64,000 nucleotides of DNA, taken from Roseiconus nitratireducens (lineage in GTDB: Bacteria > Planctomycetota > Planctomycetia > Pirellulales > Pirellulaceae). The notes beneath the pieces were generated by a model, which was given only the letters and a program-made list of their open reading frames with translations, had not been told where the DNA came from and made no database searches. Numbering within the stretch: position 1 is the first letter of the stretch; every line of letters starts with the position of its first letter. This document shows, one piece after another, positions 1 through 64,000 of this stretch. The stretch is taken from contig NZ_VWOX01000002.1 in NCBI RefSeq assembly GCF_008629675.1, positions 248,001 through 312,000 on the forward strand, written 5' to 3'. The position numbers and the translations under genes were made by a program.

Positions 1-354
1 CAAAACGTCAAAGTGGTCACGCACACTTTCTCGCTCCCGCAATTCATCAGGTTGGACAGAGAAAACGGCCAATTTAAAGAAAAGGCGGAAATTCGACTGA
101 ATTCCCAGTCAAATTTTCAATCCTTCTGGAGTGAATAGTTAGACGTCCAGCTATCGGAGGGCAATTCGTGCACCGCTGCCGGTTTCTCGCCGCAGCATCT
201 GTCTGCATTGCCTCTTTTGACGAATTTCAAAAGCGATCAACCCGTTCAGATGCTTAAAGCCAACACCGGCGAAATGGCTGAATTGAATGCCGAGCAGTGC
301 AATTCATCAGTGCCAAGTGAAGCCTTTTATTCGCGACCCCGCATCAAGAAACTC
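1..354. other. Non-coding leader before the first sulfatase gene
   Basis: No convincing gene is seen. An open frame runs in from a TTG at 208, but its first 49 codons do not look like protein and precede a clean signal peptide at 355. The stretch probably holds the promoter of the sulfatase gene; no clear -35/-10 pair stands out. Confidence 0.5.
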
Positions 355-1935
355 ATGAACAGACCGACTCGTTCACTCTTCAGCATCGTCCTGGTCCTCG
401 CAAGCAGTACTGGCCATCTGGTTGCGGGCGATACCCGACCCAACGTCGTGTTTCTCGCCGTCGATGACATGAACGACTTTGTCGGATGCCTCGAGTCACG
501 CCCGAGTGCGATCACCCCCAACATTGATCGGCTTGCCTCCCGCGGCGTGTGCTTTACGAACGCTCACACCGCCGGCGTGTTTTGCGCGCCCAGTCGTGCG
601 GCGATTTTCTCGGGCCAGTACGCTTCAACGACCGGATGCTACACGACACCGCTGTATTTTGTGCATCGTCCGGAGCTTGAATCGCTCCAAACGAGCTTTG
701 CCAAAGCGGGATACTCGACCCTGGGCGCTGGCAAGCTGTTTCATCATCCCGCGGGAGCGATTGACCAACGTGGATGGACGGAGTTCTTCCTGCGTAATCA
801 GTTCCAGAAGAACGGCGGTTGGGCACTTGAATCGTGGAGCAGCGACACGCCCGTGCCACAGCCCTTTCCGGCCAGTGTCTACAACAAAGGCAAAGAAATT
901 ACCGGCGGACTGTTCCTGGAATGGGGAGCGATCCCAAACGACCAGGAAAGCGACATGGCCGACACGATACGAGCCGACTGGGCGGTCGATCAACTGAAAC
1001 GGAAACACGACAAGCCGTTTTTTCTGGCCTGCGGATTCTACGCGCCGCACTACCCGAACTACTGCCCGCAAAAGTATTTCGATCTGTACGATCGAGACGC
1101 CATCGAGACTCCTGCGTTCAAAGACGATGACCTGGCGGACCTTCCGGACAAGATTCGCAGGCAACGCCAGAATCGCAAAGCGTTTCACTACGATAAGCTC
1201 GTCGCGATGGGTGCCTGGAAGGACGCTCTGCACGGATACCTTGCCTGCAACAGCTACGCCGACGCGATGGTCGGGCGGATCCTGAACGCTCTTGAAACAA
1301 GCCCCTACGCCGACAATACCCTCGTCGTGCTATGGAGCGATCACGGTTATCACTTGGGCGAAAAAGGGCAATGGGGCAAGCACACGTTATGGGAACGCAC
1401 CTCCAACGTTCCGTTCGTGTGGGCCGGCCCCGGCGTGGCCGAAGGAGTCACGACCGACGTGACGGTCAGCCTGATTGACATCTATCCGACACTGGTTGAA
1501 AAATGCAGCTTGCCGACGCCCCGTCAGGAGTTGGAAGGTGTTTCGCTGGCATCGACGCTGAAGCATCCTACCGAAGCAGAAGACCGAACCGTGTATCTGC
1601 CCTACATGACCCCGGGAGAATATGCGGTGATCAATCGCGACTGGCGTTTCATCCACTATGACGACAAGAACCAAGAACTATACGACGTCAAAGAGGATCC
1701 GCACGAGTGGAACAACCTGGCAACCGACGCGCAGTACGCGGACGTCATCGCCAAGCTGCAGGATTCAGCGCCGACGGAATTCGCCGACCCGGAACCCAAA
1801 CTGAACGCGAGGCGTGATCTGGTCGTCGAGGGCGAAACCTTCCGCTGGGAGAAGGGCAATGGGAACTACGTTCCGCATCCCAAATACCTGCCATACAGCG
1901 ATCCCGCAATGCGGCGAAAGCAGTCGAAAGAGTAA
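355..1935 (+). CDS. Secreted sulfatase (iduronate-2-sulfatase-like)
   Basis: Hydrolyses sulfate esters, probably on sulfated algal polysaccharides, outside the cytoplasm. The 526-aa product has an N-terminal hydrophobic signal peptide (about residues 7-25). A VDD metal-binding pair lies at 37-38 and the sulfatase signature CAPSR at 77-81; Cys77 would be converted to formylglycine. A second metal motif, [20 protein letters not shown], follows around Asp329-His330. The ATG at 355 was chosen because the signal peptide begins there; a TTG at 208 would add 49 unlikely residues. It is the first of three co-directional sulfatase genes. The order VDD, CxPSR, SDHG is that of type I sulfatases. The exact substrate cannot be told from sequence. 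Confidence 0.92.
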
Positions 1936-2046
1936 CGATGAAGTGATCCGTAACCGGCGTAGAGATACACCACTCCTTCGGCGCGGAACGCTGTCGAGAC
2001 GGAAAATCAGAAAGAACTTACGTCCAGCGGGACTTGCGAGCGAATA

Positions 2047-3516
2047 ATGAGCGTTGGCCTCTTAAAACACGTCGTCGTCTCAGCCGCCGTCCTGGCATTG
2101 TCCGCCGGTATTGTCGAAGCTTCCGACAAGCCGATGAATGTGCTGCTGCTGATCGTCGACGATCTCAACACTTGGTTGCTGGAAGAGCCCACGCGTTACT
2201 CGGGCCGAGTCGTCGCTCCCAACATCCAGCGCCTGGCGAAGCAGGGTGTTCTGTTTCACAACGCTTATACGGCCAGCCCGGTTTGCTCGCCTTCCCGGAC
2301 CGCGTTCCTTTCCGGCGTTGCACCGTGGAAATCGGGCGTCTCACGTAACGGAGTCAAAGTCGGCGACAGCAAAGTTCTGCAGGGGATTCCTTCGTTGTTC
2401 AAGACGTTTCAGGATCAGGGCTACTGGGTCGCGTCGTTCGGCAAGGTAACACACGGATACGACACCGGCGTGAATTATGAGGCCTCGATGAACCACAAGC
2501 GGACTCCGCCACCACCGGGTGCACCGCTCAATGGCATCGCTCGCAGCGCTGGTGGCAATTTAACCGAACGCGACTGGGGGGCAACTCATCTTGACGAAAA
2601 CGCTATGAGCGACAAGCGACTGGCCGACGCCGCGATTGAATCGCTGCATCGTGAGCATGACACACCTTTCTTCATCGCGTGCGGCCTGTTTCATCCGCAT
2701 TATCCGTGGTACGTCCCGCAAAAATACCTCGATATGTATTCGCTGGATGAGATTGAGCTGCCGCCGATGCGGGACGGAGATCTCAAAGACGTGCCCGCGT
2801 ACGGCCAGAAGCTGGTGAATCTTGGTTGGGACGAAAAAGTTAAGGAGAACGGTTTGGTCAAAGAAGCGATCCGCGGCTATCTGGCCAGTGTCACGTTCTC
2901 CGACACCCACGTGGGGCGAGTCTTGGACGCTCTCGACGACAGCCCACACCGCGACAACACGATCGTGATCCTGATCAGCGACCACGGTTTTCATCTCGGC
3001 GAGAAACAGAACTGGACGAAGGGGACGCTATGGGAAGAAGCGACGGACAGCGTGATGATGTGGCGGGTGCCGGGCGTGACTCAGCCGAATCAAGTTTGCA
3101 AGCGGCCGGTTTCATTGCTCGACCTCTACCCGACGCTTGTGGATCTGAACGGCATTGATAAGCCCTGCCATCTCGACGGTCAAACACTGCTGCCGTTGTT
3201 GAAAGACGTCACGGCCTCGCGGCCTCCTGGAGCCATCACCGTCTACGACGGTCACATGTCGGTTCGCACCGAAACCGCTCGATTCATCCGCTACTGGGAC
3301 GGCACGACCGAACTTTATGACCTCACCAGCGATCCTCACGAGTGGACGAACCAAACAGGAAACCCTCAATTCGCGGCGCTGAAAGCGAATCTCGCGGGGC
3401 TGCTTCCCCCGCAAGAAGAAATCGTCGAACCGTTGCCGAGTCGGCAGGCAGGAGCCGTCAATTCGACGCCCCGCAAGCCGAAGCCTGAGAACAGAAATCG
3501 GGAAAGTCGAAAATGA
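2047..3516 (+). CDS. Secreted sulfatase (iduronate-2-sulfatase-like)
   Basis: Second sulfatase of the cluster, 489 aa, beginning 111 bp after the first one ends. A hydrophobic signal peptide covers roughly residues 5-25. The VDD metal pair is at 38-39 and the signature CSPSR at 80-84 (Cys80 the predicted formylglycine). The ISDHGFHLGEKQNWTKGTLW motif follows near residue 315. It has the same architecture as its upstream neighbour, with YDLTSDPHEWTN near the C-terminus, typical of this sulfatase group. The last 30 residues are rich in Pro, Arg and Lys and look disordered. The short gap and shared direction suggest co-transcription. Substrate specificity is unknown. Confidence 0.92.
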   Translation: MSVGLLKHVVVSAAVLALSAGIVEASDKPMNVLLLIVDDLNTWLLEEPTRYSGRVVAPNIQRLAKQGVLFHNAYTASPVCSPSRTAFLSGVAPWKSGVSRNGVKVGDSKVLQGIPSLFKTFQDQGYWVASFGKVTHGYDTGVNYEASMNHKRTPPPPGAPLNGIARSAGGNLTERDWGATHLDENAMSDKRLADAAIESLHREHDTPFFIACGLFHPHYPWYVPQKYLDMYSLDEIELPPMRDGDLKDVPAYGQKLVNLGWDEKVKENGLVKEAIRGYLASVTFSDTHVGRVLDALDDSPHRDNTIVILISDHGFHLGEKQNWTKGTLWEEATDSVMMWRVPGVTQPNQVCKRPVSLLDLYPTLVDLNGIDKPCHLDGQTLLPLLKDVTASRPPGAITVYDGHMSVRTETARFIRYWDGTTELYDLTSDPHEWTNQTGNPQFAALKANLAGLLPPQEEIVEPLPSRQAGAVNSTPRKPKPENRNRESRK

Positions 3517-3668
3517 AGTCGCCATGAGAAACCTGTTTCATTCATCCAGCAACTGGCAATGCGTCTTCAGCTCTTCGACGAAAATGAAAGTTTCAATCGC
3601 CGATGCTCAAAAATGATGTTTGCCACGACGCTTCGTTCTCATCACCACACCACCCACGCGTTTTAGAA

Positions 3669-3770
3669 ATGGCTCAACGACTGCGGTTTGTATTCGCGTT
3701 GTCGTTGTTCGCCGTCACGGCGGTTTCAGACGCGGACAATGGCACAGCCCCACTAGGAAGGTCGATATGA
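3669..3770 (+). CDS. 33-aa signal-peptide-like ORF overlapping the next start codon
   Basis: A 33-codon reading frame starts at ATG 3669 and ends at TGA 3768-3770. It reads [20 protein letters not shown] followed by a short polar tail. It looks like a secretion signal with almost no mature protein. Its stop overlaps the ATG of the following sulfatase as ATGA, the usual arrangement for translational coupling. It could be a leader peptide that feeds ribosomes to the sulfatase start, the remnant of a deleted secreted-protein gene, or chance. Confidence 0.35.
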
Positions 3771-5347
3771 CTTTGAATTGGACATCGATACACTCACTTC
3801 GTGGTTTCGTAACTCTATACGCGATCACGTTCCTGCTGTCGGCCTCGCCGAGTCGTGCGGAGGGTGACGCTGAGAAGCCGAACATTGTTCTTCTGTTCAT
3901 TGATGACTGGGCGTGGAACGGGTCTCCAGTTGCAATGGATGACGCGATGCCGAATTCTCGCATGCCGATCCTGCAGATGCCGAATGTCGAGCGGTTGGCT
4001 CGTGAGGGAATGAAGTTCACCAACGCCTATGCCTCACCGCAGTGCTCTCCGTCGCGAGTCTGTGTGCAGACCGGCCAGTCCTCGCCGCGAAACGGCTTTA
4101 CCGTGTTTATGAACGACCGCGGACAGGATTACTTTGATGAAAAGGGCTACCCCGACTTTCCGGTGATTCCGTGCGTCTCGGACATGACGATCGACGCGGA
4201 CGCTGTGACGATTCCCGAAGCTTTGAAGCCGCTCGGATATGTGAGCGCCCATGTCGGCAAATGGCACATGCGAGGCAATCCCGGCGATGAGGGTTACGTG
4301 CTTCACGATGGCGACACCAGCAATACGCCGGGCAACACACTGCCGGAGGATGCCAAGCAGCGGCTCCCGGACGACCTGACCGATCCCAAGCTGATGTTCA
4401 GCGTCACCGAGAAGGCGCTTGGCTTCATGACTCAGCAGGCCAAAGCCGGCCAGCCGTTCTATTTGCAGATCTCACACTACGCGATGCACGAAGGTCGTGA
4501 ATGCCTGCCGGCGACGCGTGCCAAATACACGCGACACCCGCTCGTGCAGGCTTACTACCGGAAGATCGGAAAGACGGCTGAAACTGTCAAACGCAAGGAA
4601 GATCCGGCCATCTGGCTGGGCATGGGCGAAGACCTGGACGGACGCATTGGAACGGTGCTTGAGCGTATCAGCGAATTGGGTATCGAAGACAATACCTACG
4701 TCGTTCTGGTTTCCGACAACGGTTACCGACACCAGGAGCTCCTGCTGACGAAGGGGCTCAAGCAGCCCCACCACGCCGCAAAGTGGTGGGTCTGGCAGGG
4801 TGGCATTCGCGTTCCGATGATCGTCAAGGGGCCGGGCATCAAGGCGGGGTCAGTTTTCACGGGTAACGTTGTCAACTACGACTTCCTGCCGACGTTCGTT
4901 GATTGGGCCGGCGGTGATCCGGCCGCACTGAAAAACATTGACGGTGTCAGTCTGGCGTCATACATGGCAGGGGAATCGCCGACTGAGTCCTTCCTTGAGC
5001 GGAGTCTCTATTTTCATTACCCACACTACCGTACGACCATGCCGCACTCCGCCGTTGTCTCGGGTAATCGCAAGCTGCTGCATTTCTACGAGCGACCGGA
5101 CATTCCGATGCTTTTCGACCTGACGGACGACATGGGCGAAGTCCACAACCTTGCCGCGTCTCGACCGGAAGAACACCGCCGTCTCCATGATAAGATGATC
5201 GAATATTTCGATGAGGTTGGCGCCCGCATCCCAAAACCGAACCCGAAGTACGACTCGGCGATCTACAAGAAGTCGAAGGAATACCAAAAACGCGTCCAAT
5301 GGGGGCCATTTACCGGTAGCAGGCCACTTGACGAGGACGAGAAATGA
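3767..5347 (+). CDS. Secreted sulfatase (arylsulfatase-like)
   Basis: Third sulfatase of the cluster, 526 aa. The ATG at 3767 follows AGGAAGG at a good distance, so this start is preferred over a non-ATG start 147 bp upstream. A signal peptide covers about residues 10-31. IDD at 45-47 and the signature CSPSR at 93-97 (Cys93 the formylglycine precursor) are clear. [10 protein letters not shown] supplies the second metal site, with Asn in place of the His seen in the two neighbours. That change, plus the [14 protein letters not shown] segment, places it in a different sulfatase subgroup from the first two genes. The ATGA overlap with a 33-aa upstream frame suggests coupled translation. Confidence 0.92.
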
Positions 5348-5362
5348 ATCGCTTTGGCGACT

Positions 5363-5394
5363 GATCAAACCGGTCGCTCGGGCGACCGCTTGAT
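5363..5394 (+). terminator. Perfect inverted repeat after the sulfatase cluster
   Basis: GATCAA and TTGATC flank a CGGTCGC/GCGACCG stem with a TCGG loop, beginning 16 bp after the sulfatase stop. It would fold into a strong hairpin. There is no T-run after it, so it is either a factor-dependent terminator or a 3'-end stabiliser. Confidence 0.5.
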
Positions 5395-5481
5395 CTGTAC
5401 CGCTCGAACAGCGTTTCAAACAGGTGACGCACGCGTTGCAAAGCGAACGCGGCAGCGCATAAACGCACTCAGGTGGCTGCG

Positions 5482-5790
5482 ATGGCTCAGTATTACATGC
5501 CGCTCGGGCAGTCCGAGTCCGAAAGATTCCGGGATGCTCTGAAGGAACGCGGATATACGGTGAAGTCGCTGGCTGAAGTAATCTGGCATAAGCACTACGG
5601 TGACGGCGCGACCAAGTGGCTTCCTTGTCCCGAATCGCTGCGGTCCTTTTTGACAATGGGATGGATGTCGGGAAGGGACACACTGCCTGCCGAGTTGGTG
5701 TCCTACTTCGAAGAAGAATTGGGGGCTCCCCTCGTCGAATTGATTGAACGTCGCGACTCGAGCGGCGAAATCGGTGGGGACGACAGGTGA
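5482..5790 (+). CDS. Hypothetical protein, 102 aa
   Basis: A small soluble protein of unknown function with no signal peptide or membrane segment. It is rich in charged helices: ERFRDALKERGYTVKSLAEV, then SLRSFLTMGWMSGRDTLPAE, then an acidic C-terminus. The helical pattern resembles small helix-turn-helix proteins, but I recognise no family. ATG 5482 is chosen over a GTG at 5473; an AGG lies about 8 bp upstream of the ATG. It stands alone between the sulfatase cluster and a secreted protein gene. Confidence 0.5.
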   Translation: MAQYYMPLGQSESERFRDALKERGYTVKSLAEVIWHKHYGDGATKWLPCPESLRSFLTMGWMSGRDTLPAELVSYFEEELGAPLVELIERRDSSGEIGGDDR

Positions 5791-6007
5791 CTGCCCACCA
5801 CAGCCGTGAGAAGCCGTTTGCCTTGCAAAATGAAGTTCACCACAGTGTCAGGGCCTTCGCAATGCGTTTCCGATTGGCCGTCCAGGCAACTCGCGGCCGA
5901 GGTTGATCGGTTGCACATCTCACCAGCCTCGGAACTTGCCCGTAGCGTCTTCCTGGCTAAAAATGTGTCTCGCTACGTCTCCTCAAAACTCATCTCAGGA
6001 CGCACGA

Positions 6008-6577
6008 ATGAACTTGACCACCATGCGATTGCTTCTCGTTTTGGCCGGAATCGGCTTGACGTCTTCAGCGTTCGCGCAGCAGTTGGAACGGGTCAAGATT
6101 GACTTGCGAGACGCGGCATTCGCAGAGATCGACCCGGATGATGATTCGATCCTGACAATCGAATCGAATCGCGTCGACCCGGTCAAACGGCGACGTGTGA
6201 CTCCTGTCACTCGATGGAGAACCGAAGCCAGAACTCGAGTCGTGCTTGTTGATGGGGAGCAGAAAGAGCAAACGTATCTGGTCAAGATTCCGCTCACGGA
6301 GATGACGGTCCAGGAGTACTCGGTTGAGCACACCGACGCGACGCAACGCGCCGCATTTGATCTGTCCCAGGTGAAGCTCTGGAACTTGTCGGGGGAGAGT
6401 GTCCCGGCCGAGGAGATCAAGTCACGAGTGCCTAAGCGATTTCCGGTCATCCTGCTCCAGTCGCCCTGGGACGACAGCCAGCCGCTGACGGAAGCGCAAG
6501 CCGCAGTCCTTCGTGAAGGCACCTTGCTTCTCTACCCCGAAACCGCGGTCTGGCGATCCGGCGAACCGCAAGAATGA
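6008..6577 (+). CDS. Secreted hypothetical protein, 189 aa
   Basis: Function unknown. The N-terminus MNLTTMRLLLVLAGIGLTSS with SAFAQQ after it is a classic signal peptide with an Ala-x-Ala cleavage site near residue 22. The mature part is about 165 residues, mixed alpha/beta and charged, with no recognisable motif. An internal ATG five codons later (6023) is an equally possible start. It is followed after about 295 bp by another secreted protein gene in the same direction. Presence of a signal and normal codon use support a real gene; nothing supports a specific role. Confidence 0.7.
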   Translation: MNLTTMRLLLVLAGIGLTSSAFAQQLERVKIDLRDAAFAEIDPDDDSILTIESNRVDPVKRRRVTPVTRWRTEARTRVVLVDGEQKEQTYLVKIPLTEMTVQEYSVEHTDATQRAAFDLSQVKLWNLSGESVPAEEIKSRVPKRFPVILLQSPWDDSQPLTEAQAAVLREGTLLLYPETAVWRSGEPQE

Positions 6578-6872
6578 GCCATGGATCAGCATTGGCACGC
6601 CAGGAAAGCCGCCGGAAATCCCGCTGGCGCTTGGCCTCCGCGTCGATCACCAGGGAAACCGTTCGCGGAAACGTATTCGGCCCACTGACCCTGGTGTCCC
6701 TCGAATTCGTCCAAAGCGGAACCCGCAGTGGTGGGTCGAGTTCGGTAGGGCACCGGCTGGCCGAAAAAAATCTCAAAATTCAGCGTCACAGGACCGGCGT
6801 GGCAGGCTCCAAACACAATTGCACCTCAACGACCGCGCGCCGCTGTCATGAATCCACTCAACGGAGAATCCG

Positions 6873-7604
6873 ATGAGAAGACTGCTTCCCGTTGGCCTGA
6901 TCGCCTGCCTTGTCCTTGCGGAAGGTTTTTGCACCGACGCACTTTATGGAACGATTGCGGGTTGGGGGCACATGATTGACCCCGACGGCGACAGCCGGTT
7001 CGAAGTCGCCGCAGACCAGGTCACCATCGTCTTTGGTCCCGGACGCGACGGTCTGGACGCCGAAGGTGGCCCCGAAAAGATGAACGCTCCACGTGTCCTC
7101 CGATCACAAACAGGCGATTTCAGCGTCACGACGACCGTGAAAGGCAATCTGCCGCTACCGGAATTGCCTTACGCCTACATCAGTGGCGGCCTGGTTTTGA
7201 TGCAGGACGACCAGAACTACATCCGACTGGAACGAGCCAATTTTATCCGAGACGGAAAAAAGAGCTATTACACCAACTTCGAGCAGCGGATCGATGCCAA
7301 GCGGACGCGGATGGGAAGGTTTGTTGATTACGCGTTGGACGCTGAACGCGACGTCGAACTGCGTCTAGAAGTCAACGGCGAGAAGGTTCGCGCCTTGGTA
7401 CGTCAAGCTGGAGAACCGTGGCACGAGATGGGGACGGCGACCATCGACGCCAGCCAGGCGCAGCACGTTGGTATTTCGGGCGTCAAGACGATCGAGGAGG
7501 AAGTCCGAGTCACTTTCAAGGATTTTCAAATCGAACAAGCATCGAACATCGACGCGGCCGAAAGTTCGAAAATCAAACTTTCTCAGCCGATCGGACAGAA
7601 CTGA
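6873..7604 (+). CDS. Secreted DUF1349-like (concanavalin-A-fold) protein
   Basis: Probably a secreted carbohydrate-interacting protein. The 243-aa product starts with a signal peptide (MRRLLPVGLIACLVLAEG). The body has beta-strand-rich segments typical of DUF1349 proteins: a stretch around YAYISGGLVLMQDDQNYIRL, the charged ERDVELRLEVNGEKVRALVR strand, and HVGISG near the end. Such domains occur as add-ons to glycosidases and as stand-alone proteins in planctomycetes. GGAGAA just before ATG 6873 is a good ribosome binding site. The family assignment is by eye and moderately certain; ligand unknown. Confidence 0.7.
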   Translation: MRRLLPVGLIACLVLAEGFCTDALYGTIAGWGHMIDPDGDSRFEVAADQVTIVFGPGRDGLDAEGGPEKMNAPRVLRSQTGDFSVTTTVKGNLPLPELPYAYISGGLVLMQDDQNYIRLERANFIRDGKKSYYTNFEQRIDAKRTRMGRFVDYALDAERDVELRLEVNGEKVRALVRQAGEPWHEMGTATIDASQAQHVGISGVKTIEEEVRVTFKDFQIEQASNIDAAESSKIKLSQPIGQN

Positions 7605-7914
7605 TCAACCGCGGCCGCCGAATGGTGCAGTGATAACCCTTTGCAGCAGAAGCACGGCACTGCAGCAGCACGCAGACCCCACCAGATCGACCATGGTTAG
7701 CACGAATCCCGCGATTGCTTTCGACGAGTCCGTTTCGGTCATTGGTTGCGTCATTGAGCCTCGGGTGCTCGCATCCGGGACGCTGGATGCTGGTTGAGCA
7801 ACAATGGTTCAATCCTTCAGCTAGATGCCGCATGTCAGAATGCGTCTCTCGGCTAACTCGAGTAGGAAACCGCTGAGTCAAATGAATCTCGTTCGGCAAG
7901 AAACGCTTCAACGG
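7605..7914. other. Convergent intergenic region
   Basis: About 310 bp between the 3' ends of two convergent genes. Short open frames are present but none has a signal peptide, ribosome binding site or family motif. I see no hairpin followed by a T-run. No feature is called. Confidence 0.5.
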
Positions 7915-8982
7915 CTAATCGCGAATAAGAATCTCGCGATCGATGAACAGGTCATCCGGCGTGACCCAATCGGGTGCACGACGAATGTGTCCTTCATCGA
8001 AATGATCAAATTCCAAATCGAAGTGTTCGCGAAGCGGCTCACGGAAATCGACGGAATCAAAATCGAACACAGCATGGGGAACTTCGTCACCGACCAGCCA
8101 ATGAAACATCATGTGAGTCTGATGTGTTTCCGGCTTCCCTTTTCTGTAAAGAACTGACGCAATCTCAACACGTTTCGGCACCCAAATCTGGTCGTGCTCC
8201 ATCCAGTGGATACGGGCATGGCTAAAGAAGCCTTTGAAATCCTCCCTCGATCCGTTCGAGAATCGAACCTCGATAGGAAGGTAGGCGTCGACCGCACTTT
8301 GAACCATGACAAGATCGAACGAATTGTTTTTTCGTCCATACTTCCAATGGCTTTTCACGTTCCCTCTGGTGATCTCAACCGCGGAAACCAACTCGGACTT
8401 CTGAAAGAAAACCTTTTCGGCGCTTCCTCGATTCGCTTCGATACTCTCAAACTGGTTTCCAAAATCGACAATGTCATCGAAGGGATCGAAGTGGTAAACC
8501 TGAATGTAGTTTCGTTCTAAGAATCGATCCTCCGGTACGTTCTCAGGTTTCTCCTGGTACCGTCGCGGACCATTGACGATCCCGTCCGCGATCTTCAATG
8601 ATCCGCGGGAGCGAACCATTTCCTTCCACAGCTGATTCGAATCCCAGCAACGACCGTAGGCGTAAAAATGGAACTGCTTGCTTTGGTCTGCCGCCTGGAT
8701 TGCGTAGAACGGAATGATGACGGGCTGATCACCAGGGCCTCCAAGCACCTCCCGTCCCACGAAATGCTTCTCGCCCATCGCGACAAAGGCAAATCTCTTT
8801 GAAGCTTTATCGCGATTGGATACCAACTCTGCGATGCCGTCGAAAACCTTGGACTCCGGTCCGGTGAGATCGTTGTCGCGAGGGTCTTGCTTCCGGAACT
8901 GACAATGCGCTTCTGATGAACTAAGAATCAAAACAGTGAACAAGACGCATTGTTCGATCCGCCATTGCATGTCAGCACCCAT
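7915..8982 (-). CDS. Secreted hypothetical protein, ~355 aa
   Basis: Function unknown. The N-terminus (MQWRIEQCVLFTVLILSSSE then AHCQF) is a signal peptide. The mature protein is about 330 residues, mixed charge, with beta-rich segments such as HYTYGRC-like FHFYAYGRCWDSNQLWKEMV and a C-terminal region with alternating Asp/Phe (DFDSVDFREPLREHFDLEFD). No enzyme motif is seen. ATG 8982 and ATG 8970 are both possible starts; neither has a strong ribosome binding site, and a longer frame to 9021 is unlikely. The gene faces an intergenic space of about 270 bp that probably holds its promoter. Confidence 0.65.
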   Translation of the reverse strand: MGADMQWRIEQCVLFTVLILSSSEAHCQFRKQDPRDNDLTGPESKVFDGIAELVSNRDKASKRFAFVAMGEKHFVGREVLGGPGDQPVIIPFYAIQAADQSKQFHFYAYGRCWDSNQLWKEMVRSRGSLKIADGIVNGPRRYQEKPENVPEDRFLERNYIQVYHFDPFDDIVDFGNQFESIEANRGSAEKVFFQKSELVSAVEITRGNVKSHWKYGRKNNSFDLVMVQSAVDAYLPIEVRFSNGSREDFKGFFSHARIHWMEHDQIWVPKRVEIASVLYRKGKPETHQTHMMFHWLVGDEVPHAVFDFDSVDFREPLREHFDLEFDHFDEGHIRRAPDWVTPDDLFIDREILIRD

Positions 8983-9294
8983 CGTGGAGGGTAAAGTTCG
9001 AGAAGCTTCACCAGCATACAACGCCTGGCGGTGGGAACTCCCCGACCGTGCAATGGACCCTCAGGATCGCGTGTCGGTGCCCCATCTATCTGTCCGCTGA
9101 TTGTGAAGCCGTGTGTCTCGGAGAAGCAGTTGGAATGAACGCAACTTTCACGGAGTGAAAGGCGACAATGAAGTCAACACGCTGTTAGCTTAACAAGTGT
9201 TCGAACACTTCGCTGCCATGGCACCCAGACGGTTGGTGATCCTGCCAATCCCGAGCTCTGTCGGATGTGGCTGACTGCAGGGAACGCGGTCCAA

Positions 9295-9720
9295 CTAGCC
9301 TTCATCGCGATCGATGTGGTTCACGCGGTCGGGGTCGATTCCCGCCGATCTCAATCCGGATTTCCAACCCAAGTAAACAACATACAGGAATGCAATCTGC
9401 GGTCCCCAGCAGCAAAAAGAGGCAACGGAAAGCTCAAAGCCAGCTTCAGCGGCTCCCAGGAAAGCGGCGACCACCACTCCGAAGACGTACAGTCCGAAAA
9501 GCACACCCCCGGCAATGGCATAACGTGCGTTGCGTGTTCTCCCGTAGCGAGACATCAAAAACGCAATCGTTGGGCCGAAGACGTACAACAGGGCGCCGAT
9601 GGCGATGCTGCCGTCGTAGCCCGCCAGTCTCGCGAGCGCGAACACCAAGGCGAGCACAAAGGTTGCAACCAGAAGCTGCTGGATGCCAAACTGCGTCGGT
9701 TTCGGTTTCAGCTTGAGCAC
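9295..9720 (-). CDS. Small integral membrane protein, 141 aa
   Basis: Four hydrophobic segments are visible (about residues 14-32, 40-57, 66-86 and 95-115). The opening QFGIQQLLVATFVLALVFAL resembles the first helix of a group of membrane proteins common in planctomycetes. The start is GTG 9720, preceded by GGAATGG. Function unknown. The C-terminal tail is polar. The gene is on its own, pointing away from a GTG-started membrane protein gene on the other strand. Confidence 0.65.
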   Translation of the reverse strand: MLKLKPKPTQFGIQQLLVATFVLALVFALARLAGYDGSIAIGALLYVFGPTIAFLMSRYGRTRNARYAIAGGVLFGLYVFGVVVAAFLGAAEAGFELSVASFCCWGPQIAFLYVVYLGWKSGLRSAGIDPDRVNHIDRDEG

Positions 9721-10031
9721 CCCATTCCGTTTCCCGCCAGTTTCTTCTCAAGATCAAGGAGCGCGGTGAAACGATCACCGGTCAGCCCGAGGGCAACCGC
9801 AAAAGCCGGTTCCGGGTGCGGTGATTTACCGGGAATCAAAACACTGACGCTACCAATCTTTGGAACCGCCCCAAGAGCTGCGGGTGCAGTGTAGCGGTGC
9901 CTTGCACCCGGCGGGCGTCCGCTGACTTGCATTTTCCCCAAAGCGTGCAATAGACAGCATCGCCACCGCCTGGAGGGCTACACCGACTTCGTGACGAACC
10001 AACTTTCCGACGATCTTCCGATGGCATTTCT
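9721..10031. other. Intergenic region with hairpin and possible gene remnant
   Basis: About 310 bp between two divergent membrane-protein genes. A perfect 8-bp inverted repeat, CGGGTGCA/TGCACCCG, lies at 9881-9888 and 9903-9910. Two minus-strand frames on either side of the hairpin each give a protein-like stretch (one containing KIVGKLVRHEVGVALQAV, the other AFAVALGLTGDRFTALLDLE), as if a small gene had been broken by an insertion there. This is weak evidence and no gene is called. Confidence 0.35.
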
Positions 10032-10451
10032 GTGAAGACTCAGGTGCATCACCGCTCAAACCGCTTCATCGACACGGCTATCTTTGCGACCAACTTTTCG
10101 ATCGCAACGATCTTGCTCATGGCCTGCGTGATCGCAATCGCAACCGCGGACAACCCGTTCTCTTTTCTGAGTGGCCTGTTCCTGGTGGTTCCCGTTTTGG
10201 GATACGCGATAGCCGAATGGGCTTGCTGGTATCGAGAGCGAAATTGGCTCGGCCGACCGCTGGGAATCCTGAACCTGTTGCTGGCTGCGTTCTTCCTTTT
10301 TGCTGCCGCCACCAACGTCATCGAGGTGGCCCAGGATCGTGAATCGGTTGATCCATGGTTCCTTGTCGTCTTCGGACTTGGCTTCGGAATGTTTTCGGCC
10401 TACCTAGGCTACTGCGGTTGGCGACGAATTCGTCGAGCACCGTCACCGTGA
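10032..10451 (+). CDS. Small integral membrane protein, 139 aa
   Basis: Four predicted membrane helices (about residues 17-37, 42-62, 75-95, 105-125), with a Trp/Arg-rich loop WACWYRERNWLGRPLG between helices 2 and 3. The start is GTG 10032. There is no signal peptide cleavage site and no known motif. The product is probably an inner-membrane protein of unknown function. The 3' end faces a family A repeat and a convergent membrane-protein gene. Confidence 0.65.
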   Translation: MKTQVHHRSNRFIDTAIFATNFSIATILLMACVIAIATADNPFSFLSGLFLVVPVLGYAIAEWACWYRERNWLGRPLGILNLLLAAFFLFAAATNVIEVAQDRESVDPWFLVVFGLGFGMFSAYLGYCGWRRIRRAPSP

Positions 10452-10513
10452 TTCACTGGACGGGACCGTTGCTGTCGCCGCTCCGCGGCTGGTGGTGTTT
10501 AGGGCAGGCGTTT

Positions 10514-10560
10514 CCGTCGGCTCACGCCGACGGCAGGGATCTGTCGCCGCTTCGCGGCTG
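10514..10560 (+). repeat. Family A palindromic repeat, copy 1
   Basis: CCGTCGG-CTCA-CGCCGACGG palindrome followed by a CTGTCGCCGCTTCGCGGCTG arm that can also fold. A related half-module (GCTGTCGCCGCTCCGCGGCT) lies just upstream from 10471. Related copies are at 11302, 21466, 24663 (reverse) and 51624. It sits between two convergent genes. Confidence 0.8.
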
Positions 10561-10650
10561 CAAAACAAGAAAAGGGCGTCGGGGGCTGCCGTCGGTTCGC
10601 GATTGGAGGTCCTGCCGTTTGGCTTCACCCTGCTGTTCAGCGAGCAGACG

Positions 10651-11124
10651 TCAACGTTGTCGGTAAATCCAGATGCCGTTCAAGACGGTCCCGGCTAGCA
10701 ACACGCAACCTCCCAAGAGGACCAGCGTGATCCATAGCAAGCCGCAAACCGTCAGGAAAGCCGTTAAGACAATGGTGGCCGCCAGACTTATTTCGCCCGC
10801 TTCCAGAATGGCGGGCCCGTATTTCGCGAACAATGTCAACGAAACCAAGATGTAGACGGCAGCAGAAACAAAGCTCACGCCCAGGCAGGCGAGTCCGACC
10901 AGCCCCTCCGTGATTTCTCTGCCACCGGCTGACAACACCATCATAGTCACGATGCTTGTCAGCAGTCCGATGACGAGCGCACGCTGCCAGGGACCGTAAG
11001 AAGCGATTTGCTTGTCGCTCAATGACGCATCGGACAGCTGGTTGAACAAACGAACACCCAGAAGTCCACCAAACAGGCCGACACCCGCTCCAGCAGCGGC
11101 AACGAAAGTTCCGATCACCAACAT
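10651..11124 (-). CDS. Integral membrane protein, 157 aa
   Basis: Four hydrophobic segments of membrane-spanning length: residues 2-24 with a Gly-rich pattern (GTFVAAAGAGVGLFGGLLG), then about 48-67, 75-100 and 115-150. The protein ends in a short basic tail (WIYRQR). ATG 11124 has GAGG about 9 bp upstream. No transporter or enzyme signature is seen. It is convergent with the preceding membrane protein gene, separated by a family A repeat. Confidence 0.65.
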   Translation of the reverse strand: MLVIGTFVAAAGAGVGLFGGLLGVRLFNQLSDASLSDKQIASYGPWQRALVIGLLTSIVTMMVLSAGGREITEGLVGLACLGVSFVSAAVYILVSLTLFAKYGPAILEAGEISLAATIVLTAFLTVCGLLWITLVLLGGCVLLAGTVLNGIWIYRQR

Positions 11125-11301
11125 GGTGTGACCTCACTCTGACATGCAAATAAGCCGACGAACGCACGAAACTCCCCATGCGGACGCAAAGCGACTTCAT
11201 TCCGGTGGGTGGATGGGAGGCGCCAGTGGAACCCTAGGTCGCGGATGAAACCGTGTCAAATGCCGATGCCGGTGGCACCACGGCTTTCACCGCGCGCCGA
11301 A

Positions 11302-11348
11302 CCGTCGGCTTGCGCCGACGGCAGAGCGCTATCGTCGCTTTGCGACTG
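11302..11348 (+). repeat. Family A palindromic repeat, copy 2
   Basis: CCGTCGGCTTGCGCCGACGG palindrome followed by ATCGTCGCTTTGCGACTG. Same two-part layout as the other family A copies. It lies between the start of one minus-strand gene and the end of the next. Confidence 0.8.
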
Positions 11349-11417
11349 CATGACAACGATCGATAAACGCCGCGATCCACTCGGCAACTCTTCTTCGGAT
11401 GAATGCTCGACCAAGAC

Positions 11418-11936
11418 TCACCGGTCCGATCCGTCTGTCCTTCGCAAGACTTTCTGAATCGCTGCGCACAGTTCTTGGGGTTCATCGGTTCCAATGCGAA
11501 ACTTGCGTTGGTTCGGCAAATCCAACTCGACGGCGTCCAACCCCGAGACGTTGAACATCCAGCCGTGGGGAATCAGTCGGATCCCCCAGCCGTAGTACCA
11601 GCGGTTTCGCACCACCCGCGCATCGACAATCTCGTCCACACGAAAACGCCGCCGAATCACTCCGGGACCGAACGATACCGTCACGCTTTCCGTCGTCACC
11701 TCAACCTGTAGCGCGTAGAACAAAAAGATGCAGCACAACAAGATGATCAGGACGGTGACGACCACGCGAGAGTCAGGCGCCGGCGCCCCCACCCAAACCA
11801 GGACCGTCATCACGGCACCGATTCCCAGAGACCACAGGATCAGCGTGGCGACTTGACGATGCTTGTAGATCGGTTCCATCTCGGCCTCATCCGGCTGGGA
11901 AGCTTCATCGCGGGCTTTTTCATCTTCAGCCGCCAC
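11418..11936 (-). CDS. Membrane protein with PH-like domain, 172 aa
   Basis: An acidic N-terminal tail of about 20 residues is followed by two membrane helices (about residues 28-48 and 55-75). A beta-rich cytoplasmic domain then contains VRRFRVDEI-like RRRFRVDEIVDARVVRNRWY, WGIRLIPHGWMFNVSGLDAV and FRIGTDEPQELCAAI. This matches the bacterial PH-like domain found in small planctomycete membrane proteins. Ligand and function are unknown. The start may be GTG 11936 or ATG 11879; the second gives MEPIYKHRQVA directly before the first helix. Confidence 0.7.
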   Translation of the reverse strand: MAAEDEKARDEASQPDEAEMEPIYKHRQVATLILWSLGIGAVMTVLVWVGAPAPDSRVVVTVLIILLCCIFLFYALQVEVTTESVTVSFGPGVIRRRFRVDEIVDARVVRNRWYYGWGIRLIPHGWMFNVSGLDAVELDLPNQRKFRIGTDEPQELCAAIQKVLRRTDGSDR

Positions 11937-12400
11937 GCTTCGGCGCGGCGTTTCCTCCCAAATGCGATCTTCCTGCTGCGCACTCGCAGTGAACCGTTCA
12001 CCGACGCCGACCGAGCAGGATGACCATCAAGTTTAACGATTACGTTGACTTCGCCGCCCACTTGTCTCGCACGGGGCGCGCCGTCATTCGATCGCGCCGT
12101 GTTCAAATTCTCGGTCGAATTCGGAATCTGCCTAACGGCACAGCGCCGCTTTTGGTGAGCCGCGTGGCGCTTGACACAGGTTCTCTCGCCCCAACCGGCG
12201 GCTAGCGCCTTGCCGCTCATTGCACTGCAAATCACGGTGTTTTTGATTGAAAGTGGCACTGTCCAGCTATTTACCGGAGGTTCGATTTCCAGTTGATCCG
12301 ATAAATCCAATCATAGCGAAGATCGGTTGACCCCCATCACCTTTTGGGTCAACGCGATTCTCATCGCGCATTGATTCACGGGAACTAGGTTTTCCAACCC
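11937..12400. other. Intergenic region containing a family C repeat
   Basis: About 460 bp without a convincing gene. It holds a copy of repeat family C at 12151-12246. The rest probably holds divergent promoters for the PH-like protein gene and the Cys-rich secreted protein gene. Short open frames here are read through the repeat and are not supported. Confidence 0.5.
12151..12246 (-). repeat. Family C palindromic repeat, copy 1
   Basis: Read on the minus strand: AAACACCGTGATTTGCAGTG, then GAGCGGCAAGGCGCTAGCCG, and ending with GCGCCACGCGGCTCACC. The same order is seen at 22724-22827 and 24500-24660. Here the orientation is reversed relative to those two. Confidence 0.75.
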
Positions 12401-13468
12401 ATGTTAGCGAGACCCTGGATTCTGCTGTTGTTGCTCGCGTGTGGCCCGGCCACATCCCGGGCGGAGGAATGGTGGTCGTTGGACACGTCCACTTGGGAAT
12501 GGACCAATGCGTCTGGCGACGACGGATGCGATCACTGTGATTCACTGAGTGATGCCGAATTCTGGGGCCAGGCGGAATGCGACGGTGCATGCGACTCTTG
12601 TCCTTCCTGCTCGATGCGTGCGGGTGGGGATTCATCGGGCAGCGGCTGTTCCCGGTTGGCGTACTGGAACAGGCCAGCGGAGAATTTTGTCGATCGCATC
12701 CTGCCTCGTTCGAACTTGCCCTTTCCGTTGTTGAAAGGCCTGGTCGAGGGCCGTGACGTGCCGCTGCCGTTGCACTTGGGATCGGGAGTCGTGTTCACGG
12801 AGATGGACCGCAATGTCGCCGTTTCCGACGTGCGATTGGGCCTGGGGGATGATACTCCCATGTCGGTCGATCGGGTCTCCGTCCCGACCTCCAAGTTCCA
12901 TGCCTCCAGCCAAATCGCCAGACTGGATCTTTGGGTGCTCCCCTGCCTGAACCTTTATGGAATCGTCGGGCATACCAAATCGACGGGTGACATCACCGTC
13001 ACGGTCGATCGGTTTCCGCTGCCAGGATCACCACCGGTTGATTTGAGAATCCCCGTCGAACTGAAAGGCACGACGGCGGGATGGGGAATGACGACCGGGA
13101 TCGGCGCGAAGAATTGGTTTGCGATGCTGGACATCAACAAAACGTGGACCGACTTTTCCCAGCTCGATTCCAGTCTCACCGCATTGGTCATCGCACCCCG
13201 AGTCGGGATGCCGATTGACCGGCCGTGTTTCAAGGGCGAGATGCACGTCGGTGCCATGTGGCAGGACACCAACCAGACGGTCGAACTGACCTTGGATCAC
13301 CCCATCTTGGGCGACGGGTTACACGTCGAAGTCGATCAATTTGAGCCCCGACCGTGGAACTTTCTGGTGGGAGGTCTATGGGCGATCAACGAACGTCTGC
13401 TGTTCATGGTCGAGGGGGGAATGGGTGGTCGCAGCTACGTCATCTCAGGGATCACGTTGCGACATTAG
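12401..13468 (+). CDS. Secreted Cys-rich, probable outer-membrane beta-barrel protein
   Basis: The 355-aa product begins with a signal peptide (MLARPWILLLLLACGPATSR). Residues about 40-85 are an acidic Cys-rich segment with nine cysteines in CDHCDS, CDGACDSCPSCS and GSGCS patterns, possibly a metal-binding or disulfide-rich insert. From residue about 110 the chain alternates polar and hydrophobic residues with many Gly and aromatic positions, and ends in short strands (FLVGGLWAINERLLFMVEGG), the pattern of outer-membrane beta barrels. Paired segments (DLWVLPCLNLYGIVGHTKST, TAGWGMTTGIGAKNWFAMLD) fit barrel strands. Function unknown; the barrel assignment is inference. Confidence 0.65.
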   Translation: MLARPWILLLLLACGPATSRAEEWWSLDTSTWEWTNASGDDGCDHCDSLSDAEFWGQAECDGACDSCPSCSMRAGGDSSGSGCSRLAYWNRPAENFVDRILPRSNLPFPLLKGLVEGRDVPLPLHLGSGVVFTEMDRNVAVSDVRLGLGDDTPMSVDRVSVPTSKFHASSQIARLDLWVLPCLNLYGIVGHTKSTGDITVTVDRFPLPGSPPVDLRIPVELKGTTAGWGMTTGIGAKNWFAMLDINKTWTDFSQLDSSLTALVIAPRVGMPIDRPCFKGEMHVGAMWQDTNQTVELTLDHPILGDGLHVEVDQFEPRPWNFLVGGLWAINERLLFMVEGGMGGRSYVISGITLRH

Positions 13469-13783
13469 ATCGGTCGCGGCCCAATGAAGCCGTAAAGCTA
13501 CTCGCGAGCGTGTGATTGGTTTGGGATTCGTCGCATCGTGAGACTCTTTACTAACGGGCGTGATGAGCGGAATGACGCTGCACCCTGTCTGAAAACTCGA
13601 AAAACCCGGTATCTGCCGTCGCAACCGCGTCGGAGAGCCACGCTCCGGCGAGCGTCGCGACTCGTTATCAGATAAAGCCTGGCTGGTGAGCAGTCTGCGG
13701 TCCCACAACCCTCGGCCGGGCGGTCATCATGGATGGGAATGAACGAGTGATCTGCGCCGCCACCCTCCTTGTCTGACGTTGCC
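13469..13783. other. Intergenic region with a family B repeat
   Basis: About 315 bp before the GH31 gene. A reverse-oriented copy of repeat family B covers about 13583-13662 (read on the minus strand: GACGCTCGCCGGAGCGTGGC, then GCGACGGCAGATACCGGG). No gene is supported. The promoter of the glycosidase gene is presumably between the repeat and 13784. Confidence 0.5.
13583..13662 (-). repeat. Family B repeat, single copy
   Basis: On the minus strand it reads CGACGCTCGCCGGAGCGTGG, CTCTCCGACGCGG, GCGACGGCAGATACCGGGTT and ends TTTTCAGAC. This follows the same order as the 110-bp units of the tandem array at 55042-55480. Confidence 0.65.
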
Positions 13784-16111
13784 ATGCTTCTGAATTCCAG
13801 TCAGCGATTTCGAGCTACCGTTTTCGCCGGAGTCTTTATCTGCCTGTGCGGAGCCACGCGGGGGCAGGGCGTGCGGACGGCCGAAGAGGCCGGCGTGTTG
13901 ACAATCCGCTCGGCAGGAAATCAGACCGTCCGGATCACGCTGCAACCAGCAAATTCACCTTCCGACGTCCCTTCCACGCCGGCGTTGGTTCGATCCGCAG
14001 ACGAGGATGAACCGAGATTGACACTCACCCGACTGGACGGACCTGTCTCCAGACGCATCGGGCAGCTGGACGTGGAGGTCCGCCCTGATCCGTTGACGGT
14101 GGTGGTCAGCAAGGAAGACCGAATCGTCCAACGCGTCACGTTCGATCCCGACGGCTCGCTACGTTTTCGGCTGGACGACCATCCGGTGTTGGGCCTGGGA
14201 GAAGGAGGTCCGCTGCCGCCGCGCGAAACCAACTGGCGGAAGTTGCCGGTCGAATTCGATCGACGTGGCCGCCTGCACCGCATGCGACCACGCTGGCAAG
14301 CCGACGCCTACGGATCGCGGAATCCGGTTCCCCTGATGATCGGCACCGGGGGCTGGGCGCTGTTTGTCGCGACTCCGTGGGGACAATTCGACTTGTCCGA
14401 CGCGGGTGAAGGTGTCTTCACACCGATGCAGCCCGGTGATCCCACCCAAATGCAGCAATCACACCAGGACCAGCATGAGCAACGGGGCAAAGGCATTCCA
14501 CCGATGAGCTCGCTGCGACCCGGCGTGTTCGATCTGTTCGTCTTCGACGCCAGCCAGCCGGCGAACTTTTTCCAAGACGTCGCGACGCTCACCGGAAAAG
14601 CGGCTCTTCCGCCACGGTGGGCCCTGGGTTACATGCAATCGCACCGCACGCTGGAAGACGAGGACCAGCTTCTGTCGATCGTGGACACGTTTCGGCAAAA
14701 GCAGATTCCCCTGGATGCGGTGATCTATCTGGGGACCGGATTCACTCCACGAGGTTGGAACACGCCGCAGCCATCCTTTCAGTTCAACCCAGAGATCTTT
14801 GATCGCGACCCTCGCGAGGTGATCGCCGACCTGCACCGGCGTCACGTGAAAGTCGTCGTTCACATGGTTCCCTGGGACCGCGACAAGCTGCCGACGTTGG
14901 CCGGCAAAATCCCACCGACAAACGATGATCAGGTCCGGCCTGGGCACTTGGCGGATTACTGGTCGCAGCACCGCGACCTGGTGGAAGCGGGCGTTGATGC
15001 ATGGTGGCCGGACGAAGGCGATTGGTTCAACCTGTTCGAACGCATGAAGCGACACCAACTGTACTTCGAAGGTCCCCTCTGGACGGATCCAACGACACGC
15101 CCCTGGAGCCTTCATCGGAACGGTCACTTGGGAATCGCCCGCTGGGGCGGTTGGGTTTGGTCCGGCGACACGACATCCAGCTGGAAAACCCTGGAAGCAC
15201 AAATCGCGGTCGGGCTCAATCACTCCCTGAGTCTTTCCCCGTTCTGGGGATCGGACATCGGCGGTTTTTTTCCGACGCCGGAATTGACCGGCGAGCTCTA
15301 CGCGCGATGGTTCCAATTCGGCGCCTTCTGTCCCAGCTTTCGCTCGCACGGCCGGACCTGGTGGACGCGACTTCCCTGGGGCTGGGGCCTGTCAGAATTG
15401 GGCCCGTTGGAAAGTCAATCGCCACCGCTGGAATCAGAGCTGAACAATCCCACCATCGAACCGATCGTCAAGGAATACGCACAGCTCCGATATCGGCTGC
15501 TGAGCTACAACTACACGTTGGCCTGGGAAGCTCGCGCGCGTGGGCTGCCGATGATGCGTGCCATGTGGGTGCACTATCCCGACGATCCGCGGGCCCAGGG
15601 TCTGGGCGATCAGTATCTGTGGGGTCGTGACCTGTTGATCGCGCCGGTGTACAAGCCCGGAGCCAGCGAACGCGCGGTCTACCTGCCCGACGGACATTGG
15701 TACGACTGGTGGAACGGCGAACAAAATCGTGGCGGGCAAGTCGTCCATCGTCCCATCGATCTTGCCACCATGCCAATCTACGTCCGTGCGGGCGCCGTCT
15801 TGCCGATCGATCCGCAACGTCAATACACCGACGAAGCGGTGGACGCCCCGTTGCCCCTGCGCGTCTATCCGGGAGCCGACGGCGAATTCACTCTCTACGA
15901 AGATGACGGCACGAGCATGGCCTACCGGGACGGTCAATCAAAGCAAACCCGATTCGTCTGGGACGATGCCTCCAACACCCTGACAATCGACGTCGTACCC
16001 ACCAGTGATCGGCAACAGCATCCCCAGCGGACCTTTCAGGTCAAACGCATGCCGGACGGCCCGACGGTGCCGGTGGTCATCGAGAACGGACGAGGCAAAG
16101 TCGTTTTCTAG
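13784..16111 (+). CDS. Glycoside hydrolase family 31 (alpha-glucosidase/xylosidase type)
   Basis: Predicted exported alpha-glycosidase acting on oligosaccharides. The 775-aa product starts at ATG 13784 with a signal peptide (about residues 10-27); a TTG at 13769 would add five residues. An N-terminal beta-sandwich (to about 265) precedes the TIM barrel, which opens with PPRWALGYMQSH. The catalytic nucleophile is Asp410 in GVDAWWPDEGDWF and the acid/base is probably Asp462 in GGWVWSGDTTSSW. FWGSDIGGFF and FGAFCPSFRSHGR are typical GH31 segments. A C-terminal beta domain contains LPDGHWYDWWNGE and YEDDGTSMAYRDG. Family membership is firm; whether the substrate is a glucoside, xyloside or sulfated derivative is not visible. 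Confidence 0.95.
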   Translation: MLLNSSQRFRATVFAGVFICLCGATRGQGVRTAEEAGVLTIRSAGNQTVRITLQPANSPSDVPSTPALVRSADEDEPRLTLTRLDGPVSRRIGQLDVEVRPDPLTVVVSKEDRIVQRVTFDPDGSLRFRLDDHPVLGLGEGGPLPPRETNWRKLPVEFDRRGRLHRMRPRWQADAYGSRNPVPLMIGTGGWALFVATPWGQFDLSDAGEGVFTPMQPGDPTQMQQSHQDQHEQRGKGIPPMSSLRPGVFDLFVFDASQPANFFQDVATLTGKAALPPRWALGYMQSHRTLEDEDQLLSIVDTFRQKQIPLDAVIYLGTGFTPRGWNTPQPSFQFNPEIFDRDPREVIADLHRRHVKVVVHMVPWDRDKLPTLAGKIPPTNDDQVRPGHLADYWSQHRDLVEAGVDAWWPDEGDWFNLFERMKRHQLYFEGPLWTDPTTRPWSLHRNGHLGIARWGGWVWSGDTTSSWKTLEAQIAVGLNHSLSLSPFWGSDIGGFFPTPELTGELYARWFQFGAFCPSFRSHGRTWWTRLPWGWGLSELGPLESQSPPLESELNNPTIEPIVKEYAQLRYRLLSYNYTLAWEARARGLPMMRAMWVHYPDDPRAQGLGDQYLWGRDLLIAPVYKPGASERAVYLPDGHWYDWWNGEQNRGGQVVHRPIDLATMPIYVRAGAVLPIDPQRQYTDEAVDAPLPLRVYPGADGEFTLYEDDGTSMAYRDGQSKQTRFVWDDASNTLTIDVVPTSDRQQHPQRTFQVKRMPDGPTVPVVIENGRGKVVF

Positions 16112-16320
16112 ATTCGTCGTCGGGCACAGCCTGAACTAATGGTAAAGAAAACGGGTTGATTAGTCGTCAGGCACAGCGTGACCTACCCCCTGGACCGACC
16201 GATCGATTGATCGGCTAAAATCGGGGTGATCCCCAGCAGCCGGATCCTGGCGCAAGTTGCTCCTGACCAGCTGCCGAACCTTTGTTCCCCTTTGCTCTTG
16301 AAGTTACTGGAGTCCTCCCG

Positions 16321-16560
16321 ATGGCGACCCGTTTCGTTTTGAACCCGCCGATCGACGCCGATGAATTCGATCGCCGGTACTCGATCCCGCAGCACATCGA
16401 ACACCGCATTGTTCGAAGCGACAACGAAGCGGTGGTCGATGCGATCACGATCGATACCGACGGCGAAGGTGAAATCTTGGCTGTCGAGCAAGAATTGCGG
16501 TACGCCTTCGAACACTGCACGCCGACAATCGAGCGCAGCGTCCCACTGGACGCACAGTGA
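16321..16560 (+). CDS. Hypothetical protein, 79 aa
   Basis: A small acidic protein without a signal peptide. ATG 16321 follows GGAG about 10 bp upstream. It contains RFVLNPPIDADEFDRRYSIP and IDTDGEGEILAVEQELRYAF. The arrangement suggests a compact alpha/beta fold. No family recognised. It lies in the 550-bp space between the convergent GH31 and esterase-fusion genes; regular codon use and the ribosome binding site favour a real gene. Confidence 0.5.
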   Translation: MATRFVLNPPIDADEFDRRYSIPQHIEHRIVRSDNEAVVDAITIDTDGEGEILAVEQELRYAFEHCTPTIERSVPLDAQ

Positions 16561-16664
16561 AGCGACGGAAAGGCTCGCCCACGGGCGCCCCGAGCGACCG
16601 TCGCATTCCTGGCGGCTGAACAGCCGCCAGGGTTCTGGACCCGTCCTGGGCTTTCCACCCGATT

Positions 16665-19247
16665 TCACTCCACCGTCAATTTGCGGCCGTAGATCTTGGA
16701 GCCGTGCGCGATAAACAACGTCCGATGTCCGGGCCCCGCCAGGATGCAAGTGGTTAGCGGCTGGTCGGGGTTCGGCTTGGGCAGCACACCGCACGGCCGG
16801 CCGGTCGGATCGAAAATCTGCACGCCCACCTCGCTGGTAATGTAGTAGCGTCCGCGCTTATCGACAGCCATTCCGTCGCCACGAGCGGCTGAGACGTAGG
16901 GAGGCGGCCTGTTGAATTGGAAGTCACCCTTCGGATCGATCGCCCGCCGCATGGTCATTACAGGCATCTTGGCATCGAGCGACCCGTCGGGCTGAACGCG
17001 AAACATCCAAGAGAATTCACCACCGTAGTCTGAAACGGCCAACGTTCCGCCATCGTTGGAAAGCGCGATGCCGTTGGGCTTGGTGATTCCGGTGTCGACC
17101 ACGGTGACGTCACCCGTGGCCGGATCAATCCGCGTGACTTGCCGTGCCCCCGTTTCAGTGATCAGAATCTGGCCCTCGCGGGTCACCGCCAAATCGTTCG
17201 GTTTGACACCCTCGGCAACCGTTTTGACTTCGCCCGTCCGAGGATGAATCGAGACCACGCGGTTCTGCGCACCCTGGCAGCCGTACAGCACCGATTCATC
17301 GGGAGCGAATTCCAAGCCACTGACGGACTCCTTGGCGATCAGCCTACGAGATCCATCGGCCGCATCGACACGGTAGATTGCCGGGGCACGCATGTCGCAA
17401 AAGTACAGATTCCCGACCCGATCGGAGCACAACGCATCGGCGAACCCCAGGTCCTCTGCCACCACGTTCCACGATTCTCCCGGTATCAGCAGGTTCAGCA
17501 GCGTCAGATCACCGCGAAGATCATCCTGCGTGTTGTACTGGGGTGTGTGTGCTTCGTTTCGCCACAACCACTTCATCGCGTCGGGGAAGCGTGAACTGCC
17601 AAAGTCGGCGTTGTGGGCGTAGCCTTCTGCCCAGTCAAACCGCACGTCGTATCCCATGTACTGCAGTGCGGACGCCATTCGTTGATTGGCCCAAGGCCAG
17701 CTGCCAAAGGCGTTGTCAACGTCACCGCTGGTATCAGCCATGTACACACGGATCGGCTTGGGCTCCGTCTTGCGAACCAGCGCCGGGTAAACGTTCCCGC
17801 CTCTCAGATTCGTAAAACTGCCGACACTTGAATACACCTTCCGGAACACATCGGGACGTTCCCAAGCCGCGGTGAAGGCGCAGATGGCGCCGGAACTGGA
17901 ACCTCCGATCGCACGCATTTCCGGGTCGGACGACAGACGGTAGCGTTTTTCCACCTCCGGCAAGATCTCTTCCAGTAGGAAACGAACATAGCGGTCTCCC
18001 AGGCTGTCGTATTCATACCCGCGGTTGGAAGATTTGTTTCCCCGTCGCGGCTTGGACTTTTCGTGCCCCGGGTTGATGAACACCGCGATGGTTGGCGGCA
18101 TCTCGCCGCGAGCGATCAGATTGTCGAACACGATCGGAATCCGCCAACGTCCCTTCACGTCGCGCATCCGTTCTCCATCTTGAAAGACCATCAGGGCCGC
18201 CGGTTCACTGTCCGTGTATTGGGCGGGCACGTAAATCGACCAATCACGGATCGTGCCGGGAAAGATTTTCGACTCCCACGGCGGCATCCGCTCCACGGTT
18301 CCCTGTGGGACATCGTCTTTCGCGATGGCATCGGGATGCGGCTCCCAAGCGGGCTTTGTCTCCTGGCTGGGCAGGTGAGTCGATTCCGCGTCCGGTGACC
18401 AAAGCCAGCGAAGCGCATCCGGAAAAACTTCAGCGGCCCACTTTCCGCTATGGCCTCCGTCGGTGATCACCAACTTGTAGGTGTAGCCGGCAAACTGCAA
18501 CGCCGCCGCCAAGTCCTGGTTTCCCAGCGGCCAATTGCCATGCAGATTGTTCAAATCGTCTTTCCCGTCTTGCAGGTAGACCTTGATGGGCTTGGGCCGG
18601 TCCTTCGTTTGCCGCACCAATCCCGGATAGGCCCATCCGCCGCGGATGTTGGTGTAGCTGCCGATGTGGCTTAGCACCTTTCCGAACTGATCCGGTCGTT
18701 CCCAGGCGACGGTGAAAGCGCAGATTCCACCGGAGGAGATCCCGCACACTGCCCGATCCGCCGGGTCGGAAGAAACATTCAGCCCGTCCAATGCGACCGG
18801 CAGGAACTCATCGATCAGAAATCTCGCGTAGCGATCTCCCAGCGAGTCGTATTCGAACGATCGGTTGCTGCGATCACTTGCCCCAGGCTTCGTCGACGCG
18901 ATGACTCCGGGATCCACAAACACCGCAATCGTGGTCGGGATCTGCTGCTGATCAATCAGTTCGTCCAAAACCTCCGGCACACGAAACGCACCATCGCTTT
19001 TGGCATAGTTGGAACCATCCATGAACACCATCAAATTGGCCGGCTGATCGGCGCTGTACTGCGCCGGGACGTAGACGCTGTAGCGGCGTGTGGTGCCCGG
19101 AAACACCTGGCTGCTGGAGAACTGGTTCGATGTCAGCTCCCCGCGCGGAACTCCGTCAGATTTCTCGCGATCGACAACTTCTTCGGCCATGCTTGGATAC
19201 GCGAGCATCGCCAACAGCAGAATCAATACGGCGTTCAGGGGTTTCAT
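16665..19247 (-). CDS. Tandem esterase-esterase-SMP-30/gluconolactonase fusion, 860 aa
   Basis: A secreted three-domain enzyme. The signal peptide is MKPLNAVLILLLAMLAYPSM. Two consecutive alpha/beta-hydrolase domains of the esterase D/enterochelin esterase type follow (about 40-290 and 315-565). The first has the nucleophile elbow CGISSGG, the second GGSSSGA; each has a later candidate His (DGGHSGKW; EGYAHNAD). The two are close copies, sharing AWERPD, GSYTN/GSFTN and FPDA-KWLW. A beta-propeller of the SMP-30/gluconolactonase type fills about 585-860 (LCSDRVGNLYFCDMRAPAIY, KPNGIALSNDGGTLAVSDYG). Such fusions would remove esters and open lactones from plant or algal sugars. The duplicated esterase half is the unusual part. 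Confidence 0.9.
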   Translation of the reverse strand: MKPLNAVLILLLAMLAYPSMAEEVVDREKSDGVPRGELTSNQFSSSQVFPGTTRRYSVYVPAQYSADQPANLMVFMDGSNYAKSDGAFRVPEVLDELIDQQQIPTTIAVFVDPGVIASTKPGASDRSNRSFEYDSLGDRYARFLIDEFLPVALDGLNVSSDPADRAVCGISSGGICAFTVAWERPDQFGKVLSHIGSYTNIRGGWAYPGLVRQTKDRPKPIKVYLQDGKDDLNNLHGNWPLGNQDLAAALQFAGYTYKLVITDGGHSGKWAAEVFPDALRWLWSPDAESTHLPSQETKPAWEPHPDAIAKDDVPQGTVERMPPWESKIFPGTIRDWSIYVPAQYTDSEPAALMVFQDGERMRDVKGRWRIPIVFDNLIARGEMPPTIAVFINPGHEKSKPRRGNKSSNRGYEYDSLGDRYVRFLLEEILPEVEKRYRLSSDPEMRAIGGSSSGAICAFTAAWERPDVFRKVYSSVGSFTNLRGGNVYPALVRKTEPKPIRVYMADTSGDVDNAFGSWPWANQRMASALQYMGYDVRFDWAEGYAHNADFGSSRFPDAMKWLWRNEAHTPQYNTQDDLRGDLTLLNLLIPGESWNVVAEDLGFADALCSDRVGNLYFCDMRAPAIYRVDAADGSRRLIAKESVSGLEFAPDESVLYGCQGAQNRVVSIHPRTGEVKTVAEGVKPNDLAVTREGQILITETGARQVTRIDPATGDVTVVDTGITKPNGIALSNDGGTLAVSDYGGEFSWMFRVQPDGSLDAKMPVMTMRRAIDPKGDFQFNRPPPYVSAARGDGMAVDKRGRYYITSEVGVQIFDPTGRPCGVLPKPNPDQPLTTCILAGPGHRTLFIAHGSKIYGRKLTVE

Positions 19248-19574
19248 GTCGATTCCGAATCAGAAGTGGAAGCAGAGGTGGGGAGGTTTCGGGGAGGCGT
19301 GTCCGCCATCGGGCAATCAACGCGACGGAGCGAGGACGGTCCAATCATCGTTCGCTGGAACCCGCCGAACAAGCCTGGCAATCCGGAGTCTCGCGGTGAC
19401 GCGGAGGCATTCGTTTCGCGTCGGAACACAAGTTTTTGGTTTACAGTCGCACCTAAATCGGGTATCCAAAGGCATCGACGAGCACTGCTCGGGGGGCGAC
19501 CGCACCTTTCCGGAGACAGGGTGGAGACCGAATCGACTCCGCTTGCCGTTCTTCTTGCCATGGAAACTCGAATC
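19248..19574. other. Divergent promoter region
   Basis: About 327 bp between two divergent gene starts (the esterase fusion and the redoxin/cytochrome protein). An open frame crosses it in phase with the second gene, but its composition (many Arg, Pro and Ser) and lack of start signals argue against coding. It likely holds both promoters; no motif is certain. Confidence 0.45.
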
Positions 19575-21431
19575 ATGTCGACCTTTCAGCTGCGGATTGC
19601 TCGGACCATGCTGGGCTGTCTGGCAATTTCGATGACGTTGTTTTCTTCCGCGGCAATGGCGGGTGACCAAGAACACTCGATCGATCGTCAGATCGAATCC
19701 TTCACGTTGCCCGATTATCTGGGGCGAGACGTCTCGCTTGCGGATTTTAAGCAGCATCAAGCGATCGTCGTGTGTTTCTTGGGAACGGAATGTCCGCTTG
19801 CCAAGTTCTACGGACCGCGACTTCAAGCGCTAAGCCAAGCAATGGCCAATCGCGGTGTCGCGTTCATCGGAATCAATGCCAATGTGCAGGATTCGTTGAC
19901 CGAAATCGCCGGCTATGCCAGGCGACACGACATTGCATTCCCGATCCTGAAGGACCTTCGCAGCCAGGTCGCCGAGCAATTCGGTGCGACTCGCACCCCG
20001 GAAGTCTTCCTTTTGGACAGCGACCGTCGCATCCGTTATCAGGGACGCGTCGACGAGCAATTCACCTTTGGTTCGGGTGTCGGACTCGCACAGCCCAATG
20101 CAACGCGAGCCGATTTGAAGCTCGCCATCGAAGAACTGCTTGCCGGAAAACCGATCACGATCAACTGGACGCCCGCCAAAGGGTGTTTGATCGGAAGGGC
20201 GAGAGAAAAAGCCGATCAGCCAACCTTCACCTATTCGGAGCACATCGCCGGCTTGATTCAAGATCACTGCCAGAACTGCCACCGCGACGGCCAGATCGCT
20301 CCCTTTGCCCTGGATTCTTATGACGAAGTGGCCGGATGGGGTGAAATGATCGCCGAAGTCGTGCGTGAGCAGCGAATGCCGCCGTGGCACGCTGGCGAGA
20401 AGTCCACCGCACATTTCCTGAACGACGCGCGTTTGAGCGATGCCCAGAAAGAAATGATTTTCCAGTGGGTCGAGGACGGATGTCCGGAAGGCGACCCCGC
20501 CGCCACGCCGCCGCCACGGCAGTTCACCAGCGGATGGTTCACCGATGAGGATTTCGATAACGTCGTTTACATCGCCGATCAGCCCGTGCCGGTCAAAGCC
20601 GAAGGCGTCGAAGAGTATCGCTACTACGAGGTCCCCGGCGTGGATCATGACCGCTGGGTGAAGACCATCGAATGCCTGCCCGGAAATCATTCGGTCGTGC
20701 ACCACATCATTGTGTACGCTCGGCCTCCGGGCGGCGAACCGATTCCTCAGGGCTCCACCGGTGTCAAAACGCGACACTTCAGTTGGCTGGGTGGATTCGC
20801 CCCCGGAACGCGTCCCTTGCAGATGCCCGACGGCTGGGTCCGGATGATTCCCGCCGGATACTCATTGGTCTTCGAGATGCACTACACGCCGATCGGCACG
20901 GCCCAGACGGACCGCAGTGCCATCGGGCTGATCTACGAAGCCCCGGAGAAAGTCGAACGGGTACTGCGAACCAGCTTGACCATCAACACCGATTTCAAAA
21001 TCCCACCGCATGCTGCGGATCATCGTGTGCGAGCCGACCGTCCGTTCGAGCGCGACACCCTGGTGCTCGCTCTGTTTCCCCACATGCACGTGCGGGGAAA
21101 ATCGTTCCGCTATGAACTGGTTGACCCCGATGGACAAAGTCAGATTTTGCTGGATGTGCCACACTACGATTTCAACTGGCAAAACAGTTACACCCTGGCG
21201 GAACCCTTGTTGATCCGCAAAGGAAGCCAGTTTCGGACCACAGCTCATTACGACAATTCCGATTTCAATCTGGCCAATCCAAATCCGGACGAAGAAGTCA
21301 CCTGGGGCGAGCAGTCGTGGGACGAAATGATGATCGGGTTTTACGATCACGGAGTCACGGTGCCGGAGGCGCGGCGTTTGTTGGCCGAAGACCTGGAAAT
21401 GCTCGAGCAGCAGCGCCGGGAAAGACACTAG
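19575..21431 (+). CDS. Redoxin / cytochrome c / copper monooxygenase-like fusion, 618 aa
   Basis: A periplasmic redox protein with three parts. After the signal peptide (about residues 8-29) comes a thioredoxin-fold redoxin domain (about 37-195) with FLGTECPLAKFYGPRL; only one of the usual two cysteines is present. A c-type haem module follows with CQNCH at 232-236 and a likely distal ligand in RMPPWHA (Met268). The C-terminal half (about 340-600) has His-rich segments HSVVHHIIVYARPPG and FPHMHVRGKSFRYELVDPDG, as in copper type II ascorbate-dependent monooxygenases. The ATG at 19575 has GGAA about 10 bp upstream; ATG 19560 is also possible. The natural substrate is unknown. Confidence 0.85.
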   Translation: MSTFQLRIARTMLGCLAISMTLFSSAAMAGDQEHSIDRQIESFTLPDYLGRDVSLADFKQHQAIVVCFLGTECPLAKFYGPRLQALSQAMANRGVAFIGINANVQDSLTEIAGYARRHDIAFPILKDLRSQVAEQFGATRTPEVFLLDSDRRIRYQGRVDEQFTFGSGVGLAQPNATRADLKLAIEELLAGKPITINWTPAKGCLIGRAREKADQPTFTYSEHIAGLIQDHCQNCHRDGQIAPFALDSYDEVAGWGEMIAEVVREQRMPPWHAGEKSTAHFLNDARLSDAQKEMIFQWVEDGCPEGDPAATPPPRQFTSGWFTDEDFDNVVYIADQPVPVKAEGVEEYRYYEVPGVDHDRWVKTIECLPGNHSVVHHIIVYARPPGGEPIPQGSTGVKTRHFSWLGGFAPGTRPLQMPDGWVRMIPAGYSLVFEMHYTPIGTAQTDRSAIGLIYEAPEKVERVLRTSLTINTDFKIPPHAADHRVRADRPFERDTLVLALFPHMHVRGKSFRYELVDPDGQSQILLDVPHYDFNWQNSYTLAEPLLIRKGSQFRTTAHYDNSDFNLANPNPDEEVTWGEQSWDEMMIGFYDHGVTVPEARRLLAEDLEMLEQQRRERH

Positions 21432-21465
21432 TCGGACGAGGGACCATCACAAAAGTGCACGGTGT

Positions 21466-21512
21466 CCGTCGACTCGCGCCGACGGCAGGGGGATGTCGTC
21501 GCTTTGCGACTG
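21466..21512 (+). repeat. Family A palindromic repeat, copy 3
   Basis: CCGTCGACTCGCGCCGACGG followed by GATGTCGTCGCTTTGCGACT. It lies between the convergent ends of the redoxin fusion gene (21431) and the Gfo/Idh/MocA gene (21565). Confidence 0.8.
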
Positions 21513-21564
21513 AACCCCATGTGGTTGTGTTTCTTTCTGACTCGCGGAGAATCGAGCACGGCCG

Positions 21565-22644
21565 TCACTGCACCAGTGGGACGGTCTTTTTCTCGCGTGC
21601 GCTCAGTGCGGCGGAATCGACGATCTGCTGTCCGATGCGACTGATGTCCGTCGAAAGTGGACCAGTGATTTCCGTATCCTTTTGGATCACATCGACCATG
21701 TATTGAATCGGATTCTGAAACGGCGGCGTCAACGGTTCCGGCTGAATCCATTCCCCTTCCGGACACTGCCGCGTTTGCACACGCATGGATGTGTCGTAGT
21801 CAAAACTGGAGATGGTGCCTTCGCTACCAACCAGCACAAAGCCACACTTTGGTTGCGGCTGATGCGTCCACGGGTCGGTGAAGGTTCCCCACCGGGTTTC
21901 GAATTTGGACAACCCGGTTTCGTACCGGGCGACCACCACACTGTGTTCGTCCACTTCCAACCCGGCCGGCTGGTCGACCATCGCGGAAACTTCGATCGGG
22001 CTGCGGCCGTCCATGTACCAAGTCCCCAAGGTGGTGCCGTAGCCGAGATAGTCCAAAAGCGATCCGCCGCCGTGGCTTCGCTTGTAGAACCAGCTGTTCG
22101 GTTTCTCGCGTTCGACTTCTTCCGCCGTCCTCTCCACTTTGTCGGCCACGTGCCACAAAGGGCCTCGGTTGCCTCCATAGTAGTGAACTTCCACGCATTG
22201 CCCGATGCGTCCTTCGTCGATCAACCGCTTCGCCATCCGGTGCGATGCGACCCACGCCAGGGGCCAGTTGATTGCCAGCCGCACTCCGGCCGATCGACAG
22301 GCTGCGATCATTTGATCGGCCTCCGCGAGCGATCCCGCGAACGGTTTTTCGACCAGAATGTCACAACCGAACGGCGAGATTCGCTCGGTCCACTCACCAT
22401 GTTTTGAGGCCGCCGGACAAAGGATCGCCAGATCCACCTTGTTGGCCGCAAACAACGATTCCGGCTCCTGGTGGACCCGGTCTTCAGAAATCGCAAAATT
22501 CTTGGCGGCATCCCGCATCCGTTCCGGGTTCTCATCGCAGACTCCGACCAGTTCCACGTCCGGATGGTCGTGCGCCATCCGCAACAAGTCTCCCATGTGA
22601 AAGTGATCGAAGTTGATTCCGGCAACCCGAATAGGAAGTCCCAT
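21565..22644 (-). CDS. Gfo/Idh/MocA family oxidoreductase
   Basis: A cytoplasmic NAD(P)-dependent sugar or inositol dehydrogenase, 359 aa. The Rossmann domain begins at the N-terminus (IRVAGINFDHFHMGDLLRMA; the usual GxGxxG is loosened to GINFDH), with VELVGVCDENPER and DLAILCPAASKHGEW in the expected places. The family motif EKP appears in DILVEKPFAGS. The C-terminal alpha/beta domain contains HYYGGNRGPLWH and SGGGSLLDYLGYG-like HGGGSLLDYLGYG. It may process sugars released by the neighbouring secreted hydrolases. The loosened dinucleotide-binding motif is common in planctomycete paralogues. Substrate unknown. Confidence 0.88.
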   Translation of the reverse strand: MGLPIRVAGINFDHFHMGDLLRMAHDHPDVELVGVCDENPERMRDAAKNFAISEDRVHQEPESLFAANKVDLAILCPAASKHGEWTERISPFGCDILVEKPFAGSLAEADQMIAACRSAGVRLAINWPLAWVASHRMAKRLIDEGRIGQCVEVHYYGGNRGPLWHVADKVERTAEEVEREKPNSWFYKRSHGGGSLLDYLGYGTTLGTWYMDGRSPIEVSAMVDQPAGLEVDEHSVVVARYETGLSKFETRWGTFTDPWTHQPQPKCGFVLVGSEGTISSFDYDTSMRVQTRQCPEGEWIQPEPLTPPFQNPIQYMVDVIQKDTEITGPLSTDISRIGQQIVDSAALSAREKKTVPLVQ

Positions 22645-22723
22645 TAATCTCTCCAGCGGTTCCAGTCGTTTTCGGCGATGCTGTTCACGTCATCCAAAGA
22701 CTATCTTGACAGCGCCATCCGTA

Positions 22724-22827
22724 ATCAGAAACACCGTGACCTGCAGTTCGATTAGCGGCAAGGCGCCAGCCGCCGGTCGATGCGAAAAAGCAGCTGGCGC
22801 CACGCGGCTCACGCAAAGTGCCGTGTC
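22724..22827 (+). repeat. Family C palindromic repeat, copy 2
   Basis: AGAAACACCGTGACCTGCAG then TTAGCGGCAAGGCGCCAGCC. It contains a 9-bp inverted repeat GGCGCCAGC/GCTGGCGCC around a loop with GCGAAAAAG, and ends CACGCGGCTCACGCAAAGTG. It lies in the space between a divergent-side start and a gene end. Confidence 0.75.
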
Positions 22828-22880
22828 AAATAAAACGCATCACGATCCGACGGCGTCCAAGCCAGTTTCACAGACCAACC

Positions 22881-24302
22881 TCATCGGCCGGCGCGGGCCG
22901 GCGCGCGATTGGTTGTCGGCAGGGCCTTGGATAGATCCGCGATCACGCCGGAATGTTGATCCGATAACTTGCCTGCCACCAGATTATTCCACTCCTGCGG
23001 ATCGGACACCATGTCATACAGTTCTTCACTGCCGTCATGGTAGCGAATGTATCGGTAGCGATCCGACCTGACCGCGTGATTATCTTTGCCATGAGTCGTG
23101 ACCGCCAAATACGGCCAGTCGGCAGACGCATCGCTCAGAAGTGGAACGACCGACCGTCCTTCGACACGGTCGTTTACGGGCAATTCACAAAGTTCCACCA
23201 ACGTCGGATAGATAGAAAGCAGCTCGGTCGGTCGAGAACAACGCTGTCCCGCCGGTTTCTCCGGAGCCACGATGATCAACGGGACATGAGTAGATCGTTC
23301 CCAAAGCGAGAACTTTGTCCAACGACTCTTTTCGCCCAAGTGAAACCCGTGATCGGAATACAAAACGACGATGGTGTTGTCGGCATGAGGCGACCCGTCC
23401 AACGCATCAAGCAACCGACCAACTTGCTGATCGGTCCAACGGATGCATGCCAGGTAGGCCTGGACGGCGGGTTTCCATTGGTTTTCCTCCACAAACCAAC
23501 TGTGCGGGGGCGGTGCGCGGTTTGCCGTCACGTCGGCCGCGATCGCTGGAATGTCACTCCAATCGTCCTGCTTGACGTCCGGAAGCGTGACTTGATCGCG
23601 GGACAGCATTTCATAGATTCGCCGCGGTGAATAGAACGGGACGTGCGGTCGATAGAAGCCGACGGTCAGAAAGAACGGCTTCTGTGCATCCTGCGACAAC
23701 TGCTCAATGGCCCAACTGGCATCCACGTGATCCTGGAATAGGCCTTCGTCGTAATCCTGGGGACCAAAATCCCACAGCCCTGGTTTGTCCTGGGGAAAAG
23801 TATTGACGATTCGGACGTCCAGGTCCTTCAACCGTTGACCGGGGCGCGGACCGACAAGATCAAAATCGTCCTTCGGAAGCCGTGATCCGTGATAGATCTT
23901 GCCCGTTGTGGCCGTGTCGTATCCGTGCTTGGCGAACCACCGCGGCATGGTGGTCAGCTGATTCATGTGGTCGACGTTCCAAGGCAACGGACCATTCATA
24001 TAGATGCCACTCGTTGACGGTCGCACACCGTACATGACCGAAGTCCGGGAGGGGTTGCAAATCGGCGCCTGACAGTGGGCATTGGTAAACAATGTTCCGC
24101 GGGCGGCCAGACGATCAATATTCGGCGTACGCGTGTCTGGGTGCCCGTTCAAACAGCCGACCCAATCATTCAGGTCGTCAATTGCGATCAGCAACACGTT
24201 CGGACGAGTCGAATGGGCGGAGGAGGATCCGAAAAGGCCAACGCCGATCGCAATTGCGAACAGCGTCACAAGCATTCGAAACGTCATCAGAAATCGATTC
24301 AT
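22881..24302 (-). CDS. Secreted sulfatase (iduronate-2-sulfatase-like)
   Basis: Sulfatase of 473 aa, separate from the 5' cluster. The signal peptide covers about residues 8-29. IDD is at 41-43, the signature CNPSR at 82-86 (Cys82 the formylglycine precursor; Asn at the second position is allowed), and YSDHGFHLGEKSRWTKFSLW follows near residue 315. It is close in layout to the first two sulfatases of the window, including a YDMVSDPQEWNN segment near the C-terminus. ATG 24302 has AAGG upstream; a second ATG five codons in is possible. Probably acts on sulfated polysaccharide fragments in the periplasm or outside. Confidence 0.92.
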   Translation of the reverse strand: MNRFLMTFRMLVTLFAIAIGVGLFGSSSAHSTRPNVLLIAIDDLNDWVGCLNGHPDTRTPNIDRLAARGTLFTNAHCQAPICNPSRTSVMYGVRPSTSGIYMNGPLPWNVDHMNQLTTMPRWFAKHGYDTATTGKIYHGSRLPKDDFDLVGPRPGQRLKDLDVRIVNTFPQDKPGLWDFGPQDYDEGLFQDHVDASWAIEQLSQDAQKPFFLTVGFYRPHVPFYSPRRIYEMLSRDQVTLPDVKQDDWSDIPAIAADVTANRAPPPHSWFVEENQWKPAVQAYLACIRWTDQQVGRLLDALDGSPHADNTIVVLYSDHGFHLGEKSRWTKFSLWERSTHVPLIIVAPEKPAGQRCSRPTELLSIYPTLVELCELPVNDRVEGRSVVPLLSDASADWPYLAVTTHGKDNHAVRSDRYRYIRYHDGSEELYDMVSDPQEWNNLVAGKLSDQHSGVIADLSKALPTTNRAPARAGR

Positions 24303-24499
24303 CTTAGTTAACCTTTGGAAACGACACCCGCGTCATTCGGTGGCTGATCAACCGCAGGCTTGTACGGAATGTGTTTGGGTGGAGGTCACAATCGGTGTCG
24401 GCAGGAACAGGAGCGACGAACCAGATATCATGAAATGAAAGGGCGTCTTCGAACACTCCCCACCGAGTGAACCGTCTAGCTGGAAAACCCGACATTAAA

Positions 24500-24660
24500 A
24501 CAAAAACACCGTGATTTGCAGTGCAAGGAGCGGCAAGACGCTAGTCACCGGTTGATGCGAAAAAACCCGCGGCTAGCGCCACGCGGCTCACCCCAAGAAA
24601 TGCTGTCCACTTCCCGTCGCTAAGAAAGAACACGTGGCTCACGCCAAGTGGCATTGTCCA
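24500..24660 (+). repeat. Family C palindromic repeat, copy 3 (extended)
   Basis: ACACCGTGATTTGCAGTGCA then GGAGCGGCAAGACGCTAGTC, a GCGAAAAAAC loop region, GGCTAGCGCCACGCGGCTCA, and a second CACGTGGCTCACGCCAAGTG about 40 bp later. AAGTGGCATTGTCCA at its end has a near-identical match beside copy 1 (from 12249). Confidence 0.75.
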
Positions 24661-24662
24661 CT

Positions 24663-24755
24663 CCAGTCGCTGAGCGACGACAGCCCCCTGCCGTCGGCGT
24701 AAGCCGACGGACACCGTCTCCCGAATCCCACCAGCCGCGAAGCGGCGACAGCAAC
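24663..24755 (-). repeat. Family A palindromic repeat, copy 4
   Basis: Reverse orientation. On the minus strand: GCTGTCGCCGCTTCGCGGCT, a GGTGGGATTCGGGAGACGG spacer, then CCGTCGGCTTACGCCGACGG and CTGTCGTCGCTCAGCGACTG. This is the fullest copy and shows that the upstream half-module seen at 10471 belongs to the family. Confidence 0.8.
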
Positions 24756-24866
24756 ACCGACTCAGCGAAATGAGCCGCAATCTTCCCCTCGCTGCGTTCG
24801 ACCCACCTTGGAAAGGAGGGTCAACTGTTAACGTGGCATCCTGCAAAACACCTCGTCCAACAAACT

Positions 24867-25835
24867 CTATCGCGATAACAAACGAGCGCTCAAGTATTGC
24901 GTCGGAGTCTCGTACACAACGTCGGACGCGCCGGGGTAGACGAGGACGCATTCAACGCCGACGTCTTGGCAACGCTCGCGCAGCTTCACGCCAAAATTGG
25001 ACGTATGCGTAGGATCCTTCTGCGGCTCTCCCAATGCAGGGGCAGCCGTGTAGAAAAGGTAGATGGGTGGATCATCCTTGCTGACCAGTGCGTACGGAGA
25101 ATACGCGGCGATCCAGGGAAGAATTGAATCTCGCTGCGCAAGAAACTTGTCAAACGGTCGCAGCCCGAACGCGTGCCCACCGTAGCGGCTGTTGGGGGTC
25201 CACTGCTTCATTTGCTGCGGATCCAGCGTCGTTTGGGCGCCTTTGACGGCGGCACACCACAGACGCGTCGATTCGCGTGAAACCGGATCGTCACTTTGTG
25301 GATCCGCCAGATCATCATGAAAGGCTAGCCATAACGATGAACAAGCACCGGCCGATCCACCCGCGGCTCCGATCCGTTGTTTATCCAGATTCCAATTCTC
25401 CGCTTGGCTGCGGATGAACTGCAAGGCGCGAGCGGCATCGTGCAACGGTCCCTTGACCGGTGGCTCCATTCCCTCAGCCTCCGCCTGCGGCACAAAGCGA
25501 TAATTGATGGCGGCAACCGAGATTCCTGCCTGCAAAAGTGCAGGTGCGTCGACGAATCGTTGCAACCGCTCCTTCGAGCCGCCCATCCAACCACCCCCGT
25601 GAATCACCAGGACCAGCGGCGTCGGCTGATCTGACTCTGCGATCCACAAATCCAACACGTTTCGATCATGTTTGCCGTAGCGCACACCGGCCAACGTCGG
25701 TGGTGGGACCTCCCGATCGTAGGTTTCGCTTCGCTCCTTCGATGAAGCATCCTTTTGCTGCGGCGCGACTTCGGCCGACGAAGCCTCAATGATGGGAAGC
25801 ATTAGCGTCAACAACACGGCGGGAATGATCTTCAT
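24867..25835 (-). CDS. Secreted alpha/beta hydrolase (esterase/lipase type)
   Basis: An exported carboxylesterase-like enzyme of 322 aa. The signal peptide is at residues 1-21 (MKIIPAVLLTLMLPIIEASS). The oxyanion-hole motif HGGGW and the nucleophile elbow GGSAGA mark the hormone-sensitive-lipase/BD-FAE-like group; the Ser of GGSAGA is the predicted nucleophile. NYRFVPQAE precedes it. Near the C-terminus, EHRLD-type acid and His residues are not obvious, so the triad is incomplete by eye. The neighbours are sulfatase and planctomycete cytochrome genes, fitting removal of acetyl or other esters from polysaccharides. Confidence 0.85.
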   Translation of the reverse strand: MKIIPAVLLTLMLPIIEASSAEVAPQQKDASSKERSETYDREVPPPTLAGVRYGKHDRNVLDLWIAESDQPTPLVLVIHGGGWMGGSKERLQRFVDAPALLQAGISVAAINYRFVPQAEAEGMEPPVKGPLHDAARALQFIRSQAENWNLDKQRIGAAGGSAGACSSLWLAFHDDLADPQSDDPVSRESTRLWCAAVKGAQTTLDPQQMKQWTPNSRYGGHAFGLRPFDKFLAQRDSILPWIAAYSPYALVSKDDPPIYLFYTAAPALGEPQKDPTHTSNFGVKLRERCQDVGVECVLVYPGASDVVYETPTQYLSARLLSR

Positions 25836-25945
25836 GAGAATCTCTGTCGGAGAAAGCGAAAAGCAGGAACCTCGGACGGGAAGGTTCGCATTCCTGGGGA
25901 AAAACTCGCTGCATCGATCGGCAATTATCCGGTTTCGCCGCCCAG

Positions 25946-27304
25946 CTAGGTGAGCAGCGCACCGATCTCGCCGGTGCTATCGGCAAAACGATCCAGATCC
26001 ACGCCCATCATTCTGGCCTGCGTCAACCACAGGTTGGCCAAGGGGGTTCCCTCGGGCATGTTGATGTGATTGCCGGAATGGATGCGTTCGCCTCCTCCGG
26101 CAACGATAATTGGCAGGTCGTTGTATTGGTGCGTCGAACCGTCACCGAGCCCCGATCCATAGGTGAACAAAGTGCTGTCGAGCAACGTTGTTCCCTCGGC
26201 AACCTGAACGGCATCCATCCGGCCCAGCAAGTAAGCGAACTGCTCCATGTGAAAGCGATCGACTTTCAGCAGATCATCAATCATCTTGGTCTGATTGTGA
26301 GACATTTGATGATGGCTGCGCGGCGTGTCGAACAGGCTGTCATACGTGAACGGCGTGTCCCATCGTTCTGGGCCGATCATGAAAGTTGCCACATTCGTCA
26401 GCCCCGTCTGCAACGCGACCACCATCAGATCGCCCATCAATCGGATGTATTCTCCCCGTGGCAGGCGGGCTTCGGGCGGTTCTTCAAAATCCGCCTTCGC
26501 CAACTCAGACTTCATCGCTTCCAATCGGTCCATTTGCTTTTCGATCGCTCGAATCGATTCGAAGTATTCGTCAAACTTCTGGCGGTCTTGGTAGCCAAGT
26601 GCCTTGGTGAGGTCCCGTGCGTCCTCCAGAACCAGATCGGTGATGTCCCGATAGTCATCGATTTCCGTGGTGCTGAACAAGCGACGGTACATCTTTCGCG
26701 GGTCACGAATCGACGGGGCCAGATGGCCGGTGCCATACCACGAGATGTTGTCAAAGTAGATCGATTCCTTGTTGTCCCGGTGACTGTTGCAACTGAATTC
26801 CAGCGTCGGAAACGGCGTTTCGCGGCCGACGGCGTCGGCGACGATGTGATCCAAGGTGCGGTCAAGCGGCCATGCCGATTCCTTGACCGAAAACGGAGGC
26901 GCACTGCTGAGGTAACACGACGCACACTGCGCGTGAACGTCCGTCCCTTGCTGAAACGTTCGATCCATGCCGGTGATCAAGGCAACTTTCTGTTTCCATG
27001 GATCGAGTGGTTTCATCGTCGGTGTCAGCTCTGTCAGCGGCTTGACACTGAACCGCGGGTCCTGCTTGCCCAGGGACCGCATCACCCCGCCCAGATTCCC
27101 TTTCGGAATCACATGGTCTGCTTCACCGGGAAAGAATCCCCGGCGGACGACGCCGATCGGAACGTAATAGTGGGCCATCCGCAATCCGGGCCGCCCGGAG
27201 GACGCCATGGCGGACCGTTCCAACCAGGGTAACGCCAACGTCGCGCCACCGATCCCGCGAAGAAACTGACGTCGGGATGTCGATCGGGATTCAGTCGGAG
27301 ACAT
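25946..27304 (-). CDS. DUF1552 protein with Tat-like signal
   Basis: A planctomycete/verrucomicrobial DUF1552 protein, 452 aa. The N-terminus TSRRQFLRGIGGATLALPWL is a twin-arginine signal. Family segments include RMAHYYVPIGVVRRGFFPG, HAQCASCYLSSAPP and a C-terminal GSGLGDGSTHQYNDLPIIVA. The start ATG 27304 is 14 bp inside the end of the upstream gene, so the two are probably translated together; a GTG at 27352 would place 16 unlikely residues before the Tat motif. In this phylum the gene is nearly always paired with a DUF1587/1592/1588/1585 cytochrome, as here. Biochemical function not established. Confidence 0.9.
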   Translation of the reverse strand: MSPTESRSTSRRQFLRGIGGATLALPWLERSAMASSGRPGLRMAHYYVPIGVVRRGFFPGEADHVIPKGNLGGVMRSLGKQDPRFSVKPLTELTPTMKPLDPWKQKVALITGMDRTFQQGTDVHAQCASCYLSSAPPFSVKESAWPLDRTLDHIVADAVGRETPFPTLEFSCNSHRDNKESIYFDNISWYGTGHLAPSIRDPRKMYRRLFSTTEIDDYRDITDLVLEDARDLTKALGYQDRQKFDEYFESIRAIEKQMDRLEAMKSELAKADFEEPPEARLPRGEYIRLMGDLMVVALQTGLTNVATFMIGPERWDTPFTYDSLFDTPRSHHQMSHNQTKMIDDLLKVDRFHMEQFAYLLGRMDAVQVAEGTTLLDSTLFTYGSGLGDGSTHQYNDLPIIVAGGGERIHSGNHINMPEGTPLANLWLTQARMMGVDLDRFADSTGEIGALLT

Positions 27305-29372
27305 CACTGTGAGGCTCGCTTTGCGGGGTGTACTTTCGTCGAAACGGCTCACTGAGCACGACGTGTTTGATCAACGTTTGAATTCGATAATCGTCGGCCG
27401 CTGTTTCCTGGGCGATTAGGTCGACGGCCGCCCGGTCCGATGCGTCCAGTCGTCGAGCGAGCGCGAAGGAAAGCACGTGGCCGGAAAAGCCACGTGCAAA
27501 GCGGTCCTTTTCCGCCAGGATCGCGTCCTTGAACTCGATCACGTCGCCAAACGCATGCTTTTGGAAAAGCACGCCTGACATATCGACATCCCGCCCGTTC
27601 TGGTAGCTGTCTCGCCAGACGCCGATCGGGTTGTAATTCTCCAACGCGAACCCCAAGGGGTCGATTTGTTCATGACAGCCGCGGCAATCGGCTCGCTCAC
27701 GATGCGCCGACAACCTCTCGCGCAACGTCAGCTGCTCTTCACCACCTGGCGGCTTTTCTGGCAACGGCGGCACGTCGGCCGGAGGCGGATCAGGTGGGTC
27801 GTTGAAGATGACCGACGCCAACCAGGCTCCGCGTGTGATCGGCTGGGTTCGATTCGGTCCCGAAGTCATGGTCATCACCGCCGCATTGGTGATCAGACCT
27901 CCGTAACGTCGATCGTTGACCGGCAGACGGTCAAATGTCAACGTTGTCACTTCGCCGCTGTGTCGATTCTTTCGCACCTCCGCGGGAATCTCTTCTCTAT
28001 ACGCTTCCCGCAACAACAACGATCGGTACGTGAAATCGGAGTCAATGAACTGAGTGATCGATTGGTTCTCGATCAAGACTGTTTCGAACAACAGCAACGG
28101 CTCCACCATCATGTGCATGCTGTCGCGGTACTTCGCGAAGTAAAACTCCGGGAATTGCTCGGGATCCGGCAAGGATGAGATGATGCGATCCAACTGCAGC
28201 CATTGGGCGGGAAAGCTGTCACAGAATCGCTTGATTTTCCGGTCACGCAGCATTCGGTCCACTTGCCCCGACAGAACGTTTGCGTCCTGCAACTTGCCGG
28301 CACTGGCCAAATCGCTCAGTTCCTTGTCCGGAAGACTCCCCCACAGAAAGAATGACAACCGAGACGCGAGCTCGAAGTCGGTCAGCGGAGACGTTTCTTG
28401 CTCTCGCGTGCCTCCGTCGTACAAATACAAGAAGTTGGGCGAGGCGATCGCCGCAGCAGCCACGGCCTTCATCGCATCGGTAAACGGAACGCCTCGGTGG
28501 ATCTGCCTGATCACGAACGATGTGTAGCGATTCAGCAATTCGTCGGAAACCTTTCGACGAAATGCCCGCCCCAGGAACCATTGCATCCGATCGCGCACGA
28601 TCACGTCGATTTCATCCTGACCTGCCGACGGCGGGGCAAAGAAATCGTTCCAAATCCCCACGCGTCGCGGCGTGAAATCGGGACTCTGAGTGATCGACTG
28701 GCTCAGCTTCAAAAAGGATTCCATCAACAGTGGCGACAACGACAAATGATCCGCCTGGTTGTCGAAACCGTGCTCGGCGCGAAGGTCCTGAGGAAACATC
28801 GCGACACCAGCCAATCGTGGCTCGATCAACTGAGATTTTCCCAGGGGTCGACTTCCAACAACCACCGTGTCGGCCATCACGCCGGTTTCGGGGCGGAAAT
28901 AGTCTCGATGCACCCGCACCATCTTTTCCGGCAGCGTGAAGACCACGCAATCCAACTGAAACAGATCGACCACCGCATTGTTGTACTGGAACCGATTCAA
29001 GCGGCGGATCGGTGCCTGGCTCCTTTCGGCCTGGTCCGACAAGGATTGATGCAACGCCTCGCGCAGCGTCTGCAGCAGCATCGTCCGCTGAACGCTGGAC
29101 AGTTGCGATGCATCCTCGGGCGGCATTTCGCGGTGTTCGATCACCCGAATCAGATCATCAAACAACTCCGCTTCCCGAGCACTCGCCTTCCCGTTCTGCC
29201 ACGTCATCGTCAACAAATTGACGTCGCCATTGACCTCACCGTCTTGACCGTGGCACTGAACACAGTGCTGTTGCAGCGTCGCGCGCAGCGAATCCCCCGC
29301 GTCATCGACGGCGACGCCCCGTTGGGTCGCAACGACCAAGCAGATCGCGATGAATAAGAATCGAGAAATCAC
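27291..29372 (-). CDS. Planctomycete cytochrome c with DUF1587/1595/1592/1588/1585
   Basis: A large exported haem protein of about 693 aa. GTG 29372 gives a signal peptide directly (ISRFLFIAICLVVATQRGVA); a start at 29453 would add 27 Pro-rich residues. The first haem site is CVQCHG in the N-terminal planctomycete-type cytochrome domain. Then come DUF1587 (RRLNRFQYNNAVVDLF), DUF1595 (RAFRRKVSDELLNRY), DUF1592 (ELASRLSFFLWGSLPD), DUF1588 with a second haem site CRGCHE (DPLGFALENYNPIGVWRD), and DUF1585 at the end. It overlaps the DUF1552 gene by 14 bp. The pair is thought to be a redox module, but its substrate is unproven. Confidence 0.9.
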   Translation of the reverse strand: MISRFLFIAICLVVATQRGVAVDDAGDSLRATLQQHCVQCHGQDGEVNGDVNLLTMTWQNGKASAREAELFDDLIRVIEHREMPPEDASQLSSVQRTMLLQTLREALHQSLSDQAERSQAPIRRLNRFQYNNAVVDLFQLDCVVFTLPEKMVRVHRDYFRPETGVMADTVVVGSRPLGKSQLIEPRLAGVAMFPQDLRAEHGFDNQADHLSLSPLLMESFLKLSQSITQSPDFTPRRVGIWNDFFAPPSAGQDEIDVIVRDRMQWFLGRAFRRKVSDELLNRYTSFVIRQIHRGVPFTDAMKAVAAAAIASPNFLYLYDGGTREQETSPLTDFELASRLSFFLWGSLPDKELSDLASAGKLQDANVLSGQVDRMLRDRKIKRFCDSFPAQWLQLDRIISSLPDPEQFPEFYFAKYRDSMHMMVEPLLLFETVLIENQSITQFIDSDFTYRSLLLREAYREEIPAEVRKNRHSGEVTTLTFDRLPVNDRRYGGLITNAAVMTMTSGPNRTQPITRGAWLASVIFNDPPDPPPADVPPLPEKPPGGEEQLTLRERLSAHRERADCRGCHEQIDPLGFALENYNPIGVWRDSYQNGRDVDMSGVLFQKHAFGDVIEFKDAILAEKDRFARGFSGHVLSFALARRLDASDRAAVDLIAQETAADDYRIQTLIKHVVLSEPFRRKYTPQSEPHSDVSD

Positions 29373-29565
29373 GGTGCAGGGCAACCAAAGGGGTGGGCAA
29401 GCAGGGGCGGGAAAGGCGGGTTCCTGTGAGACGGGCACTTCCGTTGATGACACGGTTGCGACCTGAATTTCTCACTGGAATTGTACTTCAGAATACGGTC
29501 CCACCTTCGCACCCGCAAGAAATCGGTGGATGCGTCCTGTGAACGAGATCCGCAAATTCACCAAC

Positions 29566-30531
29566 CTACCGGGCCTGGGCCCCATCTTCTTTCGTGTTTC
29601 GATCACGAATCACGGTCGCCTGATCGGTCGGCGAAATCGACGGGTCGACATACTTCGCCAGATCCCGCAGGGCAATGACCTGATAATCCTGACTTGCCAG
29701 GTAGTGCAAATAGGCCTCAAAGCGATCGCGCCGGCTACTGACCCAGTCATGAGCGGTGTCGGGCACGCCATGGAATTGCAGAATCGCGATGCGACCCTCC
29801 TTGGCCTGCTGGACCGCCTGAATGAAGTCCTGCAGATCCCAATCGGGACGGGCGTCTCCCGCCGATGGCAGCAAGTACGGGTGATGCTTCCCGGGCTGGA
29901 ATGCGACACCGCGTCCGCCCTCGTACGGAAACTCCGGCGCCCCTCCTCGACGGGCGAACAGAATGCCATGTTCTTTCAGGGTGTTGAACGCTTTGGGGGT
30001 CCGTGCGTTTCCAGGCCACGCGAACGTCACCGGTTTGGGAATGCCGTGATCCTGGCACTGCTTTTCGATCGCTTCCAACTGTTCCGGCAACCGCTGGTAG
30101 GTCTTTTCGGTGATTCCCAGATGATCGCGGGTATGGTTTCCGATCTCAAACCCGTCGTCGTGCAGTTGGCGGATCTGTTCCCAGGTCAGGTAGTCCTCCT
30201 TATTGGTTGCAAAGTCCCAACCTTCGGTAATGAAGAACGTTGCACCAAATCCGTACTTCATCAACAACGGGCGCACGACCGTGTAATGCGACTTCGATGA
30301 ATCATCAAATGTCAGTACGACCAGTCGTTCAGGGATCGGTTGACGCTCGGCCGTCGGAGAATCACTTGGAGGATCCTGTGCCCATCCCACGGCCGACATC
30401 GACAGGACGCAAACAATGCCGATGGTCAACCACGTTTGACGGAAACTTCGACCCGTGCTGCCAAAACTCCTCAGGACCTTAGAAATTCGACCGTGCTGGC
30501 AACATTGGAAACCGGAGAGCGTTTGATTCAT
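29566..30531 (-). CDS. Polysaccharide deacetylase (NodB domain)
   Basis: Predicted exported carbohydrate esterase family 4-type deacetylase, 321 aa. A signal anchor lies at about residues 34-51. The NodB motifs are LTFDDSSKSHY (motif 1, metal Asp), GNHTRDHLG (motif 2, His pair) and FAWPGNARTPKAF (motif 3, with Trp-Pro in place of the usual Arg). A C-terminal ILQFHGVPDT segment supplies the last catalytic His. Its ATG overlaps the stop of the upstream 87-aa gene as ATGA, which fixes the start and suggests coupled translation. Likely removes N- or O-acetyl groups from a cell-envelope or exogenous polysaccharide. Confidence 0.88.
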   Translation of the reverse strand: MNQTLSGFQCCQHGRISKVLRSFGSTGRSFRQTWLTIGIVCVLSMSAVGWAQDPPSDSPTAERQPIPERLVVLTFDDSSKSHYTVVRPLLMKYGFGATFFITEGWDFATNKEDYLTWEQIRQLHDDGFEIGNHTRDHLGITEKTYQRLPEQLEAIEKQCQDHGIPKPVTFAWPGNARTPKAFNTLKEHGILFARRGGAPEFPYEGGRGVAFQPGKHHPYLLPSAGDARPDWDLQDFIQAVQQAKEGRIAILQFHGVPDTAHDWVSSRRDRFEAYLHYLASQDYQVIALRDLAKYVDPSISPTDQATVIRDRNTKEDGAQAR

Positions 30532-30791
30532 TTCCCAGACCGTTTATTGAAGATGGCGATCACTGCGATGATGCATCCCACACCGAGCAGCAGGAGCCAG
30601 ATGAGAGGGTCCAATCGCAAACCGAAGACGAAGCGGACCGCCCAGGCGCCCAGGATGAACAGCAATGCCATCGTGGCCCACCCGACGGAAGACGCACGAT
30701 TCCGTTCCGGCTGGTTCTGATCGGGGATTGGGACCGGGTCGTATGGATTGGGCTTCTGATCTTGACGTTCATCCGGCTGGGAGCCGTTCAT
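30528..30791 (-). CDS. Small membrane protein with N-terminal NPYDP motif, 87 aa
   Basis: The first 35 residues are polar and Pro/Asn/Gln-rich (KPNPYDPVPIPDQNQ). Two hydrophobic segments follow (about 37-56 and 62-80) and the tail is basic. It ends in an ATGA overlap with the deacetylase gene. The N-terminal NPY-x-P motif recurs in at least five other membrane proteins of this window. Function unknown. Confidence 0.7.
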   Translation of the reverse strand: MNGSQPDERQDQKPNPYDPVPIPDQNQPERNRASSVGWATMALLFILGAWAVRFVFGLRLDPLIWLLLLGVGCIIAVIAIFNKRSGK

Positions 30792-30800
30792 CCGACGCTC

Positions 30801-32366
30801 CTACGGGTCGACGAATTGCGGATTGACCTCCATCATCTCAGCGCCCACTTCTGTTCGCCACACCTTCAACATGGATTTTAACTCGGCAGCCTTGTCTGGC
30901 AGGGTATCGGACAGATCATTCTTCTCGCCCGGGTCACTGCGGAGATTGAAAAGCTGGTGGGTGCCATTTTCAAAGTATTCGATCAGCTTGAAGTCTCCCG
31001 ACCTGACGGCTCCCCCGGGACTTTGCATTCCGTGATTGCTGTAGTGGGGAAAATGCCAGTAAATCGCCTGGCGATCGATCCGCTTCTCGCCACGAAGCAG
31101 CGGTACCAGACTCACTCCGTCCTGATGTTGCTCGGGTAATGGATCCAGGCCAGCCATCTCCAGGATCGTTGGGTACAAATCCGTGCTGATGACCGGTGTG
31201 GGACAGACCGCACCGGCACGACCGTCGCCCGTCCATCGGATGATCAGCGGGACTCGAATACCACCCTCGTACAGCCAGCCTTTCCCGGCCCTCAGGGGCA
31301 GATTCGAGGTGGAGAAGGCTTTGTCCAATCGATCGCTGGGGATTCTGCGCCGCGGATTTCCGAAATTGGCCGCCGACATTCCTCCGTTGTCCGAAAAGAA
31401 AACGATGATCGTTTCGTCATGGATCTTCAATTCTTCCAACAGCCCGATCAGTCGGCCCAGGCTACGATCAACCGACTGGACCATCGCGGCAAACTGAGGA
31501 TTGTCCTGTCGCTGCTTGATTTTGACAGTTCGCCGCGGCAAGACGCGGAAACCCGACCAACCGGGGCGACTCATGAGTTCACTCAGTTCCGAACGCGACA
31601 ACGAAACCTCGTCATCTGGATTCCCCTCGAGCCCATATTCGGGGCCATCGAAAACGCGGGCATCAAATGCTTGCTCGTATTGATCCACCAATTCCTTGGG
31701 GCCTTGAATCGGATCATGGACCGCAAAATGCGCCAGATACAAGAAGAACGGGGACTGTTGGTTTGCTCGAATGAAATCGACGGCATGATCGGTCAAACAA
31801 TCTGTCAGGTAGCTGCCGTCATCAGCAACCAATCCTTCCATCTGGAACGGCGCGAAATAGCCTGCTTTTGGCCAACCCTTGTTCCAGCGTGGGACCTGCA
31901 TCTCAAAGCCTTGGCTGGTCGGTCCCAGGGGCTCTTCCCCCAGATGCCACTTCCCCAGGTGCGCGGTGCGATACCCGTGATCCCTAAAGACCTCGGCCAA
32001 CGTGACCTCATCGCTGGGAACCGCCGGCTCGATCTCCGCATTGAGCAGGCGTTGAAACGGGAAATCCTTTCGACCGGGCAACCAGTCCGTTAACTTCAGA
32101 CGAGCCGGATACTTGCCAGTCAGAATGCTTGCGCGAGTCGGGGAACACACGTGGCATGCGGCGTAGGCATCGGTGAACCGTACGGCCGACTGTGCAAACC
32201 GATCGATGTTGGGCGTTTGGTAGGAAGGGCTTCCGTAGCATCCCAGATCGCGCCATCCCAGATCATCCACCAGGAACAGGACCACATTGGGCGGCCGTTC
32301 AACCGCCATCGTCCGCCCCCCCAACACCAACACCGCGGCCGCCAGGCAAGCGATTATCCACTTCAT
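30801..32366 (-). CDS. Secreted sulfatase (N-acetylgalactosamine-6-sulfatase/arylsulfatase A type)
   Basis: Fifth sulfatase of the window, 521 aa. ATG 32366 is preceded by GGGGGAG and opens a signal peptide (MKWIIACLAAAVLVLGG); a start at 32471 would add 35 unlikely residues. VDD is at 33-35 and the signature CSPTR at 74-78 (Cys74 the formylglycine precursor, Thr replacing Ser as is permitted). GKWHLGEEPLGPTSQGFE and FFSDNGGMS mark the arylsulfatase A/GALNS subgroup. The gene lies just upstream of the small NPYDP protein and the deacetylase in the same direction (9-bp gap), so the three may form an operon. Likely substrates are sulfated amino- or galacto-sugars. Confidence 0.92.
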   Translation of the reverse strand: MKWIIACLAAAVLVLGGRTMAVERPPNVVLFLVDDLGWRDLGCYGSPSYQTPNIDRFAQSAVRFTDAYAACHVCSPTRASILTGKYPARLKLTDWLPGRKDFPFQRLLNAEIEPAVPSDEVTLAEVFRDHGYRTAHLGKWHLGEEPLGPTSQGFEMQVPRWNKGWPKAGYFAPFQMEGLVADDGSYLTDCLTDHAVDFIRANQQSPFFLYLAHFAVHDPIQGPKELVDQYEQAFDARVFDGPEYGLEGNPDDEVSLSRSELSELMSRPGWSGFRVLPRRTVKIKQRQDNPQFAAMVQSVDRSLGRLIGLLEELKIHDETIIVFFSDNGGMSAANFGNPRRRIPSDRLDKAFSTSNLPLRAGKGWLYEGGIRVPLIIRWTGDGRAGAVCPTPVISTDLYPTILEMAGLDPLPEQHQDGVSLVPLLRGEKRIDRQAIYWHFPHYSNHGMQSPGGAVRSGDFKLIEYFENGTHQLFNLRSDPGEKNDLSDTLPDKAAELKSMLKVWRTEVGAEMMEVNPQFVDP

Positions 32367-32528
32367 CCGTCCACTCCCCCATTCGTGCCGCCCATCGACT
32401 CTGTCGCTGCCATCCACCGAACAACGTTGGTGGAAAGACATTTTAATCGCCGTCAGGCCACTAAGATGCATGCATCACTCCGGTGGTGCCACGAATCAAT
32501 CGCTCAGGGGCTTCTCTGGTGGGACCAG

Positions 32529-32729
32529 TCAACGGAACAACGCGGACACCCAACCAATGATCGCATCGAAGGTCCGCATCAGAATCGCGGGCACAACGAC
32601 GGACGCGAGCCACAAGAGAAAGATGGAAGCGATCATCAAGCCGAACGGGAACGGTAATCGATGTTTCTCTTTTTGCGGCTTCGGCTTGGTCTCGTTCGGT
32701 GGCTGGTACGGATTTTCGCTCAAAACCAA
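32529..32729 (-). CDS. Small membrane protein with N-terminal NPYQPP motif, 66 aa
   Basis: SENPYQPPNETKPKPQKEKH forms a polar, basic N-terminus, followed by one long hydrophobic segment (about residues 30-52) and a short second one. The start is TTG, at 32729 or 32723. Same architecture as several other NPY/NPF-starting proteins in the window. Function unknown. Confidence 0.6.
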   Translation of the reverse strand: MVLSENPYQPPNETKPKPQKEKHRLPFPFGLMIASIFLLWLASVVVPAILMRTFDAIIGWVSALFR

Positions 32730-32798
32730 GTCCGTTCAGACGGTGGCGATGCAGATATCGAAGGGCAATGCCAATGCGGCCATCTAGGAACACGCCTT

Positions 32799-32960
32799 CT
32801 AAAAGATACTCCACATCGTCACCCCGATCGCAGTCGCGGAGGCAACGACCAACACGAACGTGAACACCAACACGATATTCACCGGCTCTTGGTTCTGATC
32901 GACCGGCCGCGGCTGGACGTCGTGATCCGGCGGGGGCTCAAAGGGGTTCAGGTCGCTCAC
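32799..32960 (-). CDS. Small membrane protein with N-terminal NPFEPP motif, 53 aa
   Basis: From GTG 32960 the product reads SDLNPFEPPPDHD, then a Gln/Asn/Pro-rich stretch and a single membrane helix (VNIVLVFTFVLVVASATAIG) to the C-terminus. A longer upstream frame has no protein-like character. Single-pass membrane protein of unknown function, one of the NPF/NPY group. Confidence 0.55.
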   Translation of the reverse strand: MSDLNPFEPPPDHDVQPRPVDQNQEPVNIVLVFTFVLVVASATAIGVTMWSIF

Positions 32961-33185
32961 TACTGATCCGCATGATGCTCTCGAAACCGCCACAATGCCG
33001 CGACGATGCCTATAGACCAGACTTTTGGACCAACGCCTGGCGGGGCCGCACGGCCTTGAGGTAGCTACGCTCGCCAGAGCGACGAAGATGCCGCTCCGCC
33101 ACCATTTGACGACGGTAACAAGCGCGACTACGAGCGGAGCCAACTTCCCGCTGCAAGGCACCGTTGCCCAGCAAGTGGACCGCGG

Positions 33186-33289
33186 ACCAGATGGGTGGGA
33201 ACGCTCAGAGGCATTCCGGCCGGTAAATCACTGGTTTTTGCAAAAGAGGCGACGGTGGGATTCGAACCCACGAATAAAGGATTTGCAAT
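33186..33289 (+). repeat. Left attachment-site repeat (tRNA-distal end)
   Basis: Matches 47090-47193 at a constant offset of 13904 bp; the differences are at 33190, 33199, 33213 and 33235. From 33236 to 33289 the match is exact and covers the tRNA 3' half up to the anticodon loop. Identity stops at 33290. Confidence 0.88.
33247..33289 (-). pseudogene. Truncated tRNA-Cys 3' fragment
   Basis: 43 nt identical to the 3' part of the tRNA-Cys at 47151-47223 (acceptor 3' strand, T arm, variable region and 3' part of the anticodon arm). The 5' half is missing, so no functional tRNA can form. It is the remnant left at the far end of the integrated element. Confidence 0.9.
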
Positions 33290-33508
33290 TCGTCCCGTGA
33301 CGCCGGCTTTTCATGCTGAAAAACCCCGTTTCGGCTAATTCCCATGGTACCAGATATGCAAATTCGTTTGCAGCAATTCGCGTCAAATGGCGGTATCGAC
33401 AGTTGATCGGTATTTGCCGGTACTGAAGCGATCGCGGCGAGCGATGCAGTCCTGCATGGCCTTGATGGAGTACTACGAGACGCACGCAAAGGTACCGCAC
33501 CAGGAAAA

Positions 33509-34648
33509 CTACGGCAGTCGCGGCTTGCAGATTGCCGGCGGGACTGCCTGCTGCGGGATGGGCGGAGGCGTTGCGGTGGGGAACTCTGTGTCTCCTTTGG
33601 GAACTGCCAAGGCGGCCGCCCATCGATATGGCGAGGCCGTTACCTGCAGATCCAGCGAAGACGTCAACCACTCACTTGCACTGTGATTCGCCTGATTCCA
33701 ATCAGCCCAATCGATCCATACGCGAACGGAAAGCCCAGTTTCATCGCGAAGTCGCTTGAGCATCTGCAGCAATCGACTGCCAACACCCGCACGACGATAC
33801 TCCGGCCGTACAAAGAAGTCTTCCACCTCAAGGTATTTGCCCCGCCGTAATGCGATGTACCATCCTTTCCGTTCGTCGGCAGCGGCATCGAAGACTTCTC
33901 CAATGTGAATCATCGAATCTGGAAGCGGCGGCATTCCAAAGTTCAGTTGGTCCCACTCTATTTCATTGTGATCACCTTCCAGATTCTGAAAAAAAACGGG
34001 CAGTCTTCCTCCGCGTGGAATCGCGTATCCCCCGAAAAAGAAACGGTCGAAATAATCGAACGACAGATGTCCATATCCGGAATTCCCCCAGCCAGGGCCC
34101 CATGAGTTGGCAAAAGTAAAAAAGTCGCGGAAGGCGTTGACCGCCCCCACGCTCACGCAGTGCCCTCCAATTGGATGATCAGACGAGCTCGGAAGTTTGA
34201 TCAGCCCGTCGCTGTGATACCACTGCTCAAAAATATCAAACGCGCAGGCCGGTAATTGCCCGGATCCAATAAAGCGACTGCATGACGCCGCGTCGCGAAC
34301 CCGTTGATACCACCAGGCTCGATTCAGTTTTGCGGCCGCATCAAGGCCCTCTGGTTCTGTCCAGGGCCAACTGTCACCATCGGAGGCCGGACTCCACAAT
34401 CGTTCTTCGACGGAGCCCCAGCCCATCATTACGCGTGCCACGGATATCGGCCAGCTTCCTACTGAACCTTCGCCGGGGAGCGTGCCTTCAAGTTGTCGCG
34501 CACGGATCCAAAGATAGTCCCCACTGGTCGGCCCTTGGCCCTGCGAAGCTAAACGCTCAGCAAAGTGGTCAAATTCTGGCACAAAGTTCTCCAAAGGCGG
34601 TGTCCGGGAAGCCGGCGGAGCGACAGTGAGCCCGGGGCCGGGAATCAA
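33509..34648 (-). CDS. Papain-like (C1-type) domain lacking Cys, fused to GNAT acetyltransferase
   Basis: A cytoplasmic 379-aa two-domain protein. Residues about 25-215 resemble the C1 peptidase fold: GHCVSVGAVN carries the candidate His163 and FANSWGPGWGNSGYGHL the Asn181 and the NSWG-x-WG-x-x-GYG signature. At the place of the GSCGSCWAF helix it reads GSVGSWPISVA (61-71), so the catalytic Cys is absent. Residues about 245-350 are a GNAT domain with DFFVRPEYRRAGVGSRLLQM, matching the acetyl-CoA-binding RxxGxG loop at 286-290. The TTG start overlaps the TGA of the upstream HExxH gene (TTGA), so the two are probably coupled. Function unknown; it might bind rather than cut a protein and acetylate it. 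Confidence 0.75.
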   Translation of the reverse strand: MIPGPGLTVAPPASRTPPLENFVPEFDHFAERLASQGQGPTSGDYLWIRARQLEGTLPGEGSVGSWPISVARVMMGWGSVEERLWSPASDGDSWPWTEPEGLDAAAKLNRAWWYQRVRDAASCSRFIGSGQLPACAFDIFEQWYHSDGLIKLPSSSDHPIGGHCVSVGAVNAFRDFFTFANSWGPGWGNSGYGHLSFDYFDRFFFGGYAIPRGGRLPVFFQNLEGDHNEIEWDQLNFGMPPLPDSMIHIGEVFDAAADERKGWYIALRRGKYLEVEDFFVRPEYRRAGVGSRLLQMLKRLRDETGLSVRVWIDWADWNQANHSASEWLTSSLDLQVTASPYRWAAALAVPKGDTEFPTATPPPIPQQAVPPAICKPRLP

Positions 34649-35751
34649 GCGTCGTCTTGTGATCGCAGTTTAGCATTTTCGGCAATCCATTTTATCTCGT
34701 CCGCCCCGCGAACTTCCGCGATTAATGCGGGCATCACACCCGCTGACCAGATCATGACCGCATCCGCGAACTGAGTGATCCAGTCTGGATACCTCTGTTT
34801 CACGCTATTAAGCATTCTTACGAGACGCTCCATTGGCGAGGGGTACTCCGCGCCCGCCCTTGATTTGAACCCCAAGTTCTCATCGGTTGACCGACAGGCT
34901 TCAAGCAACACCTGAACACAGAACATGATACACGCACCCGCAACGCGGTAGTTTGCATCCAACGCCGCATCACGGTTCTCGTTTCGTAGGTCAGCGGGCG
35001 CAAGCAGCAGCGTCAACGCGAGATCATCGGCCGCAAACTCGTTGTGGAACCGTTCCACTGCACTGATCGACTCCAAAGATTCGTCGCAGTGTCCGTGTAG
35101 CACGTGAGCATACTCATGTGAAACGGCGAACAGTTCGGCGAAATATACAATCTGATCCAAGAAAGCCTGGCGTTGCCCCATGGGTATTTCATGCCGTGGC
35201 GCATGGTACACGGTGTGTTTATCTACAAGTGAATCGTATATCTCTACTAGAGAACTGATCGCTTGGGACTGCGTCCAACCCGACGGGGCGAAACCCGCAA
35301 TCTCCGACAGTGGTCGGGAGCCACTTGGCGATTCAAGCATTATGAAATCAAGGCTGTGACAGAAGACCTTGCATACTCGGTAAATAACCTGGAATAGTTC
35401 AGCACGCACCGTGACCAAGTAGCCACCTGGAGCGTTAACCGCCCCCGCGTTCGCGAAACCCGTAGGCAATGTTCTCAGCAGAACTTTGCCGGGCAGATTG
35501 GCGTTGCACGCCCGCACGGCAGATTCCACTTCGGCTTGTATCTGATCGAGAATGTAGTCGTAGACTTGATGAAATGGTCTGCATTGGAACATTGATGCGA
35601 CCTGATTCGCTTCGTCTTCCGTGGCCCCAGCTTCTTGGAGCAATTTCACCTGTGATTCAAAGTCACTTTCGCTGCATACTTCTTTTCCGAGCGGATCCGA
35701 ACGTAGCTTTTCCAAGTAGTACGATTCGATGCGATCGAGGTCAGAGTTCAT
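34645..35751 (-). CDS. HExxH zinc metallopeptidase-like protein, 368 aa
   Basis: A soluble putative zinc peptidase. The motif HEYAHVLHGH starts at residue 212, and NEFAADDLAL at 237-246 provides the third ligand Glu and an ExxAD pattern as in M48-type and related gluzincins. The N-terminal 200 residues are helical and unrecognised (KLLQEAGATEDEANQVASMF, VYHAPRHEIPMGQRQAF). No signal peptide or membrane helix is seen, unlike HtpX or Oma1. ATG 35751 has GGGAG about 12 bp upstream. It is the first gene of a two-gene unit with the Cys-less papain/GNAT fusion, inside the integrative element. Confidence 0.75.
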   Translation of the reverse strand: MNSDLDRIESYYLEKLRSDPLGKEVCSESDFESQVKLLQEAGATEDEANQVASMFQCRPFHQVYDYILDQIQAEVESAVRACNANLPGKVLLRTLPTGFANAGAVNAPGGYLVTVRAELFQVIYRVCKVFCHSLDFIMLESPSGSRPLSEIAGFAPSGWTQSQAISSLVEIYDSLVDKHTVYHAPRHEIPMGQRQAFLDQIVYFAELFAVSHEYAHVLHGHCDESLESISAVERFHNEFAADDLALTLLLAPADLRNENRDAALDANYRVAGACIMFCVQVLLEACRSTDENLGFKSRAGAEYPSPMERLVRMLNSVKQRYPDWITQFADAVMIWSAGVMPALIAEVRGADEIKWIAENAKLRSQDDA

Positions 35752-35842
35752 TGACTTCGAAATCTCCCAAAACAAGGCGTTCTCGCCCCGTCGCGTGTGG
35801 CGATAGCAGCAGCGCAGCGTCGCGTGAGAGACCTGATTCAGT

Positions 35843-36421
35843 CTATTTCGTCCACGCTCCGGAGCCGGCCGGATGCCAAACTAGGCGATCGTTGTGATCT
35901 TTCTGTCCATTGGCATTCCAGAAGAAACGGTCATCGAAGATCAAAAGCCGTATGTCTTCACGCGGAAAACGCAGCTGAGTTGCCACGGAATTCTTCTCTT
36001 CCTCGACGCCGTTCTTGTGCTTCGAGTCGTTTCCTGACCATTCTCCACCCGGCAGTCTCCGCAGAACGAGCCCGTCGTCGCTTCGAAACTCCGTCCGTGT
36101 GACCTCATCGTCGCCTTCGCGTCGTGTCTCCTTGATGACGTCCTCGCGACCGATCGTCTTGAAGAATGTCGTCGCTGCATCATTCGTGGGTTCGAGATAC
36201 AACGCTTCTTTGAACGAGTTTGAAGCCTTCTCGATATCGCCTGCCGATATCGCTTTCTGGCCAATGGCAACAAGCTTCACAACTGCCCGACGTTCGGCAG
36301 CCTCGATTGCGTCTTCGTATTCTCGCATCACTTGGCCAATCGTCGGGACCTGATCTGCCTCTTGGGCTCCGGCGGCTCCAGGAAACAAAACGCTGGCCAG
36401 CACGATGAATCGCATAAACAC
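35843..36421 (-). CDS. Secreted protein with TPR-like helices, 192 aa
   Basis: Signal peptide MFMRFIVLASVLFPGAAGAQ. Residues about 30-90 form amphipathic helices with TPR-like spacing (KAISAGDIEKASNSFKEALY followed by LEPTNDAATTFF). The C-terminal half is charged (REGDDEVTRTEFRSDDGLVL) and ends with an aromatic segment (DDRFFWNANGQ). No enzyme motif. It lies upstream of the HExxH gene with a gap of about 90 bp, in the same direction. Role unknown. Confidence 0.65.
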   Translation of the reverse strand: MFMRFIVLASVLFPGAAGAQEADQVPTIGQVMREYEDAIEAAERRAVVKLVAIGQKAISAGDIEKASNSFKEALYLEPTNDAATTFFKTIGREDVIKETRREGDDEVTRTEFRSDDGLVLRRLPGGEWSGNDSKHKNGVEEEKNSVATQLRFPREDIRLLIFDDRFFWNANGQKDHNDRLVWHPAGSGAWTK

Positions 36422-36627
36422 TATAGGACATCCTTCTTGATACGTTGTGATGAGAGTCCGCTGCGATGAAGCAATGGAGGCAAGCGGGAAAGGCCGTTAA
36501 CGAATCTCGGCCAGGGGCAATCCGAGTTTAGCGATGCATCGGCATCAGGGCTCGGAAAACCGGCGACTCCGGACCTCGCAGTTGCCAATGTGCGGCTCCG
36601 AAGCCGCCGGAATAAGTCCCAGCGATG

Positions 36628-37056
36628 TTAAGCGTCGTACGCTGTCAGACTGGCGATTGCGTGCTCAATTTCGGCAGCGGCTTCTTCTGCGGCCGCAGCA
36701 ACTTCATTCTCTGACTGATTCGCAATCACGATCAACTCAGGAATTCGTCTCGCGAGAGCAATACGCACGGTGATTGGAAAAGCCACGCGATCGTCGATAG
36801 CGTCGCAGGACAGCAGCATATTTTTGGAGTCGACGTGCGCTATGTGTAGGCCCAAGAACCCTTCATATGAGCCGTATCTCATGTACCCCCGGCAACGCCG
36901 ATCCGATACGTCGCATTCGCGCAACTCCTCCGTCACATCAATTTCACACGCTGGATGGCGGCTTCCTGGCAGGGTCTTCAGGACCTTCTCAGCAGCTCCA
37001 ATTTGCTCATTCAGTCGATCCAAAGAGGCGCGCGTACGTTCAGAGATTGGTGCCAT
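36628..37056 (-). CDS. Hypothetical protein, 142 aa
   Basis: ATG 37056 has a strong ribosome binding site (GAAGGAGCC). The N-terminus is a helix (SERTRASLDRLNEQIGAAEK), the middle is beta-rich with CEIDVTEELRECDVSDRRC, and the C-terminus is an Ala/Glu-rich helix (ENEVAAAAEEAAAEIEHAIA). Soluble; no family recognised. Part of the island cargo. Confidence 0.65.
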   Translation of the reverse strand: MAPISERTRASLDRLNEQIGAAEKVLKTLPGSRHPACEIDVTEELRECDVSDRRCRGYMRYGSYEGFLGLHIAHVDSKNMLLSCDAIDDRVAFPITVRIALARRIPELIVIANQSENEVAAAAEEAAAEIEHAIASLTAYDA

Positions 37057-37242
37057 AGTTGGCTCCTTCGAAAATAGAGGGGAACTCGGTCCCAAAGATT
37101 TGATTCCGGCCACTCGGGGTCCGGCGACGCGAACACGGTCGCGTCGGATAGCAATTGTTACGATTGAGCGGTCGGAAGTCAAGTTTTTCGCGCTATTGCA
37201 ATTCTGGCAGGTGTCGTCCGGTCAATTCAACGGGTTGAAACT

Positions 37243-37794
37243 TCAGGCGTCCAGTCGCCCACGAAGTAAGCACTCGCGGCCGAATCCGATCGGGGTTGAG
37301 TTGAACGTCCAGCGTTGAAATCCTCGCTCAAAGATCCATTGCGCTTCATAGACGCATCGCTGCCATTGCCGGTAGAAGGCGTCGACACATTCTTGGCTCT
37401 GGTAGATTTGCAAAAGCCTCAACTCGTGCTCACTACGAGGTTTCTTTCGTTCGTTGAGCCGATGAAGTAGCAGCGGTGCTGGCGCCCATGTGGTGATCAC
37501 GCAAACCGATTCGGGGCGAAGGTCCGGAATTGGCTTTCTTGTTACCGGGCCACCGTTCGGCCCGAGATTTGGCTTGAGGTCATTCTTCCCGATCTCTGAG
37601 AAGTCGATCTCGATCGCGAGGTTTTGCGGAAGGTGGCCCTTGACCGGGAGCGTGCAAGCCATGATTGACAGGTCCCACCAACCATCGATCGGCGGATCAA
37701 TGGGAATCGTCTCGCGAGAAAACCTAGCGAGAGTCGATTTCCCGCTGCACGGCATGCCGCCAAGAATAAACAGATTTTTGACACTCAATCCCAT
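37243..37794 (-). CDS. P-loop kinase-like protein, 183 aa
   Basis: A small nucleotide-binding protein with a Walker A motif GMPCSGKSTLARF at residues 13-25, as in zeta-toxin and gluconate-kinase-like ATPases. ATG 37794 has AAGGGG upstream. PIDGWWDLSIMACTLP and VCVITTWAPAPLLLHRLNER further along fit a phosphotransferase with a lid (RKPRSEHELRLLQIYQ is basic). No partner antitoxin is evident. It lies 19 bp after the TerB/BRCT gene and in the same direction, so the two may be co-expressed. Substrate unknown. Confidence 0.7.
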   Translation of the reverse strand: MGLSVKNLFILGGMPCSGKSTLARFSRETIPIDPPIDGWWDLSIMACTLPVKGHLPQNLAIEIDFSEIGKNDLKPNLGPNGGPVTRKPIPDLRPESVCVITTWAPAPLLLHRLNERKKPRSEHELRLLQIYQSQECVDAFYRQWQRCVYEAQWIFERGFQRWTFNSTPIGFGRECLLRGRLDA

Positions 37795-37813
37795 GCCCCT
37801 TGTCCGGGACGAT

Positions 37814-38725
37814 TTAACAAAGGTCTTCGACCGCATCCCAGTAGTCGTTCTCGTGAACAATCGCCACGGGAAACCCCTTCATCCGCAACGATACGGCCTG
37901 CTCGACCTTCCGACCGTAGCAGGAGAACGCCCAGCACGGATTCCCCTTGGCGCCGATGACCAAGTAGTGGAGCGATTGAGTCACCCTGGGTGAGAACCAC
38001 CCGCCCAGCTCGTGCACTTGTACGGCCAGTTGATCGCGGTTTGTCCGATCGGACGTGCCCGTAAAGCAGAAGCTCTTGTCATCGAACTGAATGTCGGGGC
38101 ACGAGTGGCAGACGCCGGAGACCAAGTGCGACCGTCCCGGCTGCGGTTTTGAAAACGCTTTTCCACCTGTGAGCGATGAGAACTCGTTGAAATACTCCAA
38201 GAGGAATGCATGTTCCTCCGGATCGATTCTGCCGTCGCGCATAACGCGAGTGACGTGGGAATCGATCTCGTCGTACGGCCAGCAGGTCCGAAGCTGATCA
38301 TTGTCATCGAGCCACTCGCGAAGACCTCGCAACTCGTCCTCCGTGATGATCCCGTCGGCGGCGATCCCGGCAACGATTCCTTGGAGCCTTTGCATGTCCG
38401 ACGAGAGTTCGCAGAAGAAACTGTTCTCGGTGGAGAACTTCTCGCAGAGCCAAAGGATGTCAGCTCGCTCTTCTTCGTCGACAGCGCCGTCGGCAAGAAT
38501 CTGATGAAGCCGGTCGATCACTTCGTTAAACGGATGCCGGTTGGCAAACTCTTCGTGCTCGCTGACCCATCGCGTCAGAGCCGTGAGTTCTTGCGTGTTA
38601 ACAAGGTTGTCGATCGAGATTCCGCGTACGATCCCTTCGAGCGTGTGCATCGCTTTGTCGACGCGTTGCGGGCCGGTGTAGCGAAGATAGTGTGCATTGT
38701 CCTCGTTGCGCATCATTGCCCCCAT
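37814..38725 (-). CDS. TerB-like / BRCT domain protein, 303 aa
   Basis: Two related helical repeats fill the N-terminal 190 residues (ILADGAVDEEERADILWLCE and GIAADGIITEDELRGLREWL), each with the acidic DG-x-x-x-x-EE pattern of TerB/DjlA-type domains. The C-terminus (about 215-300) is a BRCT domain: FDDKSFCFTGTSDRTNRDQL, VHELGGWFSPRVTQSLHYLV and GRKVEQAVSLRMKGFPVAIV, as in DNA ligase and RFC1. A Cys pair CHSCPD precedes it. It probably binds DNA ends or a phosphorylated partner. Starts at ATG 38725, 38716 or 38713 are possible; GGGGG upstream favours the later ones. Confidence 0.82.
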   Translation of the reverse strand: MGAMMRNEDNAHYLRYTGPQRVDKAMHTLEGIVRGISIDNLVNTQELTALTRWVSEHEEFANRHPFNEVIDRLHQILADGAVDEEERADILWLCEKFSTENSFFCELSSDMQRLQGIVAGIAADGIITEDELRGLREWLDDNDQLRTCWPYDEIDSHVTRVMRDGRIDPEEHAFLLEYFNEFSSLTGGKAFSKPQPGRSHLVSGVCHSCPDIQFDDKSFCFTGTSDRTNRDQLAVQVHELGGWFSPRVTQSLHYLVIGAKGNPCWAFSCYGRKVEQAVSLRMKGFPVAIVHENDYWDAVEDLC

Positions 38726-39291
38726 TGGATGGCAGGAAAGTTCATTGCGGTGTAAACGTTACAACACTCCCGAACGAACTGTGTGACCAACTGTCGACAA
38801 TCGGCCCGGTGACGTAGACCGCCAACGGGACCGCGATCTGGATGCCTTCCTTCGGTTCCCGGAATGCCCAGACAAATCTCTTGCCTCGCGATGGCGGTTC
38901 GGGAATCCCGGCGCCATCTCCAGTCATAGGGGCAATACGGGACCGGGTCCGGGCCGGGACCCCGAATCACCAACAGTAAGAGGCCCCATTTGGCACAGAC
39001 TAGCAGATTTGGCGTTCATGGTGGGGGGGCTGGTATTTTTCTGGCCACCCGTACACATGCTCCCCCCTCTTGGGTTATTATTTGGTCTGACGACTGCGAC
39101 CGGTAGGGGCCGGGGCGAAAGCAATTTTGAGCACACCGGTGAAATCATTTGCAGAAATGCAGATGTCTGTCCGCAACGACTTCCATCTGAAGCGAATGCA
39201 GTCGTCCTGAGAATTTCGGCGCGAGTGCGTCATCGCCTGGCTCAACGTGATTCCCCCGCGTTTCCGAATACTGCAATCCCAAAAGGTTGTG
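38726..39291. other. Island intergenic region with short unlikely frames
   Basis: About 565 bp between divergent genes. A 61-codon minus-strand frame (38742-38927) contains IQIAVPLAVYVTGPIVDSWS, which is protein-like and may be a gene remnant. A GC-rich inverted repeat (GGGTCC/GGACCC) lies near 38945-38961. Otherwise only promoters for the two flanking genes are expected. Confidence 0.4.
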
Positions 39292-40350
39292 ATGAGATTG
39301 ATCTACTTGTTGGCGGTTCTGGCTGCCATGGCGCAGTTTGCCTCGGCCGGTGTCTTGGCTTCCAGGTTTAATTACTCGACCGGTAGCACGTATCACCTGT
39401 TGGAGTCGACGACGTGGACGGCGTCGCAGGCCGAAGCCCGTCGGTTGGGAGGGGATCTCGTAACGATCGATGACCTTGACGAGAACAACTGGGTTTACGA
39501 CACCTTCACGCCTCTCGTCGCCGATGCAGGGGGGCTTTGGATCGGTCTCAATGATGTCGCAAATGAAGGGGCATTCGAGTGGGTGAGCGGAGAGCCAGTG
39601 ACGTTCACCAATTGGACGGCCAGCGAACCGAATAACTCTGGACCGCAAGGTGCGGAAAACTTTGCGCACATCGTCACCAAGCCCTTTCTTAACTTCGTGT
39701 TGGGAGAATGGAACGACGTCGCAGATAACGCCGCGATGCGTTACGGCGTTGTCGAAGTGCCTGGGTTCATTCAAAACGGAAGTTTTGAGACTCCCGACGT
39801 TTCACCGGGGCGTCTCTTTGGCTTTGGCGACTCAATCGGTGGATGGAATGTTGTGTCCGGCAATACCGCCTTCTTGATTGACCAAGTGACAAACACGGGA
39901 GAGCCAGTTGATGGAAACCAGTTCATTGAAATTCACGGCGACACGATTCAGCAAACCGTCACTGGCCTAAAAGTTGGCCAGCGATACAAACTGACTTACT
40001 ACGCGACCGCACGAACTCTGCCCGACTATTTCGGCTCCGGTTCGATAATCGCCACGATCGGCGGGGAGACGGACCATTACGACTATTTCCTTCCGTCCGG
40101 CTCCTATCTCTACAACTCTCCGGTCTCGCCATGGGCGAGACGCGACGTCGAGTTCATCGCAGCCGACACCACAGCGTCACTGACGTTCTCAGGCACGGCA
40201 GCAGGGCCGCTCGGCGCGATCGACGCGGTTCGAATAACAGCCGTTCCCGAACCTAGCACGGCAGCCATTTTCTTGCTTGGTGGCATGCTCGGGATGGCTA
40301 TCCGTCCAAAACGAAACGCGAGTGCAATCACGCGGCCTCTCGTCAAATGA
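39292..40350 (+). CDS. C-type lectin domain protein with PEP-CTERM anchor, 352 aa
   Basis: An exported surface protein. ATG 39292 follows AAAAGG and opens a signal peptide (MRLIYLLAVLAAMAQFASAG). A C-type lectin-like domain covers about 35-165 (STTWTASQAEARRLGGDLVT, LWIGLNDVANEGAFEWVSGE, NWTASEPNN, GEWNDV). A beta-sandwich follows with the NGSFETPDVSPG opening used by DUF642/choice-of-anchor carbohydrate-binding domains. The C-terminus is a PEP-CTERM sorting signal: VPEPSTAAIFLLGGMLGMAI, then a basic tail. It depends on an exosortase encoded elsewhere. Its place in the island suggests a surface or adhesion trait. Confidence 0.85.
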   Translation: MRLIYLLAVLAAMAQFASAGVLASRFNYSTGSTYHLLESTTWTASQAEARRLGGDLVTIDDLDENNWVYDTFTPLVADAGGLWIGLNDVANEGAFEWVSGEPVTFTNWTASEPNNSGPQGAENFAHIVTKPFLNFVLGEWNDVADNAAMRYGVVEVPGFIQNGSFETPDVSPGRLFGFGDSIGGWNVVSGNTAFLIDQVTNTGEPVDGNQFIEIHGDTIQQTVTGLKVGQRYKLTYYATARTLPDYFGSGSIIATIGGETDHYDYFLPSGSYLYNSPVSPWARRDVEFIAADTTASLTFSGTAAGPLGAIDAVRITAVPEPSTAAIFLLGGMLGMAIRPKRNASAITRPLVK

Positions 40351-40470
40351 GCGACTAGAACGCCGCGTGATGCCACCAGGCAAATCATTGGATGCGATGC
40401 CGATCAGTGGAGCCTTTCTGTAGTGCGAGGCCTGTAGGTTTTGTCGATCCCGCGTGAATTTACCGAATCG

Positions 40471-41130
40471 ATGGAGATGAAATACCAAATCATTAAGAGC
40501 GTAACGGGCAGATCCATCAAGTATTCATGTCCGAAATGCCATACCGTTCTTAGGTCTGCACTCAGGGAGGCAGGGCAATCGGATGCCTGCCCGTCGTGTG
40601 GAAATGCGTTCATTGTTCCCGGCCAGAAAGAGAGAGCCGAGTTCGAGGCCATAAGGGAAGCCAAGAGACGTGAAAAACTCGAAGCCAAGGAGAGAGAGCG
40701 GGCGAGACGCCAACAAGAATCTCTTCAGGCTGCAGCAGAAAAAGATGCTGAAAATCAACGTATCGAGATGGCGAAACGAGAGCGATCTATGCGGGAAGCA
40801 AGAGCGGCCCAATCACTGGCCGGCTCATGTTTCGACATTGCCATGCATGATTGGTCGACCGGTGCACCCTGGGCCTATGAGTGCATCGAACTCGGAACTC
40901 TTTCGGGGAACTGGCAATCCGAAATGAAGGTACTCCTGAACAACATGGCGTCTAAGGGTTGGGAGTTTTACCGTACTGAATCGCTGACAGCGGAGCGTCC
41001 CAATGGCTGTTTGGCAGCGTTGTTTGGAAGCCCGACTAGCACGTACGAAGTCGCCGTCTTGGTGTTTCGGCGCCCCGCTTCTGTCATAACTCGCGAGATT
41101 GATGTGAAAAGCGAACTTGGTTTGGTATGA
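40471..41130 (+). CDS. Zinc-ribbon / coiled-coil protein, ~219 aa
   Basis: The N-terminal zinc ribbon has CPKCH and CPSCG pairs about 20 residues apart. A highly charged coiled coil follows (EAIREAKRREKLEAKERERA, then RRQQESLQAAAEKDAENQRI). The C-terminal 90 residues form a compact domain, with WAYECIELGTLSGNWQSEMK, LLNNMASKGWEFYRTESLTA and YEVAVLVFRR, which resembles the DUF4177 fold. ATG 40471 or 40477 may be the start; both have only weak ribosome binding sites. Cytoplasmic, function unknown. Confidence 0.65.
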   Translation: MEMKYQIIKSVTGRSIKYSCPKCHTVLRSALREAGQSDACPSCGNAFIVPGQKERAEFEAIREAKRREKLEAKERERARRQQESLQAAAEKDAENQRIEMAKRERSMREARAAQSLAGSCFDIAMHDWSTGAPWAYECIELGTLSGNWQSEMKVLLNNMASKGWEFYRTESLTAERPNGCLAALFGSPTSTYEVAVLVFRRPASVITREIDVKSELGLV

Positions 41131-41224
41131 CCAAACCGTCGTTCGTTGGAGGATAAGGAGCCACACGACTTGATCGAGGCGAAAGATCTTTGAGATTTGA
41201 ACGCTCAGATAGCCAGGATGTTAA

Positions 41225-41419
41225 ATGAACCCCTACGAGCCAACGGTATCAGCGGCACCGGAAAAGCGGACCAAGTACTCGCGACTCTTCGTTGATTGGC
41301 TCAATCCGCTTGAGAAGATGATCGCGATAATTACGGCCGTAGTATTCATCGCGATGGCTTTGTTTGTCATTGGCATCAGTCTGTACGCCGTAGTCGCGGT
41401 CGTGGTTGACGCCCATTGA
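41225..41419 (+). CDS. Small membrane protein with N-terminal NPYEP motif, 64 aa
   Basis: MNPYEPTVSAAPEKRTKYSR precedes one long hydrophobic segment (about residues 32-60). AGGA lies about 8 bp upstream of the ATG. It has the same architecture as the NPY/NPF small membrane proteins outside the island, so the motif is carried by the mobile element too. Function unknown. Confidence 0.62.
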   Translation: MNPYEPTVSAAPEKRTKYSRLFVDWLNPLEKMIAIITAVVFIAMALFVIGISLYAVVAVVVDAH

Positions 41420-41844
41420 AAACCGGCGACCTCGTCGACGCACGATATCACCGCCAGCAGTGTGGCACCGAGAATTGAACCTGCTGCGGTACAAAAAGGC
41501 CGGCAAGCGGGGACCGCAACAAATTGCGAATCCCCGCCACCGGCGAGCCGGAGTGTAACTGATGGTCCGGAGCCGTGGGACCGGGGCAACGGATACCCGG
41601 ATTTCCAGCAGCGCACGGTGTGATTGCGAGGGGGTTCTCCGCCAGAAACGCCGTCAAATTGGCGGCGTTTTTGAGCCTGGAAAACACGGGGTTTTTTGTT
41701 TGACGGACCGCGATTTTCTCGTTTTTCGCGCTCGTGAATTCGGCCAGAAACTACCGCTGCTTCACTTATTGCTGGACGCGTGCCCACCCGCCATCGGGGA
41801 GTGCCTATACTGGCCCGCTTTTCACTGACCAAATGGGGACAAAC
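41420..41844. other. Island intergenic region
   Basis: About 425 bp without a supported gene. It contains a clear terminator at 41646-41672 and the promoter and ribosome binding site of the PDZ-protein gene at its right end. Nothing else is recognised. Confidence 0.5.
41646..41672 (+). terminator. Rho-independent terminator
   Basis: Perfect 8-bp stem AAACGCCG/CGGCGTTT with a 9-nt loop, running into five Ts on the plus strand. It would end transcripts coming from the small membrane-protein gene at 41225. Confidence 0.75.
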
Positions 41845-42708
41845 ATGCGATGCACTCTTGCTTTGATATTTACGCTTGCAGCGGGACTTGTGACTGCAGC
41901 GGGTCCTGAAACCTCACCGTGGAAAACTGATCGGTTTTCCGGCTTCTATTCGTGCGACGTCACTGATCTGAGTGATGCACTGCCTGAGAACTTCAGCCGC
42001 TCAATCGGTAGCCAGAAAGGCGCACTCGTGCTTTCTGTCGCACCCGGATCACCAGCAGCGAAGGCCGGGCTGAGGAAGTTCAATATCGTGACAATGGTCA
42101 ACGGCGAGAATGTTGAAACGGCCGAGCAACTTGCGTCGGAAATGAAGAAGACACCGTCCGATGAAACCCAAATACTTCGAGTCGAACAGCCGACCCTGCG
42201 TCGGAACAGCTTCCGGTGGAAAAGCCGCATCATTCGGTTCCAGCCTGTGCCAATTGCCGATTGGGCGGGCGATCGTGTGTCCGTTTCAAAGGATACGATT
42301 TCAGGAGTCACCACACTGGAGCCACGTGAGAAGCCAAACATCACACGGGGATCGGGCTTTTACGCCTACGCGGTAGCGAAGGGCGGCCAGAAGGACACGT
42401 TCATCCGCTTTTACCGATCCGGTGATGATTGGCTATTCATGAAGCGGTTTGAGATTCGATCGGGCGGTGAAACATACCTAGAGTCGCGTGGCTTTTTTGA
42501 CGTGGAACGGGATAACTCCGCTGGTCGTGTTTGGGAATACTGCGACGTCCCATTTGCTGGTGATGTCAAAGAAGCCCTTCAAGCGATGATGCAAGGAAGT
42601 CCAGCAACCCTGCGGTTCAGCGGAGAACAATATCGAGAGGACCACGAGGTAAGCGAAATTGAACTCTACGACACCATGGCCGTGATCGCTGCAGCGGAAG
42701 CTTTGTAG
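41845..42708 (+). CDS. Secreted PDZ-domain protein, 287 aa
   Basis: Signal peptide MRCTLALIFTLAAGLVTAAG; ATG 41845 has GGGG 5-6 bp upstream. A PDZ domain covers about 45-125: GSQKGALVLSVAPGSPAAKA, then AGLRKFNIVTMVNGENVETA with the typical GD-like turn replaced by FN. The C-terminal 150 residues are unrecognised and beta-rich (GFYAYAVAKGGQKDTFIRFY, SGDDWLFMKRFEI). No protease domain is fused, so it is probably a periplasmic binding or scaffold protein. It ends 1 bp before the convergent methyltransferase frame. Confidence 0.75.
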   Translation: MRCTLALIFTLAAGLVTAAGPETSPWKTDRFSGFYSCDVTDLSDALPENFSRSIGSQKGALVLSVAPGSPAAKAGLRKFNIVTMVNGENVETAEQLASEMKKTPSDETQILRVEQPTLRRNSFRWKSRIIRFQPVPIADWAGDRVSVSKDTISGVTTLEPREKPNITRGSGFYAYAVAKGGQKDTFIRFYRSGDDWLFMKRFEIRSGGETYLESRGFFDVERDNSAGRVWEYCDVPFAGDVKEALQAMMQGSPATLRFSGEQYREDHEVSEIELYDTMAVIAAAEAL

Positions 42709-42709
42709 A

Positions 42710-43213
42710 TCAATAGGCTGCGACTACGCGTCTCACGTTCCCGTCGGTCACAATCTGCACCGCTGATGGCCGACGCCCGACCATCCGGTCCAGCTTCGGC
42801 AAGTCGATCGGATCCTGAACGTGATACTTGCACCAGCCCGCCGGCCATTGGTACGGAACCGTGATGATCACCGATCGGCCCACCGCGAACAGCCGGTCGA
42901 CGAACGCCGGCAACTGCTCGTCCGTCAGGTGCTCGATGACCTGGCAACAGGTGACAACGTCGGCATGCTGAACCGGTAGCTCCATCGTCGCCCAGTCGCC
43001 GATCAGCGTCTCAACACAGTCCCGATCGGCCAGCCGTTCCAGATTGATTGCGATACGGCGTTGGAAGTCGCCCTGTTGAATCACGTTGGTACTACCGTTG
43101 CCCACGTCGATCAGCGTGCCGGCCGGACTGAGTGATTCGAGAACCGAAGCGACCGCCTTCTAATAGTTCAAATCGCGGCGGGCCGCTGCATAGGCTTTCC
43201 AATCATTCGTCAT
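42710..43213 (-). pseudogene. SAM-dependent methyltransferase interrupted by an in-frame TAG
   Basis: Downstream of TAG the frame encodes a class I methyltransferase-like segment: motif I TLIDVGNGSTNVIQQ, then CCQVIEHLTDEQLPAF and VGRSVIITVPYQWPAGWCKY. Upstream, ATG 43213 begins 17 codons (MTNDWKAYAAARRDLNY) in exactly the same frame; codon 18 is TAG (43160-43162), where one base change would give Tyr. The ATG overlaps the end of the glycosyltransferase gene by 11 bp, as expected of an operon partner. It is either a recent nonsense mutation, a sequencing error, or read from an internal GTG (43105) as a shortened protein. Confidence 0.65.
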
Positions 43214-44384
43214 CGTCACGCCTCCTGTGAAAGTAGTCGCGGACCTCTTGGTGCAGATCGGGTTTATCGCTGGACCATTCCAGGATCCCGTCCGCATTGA
43301 TTCGCACGTCCTGCGCCGGGTCAAAGGCGTTCCGCTGCAGGATCTTCTCCCGCGATTCGTACTGCCGGTGTCCCATGTTTCCGTGCCAGAGGTGATAGGT
43401 GGTCGCGTCCACGAAGCCGGCGGACGGGCTGTGCCGCCCCATCCTTTCGACATACGCATCCAATTCCCGCTGCAGCGATTCGCACATGATCGCGCGGCGA
43501 CTCAGGTACTTCTCGCCGAAGTACCGCGCGAGGCCGAAGTAGAACCATTGGTCCCCGCCGCCGACGATGTGACACGATTGCAGACCGCCAATCGCGTCCA
43601 TGAACGCCCGGTCTGCCAACCAAAGCCCGCCGGGATTGCCCCGCATTTCCTCACCGGTCGACACGCGGCCGGGGATGTCGTTCTTCCAGCGACGATCCGC
43701 TTCCAGGTATTTGATCGTCCGGAACAGTTGGACCGCCTTCGTCCCACGATCGATCATCGCCATCGCGTCGACCAGCCAGCGCGGATTCACCGTCACCATG
43801 TCGTGATCGAGCCAACCGAAGTACCGGATGTCCGGTGGGCATTCGCGCAGCGCGACGTTGATCAGCGCCTCTTTCTGCCAAAGCCAATGATCGCGTCGGT
43901 TGCCATAAATGACGGTCGATCCGTCAATCTCCGGTCGGTCGTTATCCAGAACCAACTCGTACACTCGGACCGCTTTTGCAATTCCTCCCAAGGACGGCAG
44001 CCATTCGCTGAACGTTTCGCGGATCCGTCGCGACCGACACGGATTGAAATGAACCACCGCAAGCCTGACCTGATCCAAGTTTCGGGGCACCACGGGATTC
44101 GCGGTGTCAACGAGGTGCGGGAAGTTCCCGATCGGGCAACCGAATCCGTGCGACAATTGCCGGGGGAGCGACTTCGGTTCGTCTAGCAGGGCGCACTTCA
44201 GACAGGTCGGGCTTCCGTTTGGGCACGCATGGCAGATGCCTGCTGCCGCGCGGATGTGCTGGATCATCGTGAAGTCGCTCGCTGGCCGATTCGATCCACG
44301 GACGTGGACCGTCTTCCCGCAGCATTCAAACTGCCGGCGGTGATTGGCTCCGAAAGTCCGGTTGCACTGGGAACACTTTGTCAT
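43203..44384 (-). CDS. Cys-cluster glycosyltransferase-like protein, 393 aa
   Basis: The N-terminus is a zinc-finger-like region with CSQCNRTFG, ECCGKTV, then CHACPNGSPTCLKC. A GT-A type transferase domain follows (about 110-330): LAVVHFNPCRSRRIRETFSE, WLWQKEALINVALRECPPDI, then the metal-binding FGWLDHDMVTVNPRWLVDAM around residue 190, and GGGDQWFYFGLARYF. The DHD triad replaces the usual DxD. The start ATG 44384 overlaps the stop of the upstream gene as ATGA; the end overlaps the methyltransferase start. Acceptor unknown; a mobile-element enzyme that glycosylates a surface glycan, protein or nucleic acid are all possible. Confidence 0.75.
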   Translation of the reverse strand: MTKCSQCNRTFGANHRRQFECCGKTVHVRGSNRPASDFTMIQHIRAAAGICHACPNGSPTCLKCALLDEPKSLPRQLSHGFGCPIGNFPHLVDTANPVVPRNLDQVRLAVVHFNPCRSRRIRETFSEWLPSLGGIAKAVRVYELVLDNDRPEIDGSTVIYGNRRDHWLWQKEALINVALRECPPDIRYFGWLDHDMVTVNPRWLVDAMAMIDRGTKAVQLFRTIKYLEADRRWKNDIPGRVSTGEEMRGNPGGLWLADRAFMDAIGGLQSCHIVGGGDQWFYFGLARYFGEKYLSRRAIMCESLQRELDAYVERMGRHSPSAGFVDATTYHLWHGNMGHRQYESREKILQRNAFDPAQDVRINADGILEWSSDKPDLHQEVRDYFHRRRDDDE

Positions 44385-44992
44385 GGTGTGAATGTCCATG
44401 TCACATCGCAATCACCTTCGTCGCCTTCGAGGGCACAACCGGCGTCTGCGCTCGATGTCCCTTCGCCGACAAGGTTCAATGTGAAGCCGCTTTGCAGGTC
44501 ATTAAGGCCAACGTCCAGCGCGGTCGAACCACCGCCGTTGTAAGTCGCGTAGGCGAAGCTCCCGCCGGGCTGCGGACATTCATACAACCATTCCTGGATT
44601 ACGCTCATCGTGACGCGAAACACGGGAATCGGGTATTCCGTCCCCGGCGTGGGTGTTGGAAAGTGGAGAGCGACGCGGCCACTCGCGGTAATTTGCAGCC
44701 GACCGTCCGTTGCGCCCGGACCGCTGTTCGCAGTACCCCCGGCGATCACCTGATACAGCGTGTAGTTGTCAGACGGATCGGTGGCACCGGACAATTCATC
44801 TTTGATCCATCGCGACAGCTCGCAATCCCACGCGCAAAGGCCGTCACGTTCGGCACCTTCGTTTGCCCACGCCTCGGACGGGTAGTACGTCCAAAACGGC
44901 TCGGTTGTGTGGTCCCAAAGAGTGTTCGGAAGGAGCAATGAGTTCCACTGCCAATCGGTTTGAGCGGTCACAGTGCGGGTCCCGCCCGACAC
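44381..44992 (-). CDS. Hypothetical protein, 203 aa as read; 5' end probably frameshifted
   Basis: Unrecognised protein upstream of and overlapping the glycosyltransferase gene (ATGA). It is rich in aromatic residues and Thr/Gly (DWQWNSLLLPNTLWDHTTEP, VIQEWLYECPQPGGSFAYAT), suggesting a beta-rich structural or virion-like protein. The GTG start at 44992 is doubtful. In the +1-shifted frame just upstream, a protein-like stretch (HTVAIPATVELPPGATQAGT) leads into it if one T is added to the TTT at 45011-45013. An ATG at 45120 could then begin the whole gene. Confidence 0.55.
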   Translation of the reverse strand: MSGGTRTVTAQTDWQWNSLLLPNTLWDHTTEPFWTYYPSEAWANEGAERDGLCAWDCELSRWIKDELSGATDPSDNYTLYQVIAGGTANSGPGATDGRLQITASGRVALHFPTPTPGTEYPIPVFRVTMSVIQEWLYECPQPGGSFAYATYNGGGSTALDVGLNDLQSGFTLNLVGEGTSSADAGCALEGDEGDCDVTWTFTP

Positions 44993-45336
44993 TGGCCCGC
45001 TGCTGGGCGTAAATGGTGGGTCCCAGCCTGCGTGGCGCCGGGGGGCAATTCGACCGTGGCCGGAATTGCTACGGTGTGGGAGAGTTGTCCGGCATCATGC
45101 CGGAGGGAACAATGGTCCATATTGGGTCGCTTCAGTTGTTTCGCGCGACTCCACCGGTATGATGGACCCACGCAGTTGCCGCTGCTTTGCCGGTGCTCCC
45201 AATACCAAACGGAGAATGACAGTCTCACATTTGGGGGTGCCGGCCTTTTCATGCGCCGGTCGGCACCGGCGCGTCTGATTGACTGGTTCGGCCCGCGAGT
45301 CTGGTCGCTGCTAGGCCGGAGATTGAAGCTCGGCGA

Positions 45337-45573
45337 TTACGCCGGCTGCTGGGTGCGTTCGAGGAATCGCGTGACCGCTTGACGTGACGTGAAGCGGTGT
45401 TGTCCGATCCGGACTGTTTCCAGCTTGACGCCTCGAAGCCCGCGATTTTGCCAACGCCAAACGGTGGCCTGATGGGGACGCGCGGAACTTGGGAACAACT
45501 TGGCCGCGTCAGGGATGCTGACCAAATCCTCGGTCAGCAGATGGAGATTACTTTCAGGGCTCATCCGACTCAC
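45337..45573 (-). CDS. DUF1580-like DNA-binding protein (excisionase-like), 78 aa
   Basis: A small helix-turn-helix protein. The body SIPDAAKLFPSSARPHQATV then WRWQNRGLRGVKLETVRIGQ and RFTSRQAVTRFLER matches the DUF1580 pattern found beside planctomycete integrases: a winged helix with a TxYRW-like TVWRW and a TSreAl-like TSRQAV. It probably binds the attachment site or controls excision. It lies about 200 bp downstream of the integrase gene in the same direction. Confidence 0.75.
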   Translation of the reverse strand: MSRMSPESNLHLLTEDLVSIPDAAKLFPSSARPHQATVWRWQNRGLRGVKLETVRIGQHRFTSRQAVTRFLERTQQPA

Positions 45574-45769
45574 TCACTTCGTTTCGGTGGTTGTTCGAAA
45601 GAAACCACCAAAGGAGTCGACCTGAGCGCGCACGTCCAAACGGTGATTTCTTCTCTCCGTTGGATACGTGCGCGGCGATGAGGCCACGTGTCTCAATCAC
45701 CTACAGCCCGTGCTGACTGAGACGTTCACAATGTTAGCGGTCGCAAACACAATTGCAAACCGTTGCAGC

Positions 45770-47020
45770 TTAGAGTTTTGGTGCTGCTTTCGCCGCCCGC
45801 GTTGCCGCTTCGATGCTCTCGCGAGCGTAGTGAGCGGTCATCAATGCCGTCGAGTGCCCAAGTAAGGCTCGGGCATCCTCAATACCGAGTGCAGCACGGA
45901 CTTCTGTGGCCGTCAGGTGGCGGATCTGATACGGGGTCCACTTCGGAACCTTCATGCGTTTTGCGGCACGTGTGATCGCCTGGTAATAGGATGCGGTCGT
46001 GTAGTGGTCACGGGGAGTCCGTTTCGGATTCGCTTTGCGGTTGGATCCGGGGCGGTTGCCCTGGTTTAGAGGCGTCTGTCGGTTCGCCGTTCCAATTGCC
46101 CGGCGCCATGCCATCGCCTCGGCCGGGCTGAAACAGTAGGTGTTGGGGTCTCTCTGCAGGTATTCAGTAACCGCATCGCGCGCATCGCCAACCAACGGGA
46201 TCGCTTTCGGCTTGCCGGTCCAGTCCGTCTTGTGCTGACTCAATCGATAGACCCACACGTCACCGCTCCGGTCGATGTCGCACGGTTTCATGATGCAGAT
46301 TTCCTTCGGGCGTGCTCCGGTGGCCACCTGGATTCGCAGCATGGCCTTTACTACCGGGGACAGCAGCTCGGCAGTTTTGCGCACGTCTCCGATCGGAACC
46401 GGTACGACGGGGGCAACTTCCCTCGCGGTCGTCTGCCCTTTTCGAAGCGGCTCCAGTGATTTCAGTTGGGCTACCTTCGTCGCGTCGATCAGTTCTCCAG
46501 CGACAGCATGCCGGAAGATCGCAACCACGCAGTTTGTCAGCCGGTTTACGTACTTTCGAGCGAAACCTTCGTCGACCAAGGTTTTCCGGAATGCTTTCAG
46601 CTTCACCGGGCCGAATTGTTCAGCCGCCACGTCACCGAATTGCTTGTCCAGCCGATCACACAGTTTGTCGTGCCGGCTTTTTTCTGACGGAGTGTTCTTG
46701 TACTTCTCTGCGATGTGCTCGCGGAACAGGCCAGTAACGTGACGAACCAGAATCGGCTGATCGGTCTGATGAGTGGCTGCCGCTTGCGGCGCGGACACGC
46801 CGAGTAGCAACGCCACGTGGGCGTCCAGCGACGTCGGATCGAAGTCATCGGGAAGTGACAACCCGTTCTGCTGGTAGACCGTGATCAGGGCAGCGTAGCG
46901 GGCGATGGACTCGGGTGAGTCGTGCTTGCCGAGATAGAAGTCACGGCCGGCGATCGTGACAACAGATTGGCCGCTGATGTGGTAGCGGCGTGCCGGGGCT
47001 TTAGCCTTGGGTCTGGCCAT
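45770..47020 (-). CDS. Tyrosine recombinase (integrase) of the island
   Basis: The site-specific recombinase that inserted the element, 416 aa. Catalytic residues are Arg237 in TGARPKE, a Lys in the QHKTDWTGKPKAIPL beta-hairpin, Arg367-His368 in PYQIRHLTATE (the usual first His is Tyr here), His389 in LLGHSTALMT and the nucleophile Tyr398 in AHYARESIE. A SAM-like core-binding domain precedes (about 90-200), and the N-terminus is basic (MARPKAKAPARRYH) for arm-site binding. ATG 47020 has GGGAG upstream; a start at 47089 adds residues read through attachment-site DNA. It is transcribed inward from the tRNA-Cys end. Confidence 0.93.
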   Translation of the reverse strand: MARPKAKAPARRYHISGQSVVTIAGRDFYLGKHDSPESIARYAALITVYQQNGLSLPDDFDPTSLDAHVALLLGVSAPQAAATHQTDQPILVRHVTGLFREHIAEKYKNTPSEKSRHDKLCDRLDKQFGDVAAEQFGPVKLKAFRKTLVDEGFARKYVNRLTNCVVAIFRHAVAGELIDATKVAQLKSLEPLRKGQTTAREVAPVVPVPIGDVRKTAELLSPVVKAMLRIQVATGARPKEICIMKPCDIDRSGDVWVYRLSQHKTDWTGKPKAIPLVGDARDAVTEYLQRDPNTYCFSPAEAMAWRRAIGTANRQTPLNQGNRPGSNRKANPKRTPRDHYTTASYYQAITRAAKRMKVPKWTPYQIRHLTATEVRAALGIEDARALLGHSTALMTAHYARESIEAATRAAKAAPKL

Positions 47021-47089
47021 CGGTGGGACTCCCGTTCGAATCCGGACCGAGTTTTTCGGTACAGATTCGGTTTTGAAACGGGGCCGCAC

Positions 47090-47193
47090 ACCAAATGGGT
47101 GGTAACGCTCAGAGGCGTTCCGGCCGGTAAATCACTGGGTTTTGCAAAAGAGGCGACGGTGGGATTCGAACCCACGAATAAAGGATTTGCAAT
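47090..47193 (+). repeat. Right attachment-site repeat (tRNA-proximal end)
   Basis: Direct repeat of 33186-33289, four differences in 104 bp. It overlaps the 3' 43 nt of the intact tRNA-Cys gene and continues about 60 bp beyond the tRNA 3' end toward the integrase gene. Confidence 0.88.
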
Positions 47194-47223
47194 CCTTCGC
47201 CTTAGCCACTTGGCCACGTCGCC
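47151..47223 (-). tRNA. tRNA-Cys (GCA)
   Basis: The 73-nt gene folds as a cloverleaf: acceptor GGCGACG/CGTCGCC, D arm with AAGTGGC-TAA, anticodon stem AAGGA/TCCTT with loop TTGCAAA (anticodon GCA), T arm GTGGG-TTCGAAT-CCCAC, discriminator U73 as in tRNA-Cys. CCA is not encoded. It is the integration target of the adjacent element, which restores its 3' half. Confidence 0.95.
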
Positions 47224-47732
47224 GCAGGATTCCGGAAAGGTAGAAAACTCAATCGGAATCGTCAAGAACCGCCTGATCGTTCCTCCCCGCCTGACCGGAG
47301 TACTCCGGACAACCAGAGCGGCCGTGAAGAACGATATCGGACACTTTGCGGATCCTCTTGAGGGACATCGGGCGAATTGCGGAAGTTCGCTGCCCGAGCT
47401 GCCAACCGGTCGTGGAGGCCGCCGAAAGCTGGAGTTCGAGTATCGCCTAAGAATCAGCGTCATCCCATGCCTCGGGCAGACGGGCAGCCGCCGCCGCTGC
47501 GCTCACAACACCACGTCGCAACGGGAATGTTACCAGGAGGTTTGGGGCCGAGCGGACGCCACCACCGTTCTAGAATGGATTTGCAGTGCGTTCGGCGATT
47601 CGCCTACACTTCGATCCTTCCCCCCCCACTTTTCTGTCGCGACCGATCCGGCTGCTCCGCCAAACGGCCCTACCGGACCGCTCCGTCGTCATTTTGAATC
47701 CGCGTGATGAACCCCCTGAGGAGTGTGACAGC
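47224..47732. other. Region between tRNA-Cys and the RDD gene
   Basis: About 510 bp without a supported gene. It should hold the tRNA promoter at the left and the RDD-gene promoter at the right. Open frames here are low quality and lack start signals. Confidence 0.5.
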
Positions 47733-48251
47733 GTGAACGATATCAATCCCTACGCGGCAACCACCGAAACGATCGAAGATCCCTACGGCTACCAGGGAGG
47801 GTCCGAATTGGCCACCCGCGGCCAACGACTGCTCGGAGCGATCATTGACGGGCTGATCCAGATGGTGATTGTGGTGCCGCTGGGAATTGCGTTGGGAATG
47901 GTGATCGCGATGACGCTCGGCGATGGCATGGTGACGCAACTGGTGGCCAACGTGGCCGGCGGGATTCTGGGATTCCTGGTCTTCTTGGCGCTCAACGGCT
48001 ACTTGTTGGCAACCCAGGGGAAAACGATCGGCAAGCTGGCGATCAAGACTCGAATCGTCGATCGAGACACGGGGCAGCTGGTACCGTTTTGGCCTCTGAT
48101 CGGCAAACGCTATTTGTGGTTGTGGTTGATCGCCCCCATCCCGTTCTTCAATTTCATCGTCCCCCTGATCAACGTGTTGTTGATTTTTCGCGAGAACCGG
48201 GCGTGCCTGCACGATGATATTGCCCACACCAAGGTGATCGCCGACGCGTGA
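47733..48251 (+). CDS. RDD-family membrane protein, 172 aa
   Basis: GTG 47733 has GAGGAG about 9 bp upstream, and the product opens NDINPYAATTETIEDPYGYQ, an NPY motif like that of several small membrane proteins here. Arg and Asp of the RDD name appear in TRGQRLLGAIIDGLIQM in the first helix; further helices are about 55-75, 80-100 and 125-155. KTIGKLAIKTRIVDRDTGQL is the family's conserved cytoplasmic loop. RDD proteins are thought to be small-molecule or ion transporters. No neighbour points to a substrate. Confidence 0.88.
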   Translation: MNDINPYAATTETIEDPYGYQGGSELATRGQRLLGAIIDGLIQMVIVVPLGIALGMVIAMTLGDGMVTQLVANVAGGILGFLVFLALNGYLLATQGKTIGKLAIKTRIVDRDTGQLVPFWPLIGKRYLWLWLIAPIPFFNFIVPLINVLLIFRENRACLHDDIAHTKVIADA

Positions 48252-48599
48252 CGCCTCGCGTCCCCTGCGGTGATGATGCTCTCGGAAGCTGGAATCACCA
48301 GTCGAGTCACCGGTAGCGACGCTCGCCAGAACGTGGCTTTCCGCTGCGAACGTGACGGAAGCTACGGGGTTGTGCGATTCTTCAGACGGAGCCTGGAGCG
48401 TGCGTGGAGGGCATCGTTGCCGTTGGGCGAGTCCACCGTCTGGCGACGGTGGCTACGTCGACCACCGCGACGCGGTCCTCCCCGTGTTTCATGGGCTGCT
48501 CCGTGGTGTTGCCGGCCGCAGCCAGGCGGTAAGGTGTGTGCGTTTCGGGCGTCTCTCTGTGCCCTCTCCGCCATCTCACGAAACTCGATCAAATACATC
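48252..48599. other. Intergenic region with a family B repeat
   Basis: About 350 bp. A single family B copy lies at about 48312-48395 and a short related piece (CACCGTCTGGCGACGGTGGC) at about 48437. A frame in phase with the next gene runs across it but is repeat translation. Confidence 0.5.
48312..48395 (+). repeat. Family B repeat, single diverged copy
   Basis: AGCGACGCTCGCCAGAACGT, GGCTTTCCGCTGCG, then GACGGAAGCTACGGGGTTGT and CTTCAGACGG, in the same order as one unit of the 55042-55480 array, with the middle palindrome degraded. Confidence 0.7.
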
Positions 48600-49868
48600 A
48601 TGGATCAACAATGCACGACGCTGGGGTTGGAACCCAGCTTTGGATTCGGAGACCGGACCGGATTCGCAACGCCGGGACACGTTGCCGCGATGAAACGGTG
48701 CGGTCAGGGCATCGCGCCGATTTTTCCGCAGCAGTCCATCCGTGAAATGACGCGTACCCAGCGGACACCCGAGGACGTGATGCGGGACGCGATGAGTGCC
48801 GCCCAATCGTCGGGTTGGGACGGCCCGGTCGGCGCCGATGCGGATCACCTGAAAGTGAACGAGGACGTCGACGTCACGGCGGCCGCCGGCTTTACATTCT
48901 TCACCATCGATCCCTCCGGCGATGTGGATCAACACGCCGACGATTACAACGAACCCACGCTACGGGATCGCTTCAAGATCGTCCGACAGTCCGCTTCGTG
49001 GTTCGACGGATATGTCGGGCGGACGATCCCCCTGTCGACCGGCACGACCGTTGAACTGGATGAAGAGGCCTGCATGCGTGCCGCCGTCAAATACGGCTCC
49101 GCCATTGCTCGGGCCCTGGAACTTGGCGATTACATCCGCAAAGTCAACGAAGCAGACGGGCGCGACTACGAAATCGAATTGTCGGTGGACGAAACGGAGC
49201 AACCGACGACGCTGGCCGAGCATTACATCATCGCCGACCAGTGTTTGCAGGGAGGAATGAAGCTGGTCAGCTTGGCTCCCCGCTTCATCGGTGATTTCGA
49301 AAAAGGCGTCGATTTCAAGGGGGACCTGGATGCGTTGGAGCGGTCGCTGGCTGATCATGCCGCGGTGGCGGAAACGCTGGGGCCTTACAAGTTGAGCTTG
49401 CATTCGGGCAGTGACAAGGTCTCCATGTACCCTGCCTTGGCGAGAACCACTCGTGGCAAGTTCCACGTCAAAACAGCCGGGACCAGTTACCTGGAAGCGT
49501 TGCGCGTCGTCGCGCGTCATGAACCCGAAGCGTTTCGGGAAATCGTCGACTTCTCCCGACAGCGATACGATACGGACAAAGCTACCTACCACGTCTCCGC
49601 GACGCTGGCCGATGCTCCCACCACGGATTCGGCGGACGATGCCACGTTGGAGCGCGAGTACCTGGAACTCTGGTCAGAAGTGCCGCAGGGAAAAGGCTTC
49701 ACCAAGCCGGGCCGCCAGATTCTGCACTGCACGTTCGGATCCGTGTTGACCGATCCCAAATGGGGATCCATCGTGCTGGACTGCTTGAAGTCGCACCCGG
49801 AAACCTATTCCGAAGTTCTGGACGACCATTTTGGTCGGCATTTGGACGCGCTGCGTCAGGGAATGTAA
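48600..49868 (+). CDS. uxaE: Tagaturonate epimerase-like (UxaE family) protein
   Basis: A cytoplasmic sugar-acid enzyme of 422 aa. It matches the UxaE group by its opening [20 protein letters not shown] and [20 protein letters not shown], the acidic [10 protein letters not shown] and the C-terminal [20 protein letters not shown] and [12 protein letters not shown]. Candidate metal ligands are the Asp/His of ADHLK, the His of [10 protein letters not shown] and the His of FHVKTAG. The family interconverts D-tagaturonate and D-fructuronate in uronate catabolism, fitting a polysaccharide degrader. ATG 48600 is used, as upstream codons are repeat translation. It is followed after 82 bp by a YeiH-type transporter gene in the same direction. 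Confidence 0.8.
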
Positions 49869-49950
49869 CGCGTATCGAAGTCGTCCTGTCGCCGCCGCTC
49901 GAAAAGAGGTGGCCCAGGCGATTGGCAAGTCGAATCAACACGAGACTGAA

Positions 49951-51408
49951 ATGAGTGACAATCCGTTCGACCCACCGAAAACATCAAACGTCGACGCAGA
50001 TGAGCAGACGCCGTCGGAACGCGTCAGCGATGCCCCACGGACCAGCACCTGGCAACAGATGAAGACGGCCGAGGACTGGTGGGCAATCTGGTGCGCGGGG
50101 CTGCTGTTGCTGGTGTCCTTCGTCGCCGTTTGGATGGCATCCGCGGCGGCCGCTGGAACGGAAGTCGCGCTGGAGAACCCGTTGAGCGGTTGGATCGCCA
50201 AGCCCGGTTCGTGGGACTCCAATCCGCTGGACGCGTTTTACGTTGCCGGAGCCGAAGGAAAACCCGCCAAGACGACGTACCTTGGCGTGCTGGGCGCATT
50301 TCTGATCATCGGCGGACTGTTCACGGTCGCGACGCGTCTTCGCGGCGAGAACGCATCGGGTTTTGCCAAGGCGTTCCCGATCATTTTTGCGCTCGCCACG
50401 CTCGCGTATCTGCTGGCGGGGCAAAGCACTGTCAAAGCATACAACCTGGAATACGCTTTGTGGGCCTTGCTGGTCGGATTGGTCATCAGCAACACGATCG
50501 GGACGGCCGCCTGGCTGCGTCCGGCCGTGCTGACCGAGTTCTTTATCAAGACCGGGTTGGTGCTGCTGGGGGCCGAGGTATTGATGAGCAAGCTGTTGGC
50601 GCTGGGCATTCCCGGCATCGGTGTGGCCTGGATCGTGACGCCAATCGTGTTGATCAGCACGTACGTGTTCGGCCAAAAAGTGCTGAAGATCCCGTCGGCA
50701 TCGTTGAACATGGTGATCAGCGCCGACATGTCCGTCTGCGGCGTCTCGGCCGCGATCGCCACCGCGGCGTCTTGCAAAGCCAAGAAGGAAGAGTTGTCGC
50801 TGGCGATCGGTCTGTCGCTGTCATTCACCGTCGTGATGATGGTGGTGTTGCCGATCGTGATCCGCGCGTTGGGGTTGCCGACGGCGGTGGGTGGAGCCTG
50901 GTTAGGCGGGACGATTGACGCGACCGGCGCCGTGGCGGTGGCCGGGGCGACTCTGGGCGATGAAGCTCTGGAAGTCGCCGCGACGGTCAAAATGATTCAA
51001 AACATTCTGATCGGCGTCACCGCGTTCCTGGTCGCCGTTTACTGGGTCACCTACGTGGAGAAAGATCCCAGCGCGCCCCGTCCGGGGATCGGTGAGATTT
51101 GGTACCGATTTCCCAAGTTTGTGTTGGGGTTCATCGCCGCATCGATTCTGTTTTCCGTGCTGCACGCGACCCTGCCCGGCGGGGAAGAAATGGTGCAAAC
51201 GATGATCAAGGGGGCCACCAAAACGCTCCGCGGCTGGTTCTTCTGCCTGGCGTTCGTGTGCATCGGACTGGAAACCAATTTCCGTCAACTCCTGCCGTAT
51301 TTCCGCGGTGGAAAACCGGCCCTGCTGTATGTCTGCGGTCAGTCGTTGAATCTGATTCTGACGCTGGCGATGGCTTACCTGATGTTTGGGGTTTGGTTCG
51401 CGGAATGA
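49951..51408 (+). CDS. YeiH-type putative sulfate exporter family transporter
   Basis: Integral membrane protein of 485 aa, of the UPF0324/YeiH group, with about eleven to twelve hydrophobic segments. ATG 49951 opens [20 protein letters not shown], an NPF motif like the small membrane proteins in this window, before the first helix (about 45-68). Family motifs include [31 protein letters not shown] and [20 protein letters not shown], and a C-terminal [17 protein letters not shown]. Its stop overlaps the start of a 64-aa membrane protein gene by 4 bp. The transported species is unproven; sulfate is only a name tradition, though sulfatase-rich metabolism makes it plausible. Confidence 0.88.
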
Positions 51409-51599
51409 AACGGTCTGTGCTGCACCGCCGGCTTGCCTTCGCGACCATCGTCCTGGCGATGATGTTCGTCTGGGGAATTCTGTTGCCGCAACTGTCGGCA
51501 ACGCAACGGGTCCGCGACCGTCAGCAGTGGCTGGACGAACATCAGATTGATCCGGCCGCAATGTTCTACACCGACCTGCCGATGATGGACCGGCCTTAG
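51405..51599 (+). CDS. 64-aa membrane protein coupled to the YeiH-type transporter
   Basis: ATG 51405 overlaps the transporter stop as [24 protein letters not shown] and then FVWGILLPQ form a basic N-terminus and one membrane helix. The remainder is polar ([20 protein letters not shown]). Overlap, a proper signal-anchor and normal codon use support a real gene, perhaps an accessory subunit. No family recognised. Confidence 0.7.
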
Positions 51600-51623
51600 T
51601 CCGACAGGTGCTGCGCGCCATTT

Positions 51624-51670
51624 CCGTCGGCTTACGCCGACGGCAGGAAGCTGTCGACACTTCGCGACTG
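51624..51670 (+). repeat. Family A palindromic repeat, copy 5
   Basis: CCGTCGGCTTACGCCGACGG followed by AAGCTGTCGACACTTCGCGA. It occupies the gap between the convergent ends of the 64-aa gene (51599) and acs (51683). Confidence 0.8.
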
Positions 51671-51682
51671 GAGAAGCGTGGG

Positions 51683-53644
<1,962 letters not shown>

Positions 53645-53867
53645 CGAACGCGGATCCAAACGAGGTTGTGGGGTGGGAAATCAGTGGAGGAAATCTCACC
53701 GCACAGTCTAGCGAACGGCAGGCACGGTCACCACACGGGGAGCCGCTCGGGCGGCCAACGCGATGGCGGACGGCACCGCTCCCCCGGGCGGCGTGTCCGC
53801 TTGCAACCGAAGATGTTCGGGCGACCGGCCCGATCCCCCAGCAGCAACAAATCGTTACACTCGGTTC
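53645..53867. promoter_or_regulatory. Divergent promoter region of acs and rsgA
   Basis: 223 bp between divergent starts. Open frames cross it on both strands but lack protein character. The promoter positions cannot be fixed by eye. Confidence 0.4.
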
Positions 53868-55010
53868 ATGGCGAAGAAAAACCAAAAACGCAAACAGTCG
53901 CGCGTGGCTTTCCGCAAACGGCACCAGGGGAGGGTGCGCGACAGTGATTTGACCCGCCAGTTTCGTTCGGGAGAGTCCCTGGAGGACGCGGCAAAGAATG
54001 AACGCGTCAGCGGGAAAGGCGATTTGACGCGTAAGCGGACGGTGGTTGGCGTTGATGCCGAACAGCCGACGCAGTCGGACGCTGCCGAATCCAATGCTTC
54101 GCCGCTGATCGACGGCCGCGTGACATGCGTCCATGGTTTGGTCAACACGGTGCTGGCCGACGACGGACGCCACTTCGAATGCGCGATCCGCCAGGTATTG
54201 AAGTCCGTCAGTATCGAAGGTCGCGGAGCCGTCGTGGCCGGGGATCGCGTCCGATTTCGATCCGAATCCGACGACACGGGGATGATCGAGTTCGTCGCCC
54301 CGCGACACGGCGTGATCAGTCGTCAGAGTCGAGGGCAGCAGCACGTCATCGCTGCCAACGTCGACCACCTGTTGATCGTCACCAGTGCCGCCGAACCGAC
54401 GCTGAAACCGGCCCTGATCGATCGATTCTTGCTGTCGGCCGAACAATGCCAGGTCAACCCGGTCATCATCATCAACAAGTGCGATCTGATTGATCCCGCA
54501 TCGATTCAGCCGCTGGTCGGTGTCTACGCCGCGATGGGCTACCGAGTGCTGATGACCAGTGCCGAAGCGGGAACCAACATCCAATACCTGCGCGAACTGT
54601 TGAAGGGAAAGCAGACGGCATTTTCGGGGCAGAGCGGCGTTGGCAAGAGCAGCCTCCTGAACGCGGTGCAGCCCGGCCTGGGATTGGCCGTCTCCGAGGT
54701 CAGCAGCGACAACCAGAAAGGTCGACACACCACGACCACGTCCCGATTGATCCCGCTGGCCGATGGCGATGGGGCCGTGTTTGACACACCCGGGATCCGG
54801 CAATTCCAACTGTGGGACATCAGCCCCGAAGAGGTGGCCGGACTGATGCCCGACCTGCGTCCCTACGTCAGCCGGTGCCGCTACTCAAATTGTCTGCACC
54901 TGAGCGAAGACGACTGCGCGGTGAAAGACGCGGTCGCCGACGGCCGGATCGACGCACGACGCTACGATTCGTACTGCCACCTGTTGGAAGATGACTTGCT
55001 GCTCGGTTGA
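53868..55010 (+). CDS. rsgA: Ribosome small-subunit-dependent GTPase A
   Basis: A circularly permuted GTPase that checks late 30S maturation. 380 aa from ATG 53868. A basic N-terminus ([20 protein letters not shown]) and OB-fold domain (about 80-150) precede the G domain, in which G4 (NKCDL) comes before G1 ([12 protein letters not shown], about 255-266) and G3 ([12 protein letters not shown]), the permuted order. A C-terminal zinc-binding region has [14 protein letters not shown]. The 60-residue charged N-terminal extension is longer than in E. coli. Its 3' end faces the tandem family B repeat array. Confidence 0.94.
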
Positions 55011-55041
55011 TCGGGGTGGGTCTTTGTCTGAAAACCAGTAG

Positions 55042-55480
55042 CGACGCTCGCCAGAGTGTGGCTTTCCGCCGCGTGGCTCTCCGCCGTCTGGCGACGGCAG
55101 CTACGGGGTTGTGCGACCGTTTCAGACCGACGGCCAGCGATTGCTTTGTACCGACGCTCGCCAGAGTGTGGCTTTCCGCCGCGTGGCTCTCCGCCGTCTG
55201 GCGACGGCAGCTACGGGGTTGTGCGACCGTTTCAGACCGACGGCCAAGCGATTGCTTTGTACCGACGCTCGCCAGAGCGTGGTATTCCGCCGCGTGGCTC
55301 TCCCCCGCCATTGCGACGGCAGCTACGGGGTTGTGCGACCGTTTCAGACCGACGGTCAGCGATTGCTTTGTACCGACGCTCGCCAGAGTGTGGCTTTCCG
55401 CCGTGTGGCTCTCCGCCGTCTGGCGACGGCAGCTACAGGGTTGTGTCGCTCTCCGCCGCCATCGCGACGGCAGCGACAGG
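55042..55480 (+). repeat. Family B tandem array, four ~110-bp units
   Basis: Units begin with CGACGCTCGCCAGAG at 55042, 55152, 55263 and 55374, so the period is 110-111 bp. Each contains GGCTTTCCGCCGCGTGGCTC, CCGTCTGGCGACGGCAGCTA, GGGTTGTGCGACCGTTTCAG and a linker CAGCGATTGCTTTGTAC. The third unit has CATTGCGACGG in place of TCTGGCGACGG and the last one decays into a shorter GCCATCGCGACGGCAGCGAC. The array fills the space between the convergent ends of rsgA and the aminotransferase gene. Confidence 0.92.
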
Positions 55481-55489
55481 CAGCGCAGC

Positions 55490-56848
55490 TTATCCCAGGC
55501 ACTTGCCGATTTGGCGAACCGCTTGGCGCAAGCGGTGTTCGTTCTCGACCAGCGACATCCGCAGATAGCCTTCGCCGGCGGCACCAAATCCGCTTCCGGG
55601 GCTGACGGCAACGTTGCCTTCTTCCAGCAACTTCATGGCGAAATCCATCGTGCTCATGGAACTCCGCCAAGGCTCGGGCACCTCGGCCCATACAAACATT
55701 CCCGCTTTCGGCGGCTGGACGTTCCACCCCAACCGTCGCAAACCGCTGACCAGCACGTCGCGCCGCCCTTGATAGATCTCCGACTGTTTTTCGACCGTGG
55801 CCTCGGTTTCACGCAACGCGACGATGGCTGCGATCTGGATGGCTTGGAACATCCCGTAGTCGTAGTAGCCCTTGATGGTGCCCAAACCACGAACCATGTC
55901 GGCATTGCCGGCGCAGAATCCGACGCGCCAGCCGGCCATGTTGTATCCCTTGCTCATCGTGGTGAATTCCACTCCCACGTCCTTGGCACCGGGGGCGGCC
56001 AGAAAGCTAGGGGGCACGTAGCCGTCGAAAGCCACGTCCGCATAGGCAAAGTCGTGGATCACGAGGAACCCGTACTTCTTGGCAAGTCGGACCACCTCGA
56101 CGAAGAAATCGGGCTCGATCACCGCGGAGCTGGGATTGTGCGGGTAGTTGACGATCAGCACCTTGGGCACCGGTGTCAGGTTCTCGCAGGTGTACGCCAC
56201 GTTGCGCAAGAATTTGTCCGGATCAGCCACATCCAGTGACACCACGTTGCCCGACGCCAGGATGACGCCATACATGTGAACCGGAAAATACGGCGACGGA
56301 ATGATCGCGGTGTCCCCAGGCCCCATCAGAGCCAGGCACATGTGAGAGAACCCTTCCTTGCTGCCCAGACAGGCGATGATTTCCGTTTCCGGATCCAGCC
56401 GGACGCCGTATTTGCGATAGTACTTGCTCGCCACCTCGCGCCGCAGATTGGCGATGCCGTTGGATTTGCTGTAGCCATGGTTGCCGGGGTCCGCCGCCGC
56501 GTCGTGCAGCTTCTGGATCACAATCGGATCGGGCGGATCGGATGGATTCCCCATTCCCAGGTCAATCACGTCATCGCCGGCGCGACGCTTCTGGTACAGC
56601 GAATTGTTGATTCGCCCAAACATGTACGGCGGCAACCGGTCCACGCGTGCGGCGAACTTGACCTCGAACGGCTTGGGCACCGGATCGGTCGTGGGGGGAG
56701 AGATCGCCGGAGCGTCAAAGTCGACGGTGTCCACCACGGGGGATTGACCATCGCCCGTCTTGGCGGCCGCATCGTCGGTCGGACCGGAGGACGGCTTGGA
56801 GCCGGAGACGGGTTGTTCGGAATCGTTGACGCTAACCGTGTCGCTCAT
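55490..56848 (-). CDS. Class I/II aminotransferase (alanine/LL-DAP type)
   Basis: A PLP-dependent aminotransferase, 452 aa. The N-terminal 65 residues are low-complexity (Ser/Pro/Asp/Thr-rich) and unlike the family; the enzyme proper begins with [20 protein letters not shown]. Family motifs are [53 protein letters not shown] and [18 protein letters not shown] with the PLP lysine. The set matches the alanine/aspartate-like aminotransferases often annotated in amino-acid synthesis beside homoserine dehydrogenase, whose gene is about 4 kb away. ATG 56848 is used. It faces lutA across a divergent space. Confidence 0.9.
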
Positions 56849-57144
56849 TTGCCAAACCATTGCGTTGGCGGTGAATCGTGGAAGTGGCCGGATCTATTGT
56901 CGACAAGATGTGTCCCGATGCCCAGGGGTTCGTGGGAAACCGCCGCAGAATCCTTTTTGCCGGAGGAGTCGACGGAGCGGAACGGGGACGCCTCGGCGGC
57001 GGATTGGGTCTGCCATCTCGAGCTGTCGCCGGTTTCAGCTACCATAGGGGCCACTTCATTCCGACGCCGCGCCGGTTGCAGCACCCCCACGTTCGCTCGC
57101 CCGGCCGTCTCTCCGTCACCCCGCTCCCCTTTCTCCGGTCGTCC
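56849..57144. other. Divergent region before lutA
   Basis: About 296 bp between the divergent aminotransferase gene and lutA. A frame in phase with lutA covers it, but it lacks protein character and start signals. Likely promoters only. Confidence 0.45.
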
Positions 57145-57900
57145 ATGTCCGTCGCTCTGTTCGTTCCCTGTTACGTCGACCAACTGTACCCTGACGTGGC
57201 GGTCGCGTCCCTCGAATTGCTCGAGCGGCTAGGTGTCGATGTGGTTTACCCCGAAGGCCAAACCTGCTGCGGACAACCGATGGCCAACACCGGGTGCGTC
57301 GACGATACCGAGCCGGTGGCCCGTCGGATGGTCGAACTGTTCGCCGATTACGATGCGATCGTGTGCCCCTCGGGATCCTGCACCGCGATGGTCCGGCACC
57401 ACTACGCGGCGTTTTTTGACGCCGACGACGCACGGTTTCAGCACGTCAGCCATCACACGTACGAACTTTGCGAGTACTTGCATGACGTCGTCCGGTTGCA
57501 GCATCTGGACGTGAACTTTCCGCACCGGGTCTCCCTGCACCAAAGTTGCCACGGACTGCGCGAATTGCGATTGGGACAGTCCAGCGAATCGATGACGCCT
57601 CGGACCAACAAAGTCCGAACAATTCTGGAGTTGGTCAACGGGATCGAGTGGGTCGAGCCGGATCGTCCCGACGATTGCTGCGGATTCGGCGGCACGTTTG
57701 CGGTGAACGAGGCCGATGTTTCGGCGGAAATGGGGCGAGCCCGCATCGCCGACCATTGCGGCAAGGGCAGTGAGGTGATGGCATCGACGGACATGAGTTG
57801 CCTGATGCATCTGCAGGGACTGATCCGGCGCGAAAAGACGCCGATCCAGGTGATGCATGTTGCCCAGATCCTGTGCGGTCGCCCGCTGGGGTCAGCTTAA
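57145..57900 (+). CDS. lutA: LutA-like (Fe-S) protein
   Basis: A cytoplasmic iron-sulfur protein of 251 aa, related to LutA/YkgE of the lactate-oxidising LutABC complex. Two cysteine-rich CCG domains are present: QTCCGQPMANTGC in the N-terminal half and DDCCGFGGTFAVNEADVSAE in the C-terminal half, with further Cys in VPCYVDQLYP and CLMHLQG. ATG 57145 starts MSVALFVPCYVDQ, the usual N-terminus. lutB and lutC are not adjacent; the next gene (gspE) points the other way. They may be elsewhere, or the protein may serve another oxidase. Confidence 0.85.
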   Translation: MSVALFVPCYVDQLYPDVAVASLELLERLGVDVVYPEGQTCCGQPMANTGCVDDTEPVARRMVELFADYDAIVCPSGSCTAMVRHHYAAFFDADDARFQHVSHHTYELCEYLHDVVRLQHLDVNFPHRVSLHQSCHGLRELRLGQSSESMTPRTNKVRTILELVNGIEWVEPDRPDDCCGFGGTFAVNEADVSAEMGRARIADHCGKGSEVMASTDMSCLMHLQGLIRREKTPIQVMHVAQILCGRPLGSA

Positions 57901-57964
57901 CCCGCGCCGCCCACGCTTCCGCGCTTGGCCGCGCGCAATCGGTCGAAGTGTCCCGGCAACGCGA

Positions 57965-59422
57965 TCAGATCCGCATCGCGACGCCCAGGACCCGACGTAC
58001 TTCGGCAGGACTGGTGATGCCCTGGCGAACGAGATCCGTGGCGGATTGCCAGACCGATTTCATGCCGGCTTCGGTGGCGACGCGATAGCTGGCGCGAGAA
58101 TCCCGCGTGTCCAAGATCGCCGTGGCCAGTCCCGCATCCCGGAGCGGAAGAAACTCGCTGGCGATCACACGCCCGCGGTACCCGCTATCGCAACATTCGG
58201 GGCATCCGCCAGGCACACGCGCCCAATCAATCGGCAACCCGTAGAATTCTTGCGGATCCCGGCTGTCGCCGGCACAGTGACAGAGCTTTCGCAGCAATCG
58301 CTGGCAGCAAATGCCAATCACTCCGCTGCGCAACAGGTAGGGTTCGATTCCCATGTCCAGCAAGCGGCTCACCGCAGTGACCGAACTGTCGGCGTGAAAA
58401 CTGGTCAACATCAACTGACCGGTCAAACTGGCTTGGATCGCAATTTCGGCGGTCGTCGGATCACGGATCTCACCCACCATGATCACTTCCGGATCTTGGC
58501 GGAGCAGGGATCGCAGCCCGACGTGCAAATCGAATCCCGCCGCGGCGTTCACCTGGCTTTGCGAGACACCGGCGATGGGTACTTCGATCGGATCCTCCAA
58601 CGACATCAGGTTGCGTGTCCCGGAGGTCTCTTGCACCAGATGCCGAAGGCACGCGTACAAGGTGGTCGATTTTCCGCTGCCGGCCGGACCACAGATCAGC
58701 AGGGCGCCGCTGGTTTCCTGCAAGCAATCCTTGATCTGGTCGACGACCTCCGTCGCGTGTCCCAGTTCTTCCAGGTCCCGGTACTGGTTGCCGTGCCCGA
58801 AGAATCTCAACACGCCGCGCTCGCCGTGCAGCGTGGGATACGTGCTGACGCGAATGTCGCCCCCTTGATCACTTTGAAGCCGACCTTCTTGCGGGATATC
58901 GCTGCGATAGGTCAGCAGGTTGGAGAGAACTTTTAACCGCGACACGATGTTCGAACTGGCTCCGGCAGGAAACTGTCCCAAGCAAAGCAGTACGCCGTCG
59001 TTGCGGAAGCGAATCTCCAACCCCTGTGCGACCGGGTGCAGATGCACGTCGCTGGTTTCCACGCGGCGAGCGAAGTCCAACAAGGCTTCGACGAATTCCG
59101 TGGCGTACGCGTCCGTTTCCGGGCGGAGGTGTTCAATCCGGCTGACCATCTCCGCCCGCTGGCTTGCCAAGTCCACTTCGGCGTCACGTGGCTTCGCGGG
59201 GGCGGTCGGAGGTCCGGGATCGCGACGGAGTCGCTGGCCGTTGGCAGAGGTGGATATCAAGGTTGTCTTTCGGTATCTCGGGTGGTGGAGCAATTCATCC
59301 TGCAACGCGTCGTCCGCGTGCGCGGCGTTGGAAGCAGAGAGAGCGATTTCATTCAGTTCGTTTTCAATCGCATCGGACGACGACTCCGCCTTGACGGGGC
59401 GTGCACGGGAGCTTGGGAACAT
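57965..59422 (-). CDS. gspE: GspE/PulE-type secretion ATPase
   Basis: A cytoplasmic hexameric ATPase that powers a type II secretion or type IV pilus-like system. 485 aa. An N-terminal 90-residue Ser/Ala-rich region is followed by the N2 domain (TSDVHLHPVAQGLEIRFR) and the ATPase core: Walker A GPAGSGKSTT (245-254), Asp box region LMSLEDPIEV, Walker B LLRQDPEVIMVGEIRDPTTA (306-325), and His box LTSFHADSS. The Cys pattern for the zinc site appears as CPECC near the end. It starts 17 bp after gspF in the same direction, so the two are co-transcribed. Confidence 0.92.
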   Translation of the reverse strand: MFPSSRARPVKAESSSDAIENELNEIALSASNAAHADDALQDELLHHPRYRKTTLISTSANGQRLRRDPGPPTAPAKPRDAEVDLASQRAEMVSRIEHLRPETDAYATEFVEALLDFARRVETSDVHLHPVAQGLEIRFRNDGVLLCLGQFPAGASSNIVSRLKVLSNLLTYRSDIPQEGRLQSDQGGDIRVSTYPTLHGERGVLRFFGHGNQYRDLEELGHATEVVDQIKDCLQETSGALLICGPAGSGKSTTLYACLRHLVQETSGTRNLMSLEDPIEVPIAGVSQSQVNAAAGFDLHVGLRSLLRQDPEVIMVGEIRDPTTAEIAIQASLTGQLMLTSFHADSSVTAVSRLLDMGIEPYLLRSGVIGICCQRLLRKLCHCAGDSRDPQEFYGLPIDWARVPGGCPECCDSGYRGRVIASEFLPLRDAGLATAILDTRDSRASYRVATEAGMKSVWQSATDLVRQGITSPAEVRRVLGVAMRI

Positions 59423-59439
59423 GTGGCAAGTCGCTCGAA

Positions 59440-60522
59440 CTAAATCTCTCGGCTGTCAATCGTCTGGATCGCCGCGTCGCTCAGGTTGCCGATGTACAAC
59501 GAGAATACGCGGAAAATAATCAGGATCAGAATGGCCGCGATGGCTGCCCAAATCATTGCCGACATCAAGTACGTGATGGTTGCCATGGACATTCGGACCT
59601 GGCTTTTCAACTGCCGAAAGTGCTTGTCCAACGTCTCCGAAAGTCGCCCCGAGGCTTCGCCCAGTTCCACCGCCTCCAGCGTGTCCTTCTGGAACAGCCC
59701 CGTTTCCTCCAACACGGAATGCAGATCCCGGCCTTGCAGGATCGCTTTCTTGGCCGGTTCGGCTTTGCCAGCGAACTGCGGCGTCCCCGCGCTCTGGAAA
59801 GCCAAATCGACGGCCGACCACGCATCTAGTCCGGAGTCGATGGCCAACGACAGCGATTGAATGAATCGGGCTTCGGCAAAGACACGGAACAGGTGTCCGA
59901 AACGTGGGATCCGGGCCAGCCAATCCACCACGAACGACAGGTAGCCGCGATTGGCCAAGGCAATGAAACCGAAGAGGATCGCAAAGGCAGCCGCAACGAA
60001 CAGCGAATAAGTGATCAACCCCGATGTGCCGACCAGCCCGATACCAAGCAAGTCACGTTGAGCTTCGGAATCGGCCGGGACCACAACCTCCGGCAGGTAA
60101 ATCATCAGACCGACGACCACCACCGCAATCAACAATTGCGCCAGCGGCCACAAGATTGACCCGGTAAAAACTTTGCGAAAATCCGCTAGCTGTTGGTAGT
60201 AGTCTGACAGCCGATCGAGGACGCGATCCAGTCGCCCGGTCCGCTCTCCCCCCTCAATCATCTCGGCAAAATGCGACGGGAAATAATTCCCCTGCGCTTT
60301 CACCGCTTCGGCCAAGGACCCGCCTTGCCGGACGTGATCGGCGACGGACTTCATGTGTCGCCCATAGGCGTTCGCATGATTTTCCGCCTCGCGATCAAAG
60401 ACGCGGTGCGGGTCCAGACCAACTTCAAACGATACTCCCACGCGCTCACAGAGCGTACTGAGGGTTTGGTGCCTAATGCGTCCGGGCAGCACTGGGATCT
60501 CGGGGAATCGGGGGGGGCGCAA
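59440..60522 (-). CDS. gspF: GspF/PilC-type secretion platform protein
   Basis: Inner-membrane platform partner of GspE, 360 aa. Two similar cytoplasmic GspF domains (about 15-130, with HFAEMIEGGERTGRLDRVLD; about 215-330, with LEAVELGEASGRLSETLDKH) and three membrane helices (about 122-148, 165-190, 335-355). The in-frame start is TTG 60522, preceded by no ribosome binding site. An ATG at 60529 in another frame would give a better N-terminus (MTVAPP, then RFPEIPVLPG) if one C were lost from a run of eight Cs. Either a weak TTG or slippage at the C-run sets the start. Confidence 0.87.
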   Translation of the reverse strand: MRPPRFPEIPVLPGRIRHQTLSTLCERVGVSFEVGLDPHRVFDREAENHANAYGRHMKSVADHVRQGGSLAEAVKAQGNYFPSHFAEMIEGGERTGRLDRVLDRLSDYYQQLADFRKVFTGSILWPLAQLLIAVVVVGLMIYLPEVVVPADSEAQRDLLGIGLVGTSGLITYSLFVAAAFAILFGFIALANRGYLSFVVDWLARIPRFGHLFRVFAEARFIQSLSLAIDSGLDAWSAVDLAFQSAGTPQFAGKAEPAKKAILQGRDLHSVLEETGLFQKDTLEAVELGEASGRLSETLDKHFRQLKSQVRMSMATITYLMSAMIWAAIAAILILIIFRVFSLYIGNLSDAAIQTIDSREI

Positions 60523-60876
60523 CGGTCATTTCGCAAACACTTCTGCCGCGGCCGGGCGTGGACAGGAAACTTCCTGGAGAAACCGACCCGAGGGCGGTGA
60601 CCGAGACGCTGGAATGCGACAGGGGTGGTCGCCGGCAACCTCGAAGTCGACGGACCCACCGGGTGCGGAAGCTAGCAGATCGGAATGAACAACCGATAAA
60701 GATTGGACGAAGGAGCGTTCAAGAATCCTTCACACGCTCGCGAAACACGTCGCTTCATCCTGCCGCCGGTGGTCGTGCCGTATTGCTTCACCCTCGCTCC
60801 GGGAGGGTGAATTCTAGAAAGCAGGTCTTTTGCTGGCTCAGAGAGCTGCACCACCTGCGAGCGCCGACGGCTCGCG
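60523..60876. other. Region between hom and gspF, with a hairpin
   Basis: About 350 bp. A 7-bp inverted repeat CACCCTC/GAGGGTG at 60789-60809 lies about 70 bp after the hom stop and may end its transcript, though there is no T-run. The gspF promoter is expected at the left. No gene seen. Confidence 0.5.
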
Positions 60877-62187
60877 TCAGCCTTTGACGCGGAGCCGGGT
60901 CACCGGACCGGTGACGGACTTGAGCGCTTCGATTTCTTCCGTGGCGGTGTAGGCCGATCCTTCGGTGGCTTCGTGAGTCATGATGACCAGCGGGACCGGG
61001 TCGTGCTCTCGATCGGGGCTTTCCGATTCATGTTGAATCACCGACGCGATCGAGATGGCATGTTTCTCCAGGACCGAGGCGATGGCGGCCAGAGTGCCGG
61101 GATGATTTGCCACCTGCAGCCGCAGATAGTAACGCCCCAGCAGGGTTTCCGTGTCACGCTGCTTGGCCCGCGGCGGGTTCTCGCTGGAAAAATACTCCAG
61201 CGTCTGAAACGTCAGCTTGGTTCGACCGACCGCGGTATCGATCAGGTCGGCCACAACCGCGGAAGCGGTGGGCATCTGGCCGGCCCCCAGACCGTGATAG
61301 AACACCGGGCCGACGGCGTCGCCGACCACGCGAATTGCGTTGAAGGCGTCACGGACCTCGGCCAACGGCGTCCCGATCCGCAACAACGTGGGCGCGACCG
61401 AAAGCTCCAAGCCGTCCTCGGCCAGGTCCGCGGTCGCCAGTAGTTTGATCCGATAGCCCAGTTGGCGGGCGTAGCGCAGATCGGCAGGGTCCAGCCCGTC
61501 GATCCCGATTTTCGGAATGTCGTGCCAGTCGACGGTCGCTCCGAAAGCCAGGTGGGCCAGAATGGCCAATTTTTGAGCGGCATCGGTGCCGTCCACATCC
61601 ATCGTCGGATCGGCCTCCGCGTAACCAAGCTCCTGAGCTTTGCGAACCACGTCCGCGTAGGCGGAGCCCTTCTCGTCCATCTGCGTGACGATGAAGTTGC
61701 TGGTTCCGTTCAGAATGCCCTCCAACGATTGCAACTGGTTGGCGGACAGGCACTGGCTGATGTTGGCGATGATCGGGATCCCGCCGGCCACCGACGCTTC
61801 AAAAGCGATGCTGCGTCCCAAACGCCGTGCCGCGTCAAACAATTCCGGTCCGTGTTCGGCCAGCAGCGCCTTGTTGGCGGTCACGATGTCTTTGCCGGAT
61901 TCCAGCAATCGCAGCATGATCGTCCGCGCGGGCTCGAGCCCACCGATCAGCTGCGCGACCACCGTGATGTCCGGGTCCTGGATCACGTCATCCAGGGTAT
62001 CGGTCAACACATCTTCGGGCAGGTCAATCCGGCCGCGGGCCTTCTCCAAGTCGCGGACGACGGCCTTCTTCAGCCACATCGTGCGTCCGGCATGCCGCGC
62101 CGTTCGGTCGCCGTGATCGAGCAATAGTTTGGCGACGCCAGTTCCAACGGTTCCCAGGCCAACAATGGCTACATTTGTCTTTTCCAT
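60877..62187 (-). CDS. hom: Homoserine dehydrogenase
   Basis: Reduces aspartate semialdehyde to homoserine in threonine/methionine synthesis. 436 aa. Rossmann motif GLGTVGTGV (10-18); substrate-binding core with DIVTANKALLAEHG, IAFEASVAGGIPII, LNGTSNFIVTQMDEKGSAYA and the catalytic AEADPTMDVDGTDAAQKLAI. The C-terminal ACT domain (about 350-430, RLQVANHPGTLAAIASVLEK) suggests feedback control by threonine. Length and order match the family exactly. Monocistronic by its spacing. Confidence 0.96.
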   Translation of the reverse strand: MEKTNVAIVGLGTVGTGVAKLLLDHGDRTARHAGRTMWLKKAVVRDLEKARGRIDLPEDVLTDTLDDVIQDPDITVVAQLIGGLEPARTIMLRLLESGKDIVTANKALLAEHGPELFDAARRLGRSIAFEASVAGGIPIIANISQCLSANQLQSLEGILNGTSNFIVTQMDEKGSAYADVVRKAQELGYAEADPTMDVDGTDAAQKLAILAHLAFGATVDWHDIPKIGIDGLDPADLRYARQLGYRIKLLATADLAEDGLELSVAPTLLRIGTPLAEVRDAFNAIRVVGDAVGPVFYHGLGAGQMPTASAVVADLIDTAVGRTKLTFQTLEYFSSENPPRAKQRDTETLLGRYYLRLQVANHPGTLAAIASVLEKHAISIASVIQHESESPDREHDPVPLVIMTHEATEGSAYTATEEIEALKSVTGPVTRLRVKG

Positions 62188-62470
62188 GACGCAGATGGTA
62201 GCTGCCCAGGGCCGAATGAACGAGGCCCGGTCACGCGCGGAGCACCGCGGGAGTTCTCCGCCGGACCGAAGAGACGCTTCTCAGAGCGAAGAAGATGCGG
62301 CCAGATCGCGTTTCCGTCGCCGTCAGCAAGATGCACTTGCTTGATCGTGGGAAGCGCGGGGCAGACACCGTCTGGCGACGGTAGCGACGATCCGAGAGAG
62401 CTGGTTTCCGTTGCATTGCGGCGGTCGTCCAACAAGTGGATCAGCTCGACTGAGCGGAATCGAGCCCAAC

Positions 62471-62965
62471 CTACTGGTGCACGTTGATGAATCTCCAACC
62501 GGAGATCTTCCAGTTCTGTCCGTAGGAACGGCACCAGCGACATTCAGCCAAGAACTTCACCGGCCCGCTCTTCAAGCTCTCCACCGTCAGAACCGCGACC
62601 GCGCGTTCGGGGATCTGGGTGTCGGTGATCAATCCGATCCCCGCACAGGAGACGTTGCGAGAAAAGGCGAGCAACTCGGCATCGGAGCCGCGGACACGAA
62701 GCTTGACCGGACGCACCAGGTGATCCCGGTGGGAAGAACGGTTTTCGATGCGATCGTGAAAGGCGTCCTCGTCGAGTAGATCGCGTACCGCAAACTCAAC
62801 ATCCATATTCGGTGCACTGCCGCTTTGACGCAACATTTCGATCAACTCCTTCCCCTGCCGACGCGGAATTCGAGGGAACGACGTTCCCTGAGACGTCCTT
62901 GGGGATTCTCTTCCGGTCTTGAGAGGATTGGTGAGAACAATTTTTCTAGTGGATTTCAACGCCAT
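62471..62965 (-). CDS. PilZ-domain protein, 164 aa
   Basis: A soluble PilZ-type protein, likely a cyclic-di-GMP receptor. The first 85 residues are basic and polar. The PilZ core follows: the basic pair SHRDHLVRPVKLRVRG, the SRNVSCAGIGLITDTQIP motif (the D/N-x-S-x-x-G site is SRNVSCAG) and strands VKFLAECRWCRSYG and ISGWRFINVHQ at the end. Whether it binds c-di-GMP is unproven because the RxxxR motif is loose. No secretion gene is directly next to it, but gspF/gspE are about 2 kb away. Confidence 0.72.
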   Translation of the reverse strand: MALKSTRKIVLTNPLKTGRESPRTSQGTSFPRIPRRQGKELIEMLRQSGSAPNMDVEFAVRDLLDEDAFHDRIENRSSHRDHLVRPVKLRVRGSDAELLAFSRNVSCAGIGLITDTQIPERAVAVLTVESLKSGPVKFLAECRWCRSYGQNWKISGWRFINVHQ

Positions 62966-63256
62966 TGAAATCTGCTAGGAAAACGCCCTCGGAGCAAACG
63001 GAATGTTGAACAATTCGGCAAGAATCCTGGAAGCCTGAAAAAGCGTTCATCTTTCTGCCCCCGCAGGGGTTCCGAGCATGCGCTTCGCCAGGCCCCCCAA
63101 CGGGCCAACGATGATGCGACCGCGCATCATGTGCGTCGAAAACACAACGGGCGTGCTAAACATCGCCAACCGTTTGCGGGAACCCGGCGGGAAGCCGTCA
63201 CGCCGACTTCGCACCTTGTGATCGCTTTCGGGCGGTCCACCAAATCACCGACAAAC
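62966..63256. other. Intergenic region
   Basis: About 290 bp between the PilZ gene start and the end of the partial isomerase gene. Nothing beyond the PilZ promoter is expected; no gene or repeat recognised. Confidence 0.5.
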
Positions 63257-64000
63257 TCAAAGCTGCCGCAGATACGCCATGCTTTGCTGGATGCTCTTGA
63301 CCGGATGCGGAGACTGGTCTTGCTCCACGTGGCAGTGAGCCACGCCGGCATCGGCCGCGGCAGCCAGGACGGGTTCCATGTCGATCACTCCGTCGCCAAG
63401 TTCCTGAAACGCTTCCGCGGGGACCGAACCGAATTCCGGCGTCTTGACGGACGGATCCAGATCTTTGAGGTGCAACTGAGACACCCGCCCCCGAAGCTTT
63501 CGAATCAACGCGGCCGGGTCGTGACCGCCGACGCGAACCCAAAAGATATCGACTTCGAATTTCATCTTGTCGCTGAACTCATCCATGAACACGTCATAGC
63601 CGCAGCGGCCATCCTTCAGCGGTTGAAACTCGAACGCGTGGTTGTGATAAGACAGCTGGATTCCGGCCTGGCTGGCCGATTCGGCGGCCGCGTTCAAACG
63701 TTCGGCAACCTGCTTGTATTGGTCCAACGAACCGCGGAGGTCGTTGGCCAGATAGGGAACCACCAAATGCGTCAAACCGGCATCGTTGGCCTTTTCCAAC
63801 AGGACGTCGACGGTGGGGGCCCCCTGGCGATCAGGATACAGAATTGCGTCGGCGTTGATGTGGGAGGAGTGGACCGCCATCCCATTGTCCTTGGCCGCCT
63901 GGATCATCTCGTCGGCGCCGGGAAAGCCATACGGTTCGACTTGCTGGTAGCCGGCTTCCGCGACCGCCTTGAGCGTTCCCGCCACGTCGTCGCGGATCTC
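63257..64000 (-). CDS. Sugar phosphate isomerase/epimerase (TIM barrel), 5' end cut by the window
   Basis: C-terminal 247 residues of a xylose-isomerase-like TIM-barrel enzyme; the frame continues past base 64000. Family features: GYQQVEPYGF, HSSHINADAIL, SYHNHAFEF with the conserved His, MKFEVDIFWV with Glu and Asp ligands, and SQLHLKDLD. The final ligand Glu is in AHCHVEQDQSPHPVKSIQQS. These enzymes isomerise or epimerise sugars and inosose derivatives, in keeping with the Gfo/Idh/MocA gene earlier in the window. Sometimes exported by a Tat signal in planctomycetes; the N-terminus is not visible. Confidence 0.85.
   Translation of the reverse strand, partial: EIRDDVAGTLKAVAEAGYQQVEPYGFPGADEMIQAAKDNGMAVHSSHINADAILYPDRQGAPTVDVLLEKANDAGLTHLVVPYLANDLRGSLDQYKQVAERLNAAAESASQAGIQLSYHNHAFEFQPLKDGRCGYDVFMDEFSDKMKFEVDIFWVRVGGHDPAALIRKLRGRVSQLHLKDLDPSVKTPEFGSVPAEAFQELGDGVIDMEPVLAAAADAGVAHCHVEQDQSPHPVKSIQQSMAYLRQL

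Follow-up and report, generated by a model that had tools for sequence, protein, structure and literature searches.

A minus-strand gene at 33509..34648 of the window, the 64,000-nucleotide stretch of DNA analysed here, encodes a protein of 379 amino acids from a TTG start (gene 2) in which a papain-like domain without its catalytic cysteine is fused to a GNAT acetyltransferase domain. Judged from aligned sequences, the loss of the cysteine is a trait of the whole family of such fusions and not of gene 2 alone. It is proposed here, tentatively and at slightly less than an even chance, that gene 2 encodes an acetyltransferase that is guided by a cleft and dead as a peptidase, and that a likely mobile element at a tRNA-Cys gene carries it as cargo. 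Because the cutting position has no cysteine but the catalytic His and Asn are kept, the product likely binds its targets and modifies them without cutting. A peptide or protein would be bound in the papain-derived cleft and acetylated there by the GNAT domain, with acetyl-CoA as the donor.

Domain organisation and predicted fold of gene 2

The GNAT domain (about residues 233-350; 33599..33952, minus strand) is placed by both Pfam and the predicted structure, and scores above the Pfam cut-off with two profiles (PF00583, 31.1 against 20.7 bits; PF13508, 27.8 against 27). The acetyl-CoA motif of GNATs is Arg/Gln-x-x-Gly-x-Gly/Ala. It reads RRAGVG in gene 2 and is kept across the fusion members, with Arg285 and Gly288 each found in 28 of 29 and Gly or Ala at position 290 in 27 of 29; in member P0010 the Arg/Gly motif is degenerate. 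On the profile and the motif together, gene 2 is a predicted acetyltransferase. The closest PDB matches of this part are thialysine and diamine acetyltransferases, and so the substrate could be small.

The papain-like domain extends over about residues 38-212 (34013..34537, minus strand) according to the predicted structure. Its PF00112 match is below the Pfam cut-off (16.7 against 20.7 bits) and covers residues 136-195, including His163 (34160..34162, minus strand) and Asn181 (34106..34108, minus strand), which the alignment identifies as the equivalents of the catalytic His and Asn. P0010 passes the same cut-off with 30.7 bits, as do some further members of the family. For gene 2 itself the papain fold is backed by the predicted structure, whose nearest folds include xylellain (3ois) and cathepsin B. 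Residues 37-215 of the model align nearly end to end with residues 50-254 of the cathepsin B heavy chain (1huc_B), and the predicted fold resembles a cathepsin heavy chain without the light chain. The N-terminus of the model is of low confidence.

A preliminary description of this DNA had recognised a papain fold without a cysteine joined to a GNAT domain, and this is borne out by the alignment, Pfam and the predicted structure. The frames, the overlap of the two genes and the motifs it listed (HEYAH and ExxAD in gene 1; His163, Asn181-SWG, RRAGVG and GSVGSWPIS in gene 2) are likewise present as described.

Loss of the cysteine segment

To read the state of the active site, 29 fusion members were aligned with 10 C1 relatives chosen by hand among matches without a GNAT domain. 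L004 is represented there by P0022, which is the same gene read from a later start, and the incomplete L020 was omitted. The C1 relatives outside this alignment are P0015, L025 and L026, in all of which the Cys was seen by eye, and P0034-P0039. The 29 fusion members are not independent, since they include several close pairs such as L003 and L005 (92% identical). The catalytic-Cys column holds Cys in 10 of the 10 C1 relatives and in none of the 29 fusions, of which 26 have a gap there and three an Asn, at a place where the N-termini are poorly aligned. The catalytic His is kept in all 29 members and the Asn in 28, and the NSWG signature after it is maintained as well (S182 in 25, W183 in 28 and G184 in 27 of the 29). 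The shortest fusion proteins begin just upstream of a conserved RQLEGT block, itself downstream of the Cys helix, and the remaining members carry unrelated N-terminal extensions. The domain of gene 2 is therefore Cys-less because the whole segment with the Cys helix is gone.

The preliminary description had placed the catalytic-Cys position at GSVGSWPIS (residues 61-69; 34442..34468, minus strand). This could not be maintained, as two alignments set GSVGSWPIS against a later loop after the Cys helix, the SD-SGAMIRDG block of real C1 peptidases; a mutated Cys site at GSVGSWPIS is thereby ruled out. As for a cysteine brought beside His163 and Asn181 from elsewhere in the protein, the aligned sequences contain no conserved Cys column among the 29 fusions, the most frequent being position 123 with 17 of 29.

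Three residues, Arg72, Phe179 and Gly193, never vary among the fusions, whereas the C1 set is not invariant at these positions. All 29 fusions have Arg72 (codon 34433-34435), where the 10 C1 relatives instead have A, E, K, Q or S. The presence of this fusion-specific arginine, and the retention of the His and Asn in spite of the loss of the nucleophile segment, would fit a composite active site, in which a CoA thioester delivered by the GNAT domain replaces the acyl-cysteine in the old papain cleft and His163 and Asn181 activate the acceptor. If this were true, peptidase chemistry would have become acyl transfer without a catalytic cysteine. Retention of the His and Asn could, however, reflect folding or peptide binding, and we regard a composite site as improbable.

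It might also be imagined that the cysteine is supplied in trans, a Cys-bearing light chain from a second gene completing the cleft to give an active peptidase; the almost full-length match of the gene 2 domain to the cathepsin B heavy chain is what recommends this idea. A Cys-helix profile was run against 8705 frames from the window, 54-58 kb around each of four relatives, L019, L021 and two control loci. No Cys-helix segment was found near the fusion genes in these frames, the best match outside the controls being a 22-residue frame at E 0.097. There was also no match at E 0.1 in the whole genomes G000, G077, G198 and G087, although the assemblies searched are incomplete (G000, of 8.2 Mb, is 93% complete), and the G186 genome gave only one weak match (E 0.07), in a 739-aa frame. 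Positive controls matched in both searches at about 1e-29 to 1e-31, which shows only that the profile works because the control sequences are rows of it. A split peptidase is accordingly judged extremely improbable.

Distribution and selection

In a first protein search with gene 2, 11 homologs of the fusion type matched over 72-88% of the length (E 1e-64 to 1e-40), so the fusion architecture is not due to chance; four weaker papain-family matches appeared beside them. A second, alignment-based search, in which 7993 candidates were scored, added at least 12 further fusion-type entries and C1 relatives among the matches listed, which omit some fusion members of the first search. One of its entries, P0022 from Neorhodopirellula pilleata, is the protein of locus L004. 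The 8.2-Mb assembly of the window (G000) falls in one genome family with G198 (Neorhodopirellula pilleata, of the Pirellulaceae), and the host is likely itself a member of the Pirellulaceae. At E 1e-3, 18 of 199 genomes of the host family have a match, which in five of them, G000 included, extends across both domains. Members are known from Pirellulaceae genomes, one Bryobacterales MAG and one Myxococcales MAG. Of two scans of genome contigs for relatives, the first gave none and the second three loci, and no relatives were found in phage and plasmid collections or in one scan of viral contigs. PF00112 had no match at 1e-3 in G000, G077 and G198, a result that is little informative as the profile also misses the fusion genes of these genomes.

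Selection on the family was estimated from L003 (G087) and L005 (G186) by the NG86 method. In the papain part dN is 0.041 and dS 0.383, in the GNAT part 0.063 and 0.276, and in the rest of the protein 0.028 and 0.351. The dN/dS of the papain part is thus about 0.1, a value from a single pair and a simple method; for G087 and G077 dS is saturated and the ratio not computable. These data bear on whether gene 2 might be the remnant of a decaying peptidase on a dying island, as could be suspected from its papain match under the Pfam cut-off, its TTG start and the poorly modelled N-terminus. Decay is contradicted because the architecture is conserved across the members, 29 of which share it from Pirellulaceae to the Bryobacterales and Myxococcales MAGs, and the low ratio in the one computable pair also speaks against it. 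We find decay barely credible.

Further domains are attached to some members. The C-terminus of the G077 protein is a DUF900 alpha/beta hydrolase, and the fusion proteins of G077, G087 and G186 are 69-92% identical over 706 aa; by their 69% identity to the G077 protein, the G087 and G186 relatives presumably also have the fused hydrolase. C-terminal extensions of other kinds occur in P0005, P0006 and P0023-P0027. The five members P0023-P0027 have a common extension, composed of a hydrophobic stretch and a conserved module, I-[KR]-A-K-L-G-D-L-x-L-x-T-S-E, which Pfam did not recognise in the four of the five that were scanned.

Gene 1 and the neighbours of the fusion

Gene 1 (34645..35751, minus strand) encodes a predicted HExxH zinc peptidase of 368 amino acids from the ATG at 35751, within a mechanical open frame of 34645-35775 on the same strand. 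Its motifs are HEYAH at residues 212-216 and EFAAD at 238-242. Gene 1 stops within the start of gene 2, the two frames sharing four nucleotides (TTGA, 34645..34648, minus strand). A direct search of the protein database with gene 1 matched solely the gene 1 protein itself, and one of 391 other genomes of the phylum gave no homolog. Two distant HExxH proteins, 25-27% identical to gene 1, were found solely via a PADLOC profile. The PADLOC peptidase_U41 profile retrieved the HExxH protein at L073 1408-2553, which is 25% identical to gene 1 and comes from a genome of the same family. The matches of gene 1 itself to PADLOC profiles are weak (peptidase_U41 1.5e-6, Cas10_Id 0.0097, capP 0.3). A model of gene 1 from a three-row alignment (mean pLDDT 46.7, pTM 0.50) was too poor for a fold search.

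The closest named counterpart of gene 1 is Lit (peptidase U49), a phage-exclusion protease. HExxH is the motif of Lit, and Lit cleaves EF-Tu on infection. Gene 1 has the HExxH in common with Lit, and an identical 368-aa protein bears the precomputed label PF10463 (Lit / peptidase U49); our own profile scans of gene 1 returned no PF10463, and control genomes gave none either in one scan. Beyond the motif and this label, a relation to Lit is suggested by a weak PADLOC match.

The preliminary description took genes 1 and 2 to be a system, and the four-nucleotide overlap in the window would agree with a conserved pair of HExxH peptidase and fusion. Near seven other readable fusion loci, a few of which lie on short contigs, there was neither a frame resembling gene 1 nor one of the HExxH...ExxAD type, so that the pair was not seen outside this genome at the loci read. 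As gene 1 has neither a homolog by direct search nor a counterpart at these loci, the evidence does not support a system of two genes conserved together, and we consider it very improbable.

The neighbourhoods of the fusion differ in other respects. In G198 an HNH gene overlaps the end of the fusion by four nucleotides (GTGA, L055 10677-10680), an arrangement like that of gene 2 with gene 1. In G077 the fusion is preceded on the same strand by MmeI-type restriction-modification, helicase and GIY-YIG genes and begins 65 nt after the last of these, without overlap. Around the Bryobacterales fusion (L019) no effector and no integrase was recognised by eye. The idea that the fusion lies in a defence setting, also put forward earlier, fared unevenly: one relative, that of G077, does stand amid such genes, but PADLOC gave no match at E 1 for gene 2 and only the weak ones cited for gene 1. 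A defence role of the papain/GNAT fusion is plausible as a hypothesis.

Two accounts of these partners may be weighed. In the first, the papain/GNAT protein is a constant regulator, an immunity or control protein that would bind and acetylate a co-encoded toxic effector, be it gene 1, the HNH nuclease or the fused hydrolase. The TTGA and GTGA overlaps, the DUF900 hydrolase at the C-terminus in G077 and the extensions of other members are all in keeping with such a role. Partners in trans are, however, read at two loci only, L019 shows no recognisable one, and the G077 fusion is set apart from its GIY-YIG neighbour; this account appears rather unlikely. In the second, which is part of the cleft-guided acetyltransferase reading preferred here, the module may act in conflict among mobile elements, hosts and phages, and its effector partner would vary by element, being the HExxH protein of gene 1 in the window, the HNH protein in G198 and the fused DUF900 hydrolase in G077 and, by sequence identity, in its G087 and G186 relatives.

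The island at tRNA-Cys and related elements

Genes 1 and 2 lie at one end of an island of about 13.9 kb (33177-47198). A left attachment repeat, which comprises a partial tRNA-Cys 3' end and flank (33177..33294, plus strand, 118 nt), is 92% identical to a direct repeat at 47081..47198 (plus strand) that overlaps the intact tRNA-Cys (gca) at 47150..47223 (minus strand), the integration site. The tyrosine recombinase of the island (45770..47089, minus strand; PF00589 1.1e-11, phrog_1 2.9e-29) is just inside the right repeat, at the end opposite to genes 1 and 2. The region has what characterises a tRNA island, namely an integrase, an intact tRNA at one end and a partial copy at the other, and is likely a mobile element integrated in tRNA-Cys. 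The earlier suggestion that the genes are carried on an island is thus upheld by the attachment repeats, the integrase and the tRNA. The island cargo includes a phage-like gene at 37814-38725 (phrog_3989, E 8.8e-86), a C-type lectin with PEP-CTERM and a PDZ protein. Outside the island, a family of about 110-nt spaced repeats occurs at 54981-55445 and 48301-48457.

Comparable elements contain the fusion in other genomes. That of G077 is 21 kb long and is located in tRNA-Cys between exact 50-nt repeats, with the integrase adjoining the tRNA; the fusion occupies the opposite end, where only one 190-aa frame separates it from the repeat. At L052 6805-7084, a fragment that matches the beginning of the integrase region of the window stands ahead of the left attachment copy in G077 and is perhaps what remains of a neighbouring element. 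In G198 (Neorhodopirellula pilleata) a 21.4-kb element in tRNA-Val with an exact 48-nt repeat contains both fusion and integrase. Comparison of these three elements by frames of at least 60 aa, chosen by length, found only the integrase and the fusion in common at E 1e-4. Since the elements were found via the fusion, its presence in all three is by construction, and only the absence of other common cargo is informative.

The remaining loci are more varied. On the Myxococcales contig the fusion begins 28 nt after an integrase gene. The G087 gene is flanked by repeats of 229, 99 and 62 nt, suggestive of attachment, but a search of the surrounding 56 kb found nothing related to the integrase of the window. 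The 78-nt repeat that flanks the G186 gene is suspected to be a dispersed repeat and was left out of the attachment sites. In a genome of the same genus (G138:C1) three copies of the tRNA-Cys attachment sequence, of 46-49 nt, are present within about 61 kb (5070705-5070750, 5111903-5111950 and 5131518-5131566), suggesting tandem elements at a tRNA-Cys hotspot.

Significance and relation to known systems

Loss of the entire nucleophile segment would predict drift, yet 28-29 of 29 members retain the other catalytic residues. For this reason the family offers a clean test case for what half a peptidase active site can do, alone or with a fused acetyltransferase. The fusion also recurs as cargo in small tRNA-integrated elements of Pirellulaceae, and is a candidate for a role in conflict between elements and phages.

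Comparison with known proteins sets the family in context. With the C1A peptidases (PF00112; xylellain 3ois; cathepsin B) gene 2 has in common the His, the Asn-Ser-Trp-Gly and the fold after the Cys helix, but it is without the N-terminal segment bearing that helix and has an added GNAT domain. The DUF3335 (PF11814) papain-like proteins are described, in the passages of PMC10318531 drawn on here, as often fused to GNAT, and they resemble gene 2 in combining both domains in one protein. Gene 2 differs from them in being C1-like and without the Cys segment, and the PF11814 profile has no match to it at E 1. The C39-like domain (CLD) of HlyB-type transporters is, according to parts of PMC8277102, a papain-type fold in which the Cys is replaced by Tyr, Leu or Asn and which does not cleave. 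It shares with gene 2 a papain-type fold without Cys, but as a single-residue replacement on an ABC transporter, whereas gene 2 has lost the entire segment and has a GNAT partner. In conflict systems, dead peptidase domains have been proposed to be peptide binders or dominant negatives, and inactive enzymes to be decoys (Kaur et al. 2020, eLife; PMC7159879, in the parts consulted). The dead domains described there are caspase and trypsin domains of other systems, in contrast to the papain-like domain of gene 2. The family to which gene 2 belongs is not named in the literature titles, abstract openings and passages of PMC10318531, PMC7159879 and PMC8277102 on which this comparison draws. The fusion family is real and unusual, and is a variation on known kinds.
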